Positions 1-64,000 of a DNA stretch of 64,000 bases are shown in pieces; position 1 is the first letter of the stretch, and the number at the start of each line of letters is the position of its first letter. The stretch comes from Sphingomonas phyllosphaerae FA2 (lineage in GTDB: Bacteria; Pseudomonadota; Alphaproteobacteria; Sphingomonadales; Sphingomonadaceae), in contig NZ_KE386571.1 in NCBI RefSeq assembly GCF_000427645.1, positions 1,663,676 through 1,727,675 of the forward strand, written 5' to 3'. The position numbers and the translations under genes were made by a program. The notes under the pieces are model-generated. The model was not told where the DNA came from. It saw only the letters and a list, made by a program, of their open reading frames with translations, and ran no database searches.

Positions 1-1
1 C

Positions 2-254
2 CTCGCGATCTGCGTGCCCGCTCGTGACGAGGCGGCGCGCCTGCCGAAGTTGTTCGAGGCATTGGAAAGTCTCCCTGTACCCCTAGACCGGTCAGCGCAC
101 ATCTGCCTGCTGTTCGACGGCTGTACCGATCGGAGTGCCGCACTCGCCGCCGCCTATTCGCGTGACACCGCGCCATTAGCGGGCCGAGCGCCGTATCCAC
201 AAAGCGGTCTTTCGTTCACATCGACAGCGGAATCGCTTGGGTCTGGTCGCCCGC
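2..254 (+). pseudogene. N-terminal fragment of a family 2 glycosyltransferase-like protein
   Basis: The frame is open from the left edge and begins with a run resembling the start of family 2 glycosyltransferases: a hydrophobic strand followed by VPARDEAARLP, then CLLFDGCTDRSA about 30 residues later, matching the nucleotide-binding strand and the DGCTD-type turn. After roughly residue 55 the similarity stops and the composition changes. The frame stays open to position 451, but that part runs antisense through the DNA-binding end of the regulator at 255-1727 and is unlikely to be genuine. I read it as a truncated gene; the upstream part lies outside the window. Confidence 0.45.
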
Positions 255-1727
255 TTAATCGCGCTTGGAGCCCATGCCCCGCTCGCGACCCCAGACGACG
301 GCTCCGCTCCGGCGACTGGTACCGATCTTGGCGTAGATGCGCGCAACATGATTGCGTACGGTGTTACGTGAGATCGAAAGGCGATCTGCTATGGCCGCAT
401 CGTCGAGATCGTTGCAGATCAGGTCCAGGATCTCCCGCTCGCGTGGGCTAAGCTCGACGGGTGCCGGATGCGGTGCCGGCTTGCGCAGCGTCGCCAGCCT
501 GTCCAGGATCGAGCGGCTGAGCCAGCTCGCGTCCTTCAGCACCTCGTCGATCGCCGCGCCGAGTTCGGCGTCGCTCCTGCGACGCTCCGTCACATCCTGA
601 TAGACCCACAGAACGCAGGGACTGCCATGGACGTTGATCGTCTCGGCGGAGATCAGGCAATCCACTGGCACCTTGGACCGGGACACCAGGCAAGCTTCGC
701 AGGCGCGAACCGATCCCTGCTCCGCCACCTTCCTTTCTGTCGCCGCGCACTGCTCCGCGTCGTCCCACAATCCAAGCTCGTCCGCGGTGTGGTCCAGAGC
801 TGCCGCATCGTCGTAACCGCTCAGTTCGCGGAACGCGGCGTTGACGCTGACGATGCGGTGATTCCCATCGCGGGTGATCGCCATGGCGACCGGCGCCATC
901 TCGAACACGGCCTGCAGGTGGCGCTCACTGGCGGCGAGCGACTGCTCGGCCTCGCGCCTGGGTTGAAGATCGGCAAAGGTGAGAAGCAATACATCCTCAT
1001 CGGTGACGTCGATCGGCTGGCCGGCAAAGAGCACCAGCCGCCTCGATCCGTCGGCCACCAGCAGCTCTGCATCGGTTTGAGGCACGACCTCGCCCGCTTC
1101 CATCTGCCGTCGCACGGCCGCGCGATCGGGCAAGCAGCCGAGCAGGTCGAGGCCGAACAGCGATCGCCCTACGAGCTGCTCCGGCATGAAGCCTGTCAGC
1201 GAAACGAAGCCGGGGTTTGCGGCGGCGACCCTCATGTCGTGCTGTCGGACGATAATGGCAGGCGCAGGATTCGCCCGGAACATGGCGCTGAATCGCGCCT
1301 CTGCATCATATTGCCCGGACACGTCGCTGAGCACCACCGCCAGGTAGTCCGGCTCACCGCCATCGACGTCCATAGTGACGTCGCGCACCTGATGCATCCA
1401 GCGCGCCTCGTCCTCGCCGGCTGGCGCAACCTCCACCACCATATCAGGGATGCTCTCGCCGGCCAGAACCTTGAACAGCGGATAGTCCCGGTGCTTCAGC
1501 CGGTGATGATCGCGCGTCCACAGCGTGAAGCGTCGGGCATAATCTTCCGCGCTGGTGCCCAGCTCCTCCATGGTTGTGACGCCATGCATCGCAAGCGCGG
1601 CGGCGTTGGCACTCAGGATTATACCGGTGGGGTCGAGCAGGATCACACCGTCGAGCAGTTGCGCCATGAGTTGCTCCAGGTGACGCAACGTGGGCTGCTG
1701 GGACGTGGAGGTACGGGTGACGGTCAT
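255..1727 (-). CDS. Triple-PAS LuxR-family transcriptional regulator
   Basis: A 490-residue cytoplasmic sensor-regulator. Three PAS-like modules follow one another: about residues 12-135 (LLDGVILLDPTG... start), 145-260 (FRANPAPAIIV) and 270-385 (FEMAPVAMAITRDG). The last ends in the typical PAC tail VYQDVTERRR. A LuxR/GerE helix-turn-helix occupies the C-terminus from about residue 425, with LSPREREIL and SRNTVRNHVARIYAKIG. There is no receiver domain and no membrane segment, so it probably senses a small ligand, redox state or light intracellularly and binds DNA directly. It stands alone, divergent from the stress genes at 1887, so it could control them, but the sequence does not show this. 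Confidence 0.85.
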   Translation of the reverse strand: MTVTRTSTSQQPTLRHLEQLMAQLLDGVILLDPTGIILSANAAALAMHGVTTMEELGTSAEDYARRFTLWTRDHHRLKHRDYPLFKVLAGESIPDMVVEVAPAGEDEARWMHQVRDVTMDVDGGEPDYLAVVLSDVSGQYDAEARFSAMFRANPAPAIIVRQHDMRVAAANPGFVSLTGFMPEQLVGRSLFGLDLLGCLPDRAAVRRQMEAGEVVPQTDAELLVADGSRRLVLFAGQPIDVTDEDVLLLTFADLQPRREAEQSLAASERHLQAVFEMAPVAMAITRDGNHRIVSVNAAFRELSGYDDAAALDHTADELGLWDDAEQCAATERKVAEQGSVRACEACLVSRSKVPVDCLISAETINVHGSPCVLWVYQDVTERRRSDAELGAAIDEVLKDASWLSRSILDRLATLRKPAPHPAPVELSPREREILDLICNDLDDAAIADRLSISRNTVRNHVARIYAKIGTSRRSGAVVWGRERGMGSKRD

Positions 1728-1827
1728 GCGGGCTCAACCCGGGACCCAGGGCCCACGTTCCCACGAGTGATACTAAGCATACTGGTGCTGACGCACTAGG
1801 TGCTTGCTGCGCTGGGCCCCGCCTTTT

Positions 1828-1852
1828 TGAACATCCCTGATGACGCTCCGTT
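1828..1852 (+). promoter_or_regulatory. EcfG (general stress sigma factor)-like promoter
   Basis: TGAAC at 1828-1832 and CGTT at 1849-1852 are separated by 16 bases. This is one mismatch from the alphaproteobacterial EcfG consensus GGAAC-N16/17-CGTT. It lies 34 bases upstream of the start codon of a GlsB/YeaQ-type stress gene, the kind of gene EcfG controls. Assignment is by pattern match only. Confidence 0.5.
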
Positions 1853-1886
1853 GTAGCCATATCATTCACCACACGGAAGGACGGCC

Positions 1887-2156
1887 ATGGGCCTCATCAT
1901 TCTTCTCATCGTCGGCGGCCTGATCGGCTGGGTCGCCAGCATGATCATGCGAACCGATGGCCAGCAGGGCATCTTCCTCAACATCGTCGTGGGGATCATC
2001 GGTGCCGTGATCGCCGGCTTCGTCGTCACCCCGCTGATCGGCGGCGCGCCAATTACCAGCGGCGAGATTAGCATCCAGTCGGTGGTTGTCTCGCTTCTCG
2101 GCGCGATCGTGCTGCTCGCAATTATCAACCTCTTTCGCCGCGGCGCGGTTCGTTGA
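1887..2156 (+). CDS. GlsB/YeaQ/YmgE family stress-response membrane protein
   Basis: An 89-residue, almost entirely hydrophobic inner-membrane protein with three predicted transmembrane helices (about residues 2-20, 28-47 and 63-83), glycine-rich first helix GLIILLIVGGLIGWVAS and a short basic C-terminus. Length and pattern fit the 'transglycosylase-associated' GlsB/YeaQ family, which is induced by general stress; its molecular role is unknown. An EcfG-like promoter lies just upstream. The stop codon is followed 17 bases later by the ATG of the next stress-type gene, so the two are probably co-transcribed. Confidence 0.85.
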   Translation: MGLIILLIVGGLIGWVASMIMRTDGQQGIFLNIVVGIIGAVIAGFVVTPLIGGAPITSGEISIQSVVVSLLGAIVLLAIINLFRRGAVR

Positions 2157-2173
2157 ACAAAGGAGAGACAAGC

Positions 2174-2707
2174 ATGAACACGCAGACGGCTTCGGCCATC
2201 TTCGACACGCAGGCCGAGGCGCAGCGCGCCGTCGGCGAGCTTCGACACGCGGGCGTGCCCGACCAGGCCCTGTCGGTCGTCACCCAGCGCGGCGGCACCA
2301 TGACCACTGCGGACGTCGCCGGTGACGTCGTCGACGAGGAACACGGCAGCGTCGCACGCGGTATCCTGGGCGGGGGTGCCCTTGGCGCGGGCCTCGGTGT
2401 CGCGGCGCTGGCTATCCCGGGCGTAGGTCCGCTAGTTGCCGCCGGCGCGATCGCCGCCTCGGCCGTCCCGGGGGCGATGGCGATCGGTGCCGCTGCAGGC
2501 GCGGCCGCGGGCACGCTGAACGAGACTCTCGGAAAGCACGGGATCGACCCGGACGACGCCGACTACTACGGCAGTCGTCTAGGCAACGGCGGCGTGCTCG
2601 TGACTGTCGATGCGAACGCGGGCGGCATCTCGTCCGACGAGATCGCCGACGTTCTCTACCGGAACGGTGGCCACAACTCGCGCCGCTCCCCCGTATCATC
2701 GTACTGA
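2174..2707 (+). CDS. General-stress-type protein with glycine-zipper hydrophobic centre
   Basis: 177 residues. The N-terminal 45 residues (TASAIFDTQAEAQRAVGELRHAG) resemble the YflT/GsiB-like 'heat induced stress' module. Residues about 60-120 form a long Gly/Ala-rich stretch of glycine-zipper type that could insert into a membrane. The C-terminal part carries an acidic DPDDADYYG segment and a small alpha/beta region. I chose the ATG at 2174 because AAAGGAGAG sits 7 bases upstream; an earlier TTG at 2153 would overlap the stop of the preceding gene. Likely second gene of a stress operon. Confidence 0.7.
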   Translation: MNTQTASAIFDTQAEAQRAVGELRHAGVPDQALSVVTQRGGTMTTADVAGDVVDEEHGSVARGILGGGALGAGLGVAALAIPGVGPLVAAGAIAASAVPGAMAIGAAAGAAAGTLNETLGKHGIDPDDADYYGSRLGNGGVLVTVDANAGGISSDEIADVLYRNGGHNSRRSPVSSY

Positions 2708-2727
2708 GGGCACGCGAACCCAAGCGA

Positions 2728-2757
2728 GCCGGGGCTGCCTGCGCAGCTCCGGCCGTT
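2728..2757 (+). terminator. Probable Rho-independent terminator of the stress operon
   Basis: An 11-bp stem (2728-2738 with 2743-2753, one G-T wobble) closes a CTGC loop and is followed by CGTTTGG. The T-run is weak. It lies 20 bases after the stop at 2707. Confidence 0.5.
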
Positions 2758-3135
2758 TGGCGTCAAAATCCTGTCTGCATGTTACAGCAAGATGCGATAC
2801 CAAGCCGTCGCAAGACGTCTTGACGGTGCCCCTCCACGATCTGTGAGATCGACCGTGCAGTGACGAAGCGTTCACTCGCCGCCGGGAGGTGCTGCTGCGA
2901 CGGCTCCCTTGATCGATCATCGTTGGCGCTCGAATGATTACCGAATCTCTTGGGGGCCGCCAGAGCTTAGGAAGCAATCTAAAGCCACGCCTGATTGCCC
3001 TCCGAATTACGGAGCGCTGTTTCGCGGAACTTGCATATTCTATAAGCAGCTCTATATTGGAATTGCTGAACGTCGCCTGCGACGGATGATGGGCCGCTTC
3101 GGCTCTTCCCTTTGTCCTTTCTAGCTTCAAGACGC
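2758..3135. other. Intergenic stretch without a recognisable gene
   Basis: About 380 bases between the stress operon terminator and the cold-shock leader. Short frames on both strands lack ribosome-binding sites and coding character. The AT-rich part at about 3035-3065 (TATTCTATAAG, CTCTATATTGG) is a plausible promoter zone for the downstream cold-shock gene. Confidence 0.5.
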
Positions 3136-3163
3136 CGGGATGTGCCGCTTTGGCGCATGCCCG
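3136..3163 (+). promoter_or_regulatory. Leader hairpin upstream of the cold-shock gene
   Basis: CGGGATGTGCC pairs with GGCGCATGCCCG across a GCTTT loop, giving an 11-bp stem with one bulged C and one wobble. It ends 25 bases before the start codon. Cold-shock genes often have structured leaders that tune translation with temperature; no T-run follows, so a terminator is less likely. Confidence 0.4.
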
Positions 3164-3188
3164 ACACCCGTGGGACAAGGAAATTCTC

Positions 3189-3395
3189 ATGATCACTGGC
3201 ACCGTAAAATTCTTTAACAATGACAAGGGTTATGGCTTCATCGCGCCGGAAAACGGCAACGGCGACGCTTTCGTCCACATCTCGGCCGTAGAGCGCGCGG
3301 GCATGACGACGCTCAACAAGGACCAGCGCGTGTCCTACGAGCTCGAGACCGATCGTCGTGGCAAGACATCTGCTGTGAACCTGCAGGACGCCTGA
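3189..3395 (+). CDS. CspA-family cold-shock protein
   Basis: 68 residues, the full length of a single cold-shock domain. Both RNA-binding motifs are present: KGYGFI (RNP1-like) and DAFVHISAV (RNP2). The protein would be a small cytoplasmic single-stranded nucleic acid chaperone. The start at ATG 3189 is preceded by AAGGAAA, and MITGTVKFF is the usual beginning of sphingomonad Csp proteins. A strong terminator follows directly, so this is a single-gene transcript with a structured leader. Confidence 0.95.
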   Translation: MITGTVKFFNNDKGYGFIAPENGNGDAFVHISAVERAGMTTLNKDQRVSYELETDRRGKTSAVNLQDA

Positions 3396-3401
3396 CAGTC
3401 T

Positions 3402-3431
3402 GCGGCGGGTGCTTCGCATCCGCCGCTTTCT
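3402..3431 (+). terminator. Rho-independent terminator of the cold-shock gene
   Basis: GCGGCGGGTGC at 3402-3412 pairs with GCATCCGCCGC at 3416-3426 (one wobble) across a TTC loop, followed by TTTCT. Confidence 0.8.
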
Positions 3432-3522
3432 CGGCTCGCGCATACCCAAATTGTTCTACCAGGCCGCTCGGCTACGTGACGCCTAGAGCGGTGGCAGGCT
3501 CCGCCGGCTATGAAAGGCTGTT

Positions 3523-3732
3523 ATGTCCAGAAAACTCGTCGCACCATTTCTGATCGCCAAAGACGCGGACGGCCAGTTTCGAATCACCATCCGCGACACG
3601 CGCTACAATTCGCAGAACTACCCGATCGTAACATCCACCCTGCAGCCCGAGATGTTCAAGAGCGCCGTTGCCGCCCGTGCGCACGCCAAGCAGCAATTCG
3701 GTGCAGAGGCCGGACAGTTCGCTTCCAAGTGA
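3523..3732 (+). CDS. Small conserved-type hypothetical protein
   Basis: 69 residues, no signal peptide or membrane segment. The ATG at 3523 has GAAAGG 9 bases upstream. Composition is mixed and soluble (SRKLVAPFLIAKDADGQFRITIRD), suggesting a short beta-rich start followed by a helix that ends AKQQFGAEAG. I recognise no family. The coding character (ordered hydrophobics, GC-rich third positions) favours a real gene. Confidence 0.6.
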   Translation: MSRKLVAPFLIAKDADGQFRITIRDTRYNSQNYPIVTSTLQPEMFKSAVAARAHAKQQFGAEAGQFASK

Positions 3733-3812
3733 ATTCGTCCCAGCCTCCCGCGGATGACATGCGCAAAGTGTTCATATGAGCGGGGGCGTGCCCCGCAACC
3801 AATGAGGCTCGC

Positions 3813-4073
3813 ATGACGCAGCAGGAACATGATCTGACCGCGCAGCAGTTACTGGAAGCCCAGCAAGCGCTCGACGTGGCAGCGTTCAACGGGATCCTGA
3901 GCTTGGCCATCGTGCTGCGGAAGCGGAACCTGCTGACCGACGTCGAGACAGAGGGGCTGCACGACATCATGAGCAAGCCGCTGTTGCTGGCGGGCAACGC
4001 GGATAACCCGGTCGTGCAGGACGCCCAGCACAATCTGGATCAGTTATTCGCGCTACTGGTCGATCACCGCTAA
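3813..4073 (+). CDS. Small helical hypothetical protein
   Basis: 86 residues, predicted almost wholly helical: a Gln/Ala-rich first helix (LTAQQLLEAQQALDVAAF), a hydrophobic LSLAIVLRKRN segment and an acidic C-terminal helix. No known domain. Translation starts 16 bases after a small GC hairpin (3780-3785 with 3791-3796, GCGGGG/CCCCGC), with GAGG close to the ATG. The role is unknown. Confidence 0.6.
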   Translation: MTQQEHDLTAQQLLEAQQALDVAAFNGILSLAIVLRKRNLLTDVETEGLHDIMSKPLLLAGNADNPVVQDAQHNLDQLFALLVDHR

Positions 4074-4916
4074 ACAACGCCAGCGTAGATCCCGAGCGCT
4101 CGCAAGCTGCCGTTCCGAGGCGCGCTATGGCGCGATGATCGACCAACCCGACCCGCGACCACTCACAAGCAGCGTTCCGGTCTGACGCGGCCACGTGGAA
4201 CAACATCGCCAAAACGCTTGAAGTTTGGTCCACTACGACAGCCACTTGGTTGGATACTGGACCAGCACGAGTTCTGCGAAGCAGTGCCTATTCTACCGTC
4301 CATGATGTGCCGAAAAGGTAGCAGAACCGCTACAGTTTGCCACCGTTCGGCTGGACATGGATGAACAGGCTCCCGCTGTCCGAGCGCTTGTAAGGGCGAT
4401 CGGCGGTCTAAAGCGATTTTATCGCGATGTTGATACGTCGAGCCTCCGAAACAGGTTCGAATCCCGCGACGCCAGAATCTGCTGGTATGGCTGGTGAAGC
4501 TACCAGCAAACGGACCAGCAGTTGGGTTGGGCTGCAACGGTCGCCCGTGGAGCGTCCCCAGAGGCAAGCCAGCACCAAGTAGCTGACCAACCAATGATTT
4601 TGTGGATCCTCTGCGATGCCGTGGAACATCCTGGAAAATCGGACTGGCTGGGGCGGCAGGATTCCCATCCCGACGCATCTGCGAGCTAAGTATTTGATTC
4701 CACCAGCGTGCAGGCACCGCCTGCACAGCCCATTGCTACAGTGCATTGGCACAATTTTCAATTGCGATTTGGACGGTATTGGGCGCCAGCAAGAGACGTG
4801 TCGGCGCAGTGGTGCATGCAGGAAGGCTTGTCCGTCGACGGCTGGTCCTTCCTGGCCGAAACAGCGAGGCAAGCGGACCGAAGCGCGGTTTAAAGTTCAG
4901 CGGTTCGTCCCGGCGC
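4074..4916. other. 843-base stretch without a convincing gene
   Basis: Base composition is less GC-biased than the flanks and all long frames look like shadows. The best short candidates are a 46-codon frame at 4357-4497 (begins MDEQAPAVRALVRAIGG, with soluble coding character but no ribosome-binding site) and a 61-codon frame at 4708-4893. Both may be remnants of lost genes. The sequence at 4453-4473 resembles a tRNA T-arm but lacks the rest of a tRNA. Confidence 0.5.
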
Positions 4917-5537
4917 CTAAGCCGGCAAGAGCCCAACCGTGCGGTAGCTGGCGATCATCGTGTCGAAGAGTGCGATGTCCGATCGGCCCCTTGCGAAGAG
5001 CTGTGCGCCGGCGACCGCTGCATAGATTGCCTTTGCCCTCGCTTCGCCTTCACCCGCTTCGACGACCTTGGCATCGACGAGCAGCTTGCCGAGCCACGCG
5101 ACGTTGACCTCGGCGAAGCATTGCACCTCGGCCTTCACTGGATCGGGAAGATCGTCATATTCCGCCGCCATGAAGCTGGACAGGCAGATGCGGTTGTCGT
5201 TCGACAGCGAGGCTCGGAAAATCTCAGGGTAGCGGCGTAGTGCGGCAAGCGGGTCGGAAGCTTCGTCCTCGATCGCATCGAGTTGCGCGACCGTGTCTTC
5301 CCAATAGCGCCGTGCCACCGCCGCGCCGAGATCGGCCTTGGTTGCGAAATGATGATGGATGCTGGGCGCCTTGATCCCGACTTCAGCCGCGATGTCACGG
5401 AAGTTGAGGCCGTTATAGCCACGCGCCATCGCAGTCCGCCGTGCGGCGGCCAGCACCGCTTCCCTGGATGTTGAAACCGCCACTGCTCCACCCGTCTCGC
5501 CAACCCGACCAAGTGGTAGATAGACCTTGACGCCCAT
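4917..5537 (-). CDS. TetR/AcrR family transcriptional repressor
   Basis: About 206 residues. A classic TetR N-terminal helix-turn-helix lies in the first 75 residues: AARRTAMARGYNGLNFRDIA then GIKAPSIHHHFATKADL. The ligand-binding C-terminal domain is generic. It is divergent from a glutathione S-transferase gene with only about 50 bases between them, and ACCAAGTG-containing palindromes lie at 5508-5517 and 5561-5578, so it probably represses itself and the GST in response to an electrophile. The start is uncertain: GTG 5552, ATG 5537 and GTG 5483 are all in frame, none with a good ribosome-binding site. Confidence 0.85.
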   Translation of the reverse strand: MGVKVYLPLGRVGETGGAVAVSTSREAVLAAARRTAMARGYNGLNFRDIAAEVGIKAPSIHHHFATKADLGAAVARRYWEDTVAQLDAIEDEASDPLAALRRYPEIFRASLSNDNRICLSSFMAAEYDDLPDPVKAEVQCFAEVNVAWLGKLLVDAKVVEAGEGEARAKAIYAAVAGAQLFARGRSDIALFDTMIASYRTVGLLPA

Positions 5538-5578
5538 CACGCAAGCGCGCACTTGCCGGCCTACCGATCACTTGGTAG
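5508..5578. promoter_or_regulatory. Candidate TetR operator pair
   Basis: Palindrome ACCAAGTGGT occupies 5508-5517 and imperfect palindrome CTACCGATCACTTGGTAG occupies 5561-5578. Read on the minus strand the second also contains TACCAAGTG. Their placement at the divergent TetR/GST start region suggests operator sites. Confidence 0.45.
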
Positions 5579-5586
5579 GTCAAACT

Positions 5587-6309
5587 ATGATCTCGCAATC
5601 CCCGCCGCCGCCGGCCACGAAGCTCCGCCTGTTCACCTCTCCCTCGGCGTTCCCCAATCCCCAGCGCCTGCGCATCTTCCTGCACGAGAAAGGCATTGCC
5701 GACCGTTTCGACGAGCAGGTCTACAATATGTCGCCGATGGGCGAGCAGCGGCAGTGGAAACACCTGAAGATGAACCCATGGGGTGAAACCCCGACGCTTG
5801 AATTGGCCGATGGCAGCTTCATCTCGGAAACTGCCGCCGTCGCGCGTTATCTCGACCAGGCATTTCCGGGGCGCCGGATCATGGGCGAGACGGCCGAGGA
5901 GCAAGGGCTCGACGCCATGTGGGACAATCGCATCTGGGTGCACATCCTCTACCGCATCACCACCGCGTTCCACGTCCTGCACCAGGGACTCGGACCCAAG
6001 CTCGAACTGACCTCGAACCCGGCATGGGGCGAGCATTGCCGCAAGGAAGCGCTGGCGCATACCACGCTAGTCGACCGGCATCTGGCCGATGGCCGCGACT
6101 GGCTGCTCGGCGGTGCGGAGCCGACCTTTGGGGACATCACGCTGGCGACTGCTATCGCCTTTTCCAAGTTCGAGGTGAACGCGATGCCGCTCGACGAGCG
6201 CTATGAACATATCGATGCGTTCTGGCAGCGGTGGCAGCGCCGCCCAACGTTCCTCGCCGCCTATGCCGATCGCAGCAGTGGCGTGCCAGAACTGGATAAC
6301 CGCGCCTAG
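5587..6309 (+). CDS. Glutathione S-transferase family protein
   Basis: 240 residues. A thioredoxin-fold N-terminus (KLRLFTSPSAFPNPQRLRIFLHEKG) contains the glutathione-binding turn NPWGETPTLELADG and SETAAVARYL; the helical C-terminal domain has the usual GAEPTFGDITLATAI core motif. It would conjugate or reduce electrophiles with glutathione in the cytoplasm. I chose ATG 5587 (MISQSPPPP) because upstream sequence belongs to the operator region. Divergent TetR is the obvious regulator. Confidence 0.9.
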   Translation: MISQSPPPPATKLRLFTSPSAFPNPQRLRIFLHEKGIADRFDEQVYNMSPMGEQRQWKHLKMNPWGETPTLELADGSFISETAAVARYLDQAFPGRRIMGETAEEQGLDAMWDNRIWVHILYRITTAFHVLHQGLGPKLELTSNPAWGEHCRKEALAHTTLVDRHLADGRDWLLGGAEPTFGDITLATAIAFSKFEVNAMPLDERYEHIDAFWQRWQRRPTFLAAYADRSSGVPELDNRA

Positions 6310-6373
6310 CAACCGCGTGCCCCGGACGGGGTTTGTGTCCGTTTGAGAAATGCCCTGAACAGGAGAGAATGAC

Positions 6374-6772
6374 GTGCTGTTTCACACGATGGTCGGATCG
6401 AACGACATTGAACGATCGAAGCGCTTTTACGACGAGGTGCTGGGCACGCTCGGCGTCGGCGAACCGGCGCGGAATATAGCCGACAGCGGCCATGTCCGGC
6501 TCATCTACAATAACGGCAACGGGACCAACTTCATCGTTAGCCAGCCGATCAACGACGAACCGGCGACTGTCGCGAATGGCAGCACGGTCGCCTTTTCATG
6601 CGACTCGCCCGAGCAGGTGAAGCAGCTTCACGATACGGCGATCGCCAATGGCGGCACCTCGATCGAAGCTCCGCCCGGCCCGCGTCAGACTGCGTCCATG
6701 GGTACGATCGAGCTCGCCTATTTTCGCGACCCCGACGGCAACAAGCTGTGCGGGATTCATTTTCCGAAATAA
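6374..6772 (+). CDS. VOC (glyoxalase/dioxygenase-fold) family protein
   Basis: 132 residues, one vicinal-oxygen-chelate domain made of two beta-alpha-beta3 modules. It starts FHTMVGSNDIERSKRFYDEVLG and ends LAYFRDPDGNKLCGIHF, both typical of small glyoxalase-like proteins. Putative metal ligands are His3 or His4 and a C-terminal His/Glu. The start is GTG 6374 with AGGAGAG 8 bases upstream; the nearby ATG at 6369 is out of frame. It follows the GST by 64 bases, so the two may act together on reactive compounds. Substrate unknown. Confidence 0.8.
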   Translation: MLFHTMVGSNDIERSKRFYDEVLGTLGVGEPARNIADSGHVRLIYNNGNGTNFIVSQPINDEPATVANGSTVAFSCDSPEQVKQLHDTAIANGGTSIEAPPGPRQTASMGTIELAYFRDPDGNKLCGIHFPK

Positions 6773-6891
6773 TCGAGCGCCTCGTATCGTGGCGCGCCCG
6801 TGTTGCCCGTCCCTATCATGGACGGGCAGCGCTTGGTCGATCTGGTGCGGCGAGGATCAGAAGAGAACGCCGGCCGGGTCGATGGCTCCGG

Positions 6892-7551
6892 TCAAGCGCA
6901 GCAATGCTTGTACTTCTTACCCGATCCGCAAGGACACGGATCGTTGCGGCCGATCTTTGCCCCCACAATCGCATCCACGGCAATCGGCTTCGCCTCGCCG
7001 CCGCCTGCCCGGGCCGCGTAGAGGCGCTGGACCGTGTCTGTCAGCTCGGACACCGCACGGTCCTGGAAGGCGTTGATCTCGACGCTGTCGAGCTCGCTTT
7101 CGCCCCGCGCGATCGCGATCAGTGCCAGCAGGCGGTGCCATGGATCGGCCCATCCGGCATTGGCCGCCGCCGCGTCCCACGCGTCCGGGCGCAATGCGAC
7201 CGCGTCAGAAAATCCGTCGATCCAATATTCCCACAGGACCTCGCCATCCCGCTCGTCGACGTCGAGGATCGGCTGCAACTTGCCGCGGGACAGGTCGCGC
7301 GCGATCTCGTCACGGCGCGCCGCGACCGCTTTGACGAACCATTGTACGTCGAGGGGATCGTCGAAGGGCGGAACGCCATCGCCCTCGACGCCCCATATGA
7401 CCGTCATCCACTCATTCGTAGGGATCGGCTCGGGACAGACGATAAGCCCGGTCAGGAAACCGTCGAGCTCGGTGAGCAGCATCGGCTCTTCGAACGGCAG
7501 GTCGGCCAGTGCCCCATCGAGACGCCGGAAGCGGGACGGCATTTTCCTCAC
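6892..7551 (-). CDS. UPF0149/YecA-type protein with SEC-C metal-binding tail
   Basis: 219 residues. The N-terminal 190 residues match the UPF0149 (YecA) fold, beginning with the [18 protein letters not shown] pattern. The last 22 residues are a complete SEC-C zinc-binding motif ([18 protein letters not shown]) like the tail of SecA. YecA-type proteins bind ribosomes or SecA-linked machinery; exact function here is unknown. The start overlaps the stop of the upstream 65-residue gene by 4 bases (ATGA), so the two are translationally coupled. Confidence 0.85.
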
Positions 7552-7745
7552 AGGCTGAGGCCGCGCCGACGCATCTGATCCTCCGCCATGACACGCAGCG
7601 GCGTCTGATCGCCCGCGGCGAAGATGTCGGCGAAGTCGAGCAGATCCTCATCGCCCAACGCGGCCACCGCCGCCTCGATGGCAGCGAGGCGCTGAAGCTC
7701 GTGTTCCGTCCTGGCGGCGATGCGCTTCATGCGGGTTTTCAGCAT
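7548..7745 (-). CDS. Small helical hypothetical protein coupled to the SEC-C gene
   Basis: 65 residues, strongly helical and charged, beginning [20 protein letters not shown] and ending [12 protein letters not shown]. No recognised domain. Its stop overlaps the start of the SEC-C gene by 4 bases in the same direction, which supports it as a real first gene of a two-gene operon. Confidence 0.6.
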
Positions 7746-7772
7746 AGCGGTCCGTTAACAGGATCGGTCTGC

Positions 7773-7808
7773 TTTGACACCGCTCCATTGTTTGACACCG
7801 CCCCATTG
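7773..7808 (+). repeat. Tandem 18-bp direct repeat
   Basis: Two adjacent copies of an 18-mer beginning TTTGACACCGC and ending CCATTG (7773-7790 and 7791-7808), differing at one base. Each contains TTGACA, the canonical -35 hexamer, so the repeat may duplicate a promoter element for the DUF427 gene. Confidence 0.7.
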
Positions 7809-7875
7809 AATGTCCCCAGGCATGATCTTGACGGACGTGGACCGGATACCGACGTCCATCGGCGTCAGGAGACGC

Positions 7876-8160
7876 ATGATGGTGGAAGCACGATGGAACG
7901 GCGTACGGATCGCCGATAGCGACGATACGGTCATCGTCGAGGGCAACCACTATTTCCCCAAGCAGAGCGTAGACACCGCGCTTTTGCGACCGAGCAGCAC
8001 GACAACGGTCTGCCCGTGGAAGGGAACGGCGCATTATTACAGCCTGCACGTCGCGGGCGCCGACAATCCCGACGCCGCCTGGTATTACCCCGATCCCAAG
8101 GTCGAAGCCGAGAATATCCGCGGACGCATCGCCTTTTGGAAGGGAGTCACGGTCGCCTGA
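7876..8160 (+). CDS. DUF427 domain protein
   Basis: 94 residues covering one complete DUF427 domain: VEARWNGVRIADSDDTVIVEG, then YFPKQSV, TTTVCPWKGTAHYYSL and AAWYYPDPK. The family is a small beta-rich fold of unknown biochemical role, common in proteobacteria and often next to detoxification genes. I chose ATG 7876 because AGGAG precedes it by 4-5 bases; a longer frame to 7810 would begin inside the upstream repeat region. Confidence 0.85.
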   Translation: MMVEARWNGVRIADSDDTVIVEGNHYFPKQSVDTALLRPSSTTTVCPWKGTAHYYSLHVAGADNPDAAWYYPDPKVEAENIRGRIAFWKGVTVA

Positions 8161-8241
8161 CTTGGCTGAGCCGCAACGGCTGCGCGCGGCGGCACGAACC
8201 GGAAGTTGGCCCGATGCACTGGGTCGAACGTTAATCGCCGC

Positions 8242-9072
8242 ATGAAGACGATCCGCTTTCCGGACGGTACGACCGTCCCCGCGCTTGGCCAGGGCACCTG
8301 GATGATGGCGGAAGACCCAGCCCGCCGATCGGACGAGATCGCCGCGCTGCGCGAGGGGCTGTCGCTCGGCCTTACCCTGATCGACACCGCCGAGATGTAT
8401 GCCGACGGCGAGTCCGAACGCCTCGTCGGCGAAGCTATTGCAAGCATGCGCGACGAGGTGTTGCTCGTCAGCAAGGCCTATCCGCAGAATGCCTCACGCG
8501 ACCGGCTGCCCCGGGCGTGCGAGGCGAGCCTCGAACGGCTCGGGACCGATCGGCTCGACCTATACCTGCTGCATTGGCGTGGACGCGTGCCGCTGGCCGA
8601 GACGGTTGAGGCGATGGAGCGGCTGGTTGCGGCGGGCAAGATCCTGCGCTGGGGCGTCAGCAACCTCGACACCGGCGATATGGACGAACTCGTCGCGAGT
8701 GGCGGCACGGCGTGCCAGACCGACCAGATCCTCTACAACCTGACACGGCGCGGTCCGGAATATGACCTGATCCCATGGACGGCGCGGCACCACATGCCGG
8801 TCATGGCCTATAGCCCGGTCGAACAGGGGTGCCTGGTGGCGCATCCCGGTCTCGCCGCCATGGCCGCCGAACACGCCGTGAGCCCGGCGCAACTCGCGCT
8901 CGCCTGGCTGCTGGCGCGGCCCGGCATCCTCCCCATCCCCAAGGCCGGTTCGGTCGCGCATGTGCGGGACAATCGCGCCGCACTGGACCTCAAGCTGTCT
9001 GAGGGCGATCTGCGGCGGCTCGACGAGCTGTTTCCGCCGCCGCGCGGCCCCGAGCCGCTTGCGATGCTCTAA
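8242..9072 (+). CDS. Aldo/keto reductase
   Basis: 276 residues, the usual size of a monomeric (beta/alpha)8 NADPH-dependent reductase. The catalytic tetrad is intact: Asp and Tyr in LIDTAEMYADGE, Lys in LLVSKAYP and His in LYLLHWRG. The cofactor-binding end has GILPIPKAGSVAHVRDN. The protein resembles the DkgA/YeaE group that reduces small aldehydes and ketones. The ATG at 8242 (MKTIRFPDG) matches the family start. It converges with the LysR gene, sharing 4 bases at the stops. Confidence 0.9.
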   Translation: MKTIRFPDGTTVPALGQGTWMMAEDPARRSDEIAALREGLSLGLTLIDTAEMYADGESERLVGEAIASMRDEVLLVSKAYPQNASRDRLPRACEASLERLGTDRLDLYLLHWRGRVPLAETVEAMERLVAAGKILRWGVSNLDTGDMDELVASGGTACQTDQILYNLTRRGPEYDLIPWTARHHMPVMAYSPVEQGCLVAHPGLAAMAAEHAVSPAQLALAWLLARPGILPIPKAGSVAHVRDNRAALDLKLSEGDLRRLDELFPPPRGPEPLAML

Positions 9073-9965
9073 CCGCGGATGAAGTCGAGGAACGCGCGCA
9101 GCGGCGGCGGTACCAAGCGGCGGCCGGAATAATAGAGGAACGGACCGGAAAAAGGCTGCCACCAGTCGGGCAGCACCGGTTCCAGGGCACCGCTGCCCAG
9201 TGCGGGCACCAGCCAGTCCTCGAACAGATGGATGATCCCGCCGCCCGCCACCGCGACATCTACCAACAGATCCACCGCGCCAGCGACGCTCGCGATGAGC
9301 GGGCCTTGCGGCTCGATCCGCACGATCTCGCCGTCGCGCTCGAACTCCCAGGGGCTGGTCAGCACGCCGCTGGTGAAGCGGCCGCGCAGGCAGGCGTGAT
9401 CGAGCAGGTCGCGCGGGTGCGCCGGCCGGCCGCGCGCCTCAAGATAGGCCGGCGCCGCGGCGGTCGCGAAACGCTGAACCCGCGGACCGATCGGCACCGC
9501 GATCATGTCCTGCTCCAGCCGTTCGTCATAGCGAATGCCCGCATCGCAACCGGAGGCTACCATGTCGACGAGGATGTCCTCGGCCATGATCTCGACCTGA
9601 ATGTCGGGATAGGCGGCGAGGAAGCCGGGCAGGATCGCCGGCAAGACCAGCCGCGCCGCGCTGACCGGCACATTTAGCTTGAGCGTGCCGGCCGGTGTGT
9701 CGCGGAACAGGTTCACGACGTCGAGCGCCGCCTCCACCTCGCCCAGCGCCGGTGCCAGCCGCTCGATCAACCGCATCCCCGCCTCGGTCGGCACGACGCT
9801 GCGGGTGGTGCGATGGAGCAGGCGGACGCCGAGCCGCGCCTCCAGCCGCCGTACCGCTTCGCTGAGCGTCGAGGCACTCGATCCTGTGGTTCGGGCTGCG
9901 TCGCGAAATCCGCGGGCCTGTGCGACCGCCAGGAACGCGTTGAGATCGGCAAGGTCCGCCTTCAT
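9069..9965 (-). CDS. LysR family transcriptional regulator
   Basis: 298 residues. N-terminal winged helix-turn-helix (LADLNAFLAVAQARGFRDAA, then GSSASTLSEAVRRLEARLGV) followed by a periplasmic-binding-protein-like effector domain from about residue 90. The start ATG 9965 (MKADLADLNAF) matches the family. It is divergent from the PdxI-like reductase gene at 10057, with 91 bases between them, the standard arrangement for a LysR regulator and its target. Confidence 0.9.
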   Translation of the reverse strand: MKADLADLNAFLAVAQARGFRDAARTTGSSASTLSEAVRRLEARLGVRLLHRTTRSVVPTEAGMRLIERLAPALGEVEAALDVVNLFRDTPAGTLKLNVPVSAARLVLPAILPGFLAAYPDIQVEIMAEDILVDMVASGCDAGIRYDERLEQDMIAVPIGPRVQRFATAAAPAYLEARGRPAHPRDLLDHACLRGRFTSGVLTSPWEFERDGEIVRIEPQGPLIASVAGAVDLLVDVAVAGGGIIHLFEDWLVPALGSGALEPVLPDWWQPFSGPFLYYSGRRLVPPPLRAFLDFIRG

Positions 9966-10056
9966 TGTTCTGTTTTCCGTACAGCCCGTGCGGATCACTC
10001 CGGCTTATCGCGATGATCCGCAAGCCATATCTGGGGGCCAGCACAGGAGAACAAAA

Positions 10057-10920
10057 ATGACGATCGACCAGGCAAGCACCTATTCCTTCGCCAGACGCGC
10101 CGTGAAGCGGCTCGGCTATGGCGCGATGCAGCTCGCCGGGCCCGGCGTGTTCGGCCCGCCGCGCGACCATGATGCGGCGCTCGCCGTACTTCGCGCCGCT
10201 GTCGATGCTGGCGTCAACCACATCGACACCAGCGACTTCTATGGCCCGCATATCACCAACCGGCTGATCCGCGAAGCACTGTCCCCCTACCCTGACGACC
10301 TGCTGATCGTGACCAAGATCGGTGCGCGGCGTGGTGACGATGCATCCTGGCTGCCCGCATTCGCGGCGGACGAACTGGCCCGCGCGGTCGAGGACAATCT
10401 GACGAACCTCGGGCTGGAGACGCTCGACGTCGTCAATCTGCGCCTGATGTTCGATGTCCACGGGCCCGCCGAGGGATCCCTCGCCGCGCCACTGAAAGCG
10501 GTGGCGGATCTCCAGCGCCAGGGGCTGGTGCGCCATATCGGGCTGAGCAACGTGACGCCGACGCAGTTCGAGGAAGCCCGCGACATCGCCGAGATCATTG
10601 GCGTCCAGAACCAGTACAACCTCGCCCATCGCGACGACGATGCCTTTATCGACGCGCTGGCAGCGGAGGGCATCGCCTATGTTCCCTTCTTCCCGCTTGG
10701 CGGATTCAGCCCGCTCCAGTCGGCGGCGCTCTCCGACGTGGCGGAACGACTCAAGGCCACGCCGATGCAGGTGGCGCTCGCCTGGCTGCTCCAGCGCTCG
10801 CCCAACATCCTGCTCATCCCGGGCACCTCGTCGGTCGCGCATCTCCACGAGAACCTCGCTGCGGCATCGCTGACGCTGCCCGAGGATGCAGTGGCCGAAC
10901 TCAATGCGATCGGCGGGTAA
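10057..10920 (+). CDS. pdxI: PdxI (YdbC)-type pyridoxal reductase, aldo/keto reductase family
   Basis: 287 residues. The sequence tracks E. coli PdxI/YdbC closely as I recall it: LGYGAMQLAGPGVFGPPRDH, NHIDTSDFYGPH, IVTKIGARRGDDASWLPAF, GLSNVTPTQ and YVPFFPLGGFSPLQS. PdxI reduces pyridoxal to pyridoxine with NADPH in the B6 salvage cycle. As in that subfamily, the tetrad His is replaced (LDVVNLR instead of LYLLH), while Asp, Tyr and Lys remain. ATG 10057 has AGGAGAAC upstream. Divergent LysR at 9965 probably regulates it. Confidence 0.8.
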   Translation: MTIDQASTYSFARRAVKRLGYGAMQLAGPGVFGPPRDHDAALAVLRAAVDAGVNHIDTSDFYGPHITNRLIREALSPYPDDLLIVTKIGARRGDDASWLPAFAADELARAVEDNLTNLGLETLDVVNLRLMFDVHGPAEGSLAAPLKAVADLQRQGLVRHIGLSNVTPTQFEEARDIAEIIGVQNQYNLAHRDDDAFIDALAAEGIAYVPFFPLGGFSPLQSAALSDVAERLKATPMQVALAWLLQRSPNILLIPGTSSVAHLHENLAAASLTLPEDAVAELNAIGG

Positions 10921-11232
10921 TCAGGCCGGTCGGTTGGCGAGCACCGCGTCAAGCAGGCCGGGAAAGCGCCGGTCGAATTCGGCGCGGCGCAGCGTGTTGA
11001 TCATCTCGCGCCCGGCCTGGGTCGTCTCGATCAGTCCCGCCCCGCGCAGCAGCTTCAAGTGGTTGGACAGCGTGCTTTTCGGGATGGACTCGCACGGCGC
11101 GGCATCGGTGCAGCTCAGCCGCTCGGTCGCGGCAAGCCGCGCCACCATGGCCAGCCGATTGGAATCGGCCAGCGCATGCAGCGCCAGATCGAGCGGAACG
11201 TCTTCCAGCCGGGGGTGGGTGAAGCGGGGCAT
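10921..11232 (-). CDS. ArsR family transcriptional regulator
   Basis: 103 residues. A winged helix-turn-helix of ArsR/SmtB type fills the protein: ALHALADSNRLAMVARLAA, then SIPKSTLSNHLKLLRGAGLIETTQAGREMI. CTDAAPCES contains two cysteines just before the recognition helix that could sense metal or redox stress. It is divergent from the SDR at 11362, separated by an AT-rich 129-base promoter region, and converges directly on the PdxI-like gene with no gap. Confidence 0.85.
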   Translation of the reverse strand: MPRFTHPRLEDVPLDLALHALADSNRLAMVARLAATERLSCTDAAPCESIPKSTLSNHLKLLRGAGLIETTQAGREMINTLRRAEFDRRFPGLLDAVLANRPA

Positions 11233-11361
11233 GCGCCAGATATAGGGGACAACAGTTAATTTAATAATTCGGTTTTATTGAACTGTTGAAGCGTCACCCC
11301 ATTTTCTGCCTGCCGACAGCGCACGATGCCGTGATCGCGGGCCTGATTTTGGAGAATGCAC

Positions 11362-12096
11362 ATGTCCCTCGCACGCAAGACAGCGCTCGTCACCGGCGGA
11401 TCGCGCGGCATCGGCTCGGCAATCGCCAAGCGCCTCGCGGCCGATGGCGCCACCGTGGCGATCACTTACGCGGGCAACAAGGCCGCAGCCGACGCCACCG
11501 TGGCGGCGATCGAGAGCGCGGGCGGCACCGCTTTCGCCTTCCAGGCCGATGCCGCCGATTCGGCCTCGCAGCGTGCCGGCGTCGAGCAGGCCGCCGCGGC
11601 CCTGGGCGGGATCGACATCCTGGTCCACAATGCCGGGGTGGCCGAATTCTCCACGGTCGCAGAGGACACCGACGAAACCTACGACCGCCAGTTCGGCGTC
11701 AACGTGAAGGGCCTCCACGTCGGCACCCGCGCCGCCCTGCCGCATCTCCGCGACGGCGGCCGCATCATCCTGATCGGTAGCATCTCGGGCGAGATGGCCT
11801 TCCCCGCGACCACGGTCTACAGCGCGACCAAGGCCGCCGTGGCAGCGCTGGCACGCGGCTGGGCCAAGGACCTCGCGCCGCGCAACATCCTGGTCAACAC
11901 CGTGCAGCCGGGCCCGATCGACACCGACATGAACCCCGCGGATAGCGAATTCGCCGGACAGGTGCTGCAAGCGATCCCGCTCGGCCGCTACGGCAAGGTC
12001 GAGGAGATTGCAGGTGCCGTCGTCTTCCTCGCTGGGCCGGATGCGAGCTACATCACCGGCACCACGCTCAACATCGATGGCGGTGCGACGGCCTGA
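11362..12096 (+). CDS. SDR family oxidoreductase (3-oxoacyl-ACP reductase-like)
   Basis: 244 residues, classical short-chain dehydrogenase. Cofactor motif TGGSRGIG at about residues 10-17, VHNAG at about 90, catalytic Ser in GSISG and the YSATK motif (Tyr/Lys). The C-terminus SYITGTTLNIDGG is typical. The substrate cannot be told. I prefer ATG 11362 over ATG 11356 because GGAG at 11351 gives normal spacing only for the former. Divergent ArsR is the likely regulator. Confidence 0.9.
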   Translation: MSLARKTALVTGGSRGIGSAIAKRLAADGATVAITYAGNKAAADATVAAIESAGGTAFAFQADAADSASQRAGVEQAAAALGGIDILVHNAGVAEFSTVAEDTDETYDRQFGVNVKGLHVGTRAALPHLRDGGRIILIGSISGEMAFPATTVYSATKAAVAALARGWAKDLAPRNILVNTVQPGPIDTDMNPADSEFAGQVLQAIPLGRYGKVEEIAGAVVFLAGPDASYITGTTLNIDGGATA

Positions 12097-12103
12097 CGGG
12101 TAG

Positions 12104-12140
12104 CATCGGCGTGCCGGCCGCAAGAGCCGGCACGCCGATG
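12104..12140. terminator. Bidirectional terminator between convergent SDR genes
   Basis: A perfect 15-bp inverted repeat, CATCGGCGTGCCGGC at 12104-12118 and its complement at 12126-12140, around a 7-base loop, followed by GGCTTT on the plus strand. It sits exactly between the stop codons of two convergent genes. Confidence 0.8.
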
Positions 12141-12143
12141 GCT

Positions 12144-12869
12144 TTACATGTCCGCGGCAGTCGGGCGGACTATGACCTCGTTGATGTCGACACCCTCGGG
12201 CTGTTCCAACGCGTAGCGAACCGCCCGCGCGATCGCATCCGGGGTCAGCGCCTTCTTCCGCCATCCCGTCAGCGCCGTGGCCACTGCTGGATCGGTGATG
12301 TCGTGGCCCAGTTCGGTTGCGACGACACCCGGAGAGATCAGCGTCGACCGGATCTCGTCATGCTCCTGCCGCAACCCCTCGGTGATGGCGCGCACCGCGT
12401 GCTTGGTGCCGCAATAGACCGCAGCGGTGGGCATCACCATGTGCGCAGCGACCGAGGCAACGTTGACGATATGGCCGCCCTTTTGCGCCACGAACCGGGG
12501 CAACACCGCCGCGATGCCGTTGAGGACGCCGTGGATATTGACGTCGACCATCCGTTTCCACTCGTCCCGCTTCAGCGCGGCGAGCGGCGACAGCGGCATC
12601 ACGCCGGCATTGTTGACCAGCACATCGACGCGCCCGAACCGCGCCTCTGCGGCTTCCACGAAGGCGTCGAAGTCGGTGCCGTCCGTCACGTCGAGCGTTC
12701 GCCACGCGACGGTTTCGCCCAGTTCCTCCGCCAGTGCCTGCAAACGATCCCCGCGCCGCGCGCCGATGAAGAGGCGCGCGCCGGTCGCTGTCAGTTCGCG
12801 CGCCGTCGCCTCGCCGATTCCGCTAGAAGCCCCGGTGATGAGGACGACCTTGTCGATGCTGGCTGTCAT
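12144..12869 (-). CDS. SDR family oxidoreductase
   Basis: 241 residues. TGASSGIGEATAREL cofactor site, DVLVNNAGVMP, conserved Ser in VASVAAHM and YCGTK catalytic Tyr/Lys. It resembles the YdfG/serine-dehydrogenase-like SDRs common next to AraC-type regulators. ATG 12869 begins MTASIDKVVLITG. The AraC gene starts 150 bases away in the opposite direction and is the likely regulator. Confidence 0.9.
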   Translation of the reverse strand: MTASIDKVVLITGASSGIGEATARELTATGARLFIGARRGDRLQALAEELGETVAWRTLDVTDGTDFDAFVEAAEARFGRVDVLVNNAGVMPLSPLAALKRDEWKRMVDVNIHGVLNGIAAVLPRFVAQKGGHIVNVASVAAHMVMPTAAVYCGTKHAVRAITEGLRQEHDEIRSTLISPGVVATELGHDITDPAVATALTGWRKKALTPDAIARAVRYALEQPEGVDINEVIVRPTAADM

Positions 12870-13018
12870 GGTGCTATCCTTGCCTTGAAGTGACAGCCAG
12901 CAAGATGATGCCGCAGCGTCGGGCAGCGGTAGAGCGATCGTCCAGACGCTTTGCATGATCCTCCAGAACCCGCTCTACTCGCTTGCGCATGTCGACGGGC
13001 TGACGGATGACGGTCGGC

Positions 13019-13915
13019 ATGGACCGGATCACCGAACTTGCTGCCGTCATCGATCGTCATGTCACCGGATCAGGTATTTGCGCGACTGCGATGCCGCATG
13101 TGTCACTGATCCGGGCCGATCAACCGAGCACCCCGACGCCGGCTGTCTACGAGGCATCGCTTTGCCTGATAGCCCAGGGATCGAAGCGCGTCTCGATCGG
13201 CGACCATAGCGTCGTCTACGACGCCGCGCATCATCTCCTGGTCTCCGTCGACCTCCCGCTGGTCGGCCACGTGATCGATGCCAGCCCCGATCGCCCGTAT
13301 CTCTGCTGCAAGATCGACCTCGATCCCGCGATGCTGTCCGACCTGATGGTGGCGGAGGGCGGCGCTGTGCCGCACACCGACCTGCCGGTTCTAGGCGTCT
13401 ATCCCAGCGACCCCGACCTGATCGACGCCGCATGCCGGCTGGTCGGACTGCTCGACCGGCCGGACACGATCCGCGCCCTGGCGCCCCTGATCGAGCGGGA
13501 AATCCTCTACCGGCTGCTCACGGGACCGCACGGACCGATGCTTCGCCACCTCGTGACAGCAGGTAGTCACCTCAACCAGATCAGCCGCGCCATCGCCGTG
13601 ATCCGTCGCCGGTTCGACGCGCCGATCCGCATCGACGAGGTCGCCGCCGAGGCGGGCATGAGCCCCTCCTCGCTCCATGCGCATTTTAAGGCGATCACGC
13701 GCATGACCCCGCTCGAATATCAAAAGCAATTGCGCCTGCAGGAAGCGCGCCGGCTGATGCTGGTCGGCGGCGCCACGGCGGGCACGGCAGGCTTCGCGGT
13801 CGGCTATGAAAGCCCGTCGCAGTTCAGCCGCGAATATCGCCGCCTGTTCGGCGCACCGCCGCGCCAGGACATCGAACGGCTGCACACCGCCCCTTCGGCA
13901 GGAATCGCCCTCTGA
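13019..13915 (+). CDS. AraC family transcriptional regulator (AraC_N type)
   Basis: About 298 residues. The N-terminal half matches the AraC_N effector domain (PAVYEASLCLIAQGSKRVSIG, HHLLVSVDLPLVGHV, PYLCCKIDLD). The C-terminal half has the two helix-turn-helix motifs of AraC/XylS proteins (IDEVAAEAGMSPSSLHAHFK and FAVGYESPSQFSREYRRLFG). Regulators of this subgroup usually control the divergent SDR or aldo/keto reductase. ATG 13007 is also possible; ATG 13019 (MDRITELAAV) fits the family better. Confidence 0.9.
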   Translation: MDRITELAAVIDRHVTGSGICATAMPHVSLIRADQPSTPTPAVYEASLCLIAQGSKRVSIGDHSVVYDAAHHLLVSVDLPLVGHVIDASPDRPYLCCKIDLDPAMLSDLMVAEGGAVPHTDLPVLGVYPSDPDLIDAACRLVGLLDRPDTIRALAPLIEREILYRLLTGPHGPMLRHLVTAGSHLNQISRAIAVIRRRFDAPIRIDEVAAEAGMSPSSLHAHFKAITRMTPLEYQKQLRLQEARRLMLVGGATAGTAGFAVGYESPSQFSREYRRLFGAPPRQDIERLHTAPSAGIAL

Positions 13916-13998
13916 TTTTGACCGACGCTAGCAATTATTCATCGCGGTGGTTGCGCCGAATGAGGCGCTCCGCTGGCGTTTGTCACCGCACAAGCAGA

Positions 13999-14060
13999 AT
14001 GACCCATAAGCCGCCCCTCAGCGCGAGCGCGGCAAACTCCATTTTCGGACGTTCGTTCGG
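13999..14060 (+). repeat. Dispersed intergenic repeat, copy 1
   Basis: Begins ATGACCCATAAGCCG and ends TTCGGACGTTCGTTCGG. It lies between the AraC gene and the DUF4062 gene. Shares the 5' ACCCA block and the 3' GTTCGTTC block with the other copies. Confidence 0.7.
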
Positions 14061-14147
14061 ATATATCGATGTGCATCTTTTGACGGATCATGCGCCACAG
14101 CAGAAATCCATCATGGACGATCGGTTATGGTCGCCTAATCTCAGTTC

Positions 14148-15275
14148 ATGCGGATTTTCATCAGCTCGCTAATTTCAGACTTTGAGCCCCAGCGCGCGGC
14201 AGCTCGTCGCGCAGTAATTACCCTGCGCCACGAACCGGTAATGGCCGAGGACTTCGGTGCCCAGCCAAGCTCTCCACAGATCGCCTGTCTTCAGGGGCTG
14301 CGCGGATCGGACATTGTCGTCCTGATCCTTGGCGAGCACTACGGCTTTGTGCCTCCGGGCTCATCCCTTTCTGCAACACACCAAGAATATCGCGAAGCGC
14401 GGGAAACGAAGCCAGTCCTTGCGTTTGTGCAGCAAGGCATTTCTCCCGGGCCAGAGCAGGCCGCTTTCATTGCCGAAGTTCAGGCTTGGGAAGGTGGACT
14501 CTTTCGCGGCGGCTTCGTTGATGTGGACGACTTGCAAGACGGGGTGACGCGCGCGCTACACGACGTGACCCTGGCGAACGCCACAGCTCCCGTCGACGAG
14601 CACGAAATGTCTGTGCGTGCCACGGCCATGCTCGCGCCGGAAAATAAGAACCAGGTGACATCGGCAATGCTCGACCTCGTTGTGGTCGGCGGCCCGCGCC
14701 AGCGCATCCTGCGGCCAGCGGAACTCGGGGCGCCAGTTCTCGCCGAGCAGCTAGAGCAGTCTGCACTCTACGGCGATAGTCGGCTGTTCGACCGGATGCT
14801 CGGCACCGCCAGCGAACTTGACGGCTCTGATCTCGTCTTGCGTCAGGAGCGTGGAGCATCCATTCGCCTTACCGAGCAGGGTTCAGTTTCGCTGCGACTG
14901 CCGCTGGACGAACCGCGTCCTCTTGGGCGAGGCTTTGATGCAATGAGCGGCATGGTCATCGTCGAGGAGGTGGTGCAGGAGCGGCTCGGTACTGCGCTCG
15001 ACTTTGCAGCGGGTGTCATCGATCGCGTCGACCGCACGCAACGGCTAACGAATCTTATCGTAATGGTCCGCCTGTCTGGTGTTGAACACCGTGGATGGCG
15101 AACGCGCGCCCAGCATGCGTCGAACCCTAATTCAGTCCAGATGGGGCATGGTGGTATGAGGGAACGCCCACCGATCACCCTTACGATCCGTCGAGCAGCG
15201 CTCGGCCTTGATCGTACCGCTTTGATCGAAGACATCCTCGTTCCGCTTCGGCGTCAGTTCCCGATGGCAAGCTAG
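14148..15275 (+). CDS. DUF4062 domain protein
   Basis: 375 residues. The first 90 or so residues are a clear DUF4062 domain: RIFISSLISDFEPQRAAARRAV, GSDIVVLILGEHYGFV, SATHQEYREA and KPVLAFVQ. This Rossmann-like fold is related to nucleotide-sensing TIR/SLOG-type modules and usually fronts NTPase or effector domains in suspected defence or signalling proteins. Here the C-terminal 280 residues show no NTPase motifs and I do not recognise them. No good ribosome-binding site precedes ATG 14148. A 107-residue gene follows 8 bases later, forming a two-gene unit flanked by dispersed repeats. Confidence 0.75.
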   Translation: MRIFISSLISDFEPQRAAARRAVITLRHEPVMAEDFGAQPSSPQIACLQGLRGSDIVVLILGEHYGFVPPGSSLSATHQEYREARETKPVLAFVQQGISPGPEQAAFIAEVQAWEGGLFRGGFVDVDDLQDGVTRALHDVTLANATAPVDEHEMSVRATAMLAPENKNQVTSAMLDLVVVGGPRQRILRPAELGAPVLAEQLEQSALYGDSRLFDRMLGTASELDGSDLVLRQERGASIRLTEQGSVSLRLPLDEPRPLGRGFDAMSGMVIVEEVVQERLGTALDFAAGVIDRVDRTQRLTNLIVMVRLSGVEHRGWRTRAQHASNPNSVQMGHGGMRERPPITLTIRRAALGLDRTALIEDILVPLRRQFPMAS

Positions 15276-15283
15276 CAGGGTCA

Positions 15284-15607
15284 ATGAAGAGAAAAGCTGC
15301 AACAGGCGACCTGACTAAGCGTGAGTTCGACGCCCTGCGCACGCTTTCAGGAGGGTTGATAGAAAGTCGAGGTGGTCTTCATCCTGCCGGAGAAGGAACC
15401 ATCGCGAGAATGCTTGCCGAAGGCTGGATAGAGGAGGTTCCCGAAGGGGCGGTTGGTCGGCAGATGGGCTACCGCATCACTGAGGCAGGCGAGGCGGCGT
15501 ACAAGATCGGCCGACCGCCAAAGCCTCCGCGCCAGCCGACCCGCCTGAAGGTTTTGGCGCCACGGATCAGTCCCTTGAGGCCGCGCTTCGGAAAGCTCGA
15601 CAGATAA
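15284..15607 (+). CDS. Small winged-helix-like protein in operon with the DUF4062 gene
   Basis: 107 residues. The first 75 look like a MarR/PadR-sized winged helix: LTKREFDALRTLSGG, GTIARMLAEGWIEEVPEG, then GYRITEAGEAAYKIG as a possible wing. The last 25 are a basic, proline-rich tail (RPPKPPRQPTRLKV). It starts 8 bases after the DUF4062 stop, so the pair is co-transcribed. No family can be named; a DNA-binding partner or regulator is an inference. Confidence 0.6.
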   Translation: MKRKAATGDLTKREFDALRTLSGGLIESRGGLHPAGEGTIARMLAEGWIEEVPEGAVGRQMGYRITEAGEAAYKIGRPPKPPRQPTRLKVLAPRISPLRPRFGKLDR

Positions 15608-15655
15608 GGAGGCCTGACGAAGCGGGACCTGTTGCGATGGCTTGTACAGGCATCG

Positions 15656-15723
15656 TTGACCCATAATCTGCCGTTCAGGAATGAATTGCTGCTTCCTGAC
15701 ACTAGACGTTCGTTCATCTCAGG
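15656..15723 (+). repeat. Dispersed intergenic repeat, copy 2
   Basis: TTGACCCATAATC, GCCGTTCAGG, then CTGCTTCCTGACAC and GACGTTCGTTCATCTCAGG. Lies just after the winged-helix-like gene. Confidence 0.75.
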
Positions 15724-15793
15724 GATGCACACTCGGCTAAGCAAGAGAGACGCGATCACCTGTGATTCCGTCGCCACCGCCGCGCGAAGTCCC

Positions 15794-16754
15794 TTATCTC
15801 GGAACGAAAATGATCGCCGCGCCAGCCGTGGCCTCGTCGTCCTCACCGAAAACCTTCTCGAAAACCGCGGCCCAGCGCTCAGCGTCTCTGTCCTCGAATG
15901 AGGTGAACTGCCCAAGGTCGCCCAGGAACGGGTTCTCATCCTCCGCGCCGAGCTCGACAGGTTCCGACGTCAGCCAGCGGCGGGTCGGATGTATGTGAAG
16001 GTCGTGATGTCCGACGCCCCCGTTGGGCATAGCAATCTGAGATGGGCGGATCCAGGCGGTGTGCGGCGGCACGAGGAGACCTCGACGGTAGTTCTGGATG
16101 TGCTGCAACGACGTGAAGCGGGGTAGCCCGTAGCGGACCGCCACCCCGCTCGCCTCGAGCAGCTGCAGCTTACGGTGTTGGTCGCGATTTGCGGTCCGGT
16201 TAAGCTCGAAACGGTGTCCTGGCGCCTCGTCATGTGCGCGCTTGAATTGCACGTAGATGAAGCGGCCGTTGATCCCGTAGGCCGCGTCGAAGCCCAGCGC
16301 GCCTCTTGGCGAAGAGTCGGCCCCCAGGCGAAGGCGGGCCGCCCGTGCTGCGAGTAGAGGAAATTCGCGAACTCGATCGACAGGTTCAGCTCGACGGTCT
16401 TCTCGCTGATGATGCCGGGCGCGCCCCCGGCAGCGAGCGCATTGATCGCCACAGCTCCCTCCTTGGATTGGGTTTTGCCTTCCACTGCGACCAGCTTTGG
16501 GACGGCCGGACCCAACGGGCCATAATCGTAGCGTCGCCGCCCAGCGGCCCGAGGTCAAGGACGAAGGCGCTCTCCGGGCGTTCGAGTTCGGAACTGCCGA
16601 CTCCACGCAGACTGGCATCCGCCTTGGGAACATCCTCTCCGACCGGATCATCCGCCACGAACTGCCTGCCGTGCACATCTACGAGGTCAATGACGCCGTG
16701 CGTTTCCGGTCGCCTGCCCTGCCGCAACGACCCAATCCCGGCCATTCGCGACAT
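15794..16754 (-). pseudogene. Frameshifted gene of unknown function
   Basis: Coherent protein sequence runs through three frames on the minus strand. The first part (VIDLVDVHGRQFVADDPVGE, from about 16720) passes into a second frame near 16520 (PKLVAVEGKTQSKEGAVAIN to SIEFANFLYSQHGRPAFAWG). This passes near 16310 into a third (GALGFDAAYGINGRFIYVQF to RWAAVFEKVFGEDDEA). At least two frameshifts are needed, and the putative start overlaps a dispersed repeat, so the gene is broken and perhaps truncated. The third segment looks like a soluble enzyme-like domain, but I recognise no family. Confidence 0.55.
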
Positions 16755-16795
16755 ATTTATCGCTTCCCAGCTGCGGTCATTCGTTCATCTCAATC
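16725..16795 (+). repeat. Dispersed intergenic repeat, copy 3
   Basis: AACGACCCAATCCC, GGCCATTCGCGAC, CGCTTCCCAGCTG, GGTCATTCGTTCATCTC: one of the best-preserved copies. It marks the upstream edge of the frameshifted gene. Confidence 0.8.
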
Positions 16796-16895
16796 TCCAC
16801 TGCTCGTCCGATTTTGAGGACGAACCGATGGCGATGCGGACTGTTCGAGCAGCCACTGAGGTCGCCCTAGGCGCCATCGTCTACGCATCTTAGGA

Positions 16896-17642
16896 TCAGA
16901 GGCCGAGTAGGCGCCGATACTCCGCCTCGGCGAACCCGTATGTGTCGCCAGCGAGCAGCAGCAGCCGCTCCCTGTCGCGTACGATCACGCGCCCGCGTAC
17001 GGAGCGGACAGCCTCATCCTCTTCAAGCTTGTGCAGGGCGTCGGTGACGCTGCTGCGACGGACGCCGAGCATGAGCCTGAACTCCTCGTGCGTCATGCAG
17101 ATGTCGTCCTCCCGCACACGATCGTGGTAGAGCAGGATCCAGCGTGCCATCCGCCGCTCGATCGAGTGCGCGAGGGACGAGACGATAGTCCTCGACATCT
17201 GGGTCATGACCACGTCGACGAAGCGGAGCAGGACGGTTCGGATCGCCGGACGTTCGGCCAGTATCTCGTTCAACGCCGCAGCCGACAGCCGCATCGCCGT
17301 GCCGTGTTCGGCCCTCATCACCACGTCATGCGACCAGCGCCCGTTGCCAAGCAACAACTGCCAACCGATGAACCCTTCGCTTCCGACCAGCGCGACCGCG
17401 TAGCGGCGGTCGCCCTCGAGCGAGTCGAGTATCGCAGCGATCCCGGTCAACGGGAAGCAGATGCTGTCGGCCGCATCGCCGGCGCGTGCGATCATGTCGC
17501 CGTTGCGAAACGGCACCAGTTCCAGATGTGGCGTGAGGGCGGCGCGGTCAGCGTCGTTCAAAAGACGCAGCAGCGCATTCGCCTCACAGAGCAGCGCGTT
17601 GGACCTGCGCGTCCCATCCACCATCGAAGCCATATCATCCAT
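16896..17642 (-). CDS. Crp/Fnr family transcriptional regulator
   Basis: About 248 residues. Cyclic-nucleotide-binding-like beta roll (LELVPFRNGDMIARAGDAAD, FPLTGIAAILDSLEGD) followed by a C-terminal winged helix (LMLGVRRSSVTDALHKLEED). No FNR-type cysteine cluster is visible, so it belongs to the sphingomonad Crp-like proteins of unknown signal. Several in-frame starts exist (TTG 17720, ATG 17654, 17642, 17633); I use 17642 because it leaves a normal divergent promoter region to the esterase gene at 17754. It may control that operon. Confidence 0.85.
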   Translation of the reverse strand: MDDMASMVDGTRRSNALLCEANALLRLLNDADRAALTPHLELVPFRNGDMIARAGDAADSICFPLTGIAAILDSLEGDRRYAVALVGSEGFIGWQLLLGNGRWSHDVVMRAEHGTAMRLSAAALNEILAERPAIRTVLLRFVDVVMTQMSRTIVSSLAHSIERRMARWILLYHDRVREDDICMTHEEFRLMLGVRRSSVTDALHKLEEDEAVRSVRGRVIVRDRERLLLLAGDTYGFAEAEYRRLLGL

Positions 17643-17753
17643 TCCGCCGCCCATACTGCCCAACCTCGCTGCCCAAACGCTTGGGTCTACTTTCGTACCG
17701 AAACGCTGAAGGTCGCCCAATGGTTGGGAAACGGATAGTTACAGGAGGAATAT

Positions 17754-18863
17754 TTGCGCAGAACCATCTCCATGCTGATCGCCGCGTCGACCGCGATCGC
17801 GGGCGTTCCGGCTCTGGCCCAGTCAGCCCGCTCGATCACTGCACCTCCTCCGCCACCGCCTCCTGCGACATCAGTGCAGCCCCCGAAGGCCGCACCCGAC
17901 ATGCAGTCGGTCCTGGACGCGCTCGCGTCGCTCGGCGGCAAGCCGATCGAGACGCTCACGCCTGCGGAAGCCCGTATGCAGCCCTCGGCTGCGGACGGAG
18001 CCAAGGCGGCGATGCAGAAGAAAGGTATGTCGACCGCGCCTGATCCGTCGGTCACGACGCGGGACCTGCCTTACGGCAGCGACCCCAAGCAATTCGCGCG
18101 CATCTACAAGCCGGCCCGTGCGCCAGCCGGTGGCAAGCCGATGCCGGTCATCGTCTATTATCACGGCGGCGGCTGGGTTATCGCCGACGTCGATACCTAC
18201 GATGCCGCGCCGCGTGCCATGGCCAAGGCGCTCAACGCGATCGTCGTCTCGGTCGAGTATCGTCACGCACCCGAGTTCAAGTTCCCGGCACAGCATGACG
18301 ATGCGGCCGCTGCCTATCGCTGGACGCTGCAAAATGCGGCGAGCTGGGGCGGCGATCCCGCACAGATCGCCACGGTCGGCGAGAGCGCCGGCGGCAACCT
18401 TGCGGTCGCGACCGCGATCTACGCGCGCGACAACCGACTGACGCTGCCGCGACACATCGTCTCGGTCTATCCGATCGCGAACAGCAGCATGACGCTGCCC
18501 TCGCGGAAGGATTCGGCGAACGCGAAGCCGCTGAACACCGCGATGCTGCCGTGGTTCGGCTACTACTATCAGGCGAGCAAGGCCGATGCGCAGGATCCGC
18601 GTCTTAATTTGGTCGCCGCCAACCTGCGTGGTCTGCCGCCGACGACGATCATCAACGCGCAGATCGATCCGCTGCGCTCGGATGGCGAGACGCTCGCGGC
18701 CGCGATGCGGGCGGCCGGTGACAAGGTCGAGCAGAAGACCTTCCCGGGCGTGACCCATGAGTTCTTCGGCATGGCCAAGGTCGTGAACGGCGCGAAGCAG
18801 GCGAATGATCTCGCTGTCGCACGACTGAAAACAGCGTTCGAGGCGCCTGCGGGCCGCCGCTGA
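17754..18863 (+). CDS. Exported alpha/beta hydrolase, hormone-sensitive-lipase family
   Basis: 369 residues with a Sec signal peptide (MRRTISMLIAASTAIAGVPALAQ). The catalytic domain has the oxyanion-hole motif YYHGGGWV, the nucleophile elbow GESAGGN, an Asp in INAQIDPLRSDGE and His in GVTHEFFGM, i.e. a complete bacterial HSL (family IV) esterase. It should hydrolyse short acyl esters in the periplasm. The start is TTG 17754, chosen because a perfect AGGAGG at 17743-17748 is spaced 5 bases before it. First gene of the esterase/catalase-like cluster. Confidence 0.9.
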   Translation: MRRTISMLIAASTAIAGVPALAQSARSITAPPPPPPPATSVQPPKAAPDMQSVLDALASLGGKPIETLTPAEARMQPSAADGAKAAMQKKGMSTAPDPSVTTRDLPYGSDPKQFARIYKPARAPAGGKPMPVIVYYHGGGWVIADVDTYDAAPRAMAKALNAIVVSVEYRHAPEFKFPAQHDDAAAAYRWTLQNAASWGGDPAQIATVGESAGGNLAVATAIYARDNRLTLPRHIVSVYPIANSSMTLPSRKDSANAKPLNTAMLPWFGYYYQASKADAQDPRLNLVAANLRGLPPTTIINAQIDPLRSDGETLAAAMRAAGDKVEQKTFPGVTHEFFGMAKVVNGAKQANDLAVARLKTAFEAPAGRR

Positions 18864-18870
18864 GCGTGAC

Positions 18871-18893
18871 GGCGGCGGCGTCTAGCCGCCGCC
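18871..18893 (+). terminator. Intra-operon hairpin
   Basis: GGCGGCGGC (18871-18879) pairs perfectly with GCCGCCGCC (18885-18893) across GTCTA; TCCTTG follows. It lies between the esterase and the first catalase-family gene and could cause partial termination or protect mRNA ends. No T-run, so strength is doubtful. Confidence 0.4.
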
Positions 18894-18918
18894 TCCTTGC
18901 CGGAGAGGACCAACGACC

Positions 18919-20001
18919 ATGACCCAGACCCCCGTCCTTTATACTCCCGACGTGGAGGATGTGAAACCCGACGAAGCCGAGACGATCACGAAGCTCAATG
19001 AGACGTTCGACAAGATCCTCAAGACGACAGCGGAGGATCACGGTCACGCGGTCCGTTCGGTCCATGCCAAGGCGCACGGCTTCCTTGAGGGGGTGCTGAC
19101 CGTCAATGACGGACTTCCCCCCGAGCTGGTCCAAGGCCTGTTCGCCACCCCGGGCGAGCACAAGGTCGTCATGCGCTTCTCGACCAACGCGGGCGACATC
19201 CTGCCCGACACCATCAGCCTGCCGCGCGGTTTGGCGCTGAAGGTCATGGACGTCGAAGGCGAACGCCTGCCCGGTGCCGACGGACGGACGCAGGACTTCG
19301 TCATGGTCAACGGTCCGGTCTTCCAGAACAAAACCGCCGACCAGTTCCTGGGCAACCTCAAGCTCCTGGCCGGCACCACCGACAAGCTCGAGGGTACCAA
19401 GGAGGCAATGTCGAAAGTGCTGCGCGGCGTGAACACCGTGCTGAGCGCAGTCGGTATCGAGAGCCCAAAGGTGCAGACGCTCGGCGGCGCACCCAACTCC
19501 GATCCGCTCGGCGAGACCTACTTCAGCGTCACGCCGTTCCGCTATGGTGACTATATCGCCAAATTCGCTGTCTTCCCGGTGTCGAAGGATCTCACCGATC
19601 AGACCGGCACGACGATCGATGCCAGCACCCGCCCCGATGCGCTGCGCGACGTCATCCGGACAGAGGCACAGGTGCTTGAGATGGAATGGGAGGTGCGGGT
19701 CCAACTCTGTCGCGACCTCCAGCAGCAACCGGTCGAAGATCCGACCGTCGAGTGGAAGCAGGACGAGGCGCCCTTCCAGGCCGTGGCGACCATTCGAGCG
19801 GCCAAGCAGGACAGCCTGAGCGAGGACAAGTTCCAGCAGATCAACGAGGAGATGCGCTTCTCGATCTGGACCGGGCTCGCCGCACACCGGCCGCTCGGGA
19901 ACATCAACCGGGCCCGCAACGAGACCTACCGACACTCCGCCGATTTTCGGGTTCGCGTGAACGGCTGCCCCTACCACGAGCCTGCTGGCGGTCGTGCCTG
20001 A
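18919..20001 (+). CDS. Catalase-family heme protein
   Basis: 360 residues, shorter than a true monofunctional catalase (about 480 or more). It has the catalase-like core: DHGHAVRSVHAKAHGFLEG carries the conserved distal His, RFSTNAGD and GLALKVMDVEGE follow, and the proximal region ends RARNETYRHSADFR, with the Tyr expected to ligate heme. This SrpA-like/'catalase family protein' branch is thought to act as peroxidase or oxygenase rather than fast catalase. No signal peptide. It is one of two related copies in the operon (the other at 22214). Confidence 0.85.
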   Translation: MTQTPVLYTPDVEDVKPDEAETITKLNETFDKILKTTAEDHGHAVRSVHAKAHGFLEGVLTVNDGLPPELVQGLFATPGEHKVVMRFSTNAGDILPDTISLPRGLALKVMDVEGERLPGADGRTQDFVMVNGPVFQNKTADQFLGNLKLLAGTTDKLEGTKEAMSKVLRGVNTVLSAVGIESPKVQTLGGAPNSDPLGETYFSVTPFRYGDYIAKFAVFPVSKDLTDQTGTTIDASTRPDALRDVIRTEAQVLEMEWEVRVQLCRDLQQQPVEDPTVEWKQDEAPFQAVATIRAAKQDSLSEDKFQQINEEMRFSIWTGLAAHRPLGNINRARNETYRHSADFRVRVNGCPYHEPAGGRA

Positions 20002-20171
20002 CGGGCGAAGGTGGCGTGCAATCCTAAGACGCTGAACGTTGGCAGGTCGGCGCGGAGATTAACGGGGCGCTGGCCGTTCTGACCGTGGTCCTGTCGGTGC
20101 ATCCAAAGCATTGATGAAGCCGCAGGGTTCACCCCCGCACGCAAAAGATTGGACCGCCAGGAGGCTGACGA

Positions 20172-22202
20172 ATGCCGATGATTACCACTGGCGACCTGAA
20201 CTTGGAGGTGTCGCTTTACGGCGCGGAGCAGGGGCAGCCGTTGCTCCTCATCCACGGCTGGCCGGATGACGCGTCGACATGGGATCAGGTGGCACCCGCG
20301 CTGGCCGCGGAAGGGTTCCGCGTCATCGTCCCGAAGTTGCGTGGGTTCGGTGCCACGCGCTTCCACAACGACGACGCCCTGCGAACCGGCAACAGTGCGA
20401 TACTCGCGATCGACATGATCGCGCTGCTCGACGCACTCGGCATCGACCGCTTCATGGTCGCCGGACACGACTGGGGATCAAACACCGCCGAGGCCTTGGC
20501 CGTCGGGTGGCCCGATCGGGTGGAGCGGATGGCGATGCTGTCGACCCCGCCCCGGCTCGGCGGCATGCCGACGCCACCATTCGAGCAGACCCAGCGGCAA
20601 TGGTATCACTGGTTCATGGCGACCGCGCGCGGGGCGGAGGCGGTACGTGCAGACCGGCGCGGGTTCACCCATCTGCATTGGGTCAACTGGTCGCCACCGG
20701 GATGGTTCGACGAGGCCACGTTCGACCGTGTCGCCCGGTCGTTCGACAATCCCGACTGGGCCGACGTGACGCTCCACAGCTATCGCGCGCGCTGGGGCGA
20801 AGCGGAGCCTGATCCACGAAGCGTCTGGCTGGAGGACAAGGTCAAGGCGACCAATACGTTGTCGCTGCCAACGCTCTACATCCACGGCGATGCCGACGGC
20901 GTGAACCCGCCCTCGACCGCGAAGGACGTGCAAGCGAAATTCGCCGGGCCGTTCGCGCGCATCACCATGACCGGGGTCGGCCATTTTCCGCAGCGGGAGA
21001 ACCCGCAAGCGGTGGTGCGCCACCTCCTTAACCTCTTCGCCGGCGACCCTGCCGCGCTCACCGATACAATCGACAGGAGCCTGACCATGAAGAAAGCCGC
21101 CCCCTATGCCGCCGGGATCGCCGCCATCGGCCTGGTCGCCGCTGCTGCAGCCGGCGTTGCCCACGCGCAAGGGCGCAGCTCGCAGCTGACCCAAGTGGCG
21201 CAGTTTGATCATCAGGTTACCGGCATCGCCGTAACTGAGGATGGCCGGCGCTTCGTCAATTTCCCCCGCTGGACCGACGACGCGCCCATCTCGGTTGCCG
21301 AGGTGATGAAGGACGGCAGCTTGCGTCCCTATCCCGACGCCAAGTGGAACAGCTGGCGCAACGCCCGCGCCAACGAACTGCCGGTCGGCGACTATTTCGT
21401 CTGCGTGCAGTCGATCGTGCCCGACGGCCACGGTAATCTCTGGGTCCTCGATCCTGGCGCGCCCGGCAACGAGAAAATCCTCGAAGGGGCACCCAAGCTC
21501 GTCCGCATCGATCTGGCATCGAACACGGTGACGAAGACGATCCTGGTCCCCGGCGACGTGGCGTTGCAGGGCACCTACCTCAACGACATCCGCTTCTCGC
21601 CCGACGGCAAGACCGGCTACATCACCGACAGCGGCACGCGCGGCGCGATCATCGTTGTCGACCTGGAGAGCGGCAAGAGCCACCGCGCGCTCGACGGGCA
21701 CGCCTCCACCCAGATCGACAAGACGGTGAAGGTCACGCTCGACGGCAAGCCGCTCGTCCGCCCCGATGGCCGCCAACCCGCCTTCGCCGCCGATGGCATC
21801 GCCATCTCCAAGGACGGCAAGACGCTCTATTATCAGGCGCTGACCGGCAAGACACTGTACGCGATCGACACCGCCAAGCTGCGATCGGAGGTCAGCGAGG
21901 CCGACCGAGCGGCAGCGGTCAGGACGGTCGCGCAGACCCACGTCGCCGATGGCCTGTGGATGAGCAAGGCGGGCGTGCTCTATCTCACCTCGCCGACCGA
22001 CTATGCGATCAAGCGGCTGAACGGCGCGACCGTCGAGACGGTGCTCACCGACCGGCGGCTGCGCTGGCCCGACACCTTCTCCGAAGGGCGCGACGGGACG
22101 ATGTACGTCACCGCCAGCCATATCCAGGACACCAATTGGTTCACGCCCGGCGCACCGCCGTCGATTAAGACCCAAATGTTCTCCTTCGCGCCCGCCAAGT
22201 GA
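20172..22202 (+). CDS. Fusion of alpha/beta hydrolase and exported SMP-30/royal-jelly-type beta-propeller
   Basis: 676 residues in one open frame. Residues 1-295 are an epoxide-hydrolase-like alpha/beta hydrolase: LLLIHGWPDD, nucleophile elbow VAGHDWGSN, IHGDADGVNP and a C-terminal His in GVGHFPQRENP. Residue 306 is a Met beginning a textbook signal peptide (MKKAAPYAAGIAAIGLVAA... VAHA). The remaining 350 residues form a major-royal-jelly/SMP-30-like propeller (FVNFPRWTDDAPISVAEV, LWVLDPG, YLNDIRFSPDGKTGYITDSG). The second part has its own AGGAG 7 bases before ATG 21087, so two proteins may still be made. A lost stop codon, true or a sequencing error, is likely. Confidence 0.8.
   Translation: MPMITTGDLNLEVSLYGAEQGQPLLLIHGWPDDASTWDQVAPALAAEGFRVIVPKLRGFGATRFHNDDALRTGNSAILAIDMIALLDALGIDRFMVAGHDWGSNTAEALAVGWPDRVERMAMLSTPPRLGGMPTPPFEQTQRQWYHWFMATARGAEAVRADRRGFTHLHWVNWSPPGWFDEATFDRVARSFDNPDWADVTLHSYRARWGEAEPDPRSVWLEDKVKATNTLSLPTLYIHGDADGVNPPSTAKDVQAKFAGPFARITMTGVGHFPQRENPQAVVRHLLNLFAGDPAALTDTIDRSLTMKKAAPYAAGIAAIGLVAAAAAGVAHAQGRSSQLTQVAQFDHQVTGIAVTEDGRRFVNFPRWTDDAPISVAEVMKDGSLRPYPDAKWNSWRNARANELPVGDYFVCVQSIVPDGHGNLWVLDPGAPGNEKILEGAPKLVRIDLASNTVTKTILVPGDVALQGTYLNDIRFSPDGKTGYITDSGTRGAIIVVDLESGKSHRALDGHASTQIDKTVKVTLDGKPLVRPDGRQPAFAADGIAISKDGKTLYYQALTGKTLYAIDTAKLRSEVSEADRAAAVRTVAQTHVADGLWMSKAGVLYLTSPTDYAIKRLNGATVETVLTDRRLRWPDTFSEGRDGTMYVTASHIQDTNWFTPGAPPSIKTQMFSFAPAK
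21087..22202 (+). CDS. Internal start: exported SMP-30/major-royal-jelly-like protein
   Basis: Alternative reading of the second half of the fused frame as an independent gene of 371 residues. ATG 21087 is preceded by AGGAG at 21075-21079 and encodes a complete Sec signal peptide ending VAHAQ. The mature part has repeated beta-propeller blades with calcium-site-like Asn/Asp residues (VLDPGAPGNE, NDIRFSPDG, VADGLWMSK). Related proteins are lactonase- or quinoprotein-like periplasmic enzymes. If this start is used, the protein is periplasmic and separate from the cytoplasmic hydrolase. Confidence 0.5.
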   Translation: MKKAAPYAAGIAAIGLVAAAAAGVAHAQGRSSQLTQVAQFDHQVTGIAVTEDGRRFVNFPRWTDDAPISVAEVMKDGSLRPYPDAKWNSWRNARANELPVGDYFVCVQSIVPDGHGNLWVLDPGAPGNEKILEGAPKLVRIDLASNTVTKTILVPGDVALQGTYLNDIRFSPDGKTGYITDSGTRGAIIVVDLESGKSHRALDGHASTQIDKTVKVTLDGKPLVRPDGRQPAFAADGIAISKDGKTLYYQALTGKTLYAIDTAKLRSEVSEADRAAAVRTVAQTHVADGLWMSKAGVLYLTSPTDYAIKRLNGATVETVLTDRRLRWPDTFSEGRDGTMYVTASHIQDTNWFTPGAPPSIKTQMFSFAPAK

Positions 22203-22213
22203 TCGGACATCCC

Positions 22214-23299
22214 ATGACCTATCTGCGCTATTCGCCCGACATCGAAATACGAGAGCCCGACGAACAGAAAAGCATCGACGGCATCATCCAAGGCATGACC
22301 CAGGAAAGCCAGACGGTCGAGAAGCGTGACGGGCACGCGGTACGGGCGAGCCATGCCAAGAGCACGGCTTGCGTGATCGGCAAGCTCATCGTCGCGCCTG
22401 GGTTGCCGTCCGAACTCGCCCAAGGCCTCTTCGCGGAGCCGGGCACGTTCGACGTCGCCGTCCGCTTCGCGCAAGGACCCGGTGAAAAGCTCGGCGATCG
22501 CGTCTCGACGCATCGCGGCATGTCGATCAAGGTGTTCGGCGTCGAGGGCGCGAAATTGCCTGGCCATAACGCGCCGACGCAGGACTTCGTCCTCGCCAGC
22601 GGTACGACCTTCCCGGCGGGCACCGCTGCGGGCTTTCTCTCGCAAGCCAAGAAGATAGGCTTGGCGGTTCCCATGCCCGAGGGCGTGAAGAGTGCGGCCG
22701 CCTCTGTCGCCCGCAACATTAATAAGGTGCTGAACGCGGTTGGTGCGGGTCCAAGTCCGACGCTGGACTTCTATGGCCATCCCTTCAGCCACCCGCTGGT
22801 CGAAGAATATTTCAGCCAGTGCCCGGTTCGCTTCGGCGACCACGTGGCCAAGATCGGGGCCTTTCCTGTGGCCGCCGGGCAACGGGCGCTCGCCGATTGG
22901 CAGCTCGATCCGCATCAAGATGAGGATGGCTTCCGCCATGCCGCGGTCGATTACTTCGAGGGCAAGGATGCGGTGTTCGAGTTGCGGGCGCAGCTTTGGA
23001 CCGATACCGAGACGCAGCCCATCGAGGACACCTCCGTTGACTGGCCGACGAGTGAGAGCCCGTATCGCACCATCGCCACGATCCGGCTGCCGCGACAGTC
23101 AGCCTATGGTTCCAACCGCGTCCACTACTTTGACGAGGTGATGACGTTCCGTCCGGCCCATAGCCTGGAGGCCCATCGCCCCCTTGGCGGCGTGATGCGC
23201 GCGCGCATGCAAGTCTACCAGGCACTCAGCAATTTTCGCCACCGCGAAAACGGCATCACCGCCGCGAACACTGCCGACATCCGAGACATTCCAGCCTAA
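22214..23299 (+). CDS. Catalase-family heme protein, second copy
   Basis: 361 residues, same family and layout as the protein at 18919: DGHAVRASHAKSTACVIGKL with the distal His, VRFAQGPGEKLGDR, GMSIKVFGVEGAKLPG, and a C-terminal RMQVYQALSNFRHR with the likely heme-ligating Tyr. The two copies are clearly diverged paralogues, not a recent duplication. It follows the fusion gene immediately; GTG 22199 overlaps that stop by 4 bases and could be the start instead of ATG 22214. Cytoplasmic, no signal peptide. Confidence 0.8.
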   Translation: MTYLRYSPDIEIREPDEQKSIDGIIQGMTQESQTVEKRDGHAVRASHAKSTACVIGKLIVAPGLPSELAQGLFAEPGTFDVAVRFAQGPGEKLGDRVSTHRGMSIKVFGVEGAKLPGHNAPTQDFVLASGTTFPAGTAAGFLSQAKKIGLAVPMPEGVKSAAASVARNINKVLNAVGAGPSPTLDFYGHPFSHPLVEEYFSQCPVRFGDHVAKIGAFPVAAGQRALADWQLDPHQDEDGFRHAAVDYFEGKDAVFELRAQLWTDTETQPIEDTSVDWPTSESPYRTIATIRLPRQSAYGSNRVHYFDEVMTFRPAHSLEAHRPLGGVMRARMQVYQALSNFRHRENGITAANTADIRDIPA

Positions 23300-23379
23300 G
23301 CTGGAACGCCAGTGCCGATCATAGTGAGAGGCCAATCATGAAGCTGGAAGGCAAACACGGCGTTCAGGCAGAGAATGCG

Positions 23380-23447
23380 TGAAGACCCAGAAGCAGACAT
23401 CTACGATCCATTCCCCGCTTCCGAACTTTTGCCATTCGTTCATGTCG
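23380..23447 (+). repeat. Dispersed intergenic repeat, copy 4
   Basis: GAAGACCCAGAAGC, then CCCCGCTTCCGAACTT and GCCATTCGTTCATGTC. It lies between the second catalase-family gene and the convergent SDR gene. Confidence 0.8.
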
Positions 23448-23561
23448 ACCTTCCAGCATCGTCATCGCATAGCGCGGTGATCGGAAGGTCGCGGCTGCGA
23501 TCGGTGCGGCACGAGGTAATTTGATGGTTCCAGCCGACCTCAAGCCGGCTGGAGCACCTTG

Positions 23562-24296
23562 TCAAATCTGCGCTAGGCCACCGTCGGTAAACAGCTCGCT
23601 GCCCGTCATGAAGCTGCTGTCCGATGATGCCAGGAATGCAGCAGCGGCCGCGACTTCTGACGGCTCGCCGACATGTCCGATTGGCGTCGTCGCCCCCATT
23701 TCGATCATGGCATCACGGCCAACGACCTCGGCGGCAAGCTCGGTCAAGGTCGGGCCTGGTGACAAGACGTTGACCCGGATACCCGTGCCCCGCAGATCCT
23801 GCGCCCAACTGCGTGCCAGATTGCGGACCGCCGCCTTGGAGGCGCTATAGACGCTGAATGCCGGCGTCCCCATGACGCCCGTGGTCGAGCCGGTAAGGAT
23901 GACCGAACCGCCGGCCTCCATCAGTTTCAGACCTTTTTGAACCGTGAAGATCGTTCCCTTCACATTGACGTCGAACGTCGCATCGACATGGGCGGACGTG
24001 ATCTCGGACAAGGGCGCCAATGCCCCCGTGCCGGCATTGGCGAACAAGATGTCGAGCTTGCCCTGCTCCTGCTTCACCGTGTCGTACAGCCGGTCAAGAT
24101 CGCCAGCATCGGCAACCGATCCCGGAACCGCCCGCGCATTGCCGCCGAGCGCCGCCACTGCAGCTTCCAGCTTCTCCGCCCTACGTCCGAACAGGTACAC
24201 GAACGCCCCTTCGGCGATGAACCGCTTCGCTGACGCCAAGCCAATCCCCGTGCCACCCCCGGTAATAACAGCGATCTTCCCATTCAGTCTGGCCAT
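23562..24296 (-). CDS. SDR family oxidoreductase
   Basis: 244 residues. TGGGTGIGLASAKRF cofactor motif, LFANAG, catalytic Ser in ILTGSTTG and YSASK. The C-terminus SFMTGSELFTDGGLAQI is typical of SDRs of the YkvO/YvrD group often paired with HxlR regulators. ATG 24296 has GGAGG about 6 bases upstream, which decides against ATG 24308. The divergent HxlR gene at 24379 is the likely regulator. Confidence 0.9.
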   Translation of the reverse strand: MARLNGKIAVITGGGTGIGLASAKRFIAEGAFVYLFGRRAEKLEAAVAALGGNARAVPGSVADAGDLDRLYDTVKQEQGKLDILFANAGTGALAPLSEITSAHVDATFDVNVKGTIFTVQKGLKLMEAGGSVILTGSTTGVMGTPAFSVYSASKAAVRNLARSWAQDLRGTGIRVNVLSPGPTLTELAAEVVGRDAMIEMGATTPIGHVGEPSEVAAAAAFLASSDSSFMTGSELFTDGGLAQI

Positions 24297-24337
24297 AAGT
24301 GCCTCCATTCATTGGTTGCACGCAGTTGGCTTGCAGC

Positions 24338-24376
24338 CTACCTAAGGACAAGTATGCACCTTTTAGTAAGTACCTA
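24338..24376. promoter_or_regulatory. Candidate HxlR operator region
   Basis: The AT-rich divergent gap contains ACCTA at both ends and an AAGTA/AGTAAGTACCT pair, resembling GTAC-type half-sites reported for HxlR proteins. TATAAT overlaps at 24373. Pattern-based only. Confidence 0.35.
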
Positions 24377-24378
24377 TA

Positions 24379-24780
24379 ATGTCTGAAATGCCACTGGTCG
24401 ACGATGCCGTTATCGCGCCCATCGCGCCTGCCTTCACCTGCGGGCTAGACGCCACGCTCAAGGTCATATCGGGAAAGTGGAAGCCGCTTATCCTGTACTT
24501 TTTGCTACGTGGGCCCACCCGCTATGGGGAATTAAAGCGCGCCATCCGCGACGTCAGTGACAAGGTGCTGATCCAGCAACTCAAGGAACTTGAGGCGGAC
24601 GGCGTCCTGCGCAGGAACGACTACAAGGAAGTGCCTCCGCGGGTCGACTACACGCTGACCGAACTCGGCCAGAGTCTCGCCCGCGCGCTCGAGCCGTTAT
24701 GCCAGTGGGGCACCGACAATATGGTCGTAATGCAGAAGCTATTCGCTGAGCGTGACGGCTGGGGGCGTGAGCGCGATTGA
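24379..24780 (+). CDS. HxlR family transcriptional regulator
   Basis: 133 residues, one HxlR-type winged helix: FTCGLDATLKVISGKWKPLILYF, LLRGPTRYGELKRAI, VLIQQLKELEADGVLRR and VDYTLTELGQSL. The single Cys near residue 20 is the conserved position that senses electrophiles or redox stress in several family members (for example YodB, HypR). Divergent SDR is the presumed target. Confidence 0.9.
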   Translation: MSEMPLVDDAVIAPIAPAFTCGLDATLKVISGKWKPLILYFLLRGPTRYGELKRAIRDVSDKVLIQQLKELEADGVLRRNDYKEVPPRVDYTLTELGQSLARALEPLCQWGTDNMVVMQKLFAERDGWGRERD

Positions 24781-24840
24781 CTGGCAGGCCGTTGGGCCTG
24801 ACTCGACGAGCATCGCACCCATCGCTTCTGGATCAGCCTG

Positions 24841-24905
24841 GCCCGAAGTCGGCCGTTCGCATCCCTCTTTCCGCTTCCAAGAGCTGGCCAATCGTTCGTC
24901 TCTGT
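24841..24905 (+). repeat. Dispersed intergenic repeat, copy 5
   Basis: GAAGTCGGCCGTTCGCATCC, CTTTCCGCTTCCAAG, GGCCAATCGTTCGTCTC. A more degenerate copy between the HxlR gene and the convergent LysR gene. Confidence 0.65.
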
Positions 24906-24940
24906 GTACCGAGCGCACCGGGATCAGTCAGCCAGACCGC

Positions 24941-25819
24941 TCACGCCCTCAATGCTCCGATCAGCGCATCGCGCGCCAAGGCAACGCGGGGGTGGCGCAA
25001 GGAGGATTTGGCCCAGACAAGATAGTATGCGTTGGTCGGCACGCGGATAGGCGCTGCAGTTTCGACAAGGGTGCAGGCCGTACGTTCGGCCCTGGTGAGA
25101 TAGCCGGGTAGAACCGTCCAGCCCAATCCCGCGCATAGGCCAGAGCGCAGGACGCGCAAATCCGGTGCGGTCAGGGCCGGAAGCCGCGCTACCTCGATCT
25201 GGTTCGCCTCCAGCCAGTTGCGTACCAATGGCCGGTCGAGGTCATAGGCAAGATAAGGCACCGTATTAAGCGCTTCACTGAGCGGCATGCGCGCCATTTG
25301 CTCGGCTACGACGGGCGCGGCCACAGCTCGCAGGTCTTCCGAGCCGATCTCCTGATAGGCAAGCCGTGCATCCGCGGGCCGGGATGCCGTGATGCAGAGG
25401 TGCACCTTGTCATCAAGCAGCATGGCATAAAGGGCTTCGCGCCCACCAATATGCAGGCGCAGATCCAGCCCGGCGTTGAGAAGCGGCCCCAGTCTTGGCG
25501 TGATCATTTCGCCGAGAAGGTCGGATGGCGCGGCAATATGCACCGTCCCGGACATTTGAACCGACCGCGCCCGTGCCGATGCCAATGCGGCTTCGGCCCG
25601 GTCGAGGCTGCCACCAATTGAAGCGGCGAAATCGTCCGCGATCGCCGTGGGACGGACGCCGCGCGAATGGCGATCGAAAAGCGGATGGCCGAGTTGCGCC
25701 TCGAGCGAGGCGATGTGCTGGGACGCCGCAGGCTGCGTGATGCCGAGCGCGCGCGCTGCGTCGCTCAATGACCGACGGCGATAGACTTCGATGAAGGTGC
25801 GCATCTGTGGAAGAGACAT
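24941..25819 (-). CDS. LysR family transcriptional regulator
   Basis: 292 residues. Winged helix-turn-helix at the N-terminus (LPQMRTFIEVYRRRSLSDAAR, ITQPAASQHIASLEAQLGH) and a LysR substrate-binding domain. ATG 25819 gives MSLPQMRTF, the usual start. It is divergent from the DJ-1/glyoxalase/flavin reductase operon at 26024 with about 200 bases between, and probably controls it. Upstream of its start an AT-rich ATGTTTCCATAAACTGATTT segment is a likely promoter/operator zone. Confidence 0.9.
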   Translation of the reverse strand: MSLPQMRTFIEVYRRRSLSDAARALGITQPAASQHIASLEAQLGHPLFDRHSRGVRPTAIADDFAASIGGSLDRAEAALASARARSVQMSGTVHIAAPSDLLGEMITPRLGPLLNAGLDLRLHIGGREALYAMLLDDKVHLCITASRPADARLAYQEIGSEDLRAVAAPVVAEQMARMPLSEALNTVPYLAYDLDRPLVRNWLEANQIEVARLPALTAPDLRVLRSGLCAGLGWTVLPGYLTRAERTACTLVETAAPIRVPTNAYYLVWAKSSLRHPRVALARDALIGALRA

Positions 25820-26023
25820 TATGTTTCCATAAACTGATTTATGGATGACGGCCATTCCCGTTGGGTTTCATGATGAGCGGTGACGCCTATCTGATCCAGC
25901 ATCGACGGATCGAACAGACGCATGATCGATGCTCGATCCTGACGGGCTTTGGTGCCGGCCATCGCCGCGACGGCATCGTCACTCGCCCGCCTCCACGATC
26001 CGGCACGCAAAGGAGCCAAGCCG

Positions 26024-26719
26024 ATGACACGCATTCTTATGATCGCCACGTCAGCCGACCGCATGACGCCCGGCACCGAGCCGACTGGCGTCTGGCTCGA
26101 AGAACTGACCACACCCTACTACGCCTTCCGCGATGCGGGCGCCGACGTGACCTTGGCCTCGATCAAGGGCGGCGCGATCCCGGTCGACCAGCGCAGCGTC
26201 AACGCCGATGGCGAGAATGATGCATCGGTCGAGCGCTATCTGAAGGATGAGGCGCTGAAGGCGGAGGTCGCCGACACGCCCGTTTTCACCGGCATCGACA
26301 TTTCGGGTTACGACGCGGTGTTCCTGCCCGGCGGGCACGGTACGATGTTCGACTATCCCGGCAACGAAGACCTTGCGCGACTGGTCGAGCGGTTCGACCG
26401 CGAAGGCAAGATCGTGGCCGCCGTCTGCCACGGTCCCGCCGGACTTGTTTCCGCGAAGAAGCCCGATGGCACGCCGTTCGTGGCGGGACGCCGGGTTTCC
26501 GCCTTCACCGACAGCGAGGAACGCGCAGTGGGCCTCGATCAGGCCGTGCCGTTCCTGCTCGAAACCCGCATGAAGGAGCTGGGCGCGCATCATGAGGGCG
26601 GCCCCGATTTCCAGCCCTTCGCTCTGCGCGACGGCAATCTGGTGACCGGACAGAACCCCGCTTCGGCTACGCGCACCGCGGAGCTGGTCATGGAAGCCCT
26701 CACGGCAAAGCGGGCCTGA
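26024..26719 (+). CDS. DJ-1/PfpI (Hsp31-like) class I glutamine-amidotransferase-fold protein
   Basis: 231 residues. Nucleophile elbow AAVCHGPAGLV with the conserved Cys and adjacent His, and LPGGHGTMFDYPGN upstream, as in Hsp31/YajL-type chaperone-glyoxalase III proteins. It would detoxify methylglyoxal or repair glycated molecules without glutathione. AAAGGAG precedes ATG 26024. Two bases separate it from the glyoxalase I gene, so this is the first gene of a three-gene electrophile-defence operon. Confidence 0.9.
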   Translation: MTRILMIATSADRMTPGTEPTGVWLEELTTPYYAFRDAGADVTLASIKGGAIPVDQRSVNADGENDASVERYLKDEALKAEVADTPVFTGIDISGYDAVFLPGGHGTMFDYPGNEDLARLVERFDREGKIVAAVCHGPAGLVSAKKPDGTPFVAGRRVSAFTDSEERAVGLDQAVPFLLETRMKELGAHHEGGPDFQPFALRDGNLVTGQNPASATRTAELVMEALTAKRA

Positions 26720-26721
26720 TC

Positions 26722-27177
26722 ATGCGCTATCTCCACACCATGCTGCGGGTTGCCGACCCGCAGGCGACGATTCGCTTCTTCGAGCTGCTGGGCCTCAAGG
26801 AAACCCGGCGGATCGAAAACGAGCAGGGGCGCTTCACCCTTATCTTCCTCGCGGCTGACGAGGATCATCGCGGCGAGGGCAAGCCCGGCCAGGCGGAGGT
26901 CGAATTGACCTATAACTGGCCGCCCGAGGATGGCAGCCCGGCCGAGACCTACACGGGTGGCCGCAACTTCGGCCACCTCGCCTACCGCGTCGAGGACATT
27001 TACGAGACCTGCGCAAGGCTGCAGGCCGGCGGGGTGACGATCAATCGCCCGCCGCGTGACGGACATATGGCGTTCGTCCGCTCGCCCGAAGGTATCTCGA
27101 TCGAACTGCTCCAGCAGGGCGAACACAAGGCTCCTGCCGAACCATGGGCTTCGATGCCCAACGTAGGAGAATGGTAA
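26722..27177 (+). CDS. gloA: Lactoylglutathione lyase (glyoxalase I)
   Basis: 151 residues, one VOC domain. Metal-ligand positions of GloA are present: His in RYLHTMLRVAD, Glu in VELTYNW, His in FGHLAYRV and Glu in ISIELLQ. GRRNFGH-like (GRNFGHLAYRVED) and FVRSPEG match bacterial GloA. It isomerises the methylglyoxal-glutathione hemithioacetal to lactoylglutathione. Stop overlaps the ATG of the next gene by one base (TAATG), showing translational coupling. Confidence 0.92.
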   Translation: MRYLHTMLRVADPQATIRFFELLGLKETRRIENEQGRFTLIFLAADEDHRGEGKPGQAEVELTYNWPPEDGSPAETYTGGRNFGHLAYRVEDIYETCARLQAGGVTINRPPRDGHMAFVRSPEGISIELLQQGEHKAPAEPWASMPNVGEW

Positions 27178-28304
27178 TGGCCAAGCTTTTCGAACCCCTG
27201 GACGTGGGCGGCCTGTCGCTGAGCAACCGCATCGTGATTGCGCCCATGTGCCAGTATTCGGCCGAAGACGGTGCGATGACCGACTGGCACCTGATCCATC
27301 TTGGTCAGCTGGCCATGTCGGGCGCGGCCGCTCTGACGATCGAGGCGACGGCGGTTACGACCGAGGGGCGCATCACCTATGGCGATGTCGGATTGTGGGA
27401 TGATGCCACCGAAGCGGCGATGCAGCGCGTCGTCGATGGCGTGCGCCGTTGGTCCGACATGCCGTTGATGATCCAGCTCGCCCATGCCGGACGCAAGGCG
27501 AGTACGGCAAAGCCCTGGCATGGAGGCGCTCAGATCGCGCCCGATGCCGAACATGGCTGGCAGACCCTTGCGCCGAGCGCCCTGCCGTTCGAACCAGACG
27601 AGCATCCACCGCGCGCGCTCGATCGCGATGGCCTTGCGCGTATCCGCGATGCCTTTGCCGATGCGGCACGGCGCGCCGCCCGGATCGGTCTGGACTCGAT
27701 CCAGATCCATGCCGCACATGGCTATCTCCTGCACGAATTCCTCTCGCCCCTCTCCAACACGCGCGAGGATGAATATGGCGGCGATCTTGCCAATCGGATG
27801 CGCTTCCCGCTCGAAGTGTTCGATGCCGTGCGCGCGGCCTTCCCGGCCGACAAGCCGGTGACGGTTCGCGTCTCGGGCACGGACTGGGTCGAAGGCGGCT
27901 GGACGGTGGACGAGACCGCGATCTTTGCGGCAGAACTCGAAGCCCGCGGATGTGCCGCGATCCATGTGTCCAGCGGGGGACTTGACCCTCGCCAGAAAAT
28001 TCTGGTCGGTCCATCCTACCAGGTGCCGCTCGCGAAGGTGGTGAAGCAGGCCGTGTCGATGCCGGTCATAGCGGTCGGTCTCATCACCGACCCGCATCAG
28101 GCTGAGGCTATCCTTCAGGATGGCGATGCGGACGCGATCGCGATTGCGCGCGGCGTGCTGTGGGACCCGCGCTGGCCTTGGCATGCGGCTGCTGCTCTCG
28201 GCGCATCGGTGGATGCACCACCACAATATCTGCGGTCCGAGCCGCATGAGGCCGGGCGTATTCTAAAGGAAATGGATCTGGCCAAGTCAACACCACGCTG
28301 CTGA
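27177..28304 (+). CDS. Old Yellow Enzyme family NADH:flavin oxidoreductase (YqjM/xenobiotic reductase type)
   Basis: 375 residues, a full-length FMN-binding TIM barrel. KLFEPLDVGGLSLSNRIVIAPMCQYSA includes the YqjM-type Cys next to the flavin; QLAHAGRKAS, GLDSIQIHAAHGYLLHEFLSPLSN-like substrate loop and SGTDWVEGGW follow. These enzymes reduce activated alkenes such as quinones, N-ethylmaleimide and nitro compounds. Third gene of the DJ-1/gloA operon, an arrangement functionally like E. coli nemA-gloA. Confidence 0.92.
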   Translation: MAKLFEPLDVGGLSLSNRIVIAPMCQYSAEDGAMTDWHLIHLGQLAMSGAAALTIEATAVTTEGRITYGDVGLWDDATEAAMQRVVDGVRRWSDMPLMIQLAHAGRKASTAKPWHGGAQIAPDAEHGWQTLAPSALPFEPDEHPPRALDRDGLARIRDAFADAARRAARIGLDSIQIHAAHGYLLHEFLSPLSNTREDEYGGDLANRMRFPLEVFDAVRAAFPADKPVTVRVSGTDWVEGGWTVDETAIFAAELEARGCAAIHVSSGGLDPRQKILVGPSYQVPLAKVVKQAVSMPVIAVGLITDPHQAEAILQDGDADAIAIARGVLWDPRWPWHAAAALGASVDAPPQYLRSEPHEAGRILKEMDLAKSTPRC

Positions 28305-28497
28305 TCGCTTACCACCAAGGCTCTCTCACTCCGCTTGAATTCGTCGAGTGGACGGATGCGGAGTGAGGGAGCGCGCCGTAACTTTGTGGGGCGGTCAACA
28401 CTATATCGAACGACCGCTAGGTGCCAGGGATTACCTCTTCCGGTCTAAGTGGGGTATCGTCCGTACGGATGCTCACCAGCAGGCCGCTGAGGTGGCC

Positions 28498-28560
28498 GAG
28501 ACCCAACGTCGGCCATTCAACGGCGTGCGGCTCCCTCCTGAAAGCGGACGCACGTTAATT
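28498..28560 (+). repeat. Dispersed intergenic repeat, copy 6
   Basis: GAGACCCAACGTCGGCCATTC, then TCCTGAAAGCGGACGCACGTT. The 3' GTTCGTTC block is degraded. Lies between the flavin reductase gene and the convergent GST. Confidence 0.55.
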
Positions 28561-28595
28561 GCAGCCTGGCCGCTGTTTGCTCAGCTAGCATCACA

Positions 28596-29243
28596 TCATC
28601 GATCCGCATTTGTCAGCTCTTCGATGACGATCGGCGGCCCGTCCGGAGACCAGGGCGAAACCTTGTGCATGATCCCTCCGAAGAGATTGGAAGCGAGATG
28701 ATCGGCGAGCCATGGCTTCAGCCGTGGCAAAAACAAGTCGTCGAACCACGCTCGATCGACCCCGGCGAACTGCCTTACGAAAGGCATGATGGCGGCATCC
28801 GTCAGACCCGCCTTTGTGCCGCCGAGTTGACCGCCAACCCCGATCCGCATCTCCAGATCTTGTAGAAACTCGAAGCCGAGATCACGATGCCGGGTTGGGT
28901 CCGAGCCATAGCGATCAGAATATTTGTATCGGTCGAGGTGGTGCTTGAACACTTCGTCATTGGCTGCGATCAGCGCGGGATCGTCACGAGCGAGCCAATC
29001 TTCCGGGTCCCGAATACGCAGCGCCCAACGCATGATCGCGAGGCTCTCGTCGAGCACGACACCTTCTGCCGTCACAAGCACCGGCACTGTGCCCTTGGGC
29101 GACGCGGCGAGCAGTTCCGCAGGCTTGTCGGAAAGCCTGACCTCCCGAAGCTCATGGCGCACACCACCGATGCCCAGTGCCAATCGCGCCCTCATCGCGA
29201 ACGGACAACGACGAAAGCTGTACAGAATATGGGCGGCCATCAT
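28596..29243 (-). CDS. Glutaredoxin-like glutathione S-transferase
   Basis: About 215 residues. The thioredoxin fold starts AHILYSFRRCPFAMRARLAL, where CPFA is the glutaredoxin/omega-GST-type active site with a catalytic Cys. SPKGTVPVLVTAEGVVLDES is the glutathione-binding cis-Pro and SNAIL-like region. The C-terminal domain is all helical. It probably catalyses thiol transfer or dehydroascorbate/disulfide reduction. ATG codons at 29243 and 29240 are adjacent; which is used cannot be decided. Confidence 0.85.
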   Translation of the reverse strand: MMAAHILYSFRRCPFAMRARLALGIGGVRHELREVRLSDKPAELLAASPKGTVPVLVTAEGVVLDESLAIMRWALRIRDPEDWLARDDPALIAANDEVFKHHLDRYKYSDRYGSDPTRHRDLGFEFLQDLEMRIGVGGQLGGTKAGLTDAAIMPFVRQFAGVDRAWFDDLFLPRLKPWLADHLASNLFGGIMHKVSPWSPDGPPIVIEELTNADR

Positions 29244-29356
29244 CCTGGCATACTGCCTATTCCTTGCCACAGAAATTCCCTCGACAGGGGGACGCTGAAC
29301 GGCGCGCTCCAGATAAGTGGATTGTCGTAGCCGGGGGGTAATGGAATGATGCGACG

Positions 29357-30712
29357 ATGCGGATATCAAAGTTAGTCGTCCTCGCCCTGCTCCTGGCAGG
29401 TCCCGCGAACGCCCAGATCGTCGCCCAGCCTTCGGCCGGCACCTACCCACGCGCGGTGGCGGCCGGCTAGAAGGCCGCACTCTATTGCTCGGGCCTCTTC
29501 AACGCCGGTCGGACCCCGGCGCAGATCGATGCCGACGAACTGACCGGCATCTATCCCGAATATGACAAGATCGTGCCGACGCTCACCGCGCAGATCGACC
29601 GCGCGCATGGGTCCGTTGCCGTCGCCTTCGACCCCGCGCTGCAACCGCGATACGCGATCTGGCGCGATGGCCGTGGCTGCGTGACGCTGCCGATCGGCAG
29701 CAAGGCGCCGGCGGGCAAGGCGTCGGCAGCACCGCCACCGATCGCGAAGGCGGATCCCCGCCCATGGCCGCAGGGCGATGCCGGCATCGCGGCGCGCCCT
29801 TCCGCGCTGCTGACCGGAGCCGTCGGCAAAGCGTTCGCCGGTGGCTATGGCGCTGGCACGAAGACGGTCGGCGTGATCGTCGTGAAGGACGGCAAAATCG
29901 TTGCAGAACGCTATGGCAGCGGCTTTGGGCCGTACGTTTCGAACAGGACCTGGTCGGTCGGCAAGTCGATCGCCGGAACGCTGATAGGCCTTGTCGATGC
30001 CGGGGCGCTCCAAGGGCCAGCCGTTGTGCCGCAGTGGAGCGCCGGTGACCCGCGACAATCGATCACGCTCGACAACCTTCTGCGTATGGCGTCAGGCCTT
30101 CATAGCGACACCGCGGGCAACCGCACCGACGCGATCTATTTCGGCGGCACGGCCGTAGATGAGCAAGCGGTGTCCTGGCCTCTGGAGGCCCAGCCCGGCA
30201 CACGCTTTCGCTATGCGAACAACGACATCCTTCTCGCAGTCTATGCCACACGGCAGCGGATTGGCGAGGACCGGTATCGCACGTGGCCGAACAAGTTGTT
30301 CGGCGAGCTCGGCATGGCGCATACGGTCGCGGAGACGGATTGGCACGGCAATTATGTCCTCTCCAGCCAAGTGTGGTCGACCGCCCGCGACCTCGCGCGG
30401 CTTGGATTATTCTGGTCCCAGGACGGCGTCTGGACGGGCCAGCGCCTGCTGCCGGCGGGCTGGTTAGGCACCATGACGACGCCGAGCGGCCCCCAGCCGC
30501 CGAGCGGCCCCGGTTATGGCGCGACGATGTGGCTGTTCGGCCCCCGACAGGGGCTGCCGGTGGGCACTTTTGCCGCACAGGGTAATCGCGGGCAATATGT
30601 GATGGTTATCCCTGCGCAACGTCTGGTGATCGTGAGACGCGGCGAGGATCCTGGCGCAGCCCGTTTCGACATCGCGCGCTTTGCCGCCGATGTCGCCGCA
30701 GCGCTGCCCTAG
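29357..30712 (+). pseudogene. Exported beta-lactamase-family serine hydrolase, interrupted by an amber codon
   Basis: The frame from ATG 29357 encodes a signal peptide (MRISKLVVLALLLAGPANA) and the start of the mature protein, then hits TAG at 29468-29470 (codon 38). The same frame continues open for 413 codons with full family character. Class C/EstB serine hydrolase motifs are intact: SVGK (nucleophile Ser-x-x-Lys) in TWSVGKSIAGTL and Tyr-x-Asn in RYANNDILL. A single base change at a codon expected to be Trp or Tyr explains this. Translation restarting at GTG 29573 would give a product without signal peptide, so the gene is probably inactive unless the amber is read through or is a sequencing error. 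Confidence 0.75.
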
Positions 30713-30773
30713 CGCCACGCGCCCCTCGCCTGGCGTGTTACCGCTTCGTGAACACCACTTGCGCAGCGTCTCC

Positions 30774-32663
30774 TCAATAGGCCAGCGCACAGCCGTCGGC
30801 GCGCATTTCGCTCGCCGCGGCATAGACGCGGGTCGCGCCGTCCATGCGATGCTCCACGCATTCGTAGCGGCCGAAGCCGCCATCGGGCTCGCCGATCGTC
30901 CAGCCGATGTCGACAAGCCGCTGCCGCGTCGCCATCGGCACGCCAGTCTCCAGCCGCAGCAGGCCACGTGGGCCCAGTCCGGCCGCGTCCTCTCCCATCG
31001 ATTGCGACGAGCCCTCATGGTGCCAGCGCGGCGCATCGCCCGCAGACTGGATTTCAAGACCATAGTCGACACGGTTGACGATGATCTGCGTCTGCCCCTG
31101 CGGTTGCATATCCCCGCCCATCACGCCGAAGCTCATCCACGGATCGCCCCCGCGTGTGGCGAAGCCGGGAATGATCGTCTGGAACGGTCGCTTGCCGGGC
31201 GCATAGATATTGGGATGGCCATCCTTCAAGCTGAACAGTTGCCCACGATCCTGGAACATGAAGCCCAATCCGTCGGCAACCAGTCCAGACCCCATGCCGC
31301 GGAAGTTCGACTGGATCATCGACACCATCATGCCGTCCTTGTCGGCACAGCTGAAATAGGTGGTGTCGCCGTGGCTCGGTGCCTGCCCCGGATAGACGGG
31401 ATCGAGGATACGCCCGGGCCGGATCAGTTTCGCCCGTGCCTGCGCATATTCCTTCGAGATCAGCCATTCGACCGGCACCTTGCTGAAATGCGGGTCGGCG
31501 TAGAAGCGCGCGCGGTCTTCGTAAGCGAGCCGCTTCGCCTCCGCCTGCAGATGAATCGAAAATGGCGACTGGAAGCCGGCATCGCCCAGATCGAAGGTCT
31601 CGAGGATGTTGAGCATTTGCAGCGTAGCGATGCCCTGCGTGTTCGCGCCAAGCGCGTGCACATCCACGCCGCGATAGCCCGTTCGGTGCGGTTCGACCCA
31701 TTCGGAGCGATGCGCGGCAAGATCCTCGTACCGAAGCCAGCCTCCGATACGCTTGAAGTAACGATCGATGACGCGCGCGATGTCGCCGGCGTAGAAGGCA
31801 TCGCGTCCGCCTTTCGCAATGGCGCGATAGGTGCGCGCGAGGTCGGGATTTCGAAACACCTGCCCCGTTGCCGGTCCCTTGCCGTCGGCAAGGCCATAGG
31901 TCCGCAGCGCGTTCGCCGTCTCCTCGATGCCGTTGCCCGGCCGGCGGAACGCGGTCATGCTGCGCCGGATATAATAGGCGATGATGTCGGGCACGGGCGC
32001 TCCCGCCTCGGCATGGGTGATCGCCGGTTCGAACAACTCCGCCCAGGGGAGTCGGCCATAGCGTTGATGCATGGTCCACCACGCATCGACCGCACCGGGC
32101 ACCGATACGGTGACCGCGCCCAGCGGGGGCAGCGCGCCCGCGCGGGCGCGCGACCGCACCGTTTCCAGGCTGAGGCTTCGCGGCGATGCGCCCGATCCCG
32201 CCAGCCCGACGACCTTGCGCGTCTTCGGATCCCAGATCATCGCATAGGCATCTCCGCCGATGCCGCTGGAGGTGGGCTCGAGGAAACCCAGGCAGGCGTT
32301 TATCGCGATCGCTGCATCCACCGCCGACCCGCCCCGCCGCAAGATGTCGATACCGGCCTGCGTCGCCAGCGGATGCGCGGTCCCCGCCGCCCCGTTGAGG
32401 CCATAGGCCGCCGTCCGCGACGCGAAGCTCGCGCCGACCGGCCGGTCGCCGGCGGTGACGTCGGGCCGCACAAAGCGATCGGCCCCGGCCGCCCAGCGTT
32501 TCGGATGGTCAGCCGTCGCCGGCTGCGGTGCGCCGCCCTGCCCCGGGCCGGGCGCGCCCTGCCCACCGGATACACGCGTTCTACCCTGCTGTGGTTCCGC
32601 GATAACCGAACCTGGCAAAAGCGCCGCCCCCGGCACGGCGGCAAGAAAAGTTCGACGACGCAT
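30774..32663 (-). CDS. Exported gamma-glutamyltransferase family protein
   Basis: 629 residues with a twin-arginine-like signal (MRRRTFLAAVPGAALLPGSV). The Ntn-hydrolase GGT fold is complete: ATQAGIDILRRGGSAVDAAIA at the start of the large subunit, SSGIGGDAY, and the processing and catalytic Thr in HGDTTYFSCADKDG, where the precursor would self-cleave. C-terminal GGDMQPQGQTQIIVNRV is typical of YwrD-like GGTs, including cephalosporin acylase-like members. Likely periplasmic; acts on glutathione or gamma-glutamyl compounds. Monocistronic. Confidence 0.9.
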   Translation of the reverse strand: MRRRTFLAAVPGAALLPGSVIAEPQQGRTRVSGGQGAPGPGQGGAPQPATADHPKRWAAGADRFVRPDVTAGDRPVGASFASRTAAYGLNGAAGTAHPLATQAGIDILRRGGSAVDAAIAINACLGFLEPTSSGIGGDAYAMIWDPKTRKVVGLAGSGASPRSLSLETVRSRARAGALPPLGAVTVSVPGAVDAWWTMHQRYGRLPWAELFEPAITHAEAGAPVPDIIAYYIRRSMTAFRRPGNGIEETANALRTYGLADGKGPATGQVFRNPDLARTYRAIAKGGRDAFYAGDIARVIDRYFKRIGGWLRYEDLAAHRSEWVEPHRTGYRGVDVHALGANTQGIATLQMLNILETFDLGDAGFQSPFSIHLQAEAKRLAYEDRARFYADPHFSKVPVEWLISKEYAQARAKLIRPGRILDPVYPGQAPSHGDTTYFSCADKDGMMVSMIQSNFRGMGSGLVADGLGFMFQDRGQLFSLKDGHPNIYAPGKRPFQTIIPGFATRGGDPWMSFGVMGGDMQPQGQTQIIVNRVDYGLEIQSAGDAPRWHHEGSSQSMGEDAAGLGPRGLLRLETGVPMATRQRLVDIGWTIGEPDGGFGRYECVEHRMDGATRVYAAASEMRADGCALAY

Positions 32664-32735
32664 GATGGCTACTCCGCGGTTTTGATGCGCATCCTCACCA
32701 AGGTCCCGGACAAGTACAAGGCGCATCAACGCGTT

Positions 32736-32758
32736 TCGGGTCTGCCGTTCGTTCAGCG
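32736..32758 (+). repeat. Partial dispersed repeat (3' block only)
   Basis: TTCGGGTCTGCCGTTCGTTC resembles the 3' half of the dispersed repeat upstream of the gamma-glutamyltransferase gene; the 5' half is not recognisable. Confidence 0.35.
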
Positions 32759-32839
32759 TACCGGCTTTGCCCCGTTTGCGCTTGATCGTCGCCCGCCAGC
32801 TGAGAATCGCACTCGAATGGCAACGAAACTGGTAGGCCT

Positions 32840-33640
32840 CTATCCTGCGACAAGCGCATTCAGCATGCCGGTCACTCGTTCTCGTAAATCTGGCTCACGC
32901 GTGATTTCGAGCATCGCGGTAAGGCTGGCGCGAGCGGCGGTTACGTCATTGTCGATGAGTTCCAGTCGGGCACGCTCCCACCAGGGATGGGGATAGTTGG
33001 GCGCAATCGACGTCATCCGGCTGTAAAGCACCAGTGCCCGCCGACCTTTGCCAGCTTTCTCTGCCCGGGTTGCCTGATTGAGCAGCAGCCGAACAAGAAT
33101 CGCCCGGTTCTCCATGGTCGCTACGTGCCGCACTGCGGCCGAGGCGCCGCCTTTTGCCGAGGCCAGCAACGCGGTGATCTGTTCGACACCAACGACAGCG
33201 CCCCCGCGGAAGGGATCGATGATGACAGGTTTAGCCTCATGCCCGACCATGACTAGCACATGTCCTGGCACGTTAAGTATCTCGGCAGCCCAGCCGATGC
33301 GTCGAGCCGCGGCAACGTACAGGATCGACAGGCTGATCGGCAGACCGCGCAGACGGTCGATAACGCGGATCAAGTCGGCATTGTCAGGATCGTCGTACGT
33401 CTCCGCGTCACCTGAAAAGCCGAACTCCTCGGCAAGGACCTGTGCGAGGCAGCCAGCACGCTCCGAAGGATCGACAACACCGGCACCTACCCCGTCGAGC
33501 CGCGATGCAATGTCAGAAAGCACGTCCTCATATGGGCCAATGTCGATCTTGTCGTGATCGAGTAGCGCCAGCGCGAGCGCGGCTTCGTCCAGGACGATGT
33601 CGTCATCGTCTACCAGACCCAGGTCTTCGAGATTATCCAT
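32840..33640 (-). CDS. SirB1/transglutaminase-like family protein
   Basis: 266 residues. An acidic N-terminus precedes a transglutaminase-like SirB1 core (CLAQVLAEEFGFSGDAETYDD, DNADLIRVIDRLRGLPISLS, LYVAAARRIGWAAEILNVPG, HVLVMV). A tetratricopeptide-like helical tail follows (RALVLYSRMTSIAPNYPHPW). SirB1 proteins lack proven enzymatic activity. The ATG at 33640 (MDNLEDLG) is chosen over 33649 by family start. Monocistronic. Confidence 0.85.
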   Translation of the reverse strand: MDNLEDLGLVDDDDIVLDEAALALALLDHDKIDIGPYEDVLSDIASRLDGVGAGVVDPSERAGCLAQVLAEEFGFSGDAETYDDPDNADLIRVIDRLRGLPISLSILYVAAARRIGWAAEILNVPGHVLVMVGHEAKPVIIDPFRGGAVVGVEQITALLASAKGGASAAVRHVATMENRAILVRLLLNQATRAEKAGKGRRALVLYSRMTSIAPNYPHPWWERARLELIDNDVTAARASLTAMLEITREPDLRERVTGMLNALVAG

Positions 33641-33715
33641 GCCTTCCAAGATGGTGTTCGCTTTAGTTTGCGCAAAGGGGGGCAGGCTTCCAGCTGCTAT
33701 CGGTCAGCCACACGG

Positions 33716-33783
33716 ACACCGACCCACTGCCGGACGTTCAAGCTCCCTTTTCTGTTCACCAACGTCGGACACTCGTTCATCGC
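33716..33783 (+). repeat. Dispersed intergenic repeat, copy 7
   Basis: GACACCGACCCACTGCCGGA, CGTTCAAGCTCCC, then CAACGTCGGACACTCGTTC. Located between the divergent SirB1-like and methyltransferase genes. Confidence 0.75.
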
Positions 33784-33883
33784 ATCAAGAGATAGGTCTG
33801 CCGACCCGCGTCTTGTCCGCGATTGTCCGAACTCGCTGGACAGCTGCACTAGGCACGCGTGCAACCATCTGTATCATAAGACA

Positions 33884-34672
33884 ATGTCTCACTCACCTCT
33901 GCGCTCCCCTCCCAACCCGGCCAATGCTCCCAGCGCCCGCTTCTTCGGCGACATCGGCATAACTCCCGGTGCGCGGGTACTCGATGTCGGTTGCGGCAAT
34001 GGTGACCTCAGTCGGTTTGTGGCCGGGCTTGCCGGGCCAAGCGGCGAAGTCGTGGCGATCGACCGGAGCGAACAGGCGCTGGCGGTAGCGCAAGCGACCG
34101 ACACGGACTTGGGTGTCGCGCACATCCAATATCGCGCGGTCGATCTTTCGGGTGACTTGCCCGATCTCGGCCGTTTTGACGCGATCGTCGGCCGTCGCGT
34201 TCTGATGTACCTACCCGATGCCGCCAAGGCACTGGAGCGGCTAGCGACGATGGCCAATCCGAATGCCGTTTTGGCATTTCAGGAACATGCACGCACCGCC
34301 CTTCCCGCAGGACTTGGGCACCTCGCGTTGCACCGCCAGCTTTATGACTGGAACTGGAGCACAGTTGCAGCAGAAGGAGGGGATGTGGGGTTAGCGCTAC
34401 GGCTCGCCGAACTGATGCAGCAATTGGGGCTTTCGGTTGAGGAGGCGCGCGGCGAGGCCATCCTGATCAATCCCAACCAGCCCTCCTTCCTGCCAACACT
34501 CACGCAGGCGATGCTGCCGCGAATAGTCGAGCGAGGTATTGCGACCGTGGAGCAGATCGACCCGGACACGCTGGCGGAGCGGATAGAGGAAGAGCATCGC
34601 GCTGCGGGTGGTGTGATCGTTTGGGACCTCGCCTTCTTAGTCGCGGCTCGCGCCCAACCGGTCGCTCGCTGA
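33884..34672 (+). CDS. Class I SAM-dependent methyltransferase
   Basis: 262 residues. SAM-binding motif I VLDVGCGNGDLSR, motif post-I VVAIDRSEQALA, and later RFDAIVGRRVLMYLPD identify a methyltransferase-11/UbiE-like enzyme. The substrate is unknown. ATG 33884 lies in a relatively AT-rich start region with no clear ribosome-binding site (ATAAGACA upstream); longer in-frame extensions would run into the dispersed repeat and are rejected. Confidence 0.88.
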   Translation: MSHSPLRSPPNPANAPSARFFGDIGITPGARVLDVGCGNGDLSRFVAGLAGPSGEVVAIDRSEQALAVAQATDTDLGVAHIQYRAVDLSGDLPDLGRFDAIVGRRVLMYLPDAAKALERLATMANPNAVLAFQEHARTALPAGLGHLALHRQLYDWNWSTVAAEGGDVGLALRLAELMQQLGLSVEEARGEAILINPNQPSFLPTLTQAMLPRIVERGIATVEQIDPDTLAERIEEEHRAAGGVIVWDLAFLVAARAQPVAR

Positions 34673-34750
34673 AAAGTCCGCGTTGAGGCGCTGGAAGCGA
34701 GCTGAACTAGGAGAGTATGCAGCGCGACCTGTCCGGCAGACTTGCGGCCG

Positions 34751-34818
34751 CGACGACCCACAACCAGACGTTCGCGCCCCCTTTTCCGCTGCCTAACTTC
34801 GGCCGTTCGTTCATCTCC
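34751..34818 (+). repeat. Dispersed intergenic repeat, copy 8
   Basis: CGACGACCCACAACCAGACG, TTCGCGCCCCC, CCGCTGCCTAACTTCGG, CCGTTCGTTCATCTCC. Very well preserved; lies between the methyltransferase gene and the 3' end of the thiamine operon. Confidence 0.85.
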
Positions 34819-34914
34819 GGGTTATGACCACTTTTTGCATCCAGCGCGTCTGCTGTGGATGTCGTAACCTGCATCACAGCGGATGAGCGGCTTTTAACAG
34901 CAACCGTTCGACAG

Positions 34915-35469
34915 CTAACGTCGTATCTGCTGCCACTCCCGGTAGCCCATTACGGCTAGGCCGATCATCACCGCATAGAGGCCCGCAGTCAGGATCAGTC
35001 CCTTCAGAACGAACATCCCGACATACACGACGTCTACCGCGATCCAGAGCAGCCAGCTCTCGCGGTGACGGCGGGCCGTCCAATATTGCGCGACAAGGCT
35101 GAAGCTGCTGAGCATCGCGTCCAACCATGGTAGCGCCGCGTTGGTATGGCGACTGGTGAACCACCCGATCGCAAGCCCACCAAGCAGGCCAGCGGTCAAG
35201 CCAGCCAAGGCCCACAAACGCCGCAGCGGCATCACGACCACCTCGCCGGTATCGTGCCGGTCGCGGCGCCAGACGATCCAGCCATAGAGGATGCCGATCC
35301 CGAACAACGCCTGCAGCACCATGTCCGCATAGAGGCGCACATCAAGAAACAGCTTGAAGTACAATGCACAGGCGATGAGGTTCAGCGGCCAGCACAGCAG
35401 GTTGCGCCGCGCCGTCAGCCAGATCGCCAGAAAGCTGGTTGCGACCGCGGCGATCTCTAGTGGCGACAT
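34915..35469 (-). CDS. pnuT: PnuT-like thiamine permease (PnuC family)
   Basis: 184 residues with about seven hydrophobic segments, the size and topology of PnuC-family vitamin permeases. The conserved first segment SFLAIWLTARRNLLCWPLNL and the later WLLWIAVDVVYVGMFVLKG are typical. PnuC members import nicotinamide riboside, riboflavin or thiamine; the TPP riboswitch and the kinase in the same operon indicate thiamine (PnuT). Its ATG shares one base with the stop of the kinase gene (TGATG). Last gene of the operon. Confidence 0.88.
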   Translation of the reverse strand: MSPLEIAAVATSFLAIWLTARRNLLCWPLNLIACALYFKLFLDVRLYADMVLQALFGIGILYGWIVWRRDRHDTGEVVVMPLRRLWALAGLTAGLLGGLAIGWFTSRHTNAALPWLDAMLSSFSLVAQYWTARRHRESWLLWIAVDVVYVGMFVLKGLILTAGLYAVMIGLAVMGYREWQQIRR

Positions 35470-36623
35470 CAAACGCGGCGATCGACGCGAAGGTGAGAGA
35501 GGAAAGCCTGCCCCGACGCCGAGAGGAACCAGTCTGCGTGGCCGAGGAGATACCCCTCCCAAGCCAGCGATGCCGCGTCGAGATCACCAACGATCCCGGC
35601 GAAATAGTCGATTTCGGACAAGGCGAATTCGACATGCACCAGCGGCAGCAGCCTGATGACCGTGTCGATCTCATCCCGGTCCAGCGGGCGGATCGTCGCA
35701 TAGCCGGCGATCAGCGACCGCGCGGCTCCGGGGTCCGCGATGGTATCGTCCCGCCCCTGCCCGAGTTCCAGCCATGCTACCGCGGTCCGCTCGATCGCGA
35801 TCACCAGATCATGCACGGCGCAGGTGCGATCGGCCAGGCCGAAGTCGAACACGGTCGCGACCATGCCATCCGCGGACCAGAGGAGATTGGAAGGATGCCA
35901 GTCGTTATGCGTCCATAGCGGCTGCCGATCGGCGATGCGCTGCGCCAGGCCATCGCCCAATGCGGCGAAAAGCGACGACAGCCGGCGCCGCCACGGCCGC
36001 CCCGCCAGAAATGCGGCCAGAGCCGGCCTCGCCTCGACATAGGCTTCGGCCGCGATCAGCGGAGCGGTCGCGGACAGGATCCCGAGGCTGGCGACGAGCG
36101 GCTGCGGGACGCGGACCGGCGCATCGAAGCCGGATGATGCATGATGCAGTCGCGCCAGCGCGACGCCGGCGGCATGGGCATGAGCGTGGGACTGGAACGG
36201 CGTCCATGACGGCCGGTCGCGATAAGCATCGTCCCCCGGCCCCTGGCGATGGAGTTCATAGGTCCATTCGCCCACCGCGACCGCGCTGGCCCCATCGGCG
36301 GTTCGCATGACGTCGGAAACCGGAGTCCCCGCCCCGGCGAGATGGGCGATGAAGCGATGTTCCTCCGCCAGTCCCGCGACCGTGCGGACCCGGCGATCGT
36401 GCCGCTTCAGGATCAGCGCACCGTCCGTCGTGTCGATCAGCGTCGCGGCCGAGAACGGGCGCGGTGAATGCCAGCGCGGCGCCGCGATCGGGGTGGCGGC
36501 CGGAAAGCGGGCCAGCACGGCCGCCGCCTCGCCTTCCGTGATCGCGGGCCAGGTCGGTGCCGCCATGGCGAGGCCCATGCCATGCACGCGGTGACCGGTC
36601 GTCGCGTTGTCCGCCCCACCCAT
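35469..36623 (-). CDS. APH-fold phosphotransferase, probable thiamine kinase
   Basis: 384 residues of the aminoglycoside phosphotransferase/choline kinase superfamily. The catalytic loop THNDWHPSNLLW (HxDxxxxN) and metal-binding VFDFGLAD are intact; the N-lobe has a Lys in ALILKRHDRR. E. coli ThiK is a member of the same fold. Placed between a TonB receptor and a PnuT-like permease under a TPP riboswitch, it most likely phosphorylates imported thiamine to TMP and traps it; ThiL elsewhere would finish TPP. The ATG starts 2 bases after the receptor stop. Confidence 0.8.
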   Translation of the reverse strand: MGGADNATTGHRVHGMGLAMAAPTWPAITEGEAAAVLARFPAATPIAAPRWHSPRPFSAATLIDTTDGALILKRHDRRVRTVAGLAEEHRFIAHLAGAGTPVSDVMRTADGASAVAVGEWTYELHRQGPGDDAYRDRPSWTPFQSHAHAHAAGVALARLHHASSGFDAPVRVPQPLVASLGILSATAPLIAAEAYVEARPALAAFLAGRPWRRRLSSLFAALGDGLAQRIADRQPLWTHNDWHPSNLLWSADGMVATVFDFGLADRTCAVHDLVIAIERTAVAWLELGQGRDDTIADPGAARSLIAGYATIRPLDRDEIDTVIRLLPLVHVEFALSEIDYFAGIVGDLDAASLAWEGYLLGHADWFLSASGQAFLSHLRVDRRV

Positions 36624-36625
36624 GA

Positions 36626-38926
36626 TCAGAAGCCGCGCGACACGGTCGCAACGACCGCGGCGCCGCTGCCGACATAATAAGCCGGCGCATAGCCGGCGAC
36701 GACCGTACCGCGTCGGCCGATGACATCGCCTGCATTGGTGCTGACCGCCTGGACGCCCGCCAGGACATGCGGGTCGGTCACGTTGATCGCGTTGACGCGC
36801 AGGTCGGTGCGCTTGCCGCCGAACCAGTCCGCCATGTGCAGGCCGATGGCGACGTCCAGCGTCGCGTAACCCTTGATGCTCTCGTCGTTCATGAACGTCG
36901 CATATTGGCGCCCGACATATTTGCCGGCGATGCTGCCGAACAGGCGGCCGTCATCGTACGTGCCACCCCCACCGATCTGCACCACCGGGCTCGACACCGC
37001 ACGCTTGCCCCGCGTCGGCAAAAAATCTGCGCCGACCGGCAGATCGTCGTCGATCCGCGCGCGCAGATACTCGCCCGAGATATAGACGCTGACGCCATGG
37101 GCCGGGCGATAGTCGATCTCGGCATCGACCCCGTAGGAGGTCTGCCCACCCACGTTCAGCGTCGAGTTGACCTGCGCGCCGCCGGCATCGACCACGGTCG
37201 CCAGCTGGCGGTTGCGGAACGTGTAGTGGAAGCCGGTGATCGATCCCGACAGATTGGGGCCGATGTAGCGATAGCCCAGTTCCTGCGACACCGAATATTC
37301 GTTTTTCAGCGCATCGGTGCCGCGGGTCGCCACGACCCCGCCGACATAGCTGTCGTACAGCGTGAACTCGTTAGGCGTCCGGAAATTGGTCGTGATGTTG
37401 GCGAAGATCTGCTGGCGGTCGTCCAGCGCATAATGGACCGCGGCGCGTGGCAGGGGGATGACGCTGTCGCGGCGGACGCGGCTCTGCGGCCCGGGCAGGT
37501 AGTTGCGGCCGTTGCGCAGCAGCCCGACGCCCTTGATGCCGACATCGATCGTCAGGCGCGGACCCAGCGCGATCCGGTCGGCGAGGAAGACGGCCTTCGT
37601 CACGGTCACGGTGCGCTGGTTCTCATAGGCGAGCAGGCGGCCATCGGCGGTGCGGATCGCCTTGCTGCGATATCCCCACCGGTCCGCCGGTCGGCCGTCG
37701 CCATCGACCGCGGTGTAGGTCTGCGTAACGCGGTCGGTGCCATAATCGAACCACAGCCCGGCGGTGATCCGGTGAATGCCCGCCTGCACCGTCAGCTTGC
37801 TGACATTGCCCGTGCGCATCTGGTCGCCGGTGTAGTTGCCCAAGACCGTCGCGACCCCATCGACCGCGCCGGGCAGGGCGATCGGCTGCGTCAGTTCCTC
37901 GTTGCCCAGGAAGTTGCCGGTGGTGGCGAGCTGCGAGCCATAGGGCGAATTGCCATAGCCGAACTGAAGATAGGTGGTGGTGTCGAGCGTCAGCCGGTCA
38001 GTCAGCATGATATGCACCGGCGCGGAGGCGTAGAGGTTGCGGAACGGCGCCCGATAGAGCTGCCAGTAATTGGTGTTCCCGGCGGAGTATTGCGCATCAT
38101 AGTTGAACGCGCGGCCCTGGGCCTGCCACTCGGCCAGTGTCGGGCTGGGATAGCTCGCCGAATTGGCGTCGTTGTAGGACAGCGCCAGGCTGGCGCGGTT
38201 GCCGTCCCCCCATTCGCGCAGCAGCTTGGCGTCGACATGCTGGCGGGTGTCGTAGCCGGCCCCGCGCCAATTATCGGCGCGGGTGTTCGAATAGGACAGG
38301 AACGCCTTCAGCCCCGTCGTGCCGATCGTTCCCGTGTCGACCCGGGCGAACACGCGGCGCAACGCATAGGACCCGAGCGACAGATCGACCAGCGCCCGCC
38401 GCGTCGCCTTCGGATCGTCGAGCGTCAGCGACAACAGCCCGCCCGCCCCGGTGACCGTCGGCGAATCGAGATCGACCGATCCCGGCGCCAGCGCGATCTG
38501 TCGCACGTTGCCGGGATCGGCGAACTGCGACGGATAGGCATAGTAATAACCGATGTCGTTCTGCGGTGCGCCCTCCAGCAGCACGCCGATCTGGTCCTGC
38601 CCCAATCCCCGTAGCGTCAGGCTCGAACTCGTCGACAGGCCATAGGGGTCGCTGGAGGCGACGTTCGCACCGGGCAGCAGGTTGACGAGTTGGAACGCGT
38701 TGAGCGTCGGGGCCTGTTTGACGATGAACTCGGAGGAGATCGCACTGACCGCCTTCGGCTCGGTCTGGTCGGGCAGCAGGCCTTCGGGATCGCGGTGGCC
38801 GACGACGCGAATATCATTTGCGAGCCCGGTGGCCTGTTGCGCCGGGGCGGCAGCGGGCCAAGCCATAAAGCCCGCCGCCAGCGCCGCGGTGCTGCACCGG
38901 ATCATCATGGGAGGACGCGAAATCAT
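36626..38926 (-). CDS. TonB-dependent outer-membrane receptor, probable thiamine uptake
   Basis: About 766 residues. Signal peptide (MMIRCSTAALAAGFMAWPAA...), plug domain (ISSEFIVKQAPTLNAFQLVNL, LRGLGQDQIGVLLEGAPQND) and a beta-barrel ending in Phe (ATVSRGF). The TPP riboswitch immediately upstream and the kinase and PnuT genes downstream mark it as the outer-membrane gate for thiamine or its phosphates. The start could be ATG 38926 or ATG 38908; none has a strong ribosome-binding site, which suits riboswitch control of initiation. Confidence 0.85.
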   Translation of the reverse strand: MISRPPMMIRCSTAALAAGFMAWPAAAPAQQATGLANDIRVVGHRDPEGLLPDQTEPKAVSAISSEFIVKQAPTLNAFQLVNLLPGANVASSDPYGLSTSSSLTLRGLGQDQIGVLLEGAPQNDIGYYYAYPSQFADPGNVRQIALAPGSVDLDSPTVTGAGGLLSLTLDDPKATRRALVDLSLGSYALRRVFARVDTGTIGTTGLKAFLSYSNTRADNWRGAGYDTRQHVDAKLLREWGDGNRASLALSYNDANSASYPSPTLAEWQAQGRAFNYDAQYSAGNTNYWQLYRAPFRNLYASAPVHIMLTDRLTLDTTTYLQFGYGNSPYGSQLATTGNFLGNEELTQPIALPGAVDGVATVLGNYTGDQMRTGNVSKLTVQAGIHRITAGLWFDYGTDRVTQTYTAVDGDGRPADRWGYRSKAIRTADGRLLAYENQRTVTVTKAVFLADRIALGPRLTIDVGIKGVGLLRNGRNYLPGPQSRVRRDSVIPLPRAAVHYALDDRQQIFANITTNFRTPNEFTLYDSYVGGVVATRGTDALKNEYSVSQELGYRYIGPNLSGSITGFHYTFRNRQLATVVDAGGAQVNSTLNVGGQTSYGVDAEIDYRPAHGVSVYISGEYLRARIDDDLPVGADFLPTRGKRAVSSPVVQIGGGGTYDDGRLFGSIAGKYVGRQYATFMNDESIKGYATLDVAIGLHMADWFGGKRTDLRVNAINVTDPHVLAGVQAVSTNAGDVIGRRGTVVAGYAPAYYVGSGAAVVATVSRGF

Positions 38927-38977
38927 AGCCGGCATCGTCTCGGGCCCACTCCACACGGAGGGACGACGGAGCCGCGA

Positions 38978-39068
38978 CCCTCCCTACGCCGGTATGACCC
39001 GGATCAGGTTCAGCGGGTCACGGGCTGCTGCCCACATCTCAGCCGCGCGTCAGCGGCCCCCCGGGGAT
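38978..39068 (-). ncRNA. TPP riboswitch (THI element)
   Basis: Read on the minus strand the region contains the diagnostic THI-box order. A GGGG/GGCC P2 strand is followed by GGCTGAGATG (39045 downwards) and a variable P3a hairpin (GGGC AGCA GCCC). Then come GACCCGCTGAACCTGATCC and GGTCATACCGGCGTAGGGA, ending at about 38980. The P1 ends TCCC and GGGA can pair. CTGAGA and CCTGATC are invariant TPP-binding sequences. It ends about 55 bases before the receptor start, so TPP should reduce expression of the whole receptor-kinase-permease operon. Confidence 0.95.
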
Positions 39069-39120
39069 GACGTCGTCTAGGCGCTTATGTTGTCTGTGCA
39101 AGCGGTTATCGTAACTAGTG

Positions 39121-39187
39121 AGAACGACCCACTTATGGACGCTCAGCCCTCTTCCTGCGCTTCCCAACTCCGGACACTCATTCATCG
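39121..39187 (+). repeat. Dispersed intergenic repeat, copy 9
   Basis: AGAACGACCCACTTATGGAC, CTGCGCTTCCCAACTCC, GGACACTCATTCATCGG. It lies between the riboswitch and the truncated IS6 copy. Confidence 0.8.
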
Positions 39188-39223
39188 GTTCGCGATTGCC
39201 CTGCAGCGCCGCTCGAATGCACA

Positions 39224-39488
39224 CCAGACGTCACCGGCGAACAACGGGCCGAACCTGTTCCACCAGAGCCTTACCGTCTCATGGCAGATATCAATTCCGC
39301 GCTCGAACAGCGGGTCTTCCACATTCCGCGATGACAGCGGGAAGCGCATGTACGTCAGCATCACCAGCCGGATCAGCTCCGGCAAGGAGTAAAGTAGCGG
39401 AACGGCCAAGCAGGTTTCCGCCGGCGGGGCATGGGGACGCCACTACCCTGCCTCCTTACCACCAGGTGCATTTGGTTTGACGAAGCCC
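39224..39488 (-). mobile_element. Truncated IS6-family element (N-terminal transposase remnant)
   Basis: Reads on the minus strand as the first 60 or so residues of the same transposase that lies intact at 39652-40368 (PELIRLVMLTYMRFPLSSRN, ERGIDICHETVRLWWNRFGP, LFAGD). The coding sequence stops abruptly at about 39224. The outer end GGCTTCGTCAAACC (minus strand, from 39488) matches that of the intact copy, so one terminus is preserved and the other has been deleted. Confidence 0.8.
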
Positions 39489-39651
39489 TCTAATTATCTA
39501 GCCCCCCGCGATGCCAACTGTCCACGCGAACGGACGGTCTGCGTCGCACCGAGCCTCCATCAATCCTCAGCTTCGATGGCCATCCAACGGTGCTGTCAGT
39601 CTAAAGCGAACCGCTCTCTACACGATGCAATTCGGTCTTTGACGGCGGTGT

Positions 39652-40368
39652 TCAGCTGACAAGCGCCTGCCACTCCGCCAGCGCGGCGGAGCGTCTTTCC
39701 CGGTAAGTCTGTCGGTCGATGAGGTGGCGTTCCAGGCTGAAGTGGTTGTGGACGTTGGCGTGGACGGATGCGAACTTCTGCAGCGTCTTCATCTGCCGGA
39801 ACCGCAACATCGCTCGCTCCCGTCGTCGGAATGGCAGATGGCTGTTCTCCACCCGATTGTTCGCCCAGCGGCCCACCTCCTGCTTCTCGGCATTGCCGAG
39901 CTCGTTCATGGCGGCACGGTAGCTGCGCAGACCATCGGTGGTAATCGCCTCGGGTGAGCCGTGGCGCTTCAGCGCCTTCTTCATGAACGCGAGTGCGGCA
40001 GCCTTGTCGCGGGTGCGGGTGACGTAGCTTTCCAGCACCTCGCCTTCATGATCGACCGCGCGCCAGAGGTAGACCATCTCTCCATTCAGCTTCACGTACA
40101 TCTCATCCAGATGCCAGCGCCAGTGACGAAAACCGCGCATCCGGCTTACCCGCTGACGGCGGATGTCACCGGCAAACAGCGGACCAAACCTGTTCCACCA
40201 CAACCGCACCGTCTCATGGCAGATGTCGACCCCGCGCTCGAACAGCAGATCCTCTACATTCCGCAGGCTCAGCGGGAAGCGCACGTACATCAGCACTACC
40301 AGCCGGATCACCTCCGGCGAGGAGTTGAAGTAGCGGAACGGCGAGACTGGCTTGCGCGGGCGGGACAT
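39652..40368 (-). CDS. IS6-family transposase
   Basis: 238 residues, the standard length of IS6/IS26-type DDE transposases. N-terminal helix-turn-helix (SSPEVIRLVVLMYVRFPLSL, ICHETVRLWWNRFGPLFA). DDE residues appear in WHLDEMYVKLNG (first Asp), TDGLRSYRAAM (second Asp) and NRVENSHLPFRRRERAM (Glu). It moves the element by replicative cointegrate formation. Full length and apparently functional. The outer end upstream of the gene is at about 40428 (GGCTCCGTCAAACC on the minus strand); the other inverted repeat was not found. Confidence 0.92.
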   Translation of the reverse strand: MSRPRKPVSPFRYFNSSPEVIRLVVLMYVRFPLSLRNVEDLLFERGVDICHETVRLWWNRFGPLFAGDIRRQRVSRMRGFRHWRWHLDEMYVKLNGEMVYLWRAVDHEGEVLESYVTRTRDKAAALAFMKKALKRHGSPEAITTDGLRSYRAAMNELGNAEKQEVGRWANNRVENSHLPFRRRERAMLRFRQMKTLQKFASVHANVHNHFSLERHLIDRQTYRERRSAALAEWQALVS

Positions 40369-40428
40369 GCCCCCGCCCTACCTCACCATCACCCGATTAC
40401 CAGCAGGTGCATTTGGTTTGACGGAGCC
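39652..40428 (-). mobile_element. IS6-family insertion sequence
   Basis: Contains the intact transposase gene. One terminus is placed at 40428 because the sequence inwards (GGCTCCGTCAAACC, then AATGCACCTG) recurs at the outer end of the truncated copy at 39488. The left terminus is uncertain and may have been lost. Confidence 0.7.
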
Positions 40429-40502
40429 GGTCTCAGCCCTAGTAAAAGTTTGTGTGCTGCGGGAATATGGCTTCTACGCAGCACACGAATCCTTATCTAA
40501 TT

Positions 40503-43500
40503 TCAGAAGTTGAAGCTCGCGCCCGCGCTGAAGTTGCGGCCGACGAGGCCGGCGTAATGCCAACTGCTCAGATAGTTCGGGTTGCTGGTGTAGGCCGCCG
40601 ATGCGAGTGGTGCGCGCGCATTGGTCAGGTTCTGAACGTTGAAGAAGAACCGGAAGTCATCGTTCACGCGCAGCGCAACATTCAGATCGGTGTAGATGAA
40701 CGGACGGATGTAGCAGTGATTGCCGGGGTCGCTGCCGGCGACGATCGGCGCCAGCGTGTTCTTGCATGACAGGTCGATCTCGCCGTTCACCGGCGTGATC
40801 CGGTCCGCCGCGACCTGCTTGATACGACCGACGTAATAGGTGGTCGCAGTGAGCGAGAAGTTGCCCACTTCCAGCGCGTTCTGCCAGTTGCCGCGGATGC
40901 GCGGCGTGCCGCCACCCGACGACAGCTCGTACGGCCCGAGCGTCCCGGCATATTTCTGCACCACGCCCTCCGGCGTGACCAGATCGAGCCGCAGCACGCG
41001 GGTCACGTCGACGCGGCTGATGAAGCGGACGTCGTCGCGCAGCTTGACGTTGGCGGTCGCCTGCATGTCGATGCCCGAGCTGACCTGGTAGTTGGCGTTG
41101 ACGTAGGGCACGTCGAACACCAGCAGGCGCGGCAACGCATTCGGGTTCGACGGATCGGGCGCGTCGACGACGTTGCACTTGTAGCCTGGGCCGACCGCCG
41201 CCAGTGCCGCGCAGCCGTCGGTCGCGTTGCTCTTGCTGTAATAGGCGTCGATGGCCGCCGCGCGCAGCGGGCCGCTGACGATCAGTGCCGACTTCTTGAT
41301 GTTGTAATAGTCGGCGGTCAGGTGGAACCAGCGCGTCGGCTTCAGGATCGCACCGGCGGTGAAGCTGCGCGACACCTCCGGCTTGATGTCCGGGTTGCCG
41401 GTCGCGCCGCTGCCGATGTTGTACGTGCTGGTGTAGGCGGCATTGCCCGGGTGCGCGGCGATGAAGGCCGCATTCGGGGTGAAGGACGAGAAGCCCGAAT
41501 AGCTGCTCGCGGGATTGTATTCGGCGAAGGTCGGCGCGCGGAAGCCCTGCGAATAGGTCGTGCGCAGCGACAGCGCCGGCGTCGGCGTGAACTTCAGCCC
41601 GACCTTCGGCGAGAAGTGGCTGTAGCCCTGCGAATAATGATCGTACCGGCCCGACACGTTGAGGTCGAGCTGCTCCAGCACCGGTGCGTCGATCTCGAAG
41701 AAGCCCGCGGTCACGGTCTGGCGACCCTGCGCCGAGGAGGTGTTGAGCGCGTAATAGCTGAGGTCCGCATTCTGGTTGCGGTTCATCAGCGTCTCGCGAC
41801 GGATCTGAAAACCCGCCCCGACATTCAGGTCGCCGCCGCGCAGCTCCATCAGCGACTTGATGAGCGAACCGCCGATCGTCGCGACCGTCGAATAGGACGG
41901 CGTGGTGCGTTCGGGCGAGATCTGGTTGCGCACCGCCGCGCTGTTCTGCGACGGATCGACGAAATTGTACGCGCCGGTGTTGATCGCGTTCAGCAGGCCC
42001 TGGATGTTGATGAAGCCGCGCTGCGTGACGCTGAAATTGTCGCGCGCATAGACGCCGTTCAGACGGAACTTGAACCCGTTGCCGAGGTCGCCCGAGATAC
42101 CGGCGGTGGTGCGGAACACGTCGACGTAGCGGTCGCTGCCCGCCGGGATGTCGCCGAACAGGTAATAGATGCGCGCCGCGCCGTTCGCCGGGGTGTTCGC
42201 ATTGGCGGCGGCATACGGGTTGTTCGGGTTGAGCCGGCGATCCGCCGCGGTGGCGCAATTGACGCCCGCCGCGCAGATATAGACCGGCAGCACGATCCCC
42301 GGGCTGCTCGATGCGAGCGCGGCCGATCCACCGAACGGCTGCGTCTGGCGGATGCCCTGTGGCGCGCCGACGATGCTGACCTCGGAATGCGAATAGCTGC
42401 CGCTGGCGAACGCCTCCAGATTGTCGCTGAGCCGCACGGTCAGGCGGCCGGTCGTCGAATACCGCTGCTGGCGCGGCTGGAGGATGAAATACTCGGCGGG
42501 CAGGTTGTGCGAACAGCCGGTGCCCTGCGCCGCGCCCGAGGTGACGGTGAACGTGCCGTATGGGCACGAATTCGGATCCAGCAGCTGGTAGCGGTTCGTC
42601 AGCGGTGCGCCGACCTGCCCGGCGAGCGGGTTGTTGAGGTCGGTCTGGCGCACCTGCGTCACCACCGCCTGCGGGTTCGGCGTCGTCAGCGAATCGTCGT
42701 TGCGGTTGCGGTCGGTCAACCCGCTGGCGCGCAGGTCGAGCGTGTTGAACGGATAACCGCGCGCATTGTTCGTGATATACCCGTCGTAGGTATATTCGCC
42801 GTTCAGGTAGAAGTTGAAGCCTTGGCTTGGATAGTCGCCGAAGCCGGCAGTCAGCGTGGCGCGGTAGTGCGAACCATCAGCCTTCTCGGTCGTGCCGCCC
42901 TGCACCGAGCCCTGCACGCCCTGCACGTTCTTCTTGCTGATCAGATTCACGACGCCGCCGATCGCATCGGCGCCATAGGTGGAGGACGCGCCGTCCTTCA
43001 GTACTTCGATCCGGTCGATCGTGCTGAACGGGATAGAATTCAGGTCGACATAGGCATTGTGGCCGTCGTCGTTCAGCGGGAAATTGGCCGAGCGCAGGCC
43101 GTCGATCAGCACCACCGTCGACGACACGCCCAGACCGCGCAGCGACACCGCCGCGCCGCCGGCCGAAAAGCCGTTGCGGAAGCCGGTCGAGATCGACCCG
43201 GCGCTGTCGGCAGAGACCGAGCGGATCGCGTCCTGCGCCGTGGTGATGTTGGCGCGTTCGAGCGTCGCCGAGCCGAGCACCGTCACCGGCGAGATTGACG
43301 TCGCGTTCGAATCACGGAAGAGCGTGCCGGTGACGACAACGGTCGCGCCCTGTGCCGGCTCGGCCGGCGCGGCGGCAGGCGCATCGGCAGCGGTGGCGGC
43401 GATCGGCGTGTCGGTCTGGGTGGCGTAGTCGCTCGCCGGCGTCGCCGCAGTTTCCTGACCATGCGCGGGGGCGATCATCGCACAGGCTAGGGCGAGTCCG

Positions 43501-43547
43501 GATATGCCCGTTCGGAACATACCATAAGCGGCATTTGTCGTATTCAC
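40503..43547 (-). CDS. TonB-dependent receptor, OAR-like
   Basis: About 1014 residues. Signal peptide in GMFRTGISGLALACAMIAPAHGQ, a Pro/Ala-rich spacer, plug domain (GATVVVTGTLFRDSNATSIS, VSLRGLGVSSTVVLIDGLRS, IEVLKDGASSTYGADAIGGV) and a long barrel ending GASFNF. GTG 43547 is preferred because AAGAAGGGG precedes it at normal spacing; ATG 43580 is also in frame. No enzyme gene accompanies it; an IS6 element sits 135 bases downstream of its stop. The substrate is unknown. Confidence 0.88.
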   Translation of the reverse strand: MNTTNAAYGMFRTGISGLALACAMIAPAHGQETAATPASDYATQTDTPIAATAADAPAAAPAEPAQGATVVVTGTLFRDSNATSISPVTVLGSATLERANITTAQDAIRSVSADSAGSISTGFRNGFSAGGAAVSLRGLGVSSTVVLIDGLRSANFPLNDDGHNAYVDLNSIPFSTIDRIEVLKDGASSTYGADAIGGVVNLISKKNVQGVQGSVQGGTTEKADGSHYRATLTAGFGDYPSQGFNFYLNGEYTYDGYITNNARGYPFNTLDLRASGLTDRNRNDDSLTTPNPQAVVTQVRQTDLNNPLAGQVGAPLTNRYQLLDPNSCPYGTFTVTSGAAQGTGCSHNLPAEYFILQPRQQRYSTTGRLTVRLSDNLEAFASGSYSHSEVSIVGAPQGIRQTQPFGGSAALASSSPGIVLPVYICAAGVNCATAADRRLNPNNPYAAANANTPANGAARIYYLFGDIPAGSDRYVDVFRTTAGISGDLGNGFKFRLNGVYARDNFSVTQRGFINIQGLLNAINTGAYNFVDPSQNSAAVRNQISPERTTPSYSTVATIGGSLIKSLMELRGGDLNVGAGFQIRRETLMNRNQNADLSYYALNTSSAQGRQTVTAGFFEIDAPVLEQLDLNVSGRYDHYSQGYSHFSPKVGLKFTPTPALSLRTTYSQGFRAPTFAEYNPASSYSGFSSFTPNAAFIAAHPGNAAYTSTYNIGSGATGNPDIKPEVSRSFTAGAILKPTRWFHLTADYYNIKKSALIVSGPLRAAAIDAYYSKSNATDGCAALAAVGPGYKCNVVDAPDPSNPNALPRLLVFDVPYVNANYQVSSGIDMQATANVKLRDDVRFISRVDVTRVLRLDLVTPEGVVQKYAGTLGPYELSSGGGTPRIRGNWQNALEVGNFSLTATTYYVGRIKQVAADRITPVNGEIDLSCKNTLAPIVAGSDPGNHCYIRPFIYTDLNVALRVNDDFRFFFNVQNLTNARAPLASAAYTSNPNYLSSWHYAGLVGRNFSAGASFNF

Positions 43548-43580
43548 GAAGATGACCCCTTCTTTTTGCAGGCGCGACAT

Positions 43581-44530
43581 TCGTCGTCATCTACCCGGCC
43601 AGAAATCGGTCGAGCGCTGCGGAAGGGCCGCTAACAGGGAAGCTGTTACCGGGTTGTTAAGCGCGTCGCACCCGAGTCCCCGGTAGGTCTGTATGGATGG
43701 CCACCAAAGCCATAGTCTGGCTGGGCCTCTTGCGCACGCCAGCTTCGGCGACCGGGCTGCTGGCGGTTGCCGCGGGACTGCTCTGGCTTGCGGGTTGTCG
43801 CGCGGGCTCCAGGGTGACGCAGGTAACGGCTATGCTGCTGATCGAACTGCGCGCAGGCCTGCCCGGGGTGCTGTCAAAACAACTGCACATGGCCAATTGA
43901 AGGCGAGCTTCTTGCCCGTCTGCCTGCTGTTTGGCAGGCAAACGCGGGCCGACCTCGGGAAATACCAAGCAAGCTCGCAGCACTGACAGCGGAGCCAGCG
44001 TAGCTCAGGCGAGCGAAAACACCAACCCTGCGCGGCTCTCGAGCGAGCCGGTACGTTGGCTCGACAGTACCTGGCACGCCATCAGCAGGTGCATAACGTG
44101 CGTCCAGCAATCTCCACCAACGATCATTAGCCGCATAGCTTGGCGATCTGCGATGGTCAGAAGCGCTGCCGCTCCTGATGAGGCGGGCAACGTGACCATC
44201 GTACCATCCTGACGAGGGCCGATTGCCCTCCTACGCCGTCCATTGCAAGTCGCGGTGACAGGTCGTTCGAGCGCTGTTCCCAGCGCAGTTCGCGGCCGAA
44301 GAGCAGCCGGCAGCGGCCGTCTACGGCATCTTCAGCAACGAGTTCGCGCTATCGTTGCTCATTTCCCCAACGCCATCGAGGAGAGCATTTTTTCCAACCT
44401 ACGGCCGCGGTGTGACTTGTCCGACACGGTCATGAATTATCTTTAGGAGGTCAGCCTTTGTGAGTTTCACCCCCGCGAAGTCGTGACTAATGTCGGACTA
44501 ATAAGCGGAAATTCCCGCGTGGAGAGGTTC
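43581..44530. other. 950-base divergent region without a convincing gene
   Basis: Lies between two divergent TonB receptor genes and must hold both promoters. Short frames (for example 43697-43900 and 44243-44446) lack ribosome-binding sites and match no family. AGGAGG at 44442-44447 is followed by GTG and an 8-codon frame, which could be a leader peptide. A GAGGGC/GCCCTC hairpin is at 44214-44230. The GC content is lower than in the flanking genes. Confidence 0.5.
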
Positions 44531-47212
44531 ATGCTGTACCAGCGGTTTGTGCGCTCAGGCGCTTCTATGTCAATCCTAGCAGTCCTGTTGCTGGCGCAGC
44601 CCTCCACGGCGCAGAACGCAAGCGGCACGCCGGCTTCGCGCAGCGGAGCAGTGCAAGCCATCACCCCCGCGAAGCAGGACGCCAACACTGGCGCCGACGC
44701 CACGACCACAGTGGAGGCGACACCGCCTGAGAGCGGAACGGCCGCTGACGACATCGTCGTGACCGGCGTTCGCGCCAGTCTAGCGTCCGCACAGGCGCTG
44801 AAGCGTAACGCGACGCAGATCGTAGACTCGATTGTCGCCGAAGATATTGGAAAATTGCCCGACAACACAGTTGCCGACGCACTCCAGCGTGTGACCGGCG
44901 TACAAGTGACGCGCGGCGCCGGCGAAGCAACCGGCGTGCTGATCCGCGGCCTGCCGAACGTCGCCACGGTGCTGAACGGGCGCGAGGCGTTCACCGGCGT
45001 CGGGCGCGGCTTCTCCTTGCAAGATATCCCGGCCGAGCTGATCGCGGGCGTCGACGTCTATAAGACCAGCACACCCGACCTGGTCGAGGGCGGAGTGGCC
45101 GGGTTGATCGACGTGCGGCTGCGCCGGCCGTTCGACTTCGCCGGACGCCAGATCGCCGCCAGCGGGCGCGCGGTGTACAGCGACCAGTCCGACAAATGGG
45201 GCTATATTGGATCGGCGCTGGTCAGCGATCGCTGGGAAACTGGCATGGGTGAGATGGGCCTGCTGCTCGCCGGGTCCTATAACAAGCGCCTCTATCAGGA
45301 TCAGACCGCGTTCGACTTCGTGTCGTCGGGCACGCCGGTGGCGACCCCCGACACCGTCGGTGGGCTCTATACCGCGGGCGACCGGCGCCGAACCGCGCTG
45401 AACGCCTCGTTCCAGTGGCGGCCGTCGGCGGAAGTCGAATTCTACGCCGACGGCGTGTTCACCCGCTACGAGAACCAGATCGCGGTCGATTTCTTCATCG
45501 GCCTGCCCAAGGCGGGCACGCTGACTCAGGTGACGCCGAACGCCACCTATCCGATTCTTGCCGACAGCAGCAGCACGACCAACGCCTACACGCTGACCAG
45601 CAAGCAGGCGTTCCGCAACCGTACGGACAATTACCAGGCGGTCGTCGGCGGCAAGTGGACACTGGGCCAAGCGGTGCTGAACACCGAAATAACTTATAAC
45701 TACAGCAAGGTGCCCAACCGCAACGCGATCCTTGACACGTCCTTCAACGTGCCGCGGCTCGACATCGACTATGACGTCGGCGGCACGCCCCGCGTCGGGC
45801 TGACTGGCGTCGACCTGACCGATCCCAGCATCTACACGATTCGGACGCTGTTCGATAACAACGGGCTGGACACCAGCGAGCAGGTGGCGTGGCGCAACGA
45901 CCTGACGATCAAGCCCGACAGCGGCGTGATTCAGATGCTGAAAATCGGCACGCGCTATACGCACCGTACGGTCGAGTCGCAGGCGACGGCATCGATCCCG
46001 CTGGCGTTCCCGACCGCGGCCGGTGCGCCGCTGACGTCGATTCCGAACTTCGCGAGCCTGTCGCCGAGCGGGCTCGTGAAGGGGCGCCTAGGCGTCGACC
46101 GATTCATCACCGCCGACACCGACTTCCTACTTAACAACACCGACCAGATCCGCGCCCTGTTCGGTCAGCCAGCGGGGCCGCGACCCTATGAGCCGAACCT
46201 GGCCTTCTTCAACACCGAAGACACCTATGCCTTCTATAGCCAGGCGGGGTATCGCTTCGACATCGGGGGAATGCCGCTCGACGGCGTGATCGGCGCCCGC
46301 GTGGTCAACACGGTTGAGCAACTCAACGGAAACAACGTGTCGAGCCGGCAAAACTATCTTAACGTCCTGCCCAGTATCAACGCGCGGCTCGGGCTCACCG
46401 ACAAATTGTTCGCGCGCGCCGCGGCGGGGCGGACGATCACCCGGCCCGAATTCGCGCAGCTGAACCCGCTGGTTACGCTGGTGCCCAGCGGCAGCACGGG
46501 GACGCAGCAATATATCGGCACCGGCAGCGGCGGGAACCCGGGGCTCCAGCCGATCAAGTCATCGGCGTATGATGCGTCGCTGGAATGGTACATCGCGCCG
46601 AGCACGTCGCTGACCGCGGCCGGTTTCTACCGCGACCTGTCTGGGTACATCCAGACCTACTCGCAGCCGGAGAACTTCGGCGGATCATATCTCGTCAGCC
46701 GGCCGCGCAACGCGGGCGACGGCTTCCTGGCAGGCGCCGAAGTCGCCTATCAGCAGTTCTTCGACTTCCTGCCAGGCGCGTTCAGTGGGCTGGGCGTGCA
46801 ACTCAACGGCACCTTCACTGAGGGCAAGACCGACGATCCGATCAACGGCGGGCGGCAGCGGATCGTCAACGTCTCGAAATGGTCGTACAATGCGGTCGCG
46901 ATCTACGAGAAGGGCGGCGTGTCCGCGCGCTTGGCGTACAACTGGCGGTCGAGCTACGTCGACAGCTACAATTCGGGCGGGGTGCAGGCGAGCACGATCC
47001 TGGCCGAGCCGGTCGCGCGGCTCGACTTTTCGGGGAGCTTTTCGCCGACGGACTGGCTAACGCTGACGTTCGATGCGACGAACATCCTCGACGACGTCTA
47101 TCAGGATCGCTTCCGCGGGCTGAACTCGCTTAACGGCGTCTATTACGATTCGCCGCGCGACACCCGCACCTACGACCGCACGGTGCAGATCGGCGCGCGC
47201 GTCAAGTTCTGA
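44531..47212 (+). CDS. TonB-dependent receptor (Caulobacter-type, carbohydrate-linked)
   Basis: 893 residues from ATG 44531, which has GAGAGG at normal distance and starts a good signal peptide (LYQRFVRSGASMSILAVLLL... STAQ). Plug: DDIVVTGVRASLASAQALKR, IVAEDIGKLPDNTVADALQR, VLIRGLPNVATVLNGRE. Barrel ends IGARVKF. It is a clear paralogue of the receptor at 58814 in plug and C-terminal region. It precedes a GH43 glycosidase by 41 bases, so it probably imports oligosaccharides released by that enzyme or by the mannan system. An upstream GTG at 44483 is in frame but less likely. Confidence 0.9.
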   Translation: MLYQRFVRSGASMSILAVLLLAQPSTAQNASGTPASRSGAVQAITPAKQDANTGADATTTVEATPPESGTAADDIVVTGVRASLASAQALKRNATQIVDSIVAEDIGKLPDNTVADALQRVTGVQVTRGAGEATGVLIRGLPNVATVLNGREAFTGVGRGFSLQDIPAELIAGVDVYKTSTPDLVEGGVAGLIDVRLRRPFDFAGRQIAASGRAVYSDQSDKWGYIGSALVSDRWETGMGEMGLLLAGSYNKRLYQDQTAFDFVSSGTPVATPDTVGGLYTAGDRRRTALNASFQWRPSAEVEFYADGVFTRYENQIAVDFFIGLPKAGTLTQVTPNATYPILADSSSTTNAYTLTSKQAFRNRTDNYQAVVGGKWTLGQAVLNTEITYNYSKVPNRNAILDTSFNVPRLDIDYDVGGTPRVGLTGVDLTDPSIYTIRTLFDNNGLDTSEQVAWRNDLTIKPDSGVIQMLKIGTRYTHRTVESQATASIPLAFPTAAGAPLTSIPNFASLSPSGLVKGRLGVDRFITADTDFLLNNTDQIRALFGQPAGPRPYEPNLAFFNTEDTYAFYSQAGYRFDIGGMPLDGVIGARVVNTVEQLNGNNVSSRQNYLNVLPSINARLGLTDKLFARAAAGRTITRPEFAQLNPLVTLVPSGSTGTQQYIGTGSGGNPGLQPIKSSAYDASLEWYIAPSTSLTAAGFYRDLSGYIQTYSQPENFGGSYLVSRPRNAGDGFLAGAEVAYQQFFDFLPGAFSGLGVQLNGTFTEGKTDDPINGGRQRIVNVSKWSYNAVAIYEKGGVSARLAYNWRSSYVDSYNSGGVQASTILAEPVARLDFSGSFSPTDWLTLTFDATNILDDVYQDRFRGLNSLNGVYYDSPRDTRTYDRTVQIGARVKF

Positions 47213-47253
47213 GACACGGCGCCGGTGCCCGGAATCTGACGAGAGGGACGACC

Positions 47254-48303
47254 ATGCCTCTGCTCCTCACTGCGCTGGCCATCGCGGCGGCATCGGCGCC
47301 GCTCGCGGAGGCGGCGCCGCAGGACACGCCCGCCGCGGCACCGGCGGGCGGCTTCAACGCGCGACTTGTGGGCGACATCGCGCCGGTCCACGATCCGGTC
47401 GTCATCCGAGAGGGCGACGTCTATTACGTCTTCTCGACCGGGATCGGCGAGGGCGGGCAGCGCATCCTGTCGTCGCGCACCTCGCGCGACCTCGTGACCT
47501 GGACCCGCGGGCGCGCACCGTTCGAGCGGCTGCCCGAGTGGGCGACAAAGGCGATCCCTGGCGCCAAGAACATGTGGGCGCCCGACATCAGCTACGTCAA
47601 CGGCCGCTACCGGCTGTATTATGCGGTGTCGACGTTCGGCTCGAACCGCTCGGCGATCGGGCTGGCGACCAGCGCCACGCTCGACCCCTCCAAGCCCGGC
47701 TACGGCTGGCGCGACGAGGGGCTGGTCGTGATGTCGGACGTGAAGGACGATTTCAACGCGATCGACGCCGCGTTCGTCGCCGATGCGCAGGGGCGCCACT
47801 GGCTGTCGCTCGGCAGCTTCTGGAGCGGGCTCAAGCTGTTCCGGCTCGATCCCACGACCGGCAAGCTGCTACACCCCGCCGAACGGCCGCGCGCCATCGC
47901 GTCGCGCAAGGTGCCGGCCGGCGCGCCCTCGATCATCGAGGCGCCCTATATCTTCGCGCACGGCGGCTATTACTGGCTGCTCGCCTCCTATGATTACTGC
48001 TGCAAGGGCGTGAACAGCACCTATTACACGGTGGTCGGCCGTTCCAAGGCGATCGAAGGCCCGTATGTTGGCAAAGATGGCAGCGCGATGCTGCAAGGGG
48101 GCGGCACTATGCTGCTACGCGCCGACTTGCGGGAAGAGCAGCGTTTCCGTGGTCCGGGCCACGCAGGTCATTTGCGTGACCGTGATGGAACCGACTTCCT
48201 CGTTTATCACGCGTACGATCGCGAAAAGAGCGGGGTGCCGACACTGCGCATAGTTGCGTTGGAATGGGGCGCCGACGGATGGCCGATCGCGAAAGGCCAG
48301 TGA
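47254..48303 (+). CDS. Exported glycoside hydrolase family 43 protein (arabinanase-like)
   Basis: 349 residues with Sec signal peptide (MPLLLTALAIAAASAPLAEA). Five-bladed propeller catalytic residues of GH43 are visible: Asp in PVHDPVVIREGDVYYVFSTG, Asp in MWAPDISYVNGRYRLYYAVS and the acid Glu in SIIEAPYIFAHGGYYWL. The motif set and YDYCCKGVNSTYY fit the endo-1,5-alpha-L-arabinanase-type branch (GH43 subfamilies 4-6). Downstream of a TonB receptor in the same direction, so likely one operon. Alternative substrates within GH43 cannot be excluded. Confidence 0.88.
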   Translation: MPLLLTALAIAAASAPLAEAAPQDTPAAAPAGGFNARLVGDIAPVHDPVVIREGDVYYVFSTGIGEGGQRILSSRTSRDLVTWTRGRAPFERLPEWATKAIPGAKNMWAPDISYVNGRYRLYYAVSTFGSNRSAIGLATSATLDPSKPGYGWRDEGLVVMSDVKDDFNAIDAAFVADAQGRHWLSLGSFWSGLKLFRLDPTTGKLLHPAERPRAIASRKVPAGAPSIIEAPYIFAHGGYYWLLASYDYCCKGVNSTYYTVVGRSKAIEGPYVGKDGSAMLQGGGTMLLRADLREEQRFRGPGHAGHLRDRDGTDFLVYHAYDREKSGVPTLRIVALEWGADGWPIAKGQ

Positions 48304-48344
48304 CATTAACGACTCCGCCGATCCTCTAGGGTCAGGACTGTTGA

Positions 48345-49037
48345 TCATAGCCAGAAAATGACAGTGGCCGCGAGTGCGACGGCGGAGAAGAAGGCAGTCG
48401 GGCAGCGGTCGTAGCGGGTGGCGATCCGGCGCCAATCATTGAGACGGCCGAACATGATCTCGATGCGGCTGCGGCGCTGATATCGGCGCTTGTCGTACCG
48501 GACCGGCTCGTGCGCGACCTGCGGCCGCCCGGGATGCAGGGCTGAATGCCTTTGGCCTGGAGGGCGTCCCTGAACCAGTCGGCGTCGTAGCCGCAGTCGC
48601 CGAGCAGCCACTGCGTCTTGAGCATGTCATCGAGCAGTGCTGCCGCGCTGGTGTAATCGCTGACTTGGCCGACCGTCATGAAGAAGCTCAAGGGGCGGCC
48701 GTTCGCATTGGCGACGGCATGGAGCCCTTCGACAAGCTCAGGAGAGCCTTGGTGTTCATGCGGCCTTTGATTCGCCCGATCAGGCGACCGACATCCCCTT
48801 TTTAACCCGCAGGCTCGATGCCGTGCGGTGCGCCTTGAGGTAAGTCGCGTCGATCATGACGGTCTTGGGTCGGCATCGTCTGCAGCCGGCCCCTCCATCA
48901 TGCGCGTGAACACACCACGCTCGCCCCAGCGCTTCCACCGGTTGTACAGCGTCTTGTGGGCGCCATAGGCGCTCGGAGCTTCGCGCCAACGCTTTCCGTT
49001 GCGGTTGACGAAGACGATGCCGCTCAGCACCCGCCGG
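48345..49037 (-). pseudogene. Decayed IS5-family transposase
   Basis: Pieces of one IS5-type transposase lie in order on the minus strand in different frames. They are DRRVLSGIVFVNRNGKRWRE and YGAHKTLYNRWKRWGERGVF (from 49037), VMIDATYLKAHRTASSLRV, then SFFMTVGQVSDYTSAAALLD and QWLLGDCGYDADWFRDALQA. The last is RRSRIEIMFGRLNDWRRIA to VALAATVIFWL (ending 48345). Several frameshifts and a small insertion at about 48725-48745 break the gene, and the N-terminus is cut at about 49037. Not functional. Confidence 0.85.
48725..48743 (-). repeat. Short REP-like sequence inside the IS5 remnant
   Basis: CCCTTCGACAAGCTCAGGA (plus strand) interrupts the transposase between GRMNTK and the position where LHAVANANGR should follow. 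The same short sequence is a well-known interspersed motif in sphingomonad and other proteobacterial genomes. Confidence 0.55.
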
Positions 49038-49684
49038 TCACCGGCGAGTTCAACCAGTACGACACGCCGTTCGACCGTGGCATTCCGGTGATCGACGGCG
49101 ATGCCAACGCGTTGCCGCTTTCGAGCTATTACGGTGAACCATCGAACGGCATCACCAAATCACGACAGGACCAGCATCAGGTGACCGGTCTGGCGGAGCT
49201 CGGCGGAAGCTGGACGCTAAACGGCGGTTTGGTCTGGCGGACGGGAACGCTGAAGGGCCTATCCGCCGACCAGTCGCGCATCGTCGGGAACGCCTTATGG
49301 CGACAGCGCCGATCACGTGACTTCAGCGTCGATGATCTGTCAGCCCGCTTTGAGCTCGCCGGACAGATCGGCCGGCACCGGGTCAGCGCAGGCGTGAAAG
49401 GCTATCGCTTTTTCTACGGCGAGCGTTGGTTGCGCATCAACCCTTCGGCCGCCGTCGCCTATATCGGTGATCGGGCGGGATCGCTCACTGCCAATCCGGT
49501 GCTGCTGCCCGAATATGTGAAGGTAAAGGCGGCGATCGAAGCGCCGCTTGTCGAGGGGGTTCGCTTTCGCCTCGAAGCCGACAACCTGCTCGATCAGCGC
49601 TATGCTGCCAGCTCGTACAGCGCCCTGTGGATCTATCCCGGTGCACCGCGGACAGTGCGGGCTTCGCTTCGTCTTGAAATCTGA
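49038..49684 (+). pseudogene. C-terminal fragment of a TonB-dependent siderophore receptor
   Basis: About 215 residues of beta-barrel from a ferrichrome/pyoverdine-type receptor (EFNQYDTPFDRGIPVIDGDA, LPLSSYYGEPSNG, ending AASSYSALWIYPGAPRTVRA then SLRLEI). The start is cut off at the junction with the IS5 remnant. Signal peptide, plug and most strands are missing, and the jump to VKVKAAIEAPLVEGVRFRLE suggests an additional internal deletion. Cannot encode a working receptor. Confidence 0.8.
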
Positions 49685-49940
49685 CTCGGATACGTTGTCG
49701 GGGGTCGCAAAAAGGAGTTAGCCGAGACGGTCACGGGAATTGGTGCCAGCGCCGCGCCAATCAGCCTAGACCTGCCGCGAATGGCCGAAGAAGGATTGTT
49801 GAACAAGGAAACTGTCCACCACCGAAACCTTTCTCCAAGGCATCATCAGAAACTACCTATCAGATACAGCGTCCAAGCTGGGTGCCACTAACCCCATCGA
49901 AGCAGAGCAAACGGCACACACGAACGGGTGACTCAGGCTT

Positions 49941-50007
49941 AAGTGACCCACAATCGGTCATTCGCGGCCAGTTTCCGCACCCCCGACTTCTGCCGTTCGT
50001 TCATGCT
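49941..50007 (+). repeat. Dispersed intergenic repeat, copy 10
   Basis: AAGTGACCCACAATCGG, TCATTCGCGGCC, CCCGACTTCTGCCGTTCG, TTCATGC. Well preserved. Confidence 0.8.
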
Positions 50008-50146
50008 GGCAGCAGAGCAGCCCGAGAGACGGCCCAAACCGCCGTTCCTCAGGTTGATGTCCGCGTCTACTCGCCGCAGTTTGCCGCTTGTAAGCACCAT
50101 TGTGCGTAGATGAACCTACACGGGCATCGTGCTCAGATCGTCTTTG

Positions 50147-50191
50147 TCGATCCACAAGCGGCCATTCGGAGCCACTTCCCAAAACTCGAAG
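50147..50191 (+). repeat. Partial dispersed repeat (5' block)
   Basis: TCGATCCACAAGCGGCCATTC followed by CCACTTCCCAAAACTCGAAG. Contains only the first half and middle of the repeat. Confidence 0.5.
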
Positions 50192-50271
50192 CCAGCCGCT
50201 TGCTCGGCTTGCGATGGAATTCGGCAAGAGCGAGCAAGGCGTACTATGGCGGGTCGAATGCGCTCCATCAC

Positions 50272-51729
50272 TCAGAGCGGTTGTCGTATAGTTAACGGCT
50301 TGTCTCGTGCAAGAGACACTATCAACTCTCCTAGAAGTCCGTTAGCCCAAGCAAACCATGGGCGGGTGAAGCGTGTTGGATCATCCTTATGGAATGTCTC
50401 GTGGATGAAGCCGGTATCCGCGTCAGTGTCGCGGATAGACTTGAGGCAGGCGCGGATCAGCGCATCGTCGCCGCTGGAGGCGGCGCGAACCAGCGTCGCC
50501 ATCGGCCAGATCAGGTCGAAGCCTGCATGCGGTCCGCCCAACCCCTCGCCGGCGCGGCCGCGGACGAACCATGGGTTACGCTCGCTCCACGCCGCCGCTT
50601 CGGTATGGCGCCACAGCGGATCGTCAGGCGCGGCGCAGCCGAGGAAAGCGAGACCCGAGAGCGACAGCTCGCAGCAATCGTCCATGAAGAGCGCATTGCC
50701 GAAGCCGTCGACCTCGAATGCCCAGACCTCGCTCCCGTCCGCCAGCCGCATGCGGCCGTGCGCAGCGAGTGCAGCCTCGATCTCCGCCGCCAGCGCGGCG
50801 GCGTCAGTAGCGAGCGCGGTGTCGCCGCGCGCCTCAGTCGCGACCACGGCTAGTTCACGTAGCGTGCGCGCGGCGAAGATGTTGGCTGGGATCAGGAACG
50901 GCAGGATCGTCGCATCGTCGGATGGGCGAAAGCTCGAGTGGATCAGGCCTACCTTCCGCGTGGGATTGCCGATGCTCCAAAGCTGCGTTTCGGTAGGCTG
51001 CACACTGCTGCGCTGGAAGCGGTATGAGCCAGAGTCGTCTCGGCGCTGCTGCTCACGGAAGGTGCGGACAATGGCGCGCGCCGACTGTGCCCACTCCGCG
51101 GTGAAGGGGGCTCGGTCCTTGGTCGCCCGCCAATAACTCGACGCGAGCCGGAGGACGTAGCAAAGCGAGTCCACCTCCCACTTCCGCTCCGCTACTCCGG
51201 GCTTCATTTCCGTCTGGTCGTGCTGTGACGAGTCCAAGTCGGTGCGCGCGGTCGGATCCTGCAGGAAGGCGTTGGCATATGGATCGATCAGGACGCAGCG
51301 CGCCTGCCGCGCGATCAGCCCGCGAAATAGCTTGGTCAGCGCCGGGTCGCTGGCTGCGAGATGGAGGTAAGGCCGCAATTGCGCCGAAGAATCGCGCAGC
51401 CATAGGCACGGAATATCGCCGGTGATGACGAAGGCATCGTCGTCGGTAACCGTTAGCACTGTCGTGTCGAGCGTGTTCGGATAGCAATTCTCGAACATCC
51501 ACGCGAGCTTGGGGTCTGCGATCAGCCGCTTTACGCGCACGATTTCGCGCTCGACCGCGGCGCTGTGGAAGCGCCGCTCTGATGGCGGCGGCCGCTTGGA
51601 TGGCCGCACCGGTGTCGCCGCCCAGGCGGGGAGAGTGGCGAGAGTGGCGAGTGTGGCAGGGGCGGCCAAGAGGGTACGCCGGCCGATGCTCGTCATTCCA
51701 CTTGGCCCGGTGCCGTGTCGATCGTCCAT
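50272..51729 (-). CDS. Exported GH125 exo-alpha-1,6-mannosidase (first copy)
   Basis: 485 residues with a twin-arginine-like signal (SIGRRTLLAAPATLATLATL). Family GH125 hallmarks: AWMFENCYPNTLDTTV, VITGDIPCLWLRDSSAQLRP, RKWEVDSLCYVLRLA, GLIHSSFRPSDDATILPFLI, WAFEVDGFGNALFMDD and GFIHETFHKDDPTRFTRPWF. GH125 enzymes release mannose from the non-reducing end of alpha-1,6-mannan with inversion. ATG 51729 is preceded by GAGAGGG. It is divergent from a second GH125 gene and shares its promoter region with it. Confidence 0.93.
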   Translation of the reverse strand: MDDRHGTGPSGMTSIGRRTLLAAPATLATLATLPAWAATPVRPSKRPPPSERRFHSAAVEREIVRVKRLIADPKLAWMFENCYPNTLDTTVLTVTDDDAFVITGDIPCLWLRDSSAQLRPYLHLAASDPALTKLFRGLIARQARCVLIDPYANAFLQDPTARTDLDSSQHDQTEMKPGVAERKWEVDSLCYVLRLASSYWRATKDRAPFTAEWAQSARAIVRTFREQQRRDDSGSYRFQRSSVQPTETQLWSIGNPTRKVGLIHSSFRPSDDATILPFLIPANIFAARTLRELAVVATEARGDTALATDAAALAAEIEAALAAHGRMRLADGSEVWAFEVDGFGNALFMDDCCELSLSGLAFLGCAAPDDPLWRHTEAAAWSERNPWFVRGRAGEGLGGPHAGFDLIWPMATLVRAASSGDDALIRACLKSIRDTDADTGFIHETFHKDDPTRFTRPWFAWANGLLGELIVSLARDKPLTIRQPL

Positions 51730-51810
51730 GCTTCACCCTCTCGTCTGCCGACGCCCGCTACATCGGCGCGCGCCGTCCTCGAAAGCACTAGCGTAGTTCC
51801 TTCGCAATAT

Positions 51811-51833
51811 TCCACCTACTTTCTTTTTTATTG
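51811..51833. promoter_or_regulatory. Candidate ROK operator, copy A
   Basis: TCCACCTACTTTCTTTTTT at 51811-51829 then ATTG, in the gap between the two divergent GH125 genes. The same 19 bases recur in the ROK regulator/transporter divergent gap at 54631. Confidence 0.55.
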
Positions 51834-51909
51834 TTGCGTTTCTGGCCTCGTGCCATATCGCACCCCCACAGGCCGATCGTTGCATCATAAGGCGGCATAG
51901 GAGAGAGAC

Positions 51910-53340
51910 ATGCATCCGACGCGACGCGCCGTAGTGAAAGGCGCTGCCGCGCTGACGGTGAGCACACCCCTTCCCGCCGCCGTTCCGGTCAACTTTAGCA
52001 GCCAGCGTCCGCCGTTGGCGAAGCGCCGGTTTGTCAGCGCCGCGGTGGAGCGCGAGCTCAGTCGTATCAAGGCGCGGATCGCCGACCCGGAACTCGCGTG
52101 GATGTTCGAGAACTGCTACCCCAACACGCTTGATACCACCGTTTTCACCGGCACGATCGACGACAAGCCCGATACGTTTGTGATTACCGGTGATATCGAC
52201 GCGATGTGGTTGCGTGACAGCGCGGTGCAGGTTGAGCCCTATCTCCATCTGGCCCGAAGTGACCGGCGACTGCGTGAGATGCTACACGGGCTGATCCAGC
52301 GGCAGGCGCGCTGCATCCTGATCGATCCTTATGCTAATGCTTTCGTGCGCGATCCCGGCGCGCGATCCAACCTTGATTCTGCCACCCTAGATGACACCGA
52401 GATGCGGCCCGGCGTGGCGCAGCGCAAATGGGAGATCGACTCGCTCTGCTACCCGATGCGGCTTGCGCACGATTATTGGGCGACTACCCGCGACCGCGCG
52501 CCGTTCGACGAGCTGTGGCGCCGCTCCGCCGCGCTGATCGTCGACACGTTACGCGTTCAGCAGCGCAAGGATTCGCCTGGCCCGTACCGATATCAGCGGC
52601 TCACCAAGATCCCGACCGACAGCCTGATGCTCGACGGCTATGGCCCACCCTCGAACAAGGTTGGGCTGATCCACTCAGCCTTCCGCCCCTCCGATGACGC
52701 CTGCGTTTACCCCTTTCTCGTACCCGCCAATTTGTTCGCGGTGTCGAGCCTGCGCCAAATCGCGCGCGTTCACCGCGAGGCGCGCGGCGACGTCGCCGCC
52801 GCGCGGGACGCGGAGGCGTTGGCGAACGAGGTTGAGGCGGCGCTCCGCAAACACGCGATCGTGCCCGACGGACGAGGCGGGCAGGTCTGGGCCTATGAAG
52901 TGGACGGATACGGCAACTGGCTGTTCGCCGACGACGCGGGCATCCCCAGCCTGTACGGTCTCCCGCTGATTGAGGCGGCGTCGGTCGACGACCCTCTCTA
53001 CCAACGCACCGCCGCGCTGGCGTGGAGCCCGCGTAATCCCTTCTTCGTGCAGGGCAGCGCTGCAAGCGGCATCGGCAGCCCGCACATGGGGCTCGACAAG
53101 GTGTGGCCGATGGCGATCATCGCTCGCGCGATGGTGACGCGCGATGAGGGCGTGGTGCGCGGATGCCTGCGCACGCTCAAGGCTACCCACGCCGGCACCG
53201 GCTTTATGCATGAATCCTTCCACAAGGATGATCCGGCGCGCTTTACGCGTGCCTGGTTCGCCTGGGTGAACGGCATGTTCGGGCAGATGATCGGCGCGGT
53301 TGCCGCGCGCTACCCGCAGCTGCTCGCCGAGCGCTTCTGA
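51910..53340 (+). CDS. Exported GH125 exo-alpha-1,6-mannosidase (second copy)
   Basis: 476 residues, Tat-like signal with TRRAVVKGAAALTV. Same GH125 motif series as its neighbour: AWMFENCYPNTLDTTVFTG, FVITGDIDAMWLRDSAVQ, RKWEIDSLCYPMRLA, VGLIHSAFRPSDDACVYPFL, VWAYEVDGYGNWLFADD, FMHESFHKDDPARFTRAWFA. One difference near the end is WVNGMFGQ where the first copy has WANGLLGE. GGAGAGAGAC precedes ATG 51910. Co-regulated with the divergent copy and, through the shared motif, with the porter operon. Confidence 0.93.
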   Translation: MHPTRRAVVKGAAALTVSTPLPAAVPVNFSSQRPPLAKRRFVSAAVERELSRIKARIADPELAWMFENCYPNTLDTTVFTGTIDDKPDTFVITGDIDAMWLRDSAVQVEPYLHLARSDRRLREMLHGLIQRQARCILIDPYANAFVRDPGARSNLDSATLDDTEMRPGVAQRKWEIDSLCYPMRLAHDYWATTRDRAPFDELWRRSAALIVDTLRVQQRKDSPGPYRYQRLTKIPTDSLMLDGYGPPSNKVGLIHSAFRPSDDACVYPFLVPANLFAVSSLRQIARVHREARGDVAAARDAEALANEVEAALRKHAIVPDGRGGQVWAYEVDGYGNWLFADDAGIPSLYGLPLIEAASVDDPLYQRTAALAWSPRNPFFVQGSAASGIGSPHMGLDKVWPMAIIARAMVTRDEGVVRGCLRTLKATHAGTGFMHESFHKDDPARFTRAWFAWVNGMFGQMIGAVAARYPQLLAERF

Positions 53341-53350
53341 GGCGCGCGAC

Positions 53351-54610
53351 TCAGTCGTTAGCGGAGAGGAAGACGAGATCGTTGAAGGGCAGGATCGCTG
53401 CGCCGACCGCGGGTGCATCGGCGGCGAGCTGCGCGGTCAGCACGGGCGCGGCGGGCACTACCGGATCGTCCACCGCGTCGCGGTGGCGCTCGATCGCTTC
53501 GGCGAGTTCGTCGATCAGCGGCACCGGCAGCCGTCCGCCGATTACGATCGCCCCGGGATCGATCAGACAGCTGATGGTGGCGATTGGCCCTGCCAGCGCC
53601 GCCGCGGCGCGCTCGATCCAGTTCCGGATCACCGCTCCCGCCGCGGCATCGGCGCTCGCCAATTTAGCAGGCGCGATCGGCGCGATACCGTGCGCGGCGA
53701 GATCGGCCTTGAGCGCCAAAAGCGAAACGACAGACTGGAGGGGCGCGCCGCAGCGGTCGTTCAGGAAGCCGATCCGCCCGGCGCGGCCGGTCGAACCGGG
53801 GTGGTAGTTGCCGGCCACGACCATGCCGCCACCCAGCCCTGCGGAGAGCAGAACGTAGAAGAAGCTTCGGTGCGTCAGCCCGCTGCCGAAGCGTGCCTCG
53901 CCGATCGCCGCCGCGGCCGCGTCGTTCTCGGGGATGATCGGCCATGTGCCGAGCGGCGCGAGAAGCGTGGGCAGGTCGACGCTGTCCCACTCGGCGTAGG
54001 CGCTCGGCAGGCCGGGCAAGTCGACGTGCCCCAGCCCGCCCGGCAGCGCAACGCCCATGCCGAGCACACGGTCGCGCTCGATGAGTCCTTCAGTCGATAA
54101 CGTGGCGATGGCGTCGCCGATGAAGGCGGTGACGGTCCGGGGCGCAGCGAAGTCGATCTCCTGCGTGTAGCGCGCACGCACCGCGCCGGTGAGATCGAGC
54201 GCGACGAACGTGACATGGTCTCGGTCGATGTTGACGCCGTAGCTGAAACAGCCATCGGGGTTCACCGCGAACCGGATCGCGGGCATGCCGCGCACGCCGG
54301 TGCGCCTCCCCTTCTCGAACACGAAACCTCGATCCGAGAGCCGCTGGGTTATGTTCGCGATCGCCGCAGGTGACAGGCCGGTCTGCTCCGCCAGCTGGAG
54401 CCGCGTCGACTCGCCCGCACGAAGGATCGCCTCGAGAACGAGGCGCTCGTTGCGCTCTCCCGCGCGCGCCGGGTTGGTGCCGTGCAGCGCGCGCTGGTCC
54501 GCCCCGTTCGCTCCCGTCGCATGAGATGGCAGGGGCAAGCAGTGTCTCCAAAAATCGGTTCCGGGGCTCGGGGAGCTTTCATTGGTAAACAGCGCGAGCG
54601 TCACGCACAA
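53351..54610 (-). CDS. ROK family transcriptional repressor
   Basis: 419 residues. N-terminal winged helix (NERLVLEAILRAGESTRLQL, TGLSPAAIANITQRL) followed by a ROK sugar-binding domain: YGVNIDRDHVTFVALDLTG, VALPGG, ENDAAAAAIGEARFG, AGLGGGMVVAGNYHPGSTGR and ISCLIDPGAIVIGG. This is the NagC/Mlc/XylR layout, so it should release DNA when bound to a sugar such as mannose. The start is uncertain; TTG 54610 is the most upstream candidate. Divergent from the porter operon and convergent with the second GH125 gene. Confidence 0.9.
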   Translation of the reverse strand: MCVTLALFTNESSPSPGTDFWRHCLPLPSHATGANGADQRALHGTNPARAGERNERLVLEAILRAGESTRLQLAEQTGLSPAAIANITQRLSDRGFVFEKGRRTGVRGMPAIRFAVNPDGCFSYGVNIDRDHVTFVALDLTGAVRARYTQEIDFAAPRTVTAFIGDAIATLSTEGLIERDRVLGMGVALPGGLGHVDLPGLPSAYAEWDSVDLPTLLAPLGTWPIIPENDAAAAAIGEARFGSGLTHRSFFYVLLSAGLGGGMVVAGNYHPGSTGRAGRIGFLNDRCGAPLQSVVSLLALKADLAAHGIAPIAPAKLASADAAAGAVIRNWIERAAAALAGPIATISCLIDPGAIVIGGRLPVPLIDELAEAIERHRDAVDDPVVPAAPVLTAQLAADAPAVGAAILPFNDLVFLSAND

Positions 54611-54630
54611 TCACCCGCCTAATTTAAACT

Positions 54631-54653
54631 TCCACCTACTTTCTTTTTTTATT
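54631..54653. promoter_or_regulatory. Candidate ROK operator, copy B
   Basis: TCCACCTACTTTCTTTTTT at 54631-54649 then TATT: identical over 19 bases to the sequence at 51811. It lies just upstream of the repressor gene and 152 bases before the porter ATG. TTGACG at 54653-54658 may be a -35 element. Confidence 0.55.
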
Positions 54654-54804
54654 TGACGCCTACGCTGCTTCGGAGGAAAGGTCCGTCACTGCCCCGATCG
54701 CGGCGCGCCCCTAAAAGGGGTGACACAAAGCGCGACACGGCGAGGCAGGAGGGAGAGGGCGTCGCGATCGCACCGCGTCGCTCCTGGTTGGGGAGGAGCG
54801 TGCC

Positions 54805-56142
54805 ATGAGCAGAGTAGCGCTGCGACCGCGCCTATTGTTCTCCGCTTTCGTGATCTCGCTCTCCGGGCTGCTCTTCGGCTTTGACACTGCGGTGATCGCC
54901 GGCGTTACTACCGCGTTGCGCGCGCAGTTCGGCCTTTCGCCCGCTGCGCTCGGCGCGACGGTATCGTCCGCGCTGCTCGGCACGATGGTCGGCGCCGCGG
55001 TGGCAGGCGTATACGGCGACCGTCGCGGCGCGCGCGCCGGGCTGCGGCTCGCCGCCGCGCTCTACCTCGTCTCGGGCCTTGGTTGTGCATTGGCGTGGGA
55101 CTGGGGTGCGCTGATCCTGTTCCGCGTCATGGCCGGCGTCGCGATCGGCGCCTCGTCGGTGCTCGCGCCGGTCTATCTCGCGGAGGTGGCTCCTCCCGCG
55201 CACCGCGGCGCCATCGTCGGCACCTTCCAAGTCAGTATCGTCACTGGCATCCTGCTTGCCTACGCCAGCAACGCCGCAGTAGGCGCGTTGCTGGCGGACG
55301 CGGCGACGGCGTGGCGGTGGAAGCTTGGCCTTACCGCTATTCCTGCCGCACTGTTCCAGTTGTTGCTCGTCGCGGTGCCCGACAGCCCGCGCTGGTTGAT
55401 GCTGCGCGGTCGCCGCGATGAGGCTGCGATCGCAGCGCTGCTGCTCCACGGCGACACTGCGGTGGATGTCCCCCCTGTCCCAACGGTCCGGGCAGTGTCG
55501 CTGGCGTCGCTATGGCGCGAGGCGCCGCGGCCATTGATCCTCGCGATCGTTCTGGGTGCGCTCAATCAGCTCACCGGCATCAACGCCATACTCTATTATC
55601 TGAACGACATCTTCGCGGCGGCCGGGTTCCGCCAGGTCTCTGCTGACCTACAGGCAATCGCGGTCGGTGCGTCCAACCTTGTTTTCACGCTAATTGGCAT
55701 GGCGCTGATCGACCGGCTGGGCCGCCGCCCCCTTCTCCTTGTCGGCAGCGCCGCAATGGCGATGTTGCTGCTCGCGGCGACCGCGATCATGCTCGGCCTC
55801 CTGCCGCGCGCGCTGATGCTGGCGGTGCTGGTCGGCTTCATCGCCGCCTTCGCTACCTCGCAAGGCGCGGTGATCTGGGTGTACCTAAGCGAGATCTTTC
55901 CGGCCCACGCGCGCGCCGCAGGCCAGGCCCTAGGCGCAGGCACGATATGGTTGTTCGACGCCCTGGTCGCCGCGATCTTTCCTGTCGCTGCCTCTTCGTC
56001 GCCGGCTGCACCCTTCATGTTTTTTGCGGCATGCATGGCAGCGCAGTGCTTGCTGGTGTTCCGCTGGTTCCCTGAAACACGGGGCGCATCACTAGAGCAA
56101 ATCGAGCGACAGATGCGCGGCCACGCGGAGCCGGTGCGATGA
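54805..56142 (+). CDS. MFS sugar porter (probable mannose uptake)
   Basis: 445 residues, twelve predicted membrane helices. Sugar-porter signatures are present: GLLFGFDTAVIAG in helix 1, GDRRGAR in loop 2-3, PVYLAEVAPPAHRG at helix 4-5, QLTGINAILYYLNDIF in helix 7, DRLGRRPLLL in loop 8-9 and PETRG near the end. It would import monosaccharide by proton symport across the inner membrane. Its stop overlaps the next ATG by 4 bases. First gene of the mannan operon, behind the candidate ROK operator. Confidence 0.92.
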   Translation: MSRVALRPRLLFSAFVISLSGLLFGFDTAVIAGVTTALRAQFGLSPAALGATVSSALLGTMVGAAVAGVYGDRRGARAGLRLAAALYLVSGLGCALAWDWGALILFRVMAGVAIGASSVLAPVYLAEVAPPAHRGAIVGTFQVSIVTGILLAYASNAAVGALLADAATAWRWKLGLTAIPAALFQLLLVAVPDSPRWLMLRGRRDEAAIAALLLHGDTAVDVPPVPTVRAVSLASLWREAPRPLILAIVLGALNQLTGINAILYYLNDIFAAAGFRQVSADLQAIAVGASNLVFTLIGMALIDRLGRRPLLLVGSAAMAMLLLAATAIMLGLLPRALMLAVLVGFIAAFATSQGAVIWVYLSEIFPAHARAAGQALGAGTIWLFDALVAAIFPVAASSSPAAPFMFFAACMAAQCLLVFRWFPETRGASLEQIERQMRGHAEPVR

Positions 56143-57068
56143 CCGCTTATCTCGCGGTCGACGTCGGCGGCTCTCATATCGCTTGCGCGCGCGTGCGCAG
56201 CGGCACGATCGAGGGCCGACGCGAGATCCGGCTCGCTGCGCCGACCACGTTGGCAGCCGTGCTGCCAGTGCTGGAGGCACATCTGACGGCGCTGCACGGG
56301 AGCGAACTCGCCGCGGGCGTTTCGATCGCTTTCCCCGGCCTGGTCGACCCGCGCTCCGGGCGCGTGGTCTCAACCCCGGCGGGCAAGTTCGAAGACGCGG
56401 TCGGCTTCGATTTCTCCGGTTGGGCGAGCGAGCGGCTGAGCCTCCCAGTGCGACTTGAGGTCGACGGCCGCATGGCGCTGCTTGGTGAGCATCATTACGG
56501 CGCGCTCCGTGATGCCGACGACGCGGTGCTTCTCAGCCTTGGCACCGGGATCGGGTCGGCCGCGCTGATGCAAGGCGCGGTGGTGCGCGGGCGCAGCGGG
56601 CATGCCTCGGTGCTCGGCGGCCATCTTACCGTTGCGATCGACGGCCCGACTTGCCTCTGCGGCAATGTCGGCTGCGCCGAGGCGCTGGCGTCGAGCTGGG
56701 CGCTGCCGCGACTGATTGCGGCCCTGCCGCGGCGCGGCGCGCTCCACGACCTCGCCGCGACCAACCTTAAGGCGGTGTTCGACCTTGCACGCGGCGGGGA
56801 CGAGGGTGCAGTCGCGGTGCGCGGCGGCTGCCTGGCCGCCTGGGCGGCGGCCGCGCTCAACCTGGTCCACGCTTATGACGCAACACGCGTGCTGGTCACA
56901 GGAGGGGCCGCCGCGGCACCGGAGGTGGTGCCATTTATTCAGGCGCATCTGCGGCACCACGCCTGGTGCCTAGGCGAACCGCCGCTGGTGCTTCGCGGCG
57001 CGCTCGGCGCTGAAGCCGCGCTGCTCGCCGCCACACCGCTGTGGGAGACCCATCGTGACCAACTATGA
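56139..57068 (+). CDS. ROK family sugar kinase (probable mannokinase/fructokinase)
   Basis: 309 residues without DNA-binding domain. ATP-binding LAVDVGGSHIACARV, catalytic Asp in LEVDGRMALLGEHHYGA, GTGIGSAALMQGAVVRGRSG, and the ROK zinc-binding segment GPTCLCGNVGCAEAL. The usual NDANAAALGE signature is modified (VDGRMALLGE), though the Asp is kept. In an operon with a porter and phosphomannose isomerase it most likely makes mannose-6-phosphate. It overlaps the next gene by 14 bases. Confidence 0.9.
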   Translation: MTAYLAVDVGGSHIACARVRSGTIEGRREIRLAAPTTLAAVLPVLEAHLTALHGSELAAGVSIAFPGLVDPRSGRVVSTPAGKFEDAVGFDFSGWASERLSLPVRLEVDGRMALLGEHHYGALRDADDAVLLSLGTGIGSAALMQGAVVRGRSGHASVLGGHLTVAIDGPTCLCGNVGCAEALASSWALPRLIAALPRRGALHDLAATNLKAVFDLARGGDEGAVAVRGGCLAAWAAAALNLVHAYDATRVLVTGGAAAAPEVVPFIQAHLRHHAWCLGEPPLVLRGALGAEAALLAATPLWETHRDQL

Positions 57069-58779
57069 CAAGTGGCCGGTCGTTCGCGTCGATGACGCGG
57101 CGGATGCCTGCATGCTCGGGTGGGACGTCATCCTGCCGCACCTCGCCGCTGCGGGCGATCTCTGCGTAGAATGCTATCCCGGCGCGCCCGTCGGGGCGAT
57201 CGTCGCGGTGCTGCGCGGGGCCTGGCCCGAGGCGGACGTGGTCGACACCGCCGTGCTGTTCCGCGATCCCAAGGTGATCGACGCGGAGATCGACGCGTTG
57301 CTCGGCGACGATCCGGTTTTCGCTCGCTTCCCGTCCGTCGGCATTGCCGACTTCCTTGACGGGGCGAAGGTCGCGGCGTGGCGCGCGGGGCGCGTGCCGG
57401 GGCGTCGCACGGTCCTCGTCGGCCCGGGCGCCGCGACCGTCCTGCCCGCGCGCGACCTGCTGGTCTATGTCGCCATGGCGCGCTGGGAGCTCCAGCAGCG
57501 CCAACGCCGCGGCGAGATCGCCAATCTGGGCGGGAGCGACCGCGGAGCGCGCGCGGCAGAGCTCTACCGCCGCGCCTTCTTCGTCGATTGGCGGGTCGGT
57601 GACACGGTCAAATATACGCTGCTTTCCGAAGCCGACTTTGTCATGGAGGCGAATGGGTCGGTGCCGCGGATGATCGCGGGTTCGACCTACCATTGCGCGC
57701 TCGACGAGGTTGCCGCGCGCCCGTTCCGCGTTGTGCCCTTCTTCGACGCCGGACCGTGGGGCGGGCAGTGGATGCGGCGTACCTTCGACCTGCCCGAGGG
57801 CCCACCCAATTATGCCTGGTGCTTCGACTGCGTCCCCGAGGAGAACAGCCTGCTGCTCGGCTTCGGCGAGGAGGCTTTCGAGCTCCCTGCGCTCGACCTC
57901 GTGCGCCTCCGCCCTGACGCACTGCTCGGCGCCGACATAGTCGCGCGCTTCGGTGCCGAATTCCCGATCCGCTTCGATCTGCTTGACACGATGGAAGGGG
58001 GCAACCTCTCGCTCCAGGTCCACCCGCGCGCCGACTATGCGCGAGCTGCCTTCGGCCTGGCCTACACCCAGGACGAGAGCTATTACCTGCTCGACGCGGG
58101 CGCCGACGCCTGCGTCTATCTCGGGCTTACCGACGCGGCCGAGCCCGACGCCGTCGCCGCCGCGCTCACCGCGGCACAAGCGGGTGGGCTCGCGCCGGAC
58201 GTCGACGCTGTGGTCAACCGCGTGCCCGCGCGGGCGCACGACCATTTTCTCATCCCTGCCGGCACCGTCCACTGCTCCGGGCGCGACGCGATGGTGCTCG
58301 AGATCAGCGCCACGCCATACATCTTCACCTTTAAGCTGTGGGACTGGGGCCGCCTCGGGCTCGACGGTCGCCCGCGCCCGATCCACCTCGAGCACGGCCT
58401 CGCCAACATCGACTGGACGCGGCGCGAAGCGGTGACGCGCACCGAGCTGGTGAACCAGCTTACCCCGGTCACGCACGGGAGCGACTGGCGCCGCGAGCGC
58501 ACCGGGCTCCACCCGCTCGAGTTCATCGAGACAGAGCGCGCCTGGTTCGAGACGAGCGTCGAGCTGGACACAGCAGGCACGCTCAACGTCCTCAATCTCG
58601 TCGCCGGTGCCGCGGCGGTAGTGGAGAGCCCGAGCGAAGCGTTCGCGCCATTCGAGGTACATTATGCCGAGACCTTCGTCATTCCGGCGGCGCTCGGCCG
58701 CTACCGGCTGCGCTCGCTTGGACCGCCGGGCGCTGCCTGCGCGGTGATGCGCGCCTGGGTGCGCCCGACTGATCAATAA
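57055..58779 (+). CDS. manA: Type I mannose-6-phosphate isomerase with N-terminal extension
   Basis: 574 residues, longer than a minimal ManA (about 390). The C-terminal 370 residues carry the cupin-type zinc isomerase: AGPWGGQWMRRTFDLPEG, GGNLSLQVHPRADYARAAFG, TQDESYYLLDAGADA and HDHFLIPAGTVHCSGRDAMV, giving the expected Gln/His/Glu/His zinc ligands. The first 190 or so residues (GWDVILPHLAAAGDLCVECY, RRTVLVGPGAATVLPARDLL) resemble the nucleotide-kinase-like extension found in long Bacteroidetes-type isomerases. Converts mannose-6-phosphate to fructose-6-phosphate, feeding glycolysis. Confidence 0.9.
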   Translation: MTNYDKWPVVRVDDAADACMLGWDVILPHLAAAGDLCVECYPGAPVGAIVAVLRGAWPEADVVDTAVLFRDPKVIDAEIDALLGDDPVFARFPSVGIADFLDGAKVAAWRAGRVPGRRTVLVGPGAATVLPARDLLVYVAMARWELQQRQRRGEIANLGGSDRGARAAELYRRAFFVDWRVGDTVKYTLLSEADFVMEANGSVPRMIAGSTYHCALDEVAARPFRVVPFFDAGPWGGQWMRRTFDLPEGPPNYAWCFDCVPEENSLLLGFGEEAFELPALDLVRLRPDALLGADIVARFGAEFPIRFDLLDTMEGGNLSLQVHPRADYARAAFGLAYTQDESYYLLDAGADACVYLGLTDAAEPDAVAAALTAAQAGGLAPDVDAVVNRVPARAHDHFLIPAGTVHCSGRDAMVLEISATPYIFTFKLWDWGRLGLDGRPRPIHLEHGLANIDWTRREAVTRTELVNQLTPVTHGSDWRRERTGLHPLEFIETERAWFETSVELDTAGTLNVLNLVAGAAAVVESPSEAFAPFEVHYAETFVIPAALGRYRLRSLGPPGAACAVMRAWVRPTDQ

Positions 58780-58813
58780 GACGATAGCAACGACAAGAAA
58801 GCAGGGGAGGATA

Positions 58814-61603
58814 ATGATGATTCAGTTGAACCAGCTCGCGCGGACCTCCGCACTCGCGCTCGCTGCAACCTCGCTATGGCCGGCCGCGGCCGTGGCGCAG
58901 GAGGCGCCGCCCGCGGTGCCGCAGGGCCAGGCGCCGGTTGAGGCCGGGCCGCCGGCCGCGGCGGACGGCGCGGTCGCCGCGGCGCCGAGCTCGGACGACA
59001 TCGTCGTCACCGGGCTACGCCGCAGCCTCCAAACCGCACAGGCGCTCAAGCGTGACTCCGACCAGATCGTCGACGCGGTGGTCGCCGAGGACATCGGCAA
59101 GCTGCCCGACAACAACGCCTCAGAGGCTTTGGCGCGGATCACCGGCGTGCAGGTCAACCGCAGCAGCGACGAGGCCGGCGGCGTGCAGGTGCGCGGCCTG
59201 CCCAATCTCACCACGACCTACAACGGCCGCGAGATGTTCACCGCCGAGCTGCGCAACGTCGCGCTGCAGGATTTCCCCGCTGGCGCGCTTGCCGGACTGG
59301 AGGTGTACAAGACCACGAGCGCCGATCTGATCGAGGGCGGCATTGCCGGCCTGATCAACGTGCGCTCGCGCCGCCCGTTTGACTTTGACGGCTTCCAGAT
59401 CGCAGGCGCGGTGCGCGGTACCTACGGCGACCAGGCGCGCAAGTACGACCCTAACTTCAACGTGCTGGTGACCGACCGCTGGGACACCGCAATCGGAGAG
59501 CTGGGCGCGCTGGTCAACGTGTCCTACACCCAGCTCCACTATTTGACCTCGTCGCGCTACATCAACGGCAACATCGTCAGCCCGGGCGCGAACCAGCTGG
59601 TGGACGGCGCGCGCGACTTCGTGCTGCCCGAGAGCGCCGGCGTCTATTACGATCGCGGCAAGCGCTGGCGGCCGTCGGTCAACGGCACGCTTCAGTGGCG
59701 GCCCGCCCCCAACCTCGAATTCTACGTCGATGGCCTCTTCCAAGGCGCACGGACGGACGTGGCCAACGACTTTGCGGGCTTCAACCTGGTCGCCGACAAT
59801 CCGGCGCTGAGCAACATCCTACGGAATGTCGCTGAGCCGGGGACACTCGAGAGCGTCACCGTCACCCCGGATTTCGCCAACGGCCGGGGCATCGACTTCT
59901 CGCGCAGCACGCGCGCGGGGCGCACCAACGCCTATCAGGGCGCGATCGGCGGATCGTGGAAGACAGGCCGCGCAACGCTGACGACGGATTTCGCCTACAC
60001 CGACTCCAAGGCCGAATATACCGACTATAACATCGACTTCGCACCGGCGACCGCACAGTCCGCCAACCTCGTCTTTGACATCGGCGGTCAGGACGGTGGC
60101 GCCCAGTTCGGTCTGCCCGGCTTCGCCGCCAACGATCCCAACAGCTATATCCTGCGCGGCATCTACGACCGCCGCTCGCTGGCGACGGGCAAGGGCATCC
60201 AGTGGCGCGTCGACCTCAAGCTCGACACCGAACTACCCGTGATCACCCAGCTCGATTTCGGATTCCGCCTGACCGATCGCGACGCGCGCCTGCAGAGCGG
60301 CGGCCGCTACGCCACGCTGCGCCCGCTCCGCCTGCGCCTTTCCGACATTCCCGGCGGTGACACCGGCACGCCGATCGACCGCGGCTTTCGCGGCGGTCAG
60401 GCTCCTGGGCTAAGCCAATGGTACGCGCCGACCCGTTCAGGAATCGTCGACAATATCGAGGCGTTGCGCGATCTCGCCCGCAGCGGGCTGGAGCAGATCG
60501 GCACCCCCGCCGCGCTGACTGAGCGAGCGCTGTGGAACTCCGACATCCCCGCCTACGTCCAGAACGAGCGGCTTGACGCGTTGGAGAAGTCCTACGCCGT
60601 TTACGGCCAGTTCCACTACGGCTTCGACTTGGGCGGCGTGCCGATCGACGGCGTGGTCGGCGCAAGGATCGTCAACACCAAGGCGCAGCTGACCGGCAAT
60701 GCGCTGGTCGGCGGCTTGCTTGAGACAACCACGTCGCGGCAGAACTATGTCGACGTACTTCCCAGCGCCTCATTCCGCGCCAAGTTCACCGATCAGCTCC
60801 AGCTGCGCCTCTCGGCGACCGAGACGCGTACCCGGCCCGAGTACAACCAGCTTAACCCAGCGACAACGATCGCGAACCCCGGCGCTTCGCTGATCACCGG
60901 GAGCAGCGGCAACATCAACCTCCAGCCGATCCTGTCGACCAACTATGACGCGTCGTTGGAATGGTATTTTTCCAAGACCGGGTCGCTAACCGGGGCGATC
61001 TTCCGCCGCGACGTGCAGGGCTTCATCACCAATCTTAACAGCCAGGTCGACCTTGGCTATCCCACGCTCGTGACGGTCAACCGGCCCGAGAACGGCGGCA
61101 AGGGCCGCTTGCAGGGGGCGGAAGTGGCGTTCCAGACCTTCTTCGACTTCCTGCCCGGCGTGCTGAGCGGCTTCGGCACCCAACTCAACGCCACCTACAT
61201 CGACGCGTCGCAGGCACTGCCGCTGGTGCTCGGCGACACCGGGCAGGACAGCGACATTCCAGGCGTGTCGAAGTGGAGCTACAACGCGGTCGGGATCTAC
61301 GAGAAGGGTCCGGTGTCAGCGCGATTGGCTTACAATTGGCGCTCTCGCGTGACCAACTTCTTCGCCACCGACAACGCCGGCCAGCTGATCGGCGCCGAGT
61401 TCAACCGCCCGATCGAGCGGCTGGACTTCTCGCTGTCAGTCGCCGCGATCGAGGCGGTGACGCTGACCTTCGACGTCAGCAACATCACCGGCTCGCCCTA
61501 TCGTGCGCTGCGCGCGGTACCGGGGCTGGCCAACGCGAGCTACCCGCGCGACGTCCGCTATGAGAGCCGTGTCTTCGCGCTCGGCGCGCGGTTCCGCTTC
61601 TGA
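58814..61603 (+). CDS. TonB-dependent receptor of the mannan operon
   Basis: 929 residues; AGGGGAGG 5 bases before ATG 58814. Signal peptide ending AAAVAQE, an Ala/Pro-rich linker, then the Caulobacter-type plug (DDIVVTGLRRSLQTAQALKR, VVAEDIGKLPDNNASEALAR, VQVRGLPNLTTTYNGREMFT). The barrel ends LGARFRF. Strongly related to the receptor at 44531. As the only outer-membrane transporter in this operon it should import alpha-mannan oligosaccharides. The stop shares a base with the GH76 start (TGATG). Confidence 0.92.
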   Translation: MMIQLNQLARTSALALAATSLWPAAAVAQEAPPAVPQGQAPVEAGPPAAADGAVAAAPSSDDIVVTGLRRSLQTAQALKRDSDQIVDAVVAEDIGKLPDNNASEALARITGVQVNRSSDEAGGVQVRGLPNLTTTYNGREMFTAELRNVALQDFPAGALAGLEVYKTTSADLIEGGIAGLINVRSRRPFDFDGFQIAGAVRGTYGDQARKYDPNFNVLVTDRWDTAIGELGALVNVSYTQLHYLTSSRYINGNIVSPGANQLVDGARDFVLPESAGVYYDRGKRWRPSVNGTLQWRPAPNLEFYVDGLFQGARTDVANDFAGFNLVADNPALSNILRNVAEPGTLESVTVTPDFANGRGIDFSRSTRAGRTNAYQGAIGGSWKTGRATLTTDFAYTDSKAEYTDYNIDFAPATAQSANLVFDIGGQDGGAQFGLPGFAANDPNSYILRGIYDRRSLATGKGIQWRVDLKLDTELPVITQLDFGFRLTDRDARLQSGGRYATLRPLRLRLSDIPGGDTGTPIDRGFRGGQAPGLSQWYAPTRSGIVDNIEALRDLARSGLEQIGTPAALTERALWNSDIPAYVQNERLDALEKSYAVYGQFHYGFDLGGVPIDGVVGARIVNTKAQLTGNALVGGLLETTTSRQNYVDVLPSASFRAKFTDQLQLRLSATETRTRPEYNQLNPATTIANPGASLITGSSGNINLQPILSTNYDASLEWYFSKTGSLTGAIFRRDVQGFITNLNSQVDLGYPTLVTVNRPENGGKGRLQGAEVAFQTFFDFLPGVLSGFGTQLNATYIDASQALPLVLGDTGQDSDIPGVSKWSYNAVGIYEKGPVSARLAYNWRSRVTNFFATDNAGQLIGAEFNRPIERLDFSLSVAAIEAVTLTFDVSNITGSPYRALRAVPGLANASYPRDVRYESRVFALGARFRF

Positions 61604-62760
61604 TGGCGGCGCGACCCACGCGCCGAGCGTTCGTCGGCGGCGCGCTGGCGCTCGCCGGCGCGCGCGGGACGGCGGCGCCCGTATCTGCCCCCGCCCCCAG
61701 CGCGCGCGCGCTCGCCTGGCACGCGGCGCTGGAGAAGGCCTTCGCGGTCGGCGACGGCACCGGGCTCTACCGCGAGTACCACCCGCCCCGACCCGGCGAC
61801 GAACGTTACTCGACCGAGTGGCCCTTCTCGCAGGCGCATGTCGCGCTCCTCGACCTCGCGATGATGCCGGGAGCCGCGGGGCGACGCTTCGTACCCGCGC
61901 TCGCCAAGGTGCGCGCGGCGCAACAGCGTTACTGGTCGACGACCTCGACCACCGGGGTCGCCGGTCACCTCGCCAAGGTGGTGGCGCCGCTCGGCCACGG
62001 CGACGACCTCTATTACGACGACAACATGTGGGTGGGGCTCGCCGAGGTGCAGCACCATCTCTTCCGCCGCGACGCCGAGTCGCTGCGCCGCGCGCGCGCG
62101 ATCTTCGCGCTGATCCGCTCGGGCTGGTCCGAGGAGAAGGGACTGCCCGCGCCCGGCGGGGTGGTGTGGACGCAGAAAAGCGACAACGGCGACCGCAACA
62201 CCGTGTCGAACATGCCCGCGGCCGAGCTCGGCGTGCGGCTGTACCTGATCACGCGCGAGCGCGCCTATCTCGACGACGCGTTGCGCTACTATCGCTGGAC
62301 TAACGCGACGCTGCAGCGCCGCGACGGCCTCTACGCCGATCATATCAAGCGTGACGGCACGATCGAGCCGCGCGTGTGGAGCTACAACCAGGGCGTACCG
62401 GTAGGCGTCAACGTGCTGCTGTGGCGCGCCACCGGTGAGGCGCTCTACCTCGTCGAGGCGCGTCGCATCGCCGAGGCGAGCCGTGAGCAGCTCGTCAAGA
62501 GCGAACAGGTCGACGATCAGCCGCCGCCCTTCAATGCAATCTATTTCAAGAACCTGCTGCTGCTCGCCGACGCGACGCGCGACCGCCGCGACCTCGACGC
62601 GATGCGCGGCTACGCGGACCGCATGTGGCGCCGCCGACGCAACGCCGCCGGGCTCGTCCAGTTCGCGGGCCGCCGCGCCGAGTTGATCGACACTGCCGCG
62701 CTCGTACAGGTGGAATCTGTGTCGGCGTGGCGGCCGGCTGATTGGGCATCGCTGTACTGA
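61603..62760 (+). CDS. Exported GH76-like endo-alpha-1,6-mannanase
   Basis: 385 residues with Tat-like signal (PTRRAFVGGALALAGARG). The alpha6/alpha6-barrel of GH76 is indicated by the catalytic Asp pair in LYYDDNMWVGLAEVQHHLF, and by GGVVWTQKSDNGDRNTVSNM, LYADHIKRDGTIEPRVWSYN and QGVPVGVNVLLWRATGE. GH76 enzymes cut internal alpha-1,6-mannosidic bonds in fungal mannan backbones. Translationally coupled on both sides (TGATG junctions with the receptor and the SGNH gene). Confidence 0.9.
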   Translation: MAARPTRRAFVGGALALAGARGTAAPVSAPAPSARALAWHAALEKAFAVGDGTGLYREYHPPRPGDERYSTEWPFSQAHVALLDLAMMPGAAGRRFVPALAKVRAAQQRYWSTTSTTGVAGHLAKVVAPLGHGDDLYYDDNMWVGLAEVQHHLFRRDAESLRRARAIFALIRSGWSEEKGLPAPGGVVWTQKSDNGDRNTVSNMPAAELGVRLYLITRERAYLDDALRYYRWTNATLQRRDGLYADHIKRDGTIEPRVWSYNQGVPVGVNVLLWRATGEALYLVEARRIAEASREQLVKSEQVDDQPPPFNAIYFKNLLLLADATRDRRDLDAMRGYADRMWRRRRNAAGLVQFAGRRAELIDTAALVQVESVSAWRPADWASLY

Positions 62761-63557
62761 TGCGCGGCGCCGTTGCGCTGCTCGCGCTCGCCGCCGCCCC
62801 CGGCGCGCTGCCCGAGGGCTCGACCTATGTGGCACTCGGCAGTTCCTATGCGGCTGGCGCGGGCATCGGGCCGCTCGCCCCGTCGGCGCCGGTACGCTGT
62901 GGCCAGACGGTCAACAACTACCCCCGACTGGTTGCTGCGCGGCTCCACCTCGACCTCGTCGACGCGAGCTGCGGCGGCGCCACCACCGAGCATCTGCTTC
63001 ACGCCTGGGACGAGTTACCCGCGCAACTCGACCGCCTCACCCCGACGACCAAGTTGGTGACGGTAACAATCGGGGGCAACGACGTGCATCTCGTCGGCGA
63101 TCTCGCCCGCGCCGAGTGTGCAGTCAGGCGCAATGGGGCAGCCGTGCGTTGCGGTCGCCCCCCTGCTCCGACCGCGACGGAATGGACCCGCCTTGAACGC
63201 AATTTCGCCGAGGTGGCATGGGAAGTGCGGCGCCGGGCGCCGAGCGCCAGGCTCATCGTAGTCGATTATCTCGACATGCTTCCAACGCGACCCTGCGCCT
63301 CCATCCCCTATGACGCGACAGCGCTCGCGAGCGCGCGCGCGACCTTCCGCCGCCTCGCACGAGTGACCGCCGAAATTACACGACGCGAGCACGCGACGCT
63401 GCTGCGCGCCGGAGCGCTGTCGCGCGGGCACGATTCCTGTGCGGCCCAGCCCTATGCAGTCGGGCGCCCGGCAGTTGGAACGTCGTGGCACCCGACGGCT
63501 GCGGGACATGCCGCAGTAGCCGCAGCAATCGTACGCCTTCTTGTTGAAACGACCTGA
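62760..63557 (+). CDS. Exported SGNH/GDSL hydrolase
   Basis: 265 residues; signal peptide MRGAVALLALAAAPGALPEG. SGNH blocks: nucleophile Ser in YVALGSSYAAGAGIGPLAPS, Asn in VTVTIGGNDVHLVGD, and catalytic His in VGTSWHPTAAGHAAV. Six cysteines in the mature part suggest disulfides in the periplasm. This lipase/acetylesterase-like type could remove acyl groups from mannan or mannoprotein. Last gene of the operon, joined to GH76 by a TGATG overlap. Confidence 0.88.
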   Translation: MRGAVALLALAAAPGALPEGSTYVALGSSYAAGAGIGPLAPSAPVRCGQTVNNYPRLVAARLHLDLVDASCGGATTEHLLHAWDELPAQLDRLTPTTKLVTVTIGGNDVHLVGDLARAECAVRRNGAAVRCGRPPAPTATEWTRLERNFAEVAWEVRRRAPSARLIVVDYLDMLPTRPCASIPYDATALASARATFRRLARVTAEITRREHATLLRAGALSRGHDSCAAQPYAVGRPAVGTSWHPTAAGHAAVAAAIVRLLVETT

Positions 63558-63930
63558 CTTCAACGCGTGATTCAAACACGCACATTCCCGAAGCGGAATT
63601 CACAGGTCTACTTGAGTCCAACCAGAGGGAACAGCAAAACGACAGCCATCCGTGAAGGTGCCAGAACTTGGATCCGCAAAAATTTGCACTAAGCCGCTGC
63701 ACGGCAGTGGTGCTCGCAATGAGGTGGCGCTTCGGCACTGAGGTTTGGTCCTGTGACAATGAAGGCAGACGTCTGGGTTCCTTCAGCGTGAGGAAAAACA
63801 GCTACCATCCTTCTCGTCATCGCCAATTGAGGCAGCTCACTCTCGCAATGGTCCCATGTTCGTTCAATCTGATCTAAGGTTATTTCAATCGGACGCGAAA
63901 CTTCGAAAAGCGTAAAAAGAGAGGAATGAT
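63558..63930. other. Intergenic region without recognisable gene
   Basis: 373 bases after the mannan operon. A GCGTG/CACGC hairpin with 7-base loop at about 63574-63590 may be a weak terminator. A 69-codon frame at 63668-63877 matches no known family and has no ribosome-binding site. The AT-rich 3' part probably carries the promoter of the next gene. Confidence 0.5.
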
Positions 63931-64000
63931 ATGAGGAAGCTCGCGATCGTAACTGCAGCGTTGGCTGGAACATCGGTAGGACCGTTGACTGCTGCGCAGA
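63931..64000 (+). CDS. Start of an exported protein, cut by the window end
   Basis: ATG 63931 has GAGAGGA 5 bases upstream and begins a signal peptide (MRKLAIVTAALAGTSVGPL then TAAQ). Only 23 residues are visible, so the product cannot be identified; an exported or outer-membrane protein is likely. Confidence 0.6.
   Translation, partial: MRKLAIVTAALAGTSVGPLTAAQ

Follow-up and report, generated by a model that had tools for sequence, protein, structure and literature searches.

Gene organization of the locus

The window, that is the whole stretch of 64,000 nucleotides of Sphingomonas phyllosphaerae FA2 which was analyzed, carries in its last part the following genes and sites.

50272..51729, minus strand: GH125a, exo-alpha-1,6-mannosidase homologue with a twin-arginine-type N-terminus (PF06824, E 2.4e-141; 2p0v, BT3781, E 8.3e-142)
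51810..51829, plus strand: candidate operator box TTCCACCTACTTTCTTTTTT, between GH125a and GH125b, exact repeat of 54630-54649
51910..53340, plus strand: GH125b, exo-alpha-1,6-mannosidase homologue (PF06824, 1.5e-151; 3on6, 1.6e-148; 2p0v, 2.7e-148)
53351..54538, minus strand, open frame to 54610: ROK-family repressor with a winged HTH (PF00480, 8.9e-24; HTH_24, 2.4e-6)
54630..54649, plus strand: candidate operator box, copy 2, between repressor and operon, exact repeat of 51810-51829
54805..56142, plus strand: MFS sugar porter, probable mannose uptake (PF00083, Sugar_tr, 1.1e-96; GlcP 4lds, 1.3e-62; D-xylose-proton symporter, about 1e-61)
56139..57068, plus strand: ROK-family protein resembling a kinase, probably a hexose kinase whose sugar pocket is altered (PF00480, 9.9e-39)
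57055..58779, plus strand: PMI-like protein of 574 aa, residues 222-447 resembling class I PMI (1qwr, a PMI, E 6.6e-11)
58814..61603, plus strand: TonB-dependent receptor, probable mannan/mannooligosaccharide importer (TIGR01782, 3.7e-177)
61603..62760, plus strand: GH76, endo-alpha-1,6-mannanase homologue with a twin-arginine-type N-terminus (PF03663, 1.2e-29; 4mu9, 4c1s and others)
62760..63557, plus strand: GDSL/SGNH hydrolase with a signal-peptide-like N-terminus (PF13472, 5.3e-23; phospholipase A1 4hyq, 2e-13)
63931..64000, continuing to 65901 beyond the window, plus strand: start of a GH2 gene (656 aa), galactofuranosidase/arabinofuranosidase-like (7sf2, 1.9e-154; 9j6n, 4e-135)

The two GH125 genes form a divergent pair, and the six plus-strand genes from 54805 to 63557 either overlap or lie 34 bp apart in the ORF list, as had been proposed in an earlier note on this DNA, which described them as tied by overlaps or short gaps. 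Its gene list, with two GH125, one GH76, a ROK repressor, an MFS sugar porter and a TonB receptor, was confirmed by Pfam, structure and TIGR01782 matches. The sixth gene of the operon, left there without a label, encodes the GDSL-type hydrolase, whose start is probably the ATG at 62760 rather than 62742, judging from the sequence. Scans for promoters and terminators gave no excess over shuffles. A GH43 gene at 47254-48303 and its receptor at 44483 were considered as members and kept out of the locus because the GH43 resembles an arabinanase (1wl7, 2.1e-81).

Backbone enzymes and uptake

Both GH125 proteins matched PF06824 over their full length (471.8 and 505.4 bits, curated cut-off 23.4) and GH76 scored 104.4 bits against PF03663 (curated cut-off 25.9); the HMM search that had been suggested as a check of these two families thus returned strong matches. 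The catalytic residues of all three enzymes are intact. Aligned to 2p0v, the GH125 proteins display FRPSDD, HE(S/T)FHKDD and FTR, with the catalytic Asp, the water-coordinating Glu and the Arg whose roles are given in the accessible part of PMC9425025. GH125a retains FRPSDDA and HETFHKDD, its block having been set against GH125b homologues of other loci, which are paralogues in those rows. The pair of adjacent catalytic aspartates described for GH76 (PMC9213526, accessible part) corresponds to D139-D140 and is kept in 61 of 61 aligned rows. The lone GH76 of the locus looks periplasmic, so that long chains would need passage through the TonB receptor.

In a GH76 tree, the 18 sphingomonad rows formed one group (SH-aLRT 99) adjoining Actinobacteria; 3 of 64 rows (L076, L079 and L080, with segments of at most 250 residues) were left out. 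Because the joining branches are unstarred (88 to 94) and the tree was obtained with a quick method and midpoint rooting, a transfer of GH76 from Actinobacteria is only suggested.

The TonB receptor exceeded the TIGR01782 cut-off of 310 with 591.3 bits, and in all 15 named Sphingomonas loci it adjoins GH76. As had been claimed, it stands without a SusD: none was found in a search limited to 16 ORFs, short ones excepted, between 35469 and 63557 of the window, and the SusC/SusD pair that defines a PUL of the Bacteroidota type is accordingly not seen among these ORFs. The MFS porter, which probably takes up mannose, had been called a proton symporter; its resemblance to XylE and GlcP agrees with this, symport being suggested by that similarity.

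Kinase, PMI-like protein and repressor

The ROK kinase combines its PF00480 match with the CxCGxxGCxE motif and the catalytic Asp, which have known roles in ROK kinases, whose usual sugar-contact motifs are NDAN and ExGH. In 11 of 11 type A rows (locus types are described below) these two are replaced by VDGR and L(G/A)GH, whereas both type C rows (2/2) retain NDAN and EWGH. The label of ROK sugar kinase is weaker than was stated: family and catalytic motifs stand, and two usual sugar-contact motifs are lost. Type I phosphomannose isomerase, as the next gene had been called, was likewise upheld in part. The match to 1qwr covers residues 222-447, where H323, E341 and H406, which we take to be the His, Glu and His metal ligands of class I enzymes, align with 1qwr and do not vary in any of the 10 rows (the window and 9 of 10 type A loci, L029 not being aligned). 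In contrast, no Pfam family matched at 0.001 (PF20511 reached E 0.074, 13.6 bits against a cut-off of 22), and the NCBIfam manA model TIGR00218 gave 25.5 bits against 116.2. Kinase and PMI are sequence-divergent, and their activities are putative.

No explanatory family match was obtained for residues 1-220 of the PMI-like protein. AlphaFold, with 10 similar sequences only, gave a mean pLDDT of 46.1 in one model and of 58.6 in another, of residues 1-225; with the latter model, Foldseek returned nothing at E 0.001 or better among the matches listed. The best 50 were mostly P-loop nucleoside/nucleotide kinases, which are weak matches (E 0.01 to 0.13, rmsd above 10).

A TTG near 54538 is the probable start of the repressor, as the L020 homologue begins at repressor residue 25. 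A 20-bp box is present in both divergent promoter regions, and sequence footprinting indicated that it is conserved in relatives. Its 15-bp core occurs exactly at two sites only in the 3.92-Mb genome, both inside the locus; the same whole-genome scan found no exact core at the GH2 and GH92 genes. With two mismatches allowed, 4 matches were obtained against 4 for the reversed control, which is no excess. The ROK repressor is likely to be the reader of this box.

Conservation across Sphingomonas

Of the 15 named Sphingomonas loci that carry GH76, 10 show the order GH125b-repressor-MFS-kinase-PMI-receptor-GH76 (type A); all 10 type A genomes also have the two GH125 genes as a divergent pair. In 5 of the 15 there are only receptor and GH76, with MFS in 3; GH125, kinase and PMI were not found beside them. 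Two further genomes (type C) hold receptor, ROK repressor, GH76, GH125, MFS and ROK kinase in a different order, with a receptor distant from that of the window (28%). In one of these two layouts, L128, the kinase is followed immediately by a short PMI-like gene, which is under both cut-offs (53.6 bits NCBIfam, 15.9 bits Pfam), and L127 has a sulfatase, and no PMI, at this place. At least three arrangements thus exist within one genus in which GH76 is combined with receptors, other hydrolases and mannose catabolism. The GDSL gene is found in 7 of 10 type A loci besides the window.

Side-chain enzymes and the GH2 gene

The earlier note saw no side-chain enzyme and left open that helpers lie elsewhere; a conclusion that such enzymes are absent is not supported and the alternative was right, as the genome encodes four GH92 and a third GH125 away from the locus, and a furanosidase-type GH2 gene crosses the window edge, starting 373 bp after the operon. 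A GH38 search gave no match; the GH99 search gave no match in any control genome either, so that no absence of GH99 can be claimed. GH92 is present in 15 of 15 named GH76-bearing genomes, the matches including fragments of single genes. As a specific partner of GH76 it is weak (17/17 GH76-bearing genomes versus 222/278 others, p 0.05), and its presence says little because it is common throughout the genus (239 of 295 genomes). The same genome also holds a separate cluster with GH29, GH92, GH125, GH3, GH20, a TonB receptor and a PTS-type EIIBC gene, which fits N-glycans.

The GH2 protein, which may belong to the locus, was closest to 7sf2, followed by 9j6n and 7xyr (3.7e-80), other listed structures being at 2e-22 or weaker, and it carries an NE motif within VVNNEGWGQ. 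Group III furanosidases (GH2_18/19) are represented by structures 9J6M and 7XYR and have an NE motif, according to the accessible part of PMC12243196, which classes 9J6M in the furanosidase subfamily GH2_18 and gives no subfamily for 7sf2. NCBIfam and Pfam models gave no decision on the activity. Close homologues, under a limit of 74% identity picked after the list of 55 genomes was seen, are present in 11 of 17 GH76-bearing genomes of the genus versus 2 of 278 others; with 8 of the 11, which are close kin, collapsed to one, the counts become 4/10 versus 2/278 (p 1.1e-5). A paralogue at 59-68% identity is widespread, close form or paralogue occurring in 55 of 295 genomes; counting all 55 gives 15/17 versus 40/278.

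Interpretation of the locus

Taken together, this is very probably a compact gene set for the import and breakdown of the mannose polymer with alpha-1,6 linkages that occurs in the fungal cell wall, and sphingomonads share leaves, soil and lichens with fungi. We consider it likely that the locus combines uptake, periplasmic cutting and mannose catabolism under control of the box, with side chains handled by unlinked GH92 and perhaps GH2. The TonB receptor would carry alpha-1,6-mannan fragments or longer soluble chains over the outer membrane. Once in the periplasm, these would have their alpha-1,6 backbone cleaved by the single GH76, and mannose would be freed from the chain ends by the two GH125. 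Mannose would then be moved to the cytoplasm by the MFS porter, phosphorylated by the ROK kinase and converted to fructose-6-phosphate by the PMI-like protein, while the ROK repressor would act on the 20-bp box of both divergent promoter regions. Side chains would be trimmed by GH92 coded elsewhere, and perhaps also by the adjoining furanosidase-type GH2. The mannan-utilization reading of the earlier note, built on GH76 and GH125, is sustained in part, by the family matches, the intact catalytic residues, the gene set kept as a unit, the lack of SusD among the scanned ORFs and the ROK repressor alongside; the part that failed is the absence of side-chain enzymes.

A role of the locus in the use of high-mannose N-glycans, or of mannose-capped oligosaccharides generally, with GH76 as a minor helper, appears improbable. 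GH125 and GH92 also act on N-glycans (PMC10154615, accessible part), and the genome does hold the separate GH29/GH92/GH125/GH3/GH20 cluster with its TonB receptor and EIIBC gene; this cluster, however, already fits N-glycans, whereas the 16 ORFs scanned between 35469 and 63557 include no GH92, GH20, GH18, GH85 or GH29, and their sole endo-enzyme is GH76. Even less credible is a bacterial alpha-1,6-mannan, such as actinobacterial lipomannan, as the target. The GDSL protein, whose nearest solved structure is a phospholipase A1, may have a link to lipomannan and would be the deacylase; its gene accompanies GH76 in the window as well as in the seven type A loci, and the nearest relatives of the GH76 group are actinobacterial. 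Yet no such gene was found in 3 of the 10 type A loci, nor in type B or type C loci, and sequence cannot reveal the specificity of a GDSL protein.

The skewed distribution of the close GH2 (11/17 versus 2/278) points to a furanose-decorated mannan of fungi as a possible substrate. On this tentative proposal, galactofuranose-bearing galactomannan or a debranched core, and not yeast mannan, would be used, with GH2 removing the furanose first and GH76 and GH125 acting afterwards. The gene lies just past the operon, its product shares 74% identity with the GH2 of rearranged loci in two other genomes, and the best named PDB relative is the beta-D-galactofuranosidase 9j6n/9j6m, of subfamily GH2_18 (PMC12243196, accessible part). 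In the Streptomyces strain given for 9J6M, the GH2 galactofuranosidase ORF1110, perhaps the crystallized protein itself, frees galactose from Aspergillus galactomannan (accessible text of PMC4560423), and an alpha-mannan PUL of Salegentibacter has one GH2, nearest to a GH2 arabinofuranosidase (PMC9213526, same portion as above). On the other hand, GH2 and GH76 are on separate contigs in all 7 near relatives having GH2, the 15 named loci gave no GH2 match, and in L128, L164 and L165 GH2 accompanies sulfatases and a TonB receptor, hinting at another substrate. Moreover, the exact box core was not found ahead of GH2, the protein is nearer the uncharacterized 7sf2 than 9j6n, the other known group III activity is alpha-L-arabinofuranosidase, and the 59-68% paralogue is widespread.

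Returning to mannan utilization, it is conceivable, though we would not favor it at present, that the locus supports a selfish uptake of furanose-decorated fungal alpha-mannan. This would comprise a SusD-less receptor for long chains, exclusively periplasmic cutting of the backbone by Tat-exported enzymes, debranching by a GH2 galactofuranosidase and a ROK repressor with a two-site private regulon over hydrolases and mannose catabolism, the function set having been assembled at least twice in the genus. The GH2 link leads to a specific prediction on galactofuranose-bearing mannans.

Comparison with known mannan systems

Such mannan systems are already known from gut and marine bacteria, and the Sphingomonas version is a variant, not a separate kind. 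The detailed accounts of alpha-mannan use that we found in the literature concern Bacteroidota; a compact SusD-less locus with a private regulatory box offers a simple genetic system for the consumption of a fungal wall polymer by Proteobacteria. In Bacteroides thetaiotaomicron, GH76 endo-cutting and GH125 trimming of the alpha-1,6 backbone are combined with GH92 for side chains (PMC10154615, accessible part), and both window GH125 match its BT3781 (2p0v, E 8.3e-142 and 2.7e-148). The Sphingomonas locus differs in that no SusD was found beside the receptor, GH76 is single and periplasmic-looking, GH38 gave no match and GH92 is unlinked, while an MFS-kinase-PMI branch and a ROK repressor lie inside. 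The PUL of Salegentibacter sp., as far as its description was available, shares one GH76, one GH125 and one furanosidase-like GH2, with GH92 in the genome; it has about 30 linked genes, six GH92 and GH43, in contrast to the compact alphaproteobacterial locus with two GH125 and GH92 elsewhere.

An N-glycan cluster of Xanthomonas, which reportedly includes TonB receptors, is a further relative. Together with the X. manihotis GH125, it exemplifies proteobacterial glycan use by GH92 and GH125; the accessible parts of these papers (PMC10154615, PMC9425025) do not mention GH76, and the N-glycan-like cluster of the window genome is a separate locus. Among 46 non-Sphingomonas GH76 loci, none had a window-type receptor, kinase or PMI at the thresholds used, and GH125 lies in the retrieved stretch around GH76 in 4 (L048, L051, L052 and L068); the combination of GH76 with GH125 is in this way shared with Actinobacteria and Chloroflexota. 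GH92, GH125, GH38 and GH76 have been reported together in lichen Acidobacteriaceae (PMC11542873, accessible part).

Layout and conservation of the locus

The nine genes lying between 50272 and 63557 were compared with the Pfam and NCBIfam models. The gene labels of the earlier note held in this comparison, except for the phosphomannose isomerase (PMI), which is only a remotely matched protein, and for the last gene, which had been left unnamed and encodes a GDSL protein. The region is organized as follows:

50272-51729 (-), GH125a
51730-51909, intergenic region of the divergent GH125 gene pair
51910-53340 (+), GH125b
53351 to about 54538 (-), ROK repressor
about 54539-54804, intergenic region between the repressor and the divergent six-gene operon
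54805-63557 (+), operon encoding, in this order, an MFS porter, a ROK kinase, a PMI-like protein, a TonB receptor, GH76 and GDSL, with junctions made of overlaps or a 34-bp gap

Searching genome contigs with the GH76 protein led to the recovery of 61 loci, 15 labelled Sphingomonas and 46 from other organisms. Ten of the 15 (type A, L020-L029) display the order GH125b-repressor-MFS-kinase-PMI-receptor-GH76 as found in the window. Whole-genome searches detected the divergent GH125 pair in all ten, and GDSL follows GH76 in seven. The five others (type B, L030-L034) have the receptor and GH76 only, with a 46-48% identical MFS protein in three, and their genomes carry one or two GH125 matches at other sites. 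Across the genus, GH76 was present in 17 of 295 genomes, and an even draw from the family recovered it in one of 298, the window's own. Two of these 17 (type C, L127 and L128) combine a distant receptor, a 45%-identical ROK repressor, GH76, one GH125, an MFS protein and a ROK kinase in a different order; downstream of the kinase lies a short PMI-like gene in L128 and a sulfatase gene in L127. The best argument for assigning the porter, the kinase and, less firmly, the PMI to mannose use is that these functions have been brought together more than once. Overall, the genes make up a genuine locus for alpha-1,6-mannan utilisation that is conserved in Sphingomonas, and they offer a clean regulatory prediction as well as a specific but tentative hint on the natural substrate.

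In the 46 non-Sphingomonas loci, GH125 was found inside the fetched stretch in four (L048, L051, L052, L068). The 18 sphingomonad GH76 rows formed one group in the tree (support 99), nearest to Actinobacteria, the joining branches being unstarred. No title or abstract start describing such a locus was found among open-licence papers on Sphingomonas with GH76, GH125, yeast mannan, alpha-mannan or alpha-mannosidase; the co-occurrence of GH92, GH125, GH38 and GH76 in Acidobacteriaceae is reported in a lichen metagenome study (PMC11542873).

In two of the type B loci (L030:4838-7023 and L031:4526-6768), a GFO/IDH/MocA oxidoreductase and a 3-keto-disaccharide hydrolase adjoin the receptor-GH76 pair, a possible sign that glycosides are processed oxidatively.

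Predicted enzymes and their location

GH76 could be aligned with 16 distinct solved sequences, several of them named alpha-1,6-mannanase, and its two catalytic aspartates are conserved throughout the 61-row alignment. GH125a and GH125b matched the Bacteroides GH125 structure BT3781 (2p0v) with E values of 8.3e-142 and 2.7e-148, respectively, and both keep the FRPSDD, HE(S/T)FHKDD and FTR motifs, whose residue roles are taken from PMC9425025. As judged by eye, the three proteins have twin-arginine-type N-termini and no obvious lipobox, and a third GH125 of the genome is matched by the Pfam TAT model; GH76 and both GH125 are therefore predicted to reside in the periplasm. This would differ from the Bacteroides scheme, in which, as outlined in PMC10154615, GH99 and one GH76 act first, at the cell surface.

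The PMI-like protein scored below the cut-off of both family models (NCBIfam and Pfam) but retains the metal-site His-Glu-His. Structure prediction and structure comparison gave no assignment for its first 220 residues. In the type A ROK kinase, VDGR and L(G/A)GH stand in place of the NDAN and EWGH motifs kept in type C, so that mannose phosphorylation is a plausible but putative activity.

A candidate operator

A 20-bp box, TTCCACCTACTTTCTTTTTT, is present in two exact copies, at 51810 and 54630; 100 shuffles gave no match. Its 15-bp core is found exactly at these two sites only, genome-wide; allowing up to 2 mismatches added two further sites, for a total of 4 versus 4 for the reversed control. 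With at most 2 mismatches, the box precedes GH125b in six of the ten type A relatives (L022 being cut at that point) and MFS in seven. At 5 mismatches it appeared in both places in L026 and in a single place in L027 and L028. The box is a good candidate for the operator of the ROK repressor. ROK proteins usually carry the motif CxCGxxGCxE; as it is missing from the repressor, the effector may be unusual.

In many type A relatives, a second short conserved element, approximately CGTG(A/T)CACA, is located downstream of the box in each of the two intergenic regions (54650-54804 and 51830-51909 in the window).

A GH2 gene and a possible refinement of the substrate

Next to the operon, one gene extends past the window edge:

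63931-65901 (window numbering), GH2, 656 aa

This protein is 74% identical to the receptor-adjacent GH2 of both type C loci. A furanose-decorated fungal mannan might be the substrate, as a refinement of the alpha-1,6-mannan reading. The closest structures are 7sf2, which has no named function, and the beta-D-galactofuranosidase 9j6n/9j6m, and the NE motif is present; 9J6M is classed in GH2_18, group III, with furanosidase activities (PMC12243196), and ORF1110, a GH2 of the Streptomyces strain named for 9J6M, frees galactose from Aspergillus galactomannan according to PMC4560423. Homologues at least 74% identical were enriched in GH76 genomes (11/17 versus 2/278 others, p 3e-14; 4/10 versus 2/278 with close kin collapsed, p 1.1e-5). 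However, GH2 and GH76 are on separate contigs in all seven near relatives having GH2, and in the one of the seven covered by a Pfam scan of neighbours (L161), GH2 sits near a halogenase and another receptor. Sulfatases and a TonB receptor accompany it in L128:2254-10150, L164:8652-15413 and L165:1-8342. Because of this separation and these neighbours, furanose decoration is kept as a rival refinement of the alpha-1,6-mannan reading, not as a verdict.

Side-chain enzymes and flanking regions

In the window's genome, GH125 gave three matches, GH92 four and GH38 none. The third GH125 is clustered with GH29, GH92, GH3, GH20, a TonB receptor and PTS-type EIIBC and PEP-utiliser genes (contig C1, 430-452 kb; L017, L018), a cluster which looks like one serving N-glycan use, judging from its gene content. 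Two GH92 genes lie near GH20, GH43 and two receptors, one of which is split across two open frames; another has a lectin, an AraC regulator and a receptor as neighbours. GH92 was detected in all 15 named GH76 genomes, some matches being fragments, but also in 239 of the 295 genomes of the genus.

Beside the mannan locus, a TonB receptor and a GH43 arabinanase-type gene (44483-48303) apparently form a separate arabinan module. An IS240-type DDE transposase is encoded at 39652-40368 (-), and related DNA, 87-92% identical, lies on the other side of the locus at C1 window-equivalent 73071-74913; the region could have been mobilised in one piece in the distant past. Past the locus, a 910-aa TIR and tetratricopeptide protein (L019:5585-8317, window-equivalent 67909-70641) is possibly encoded by a defence gene.
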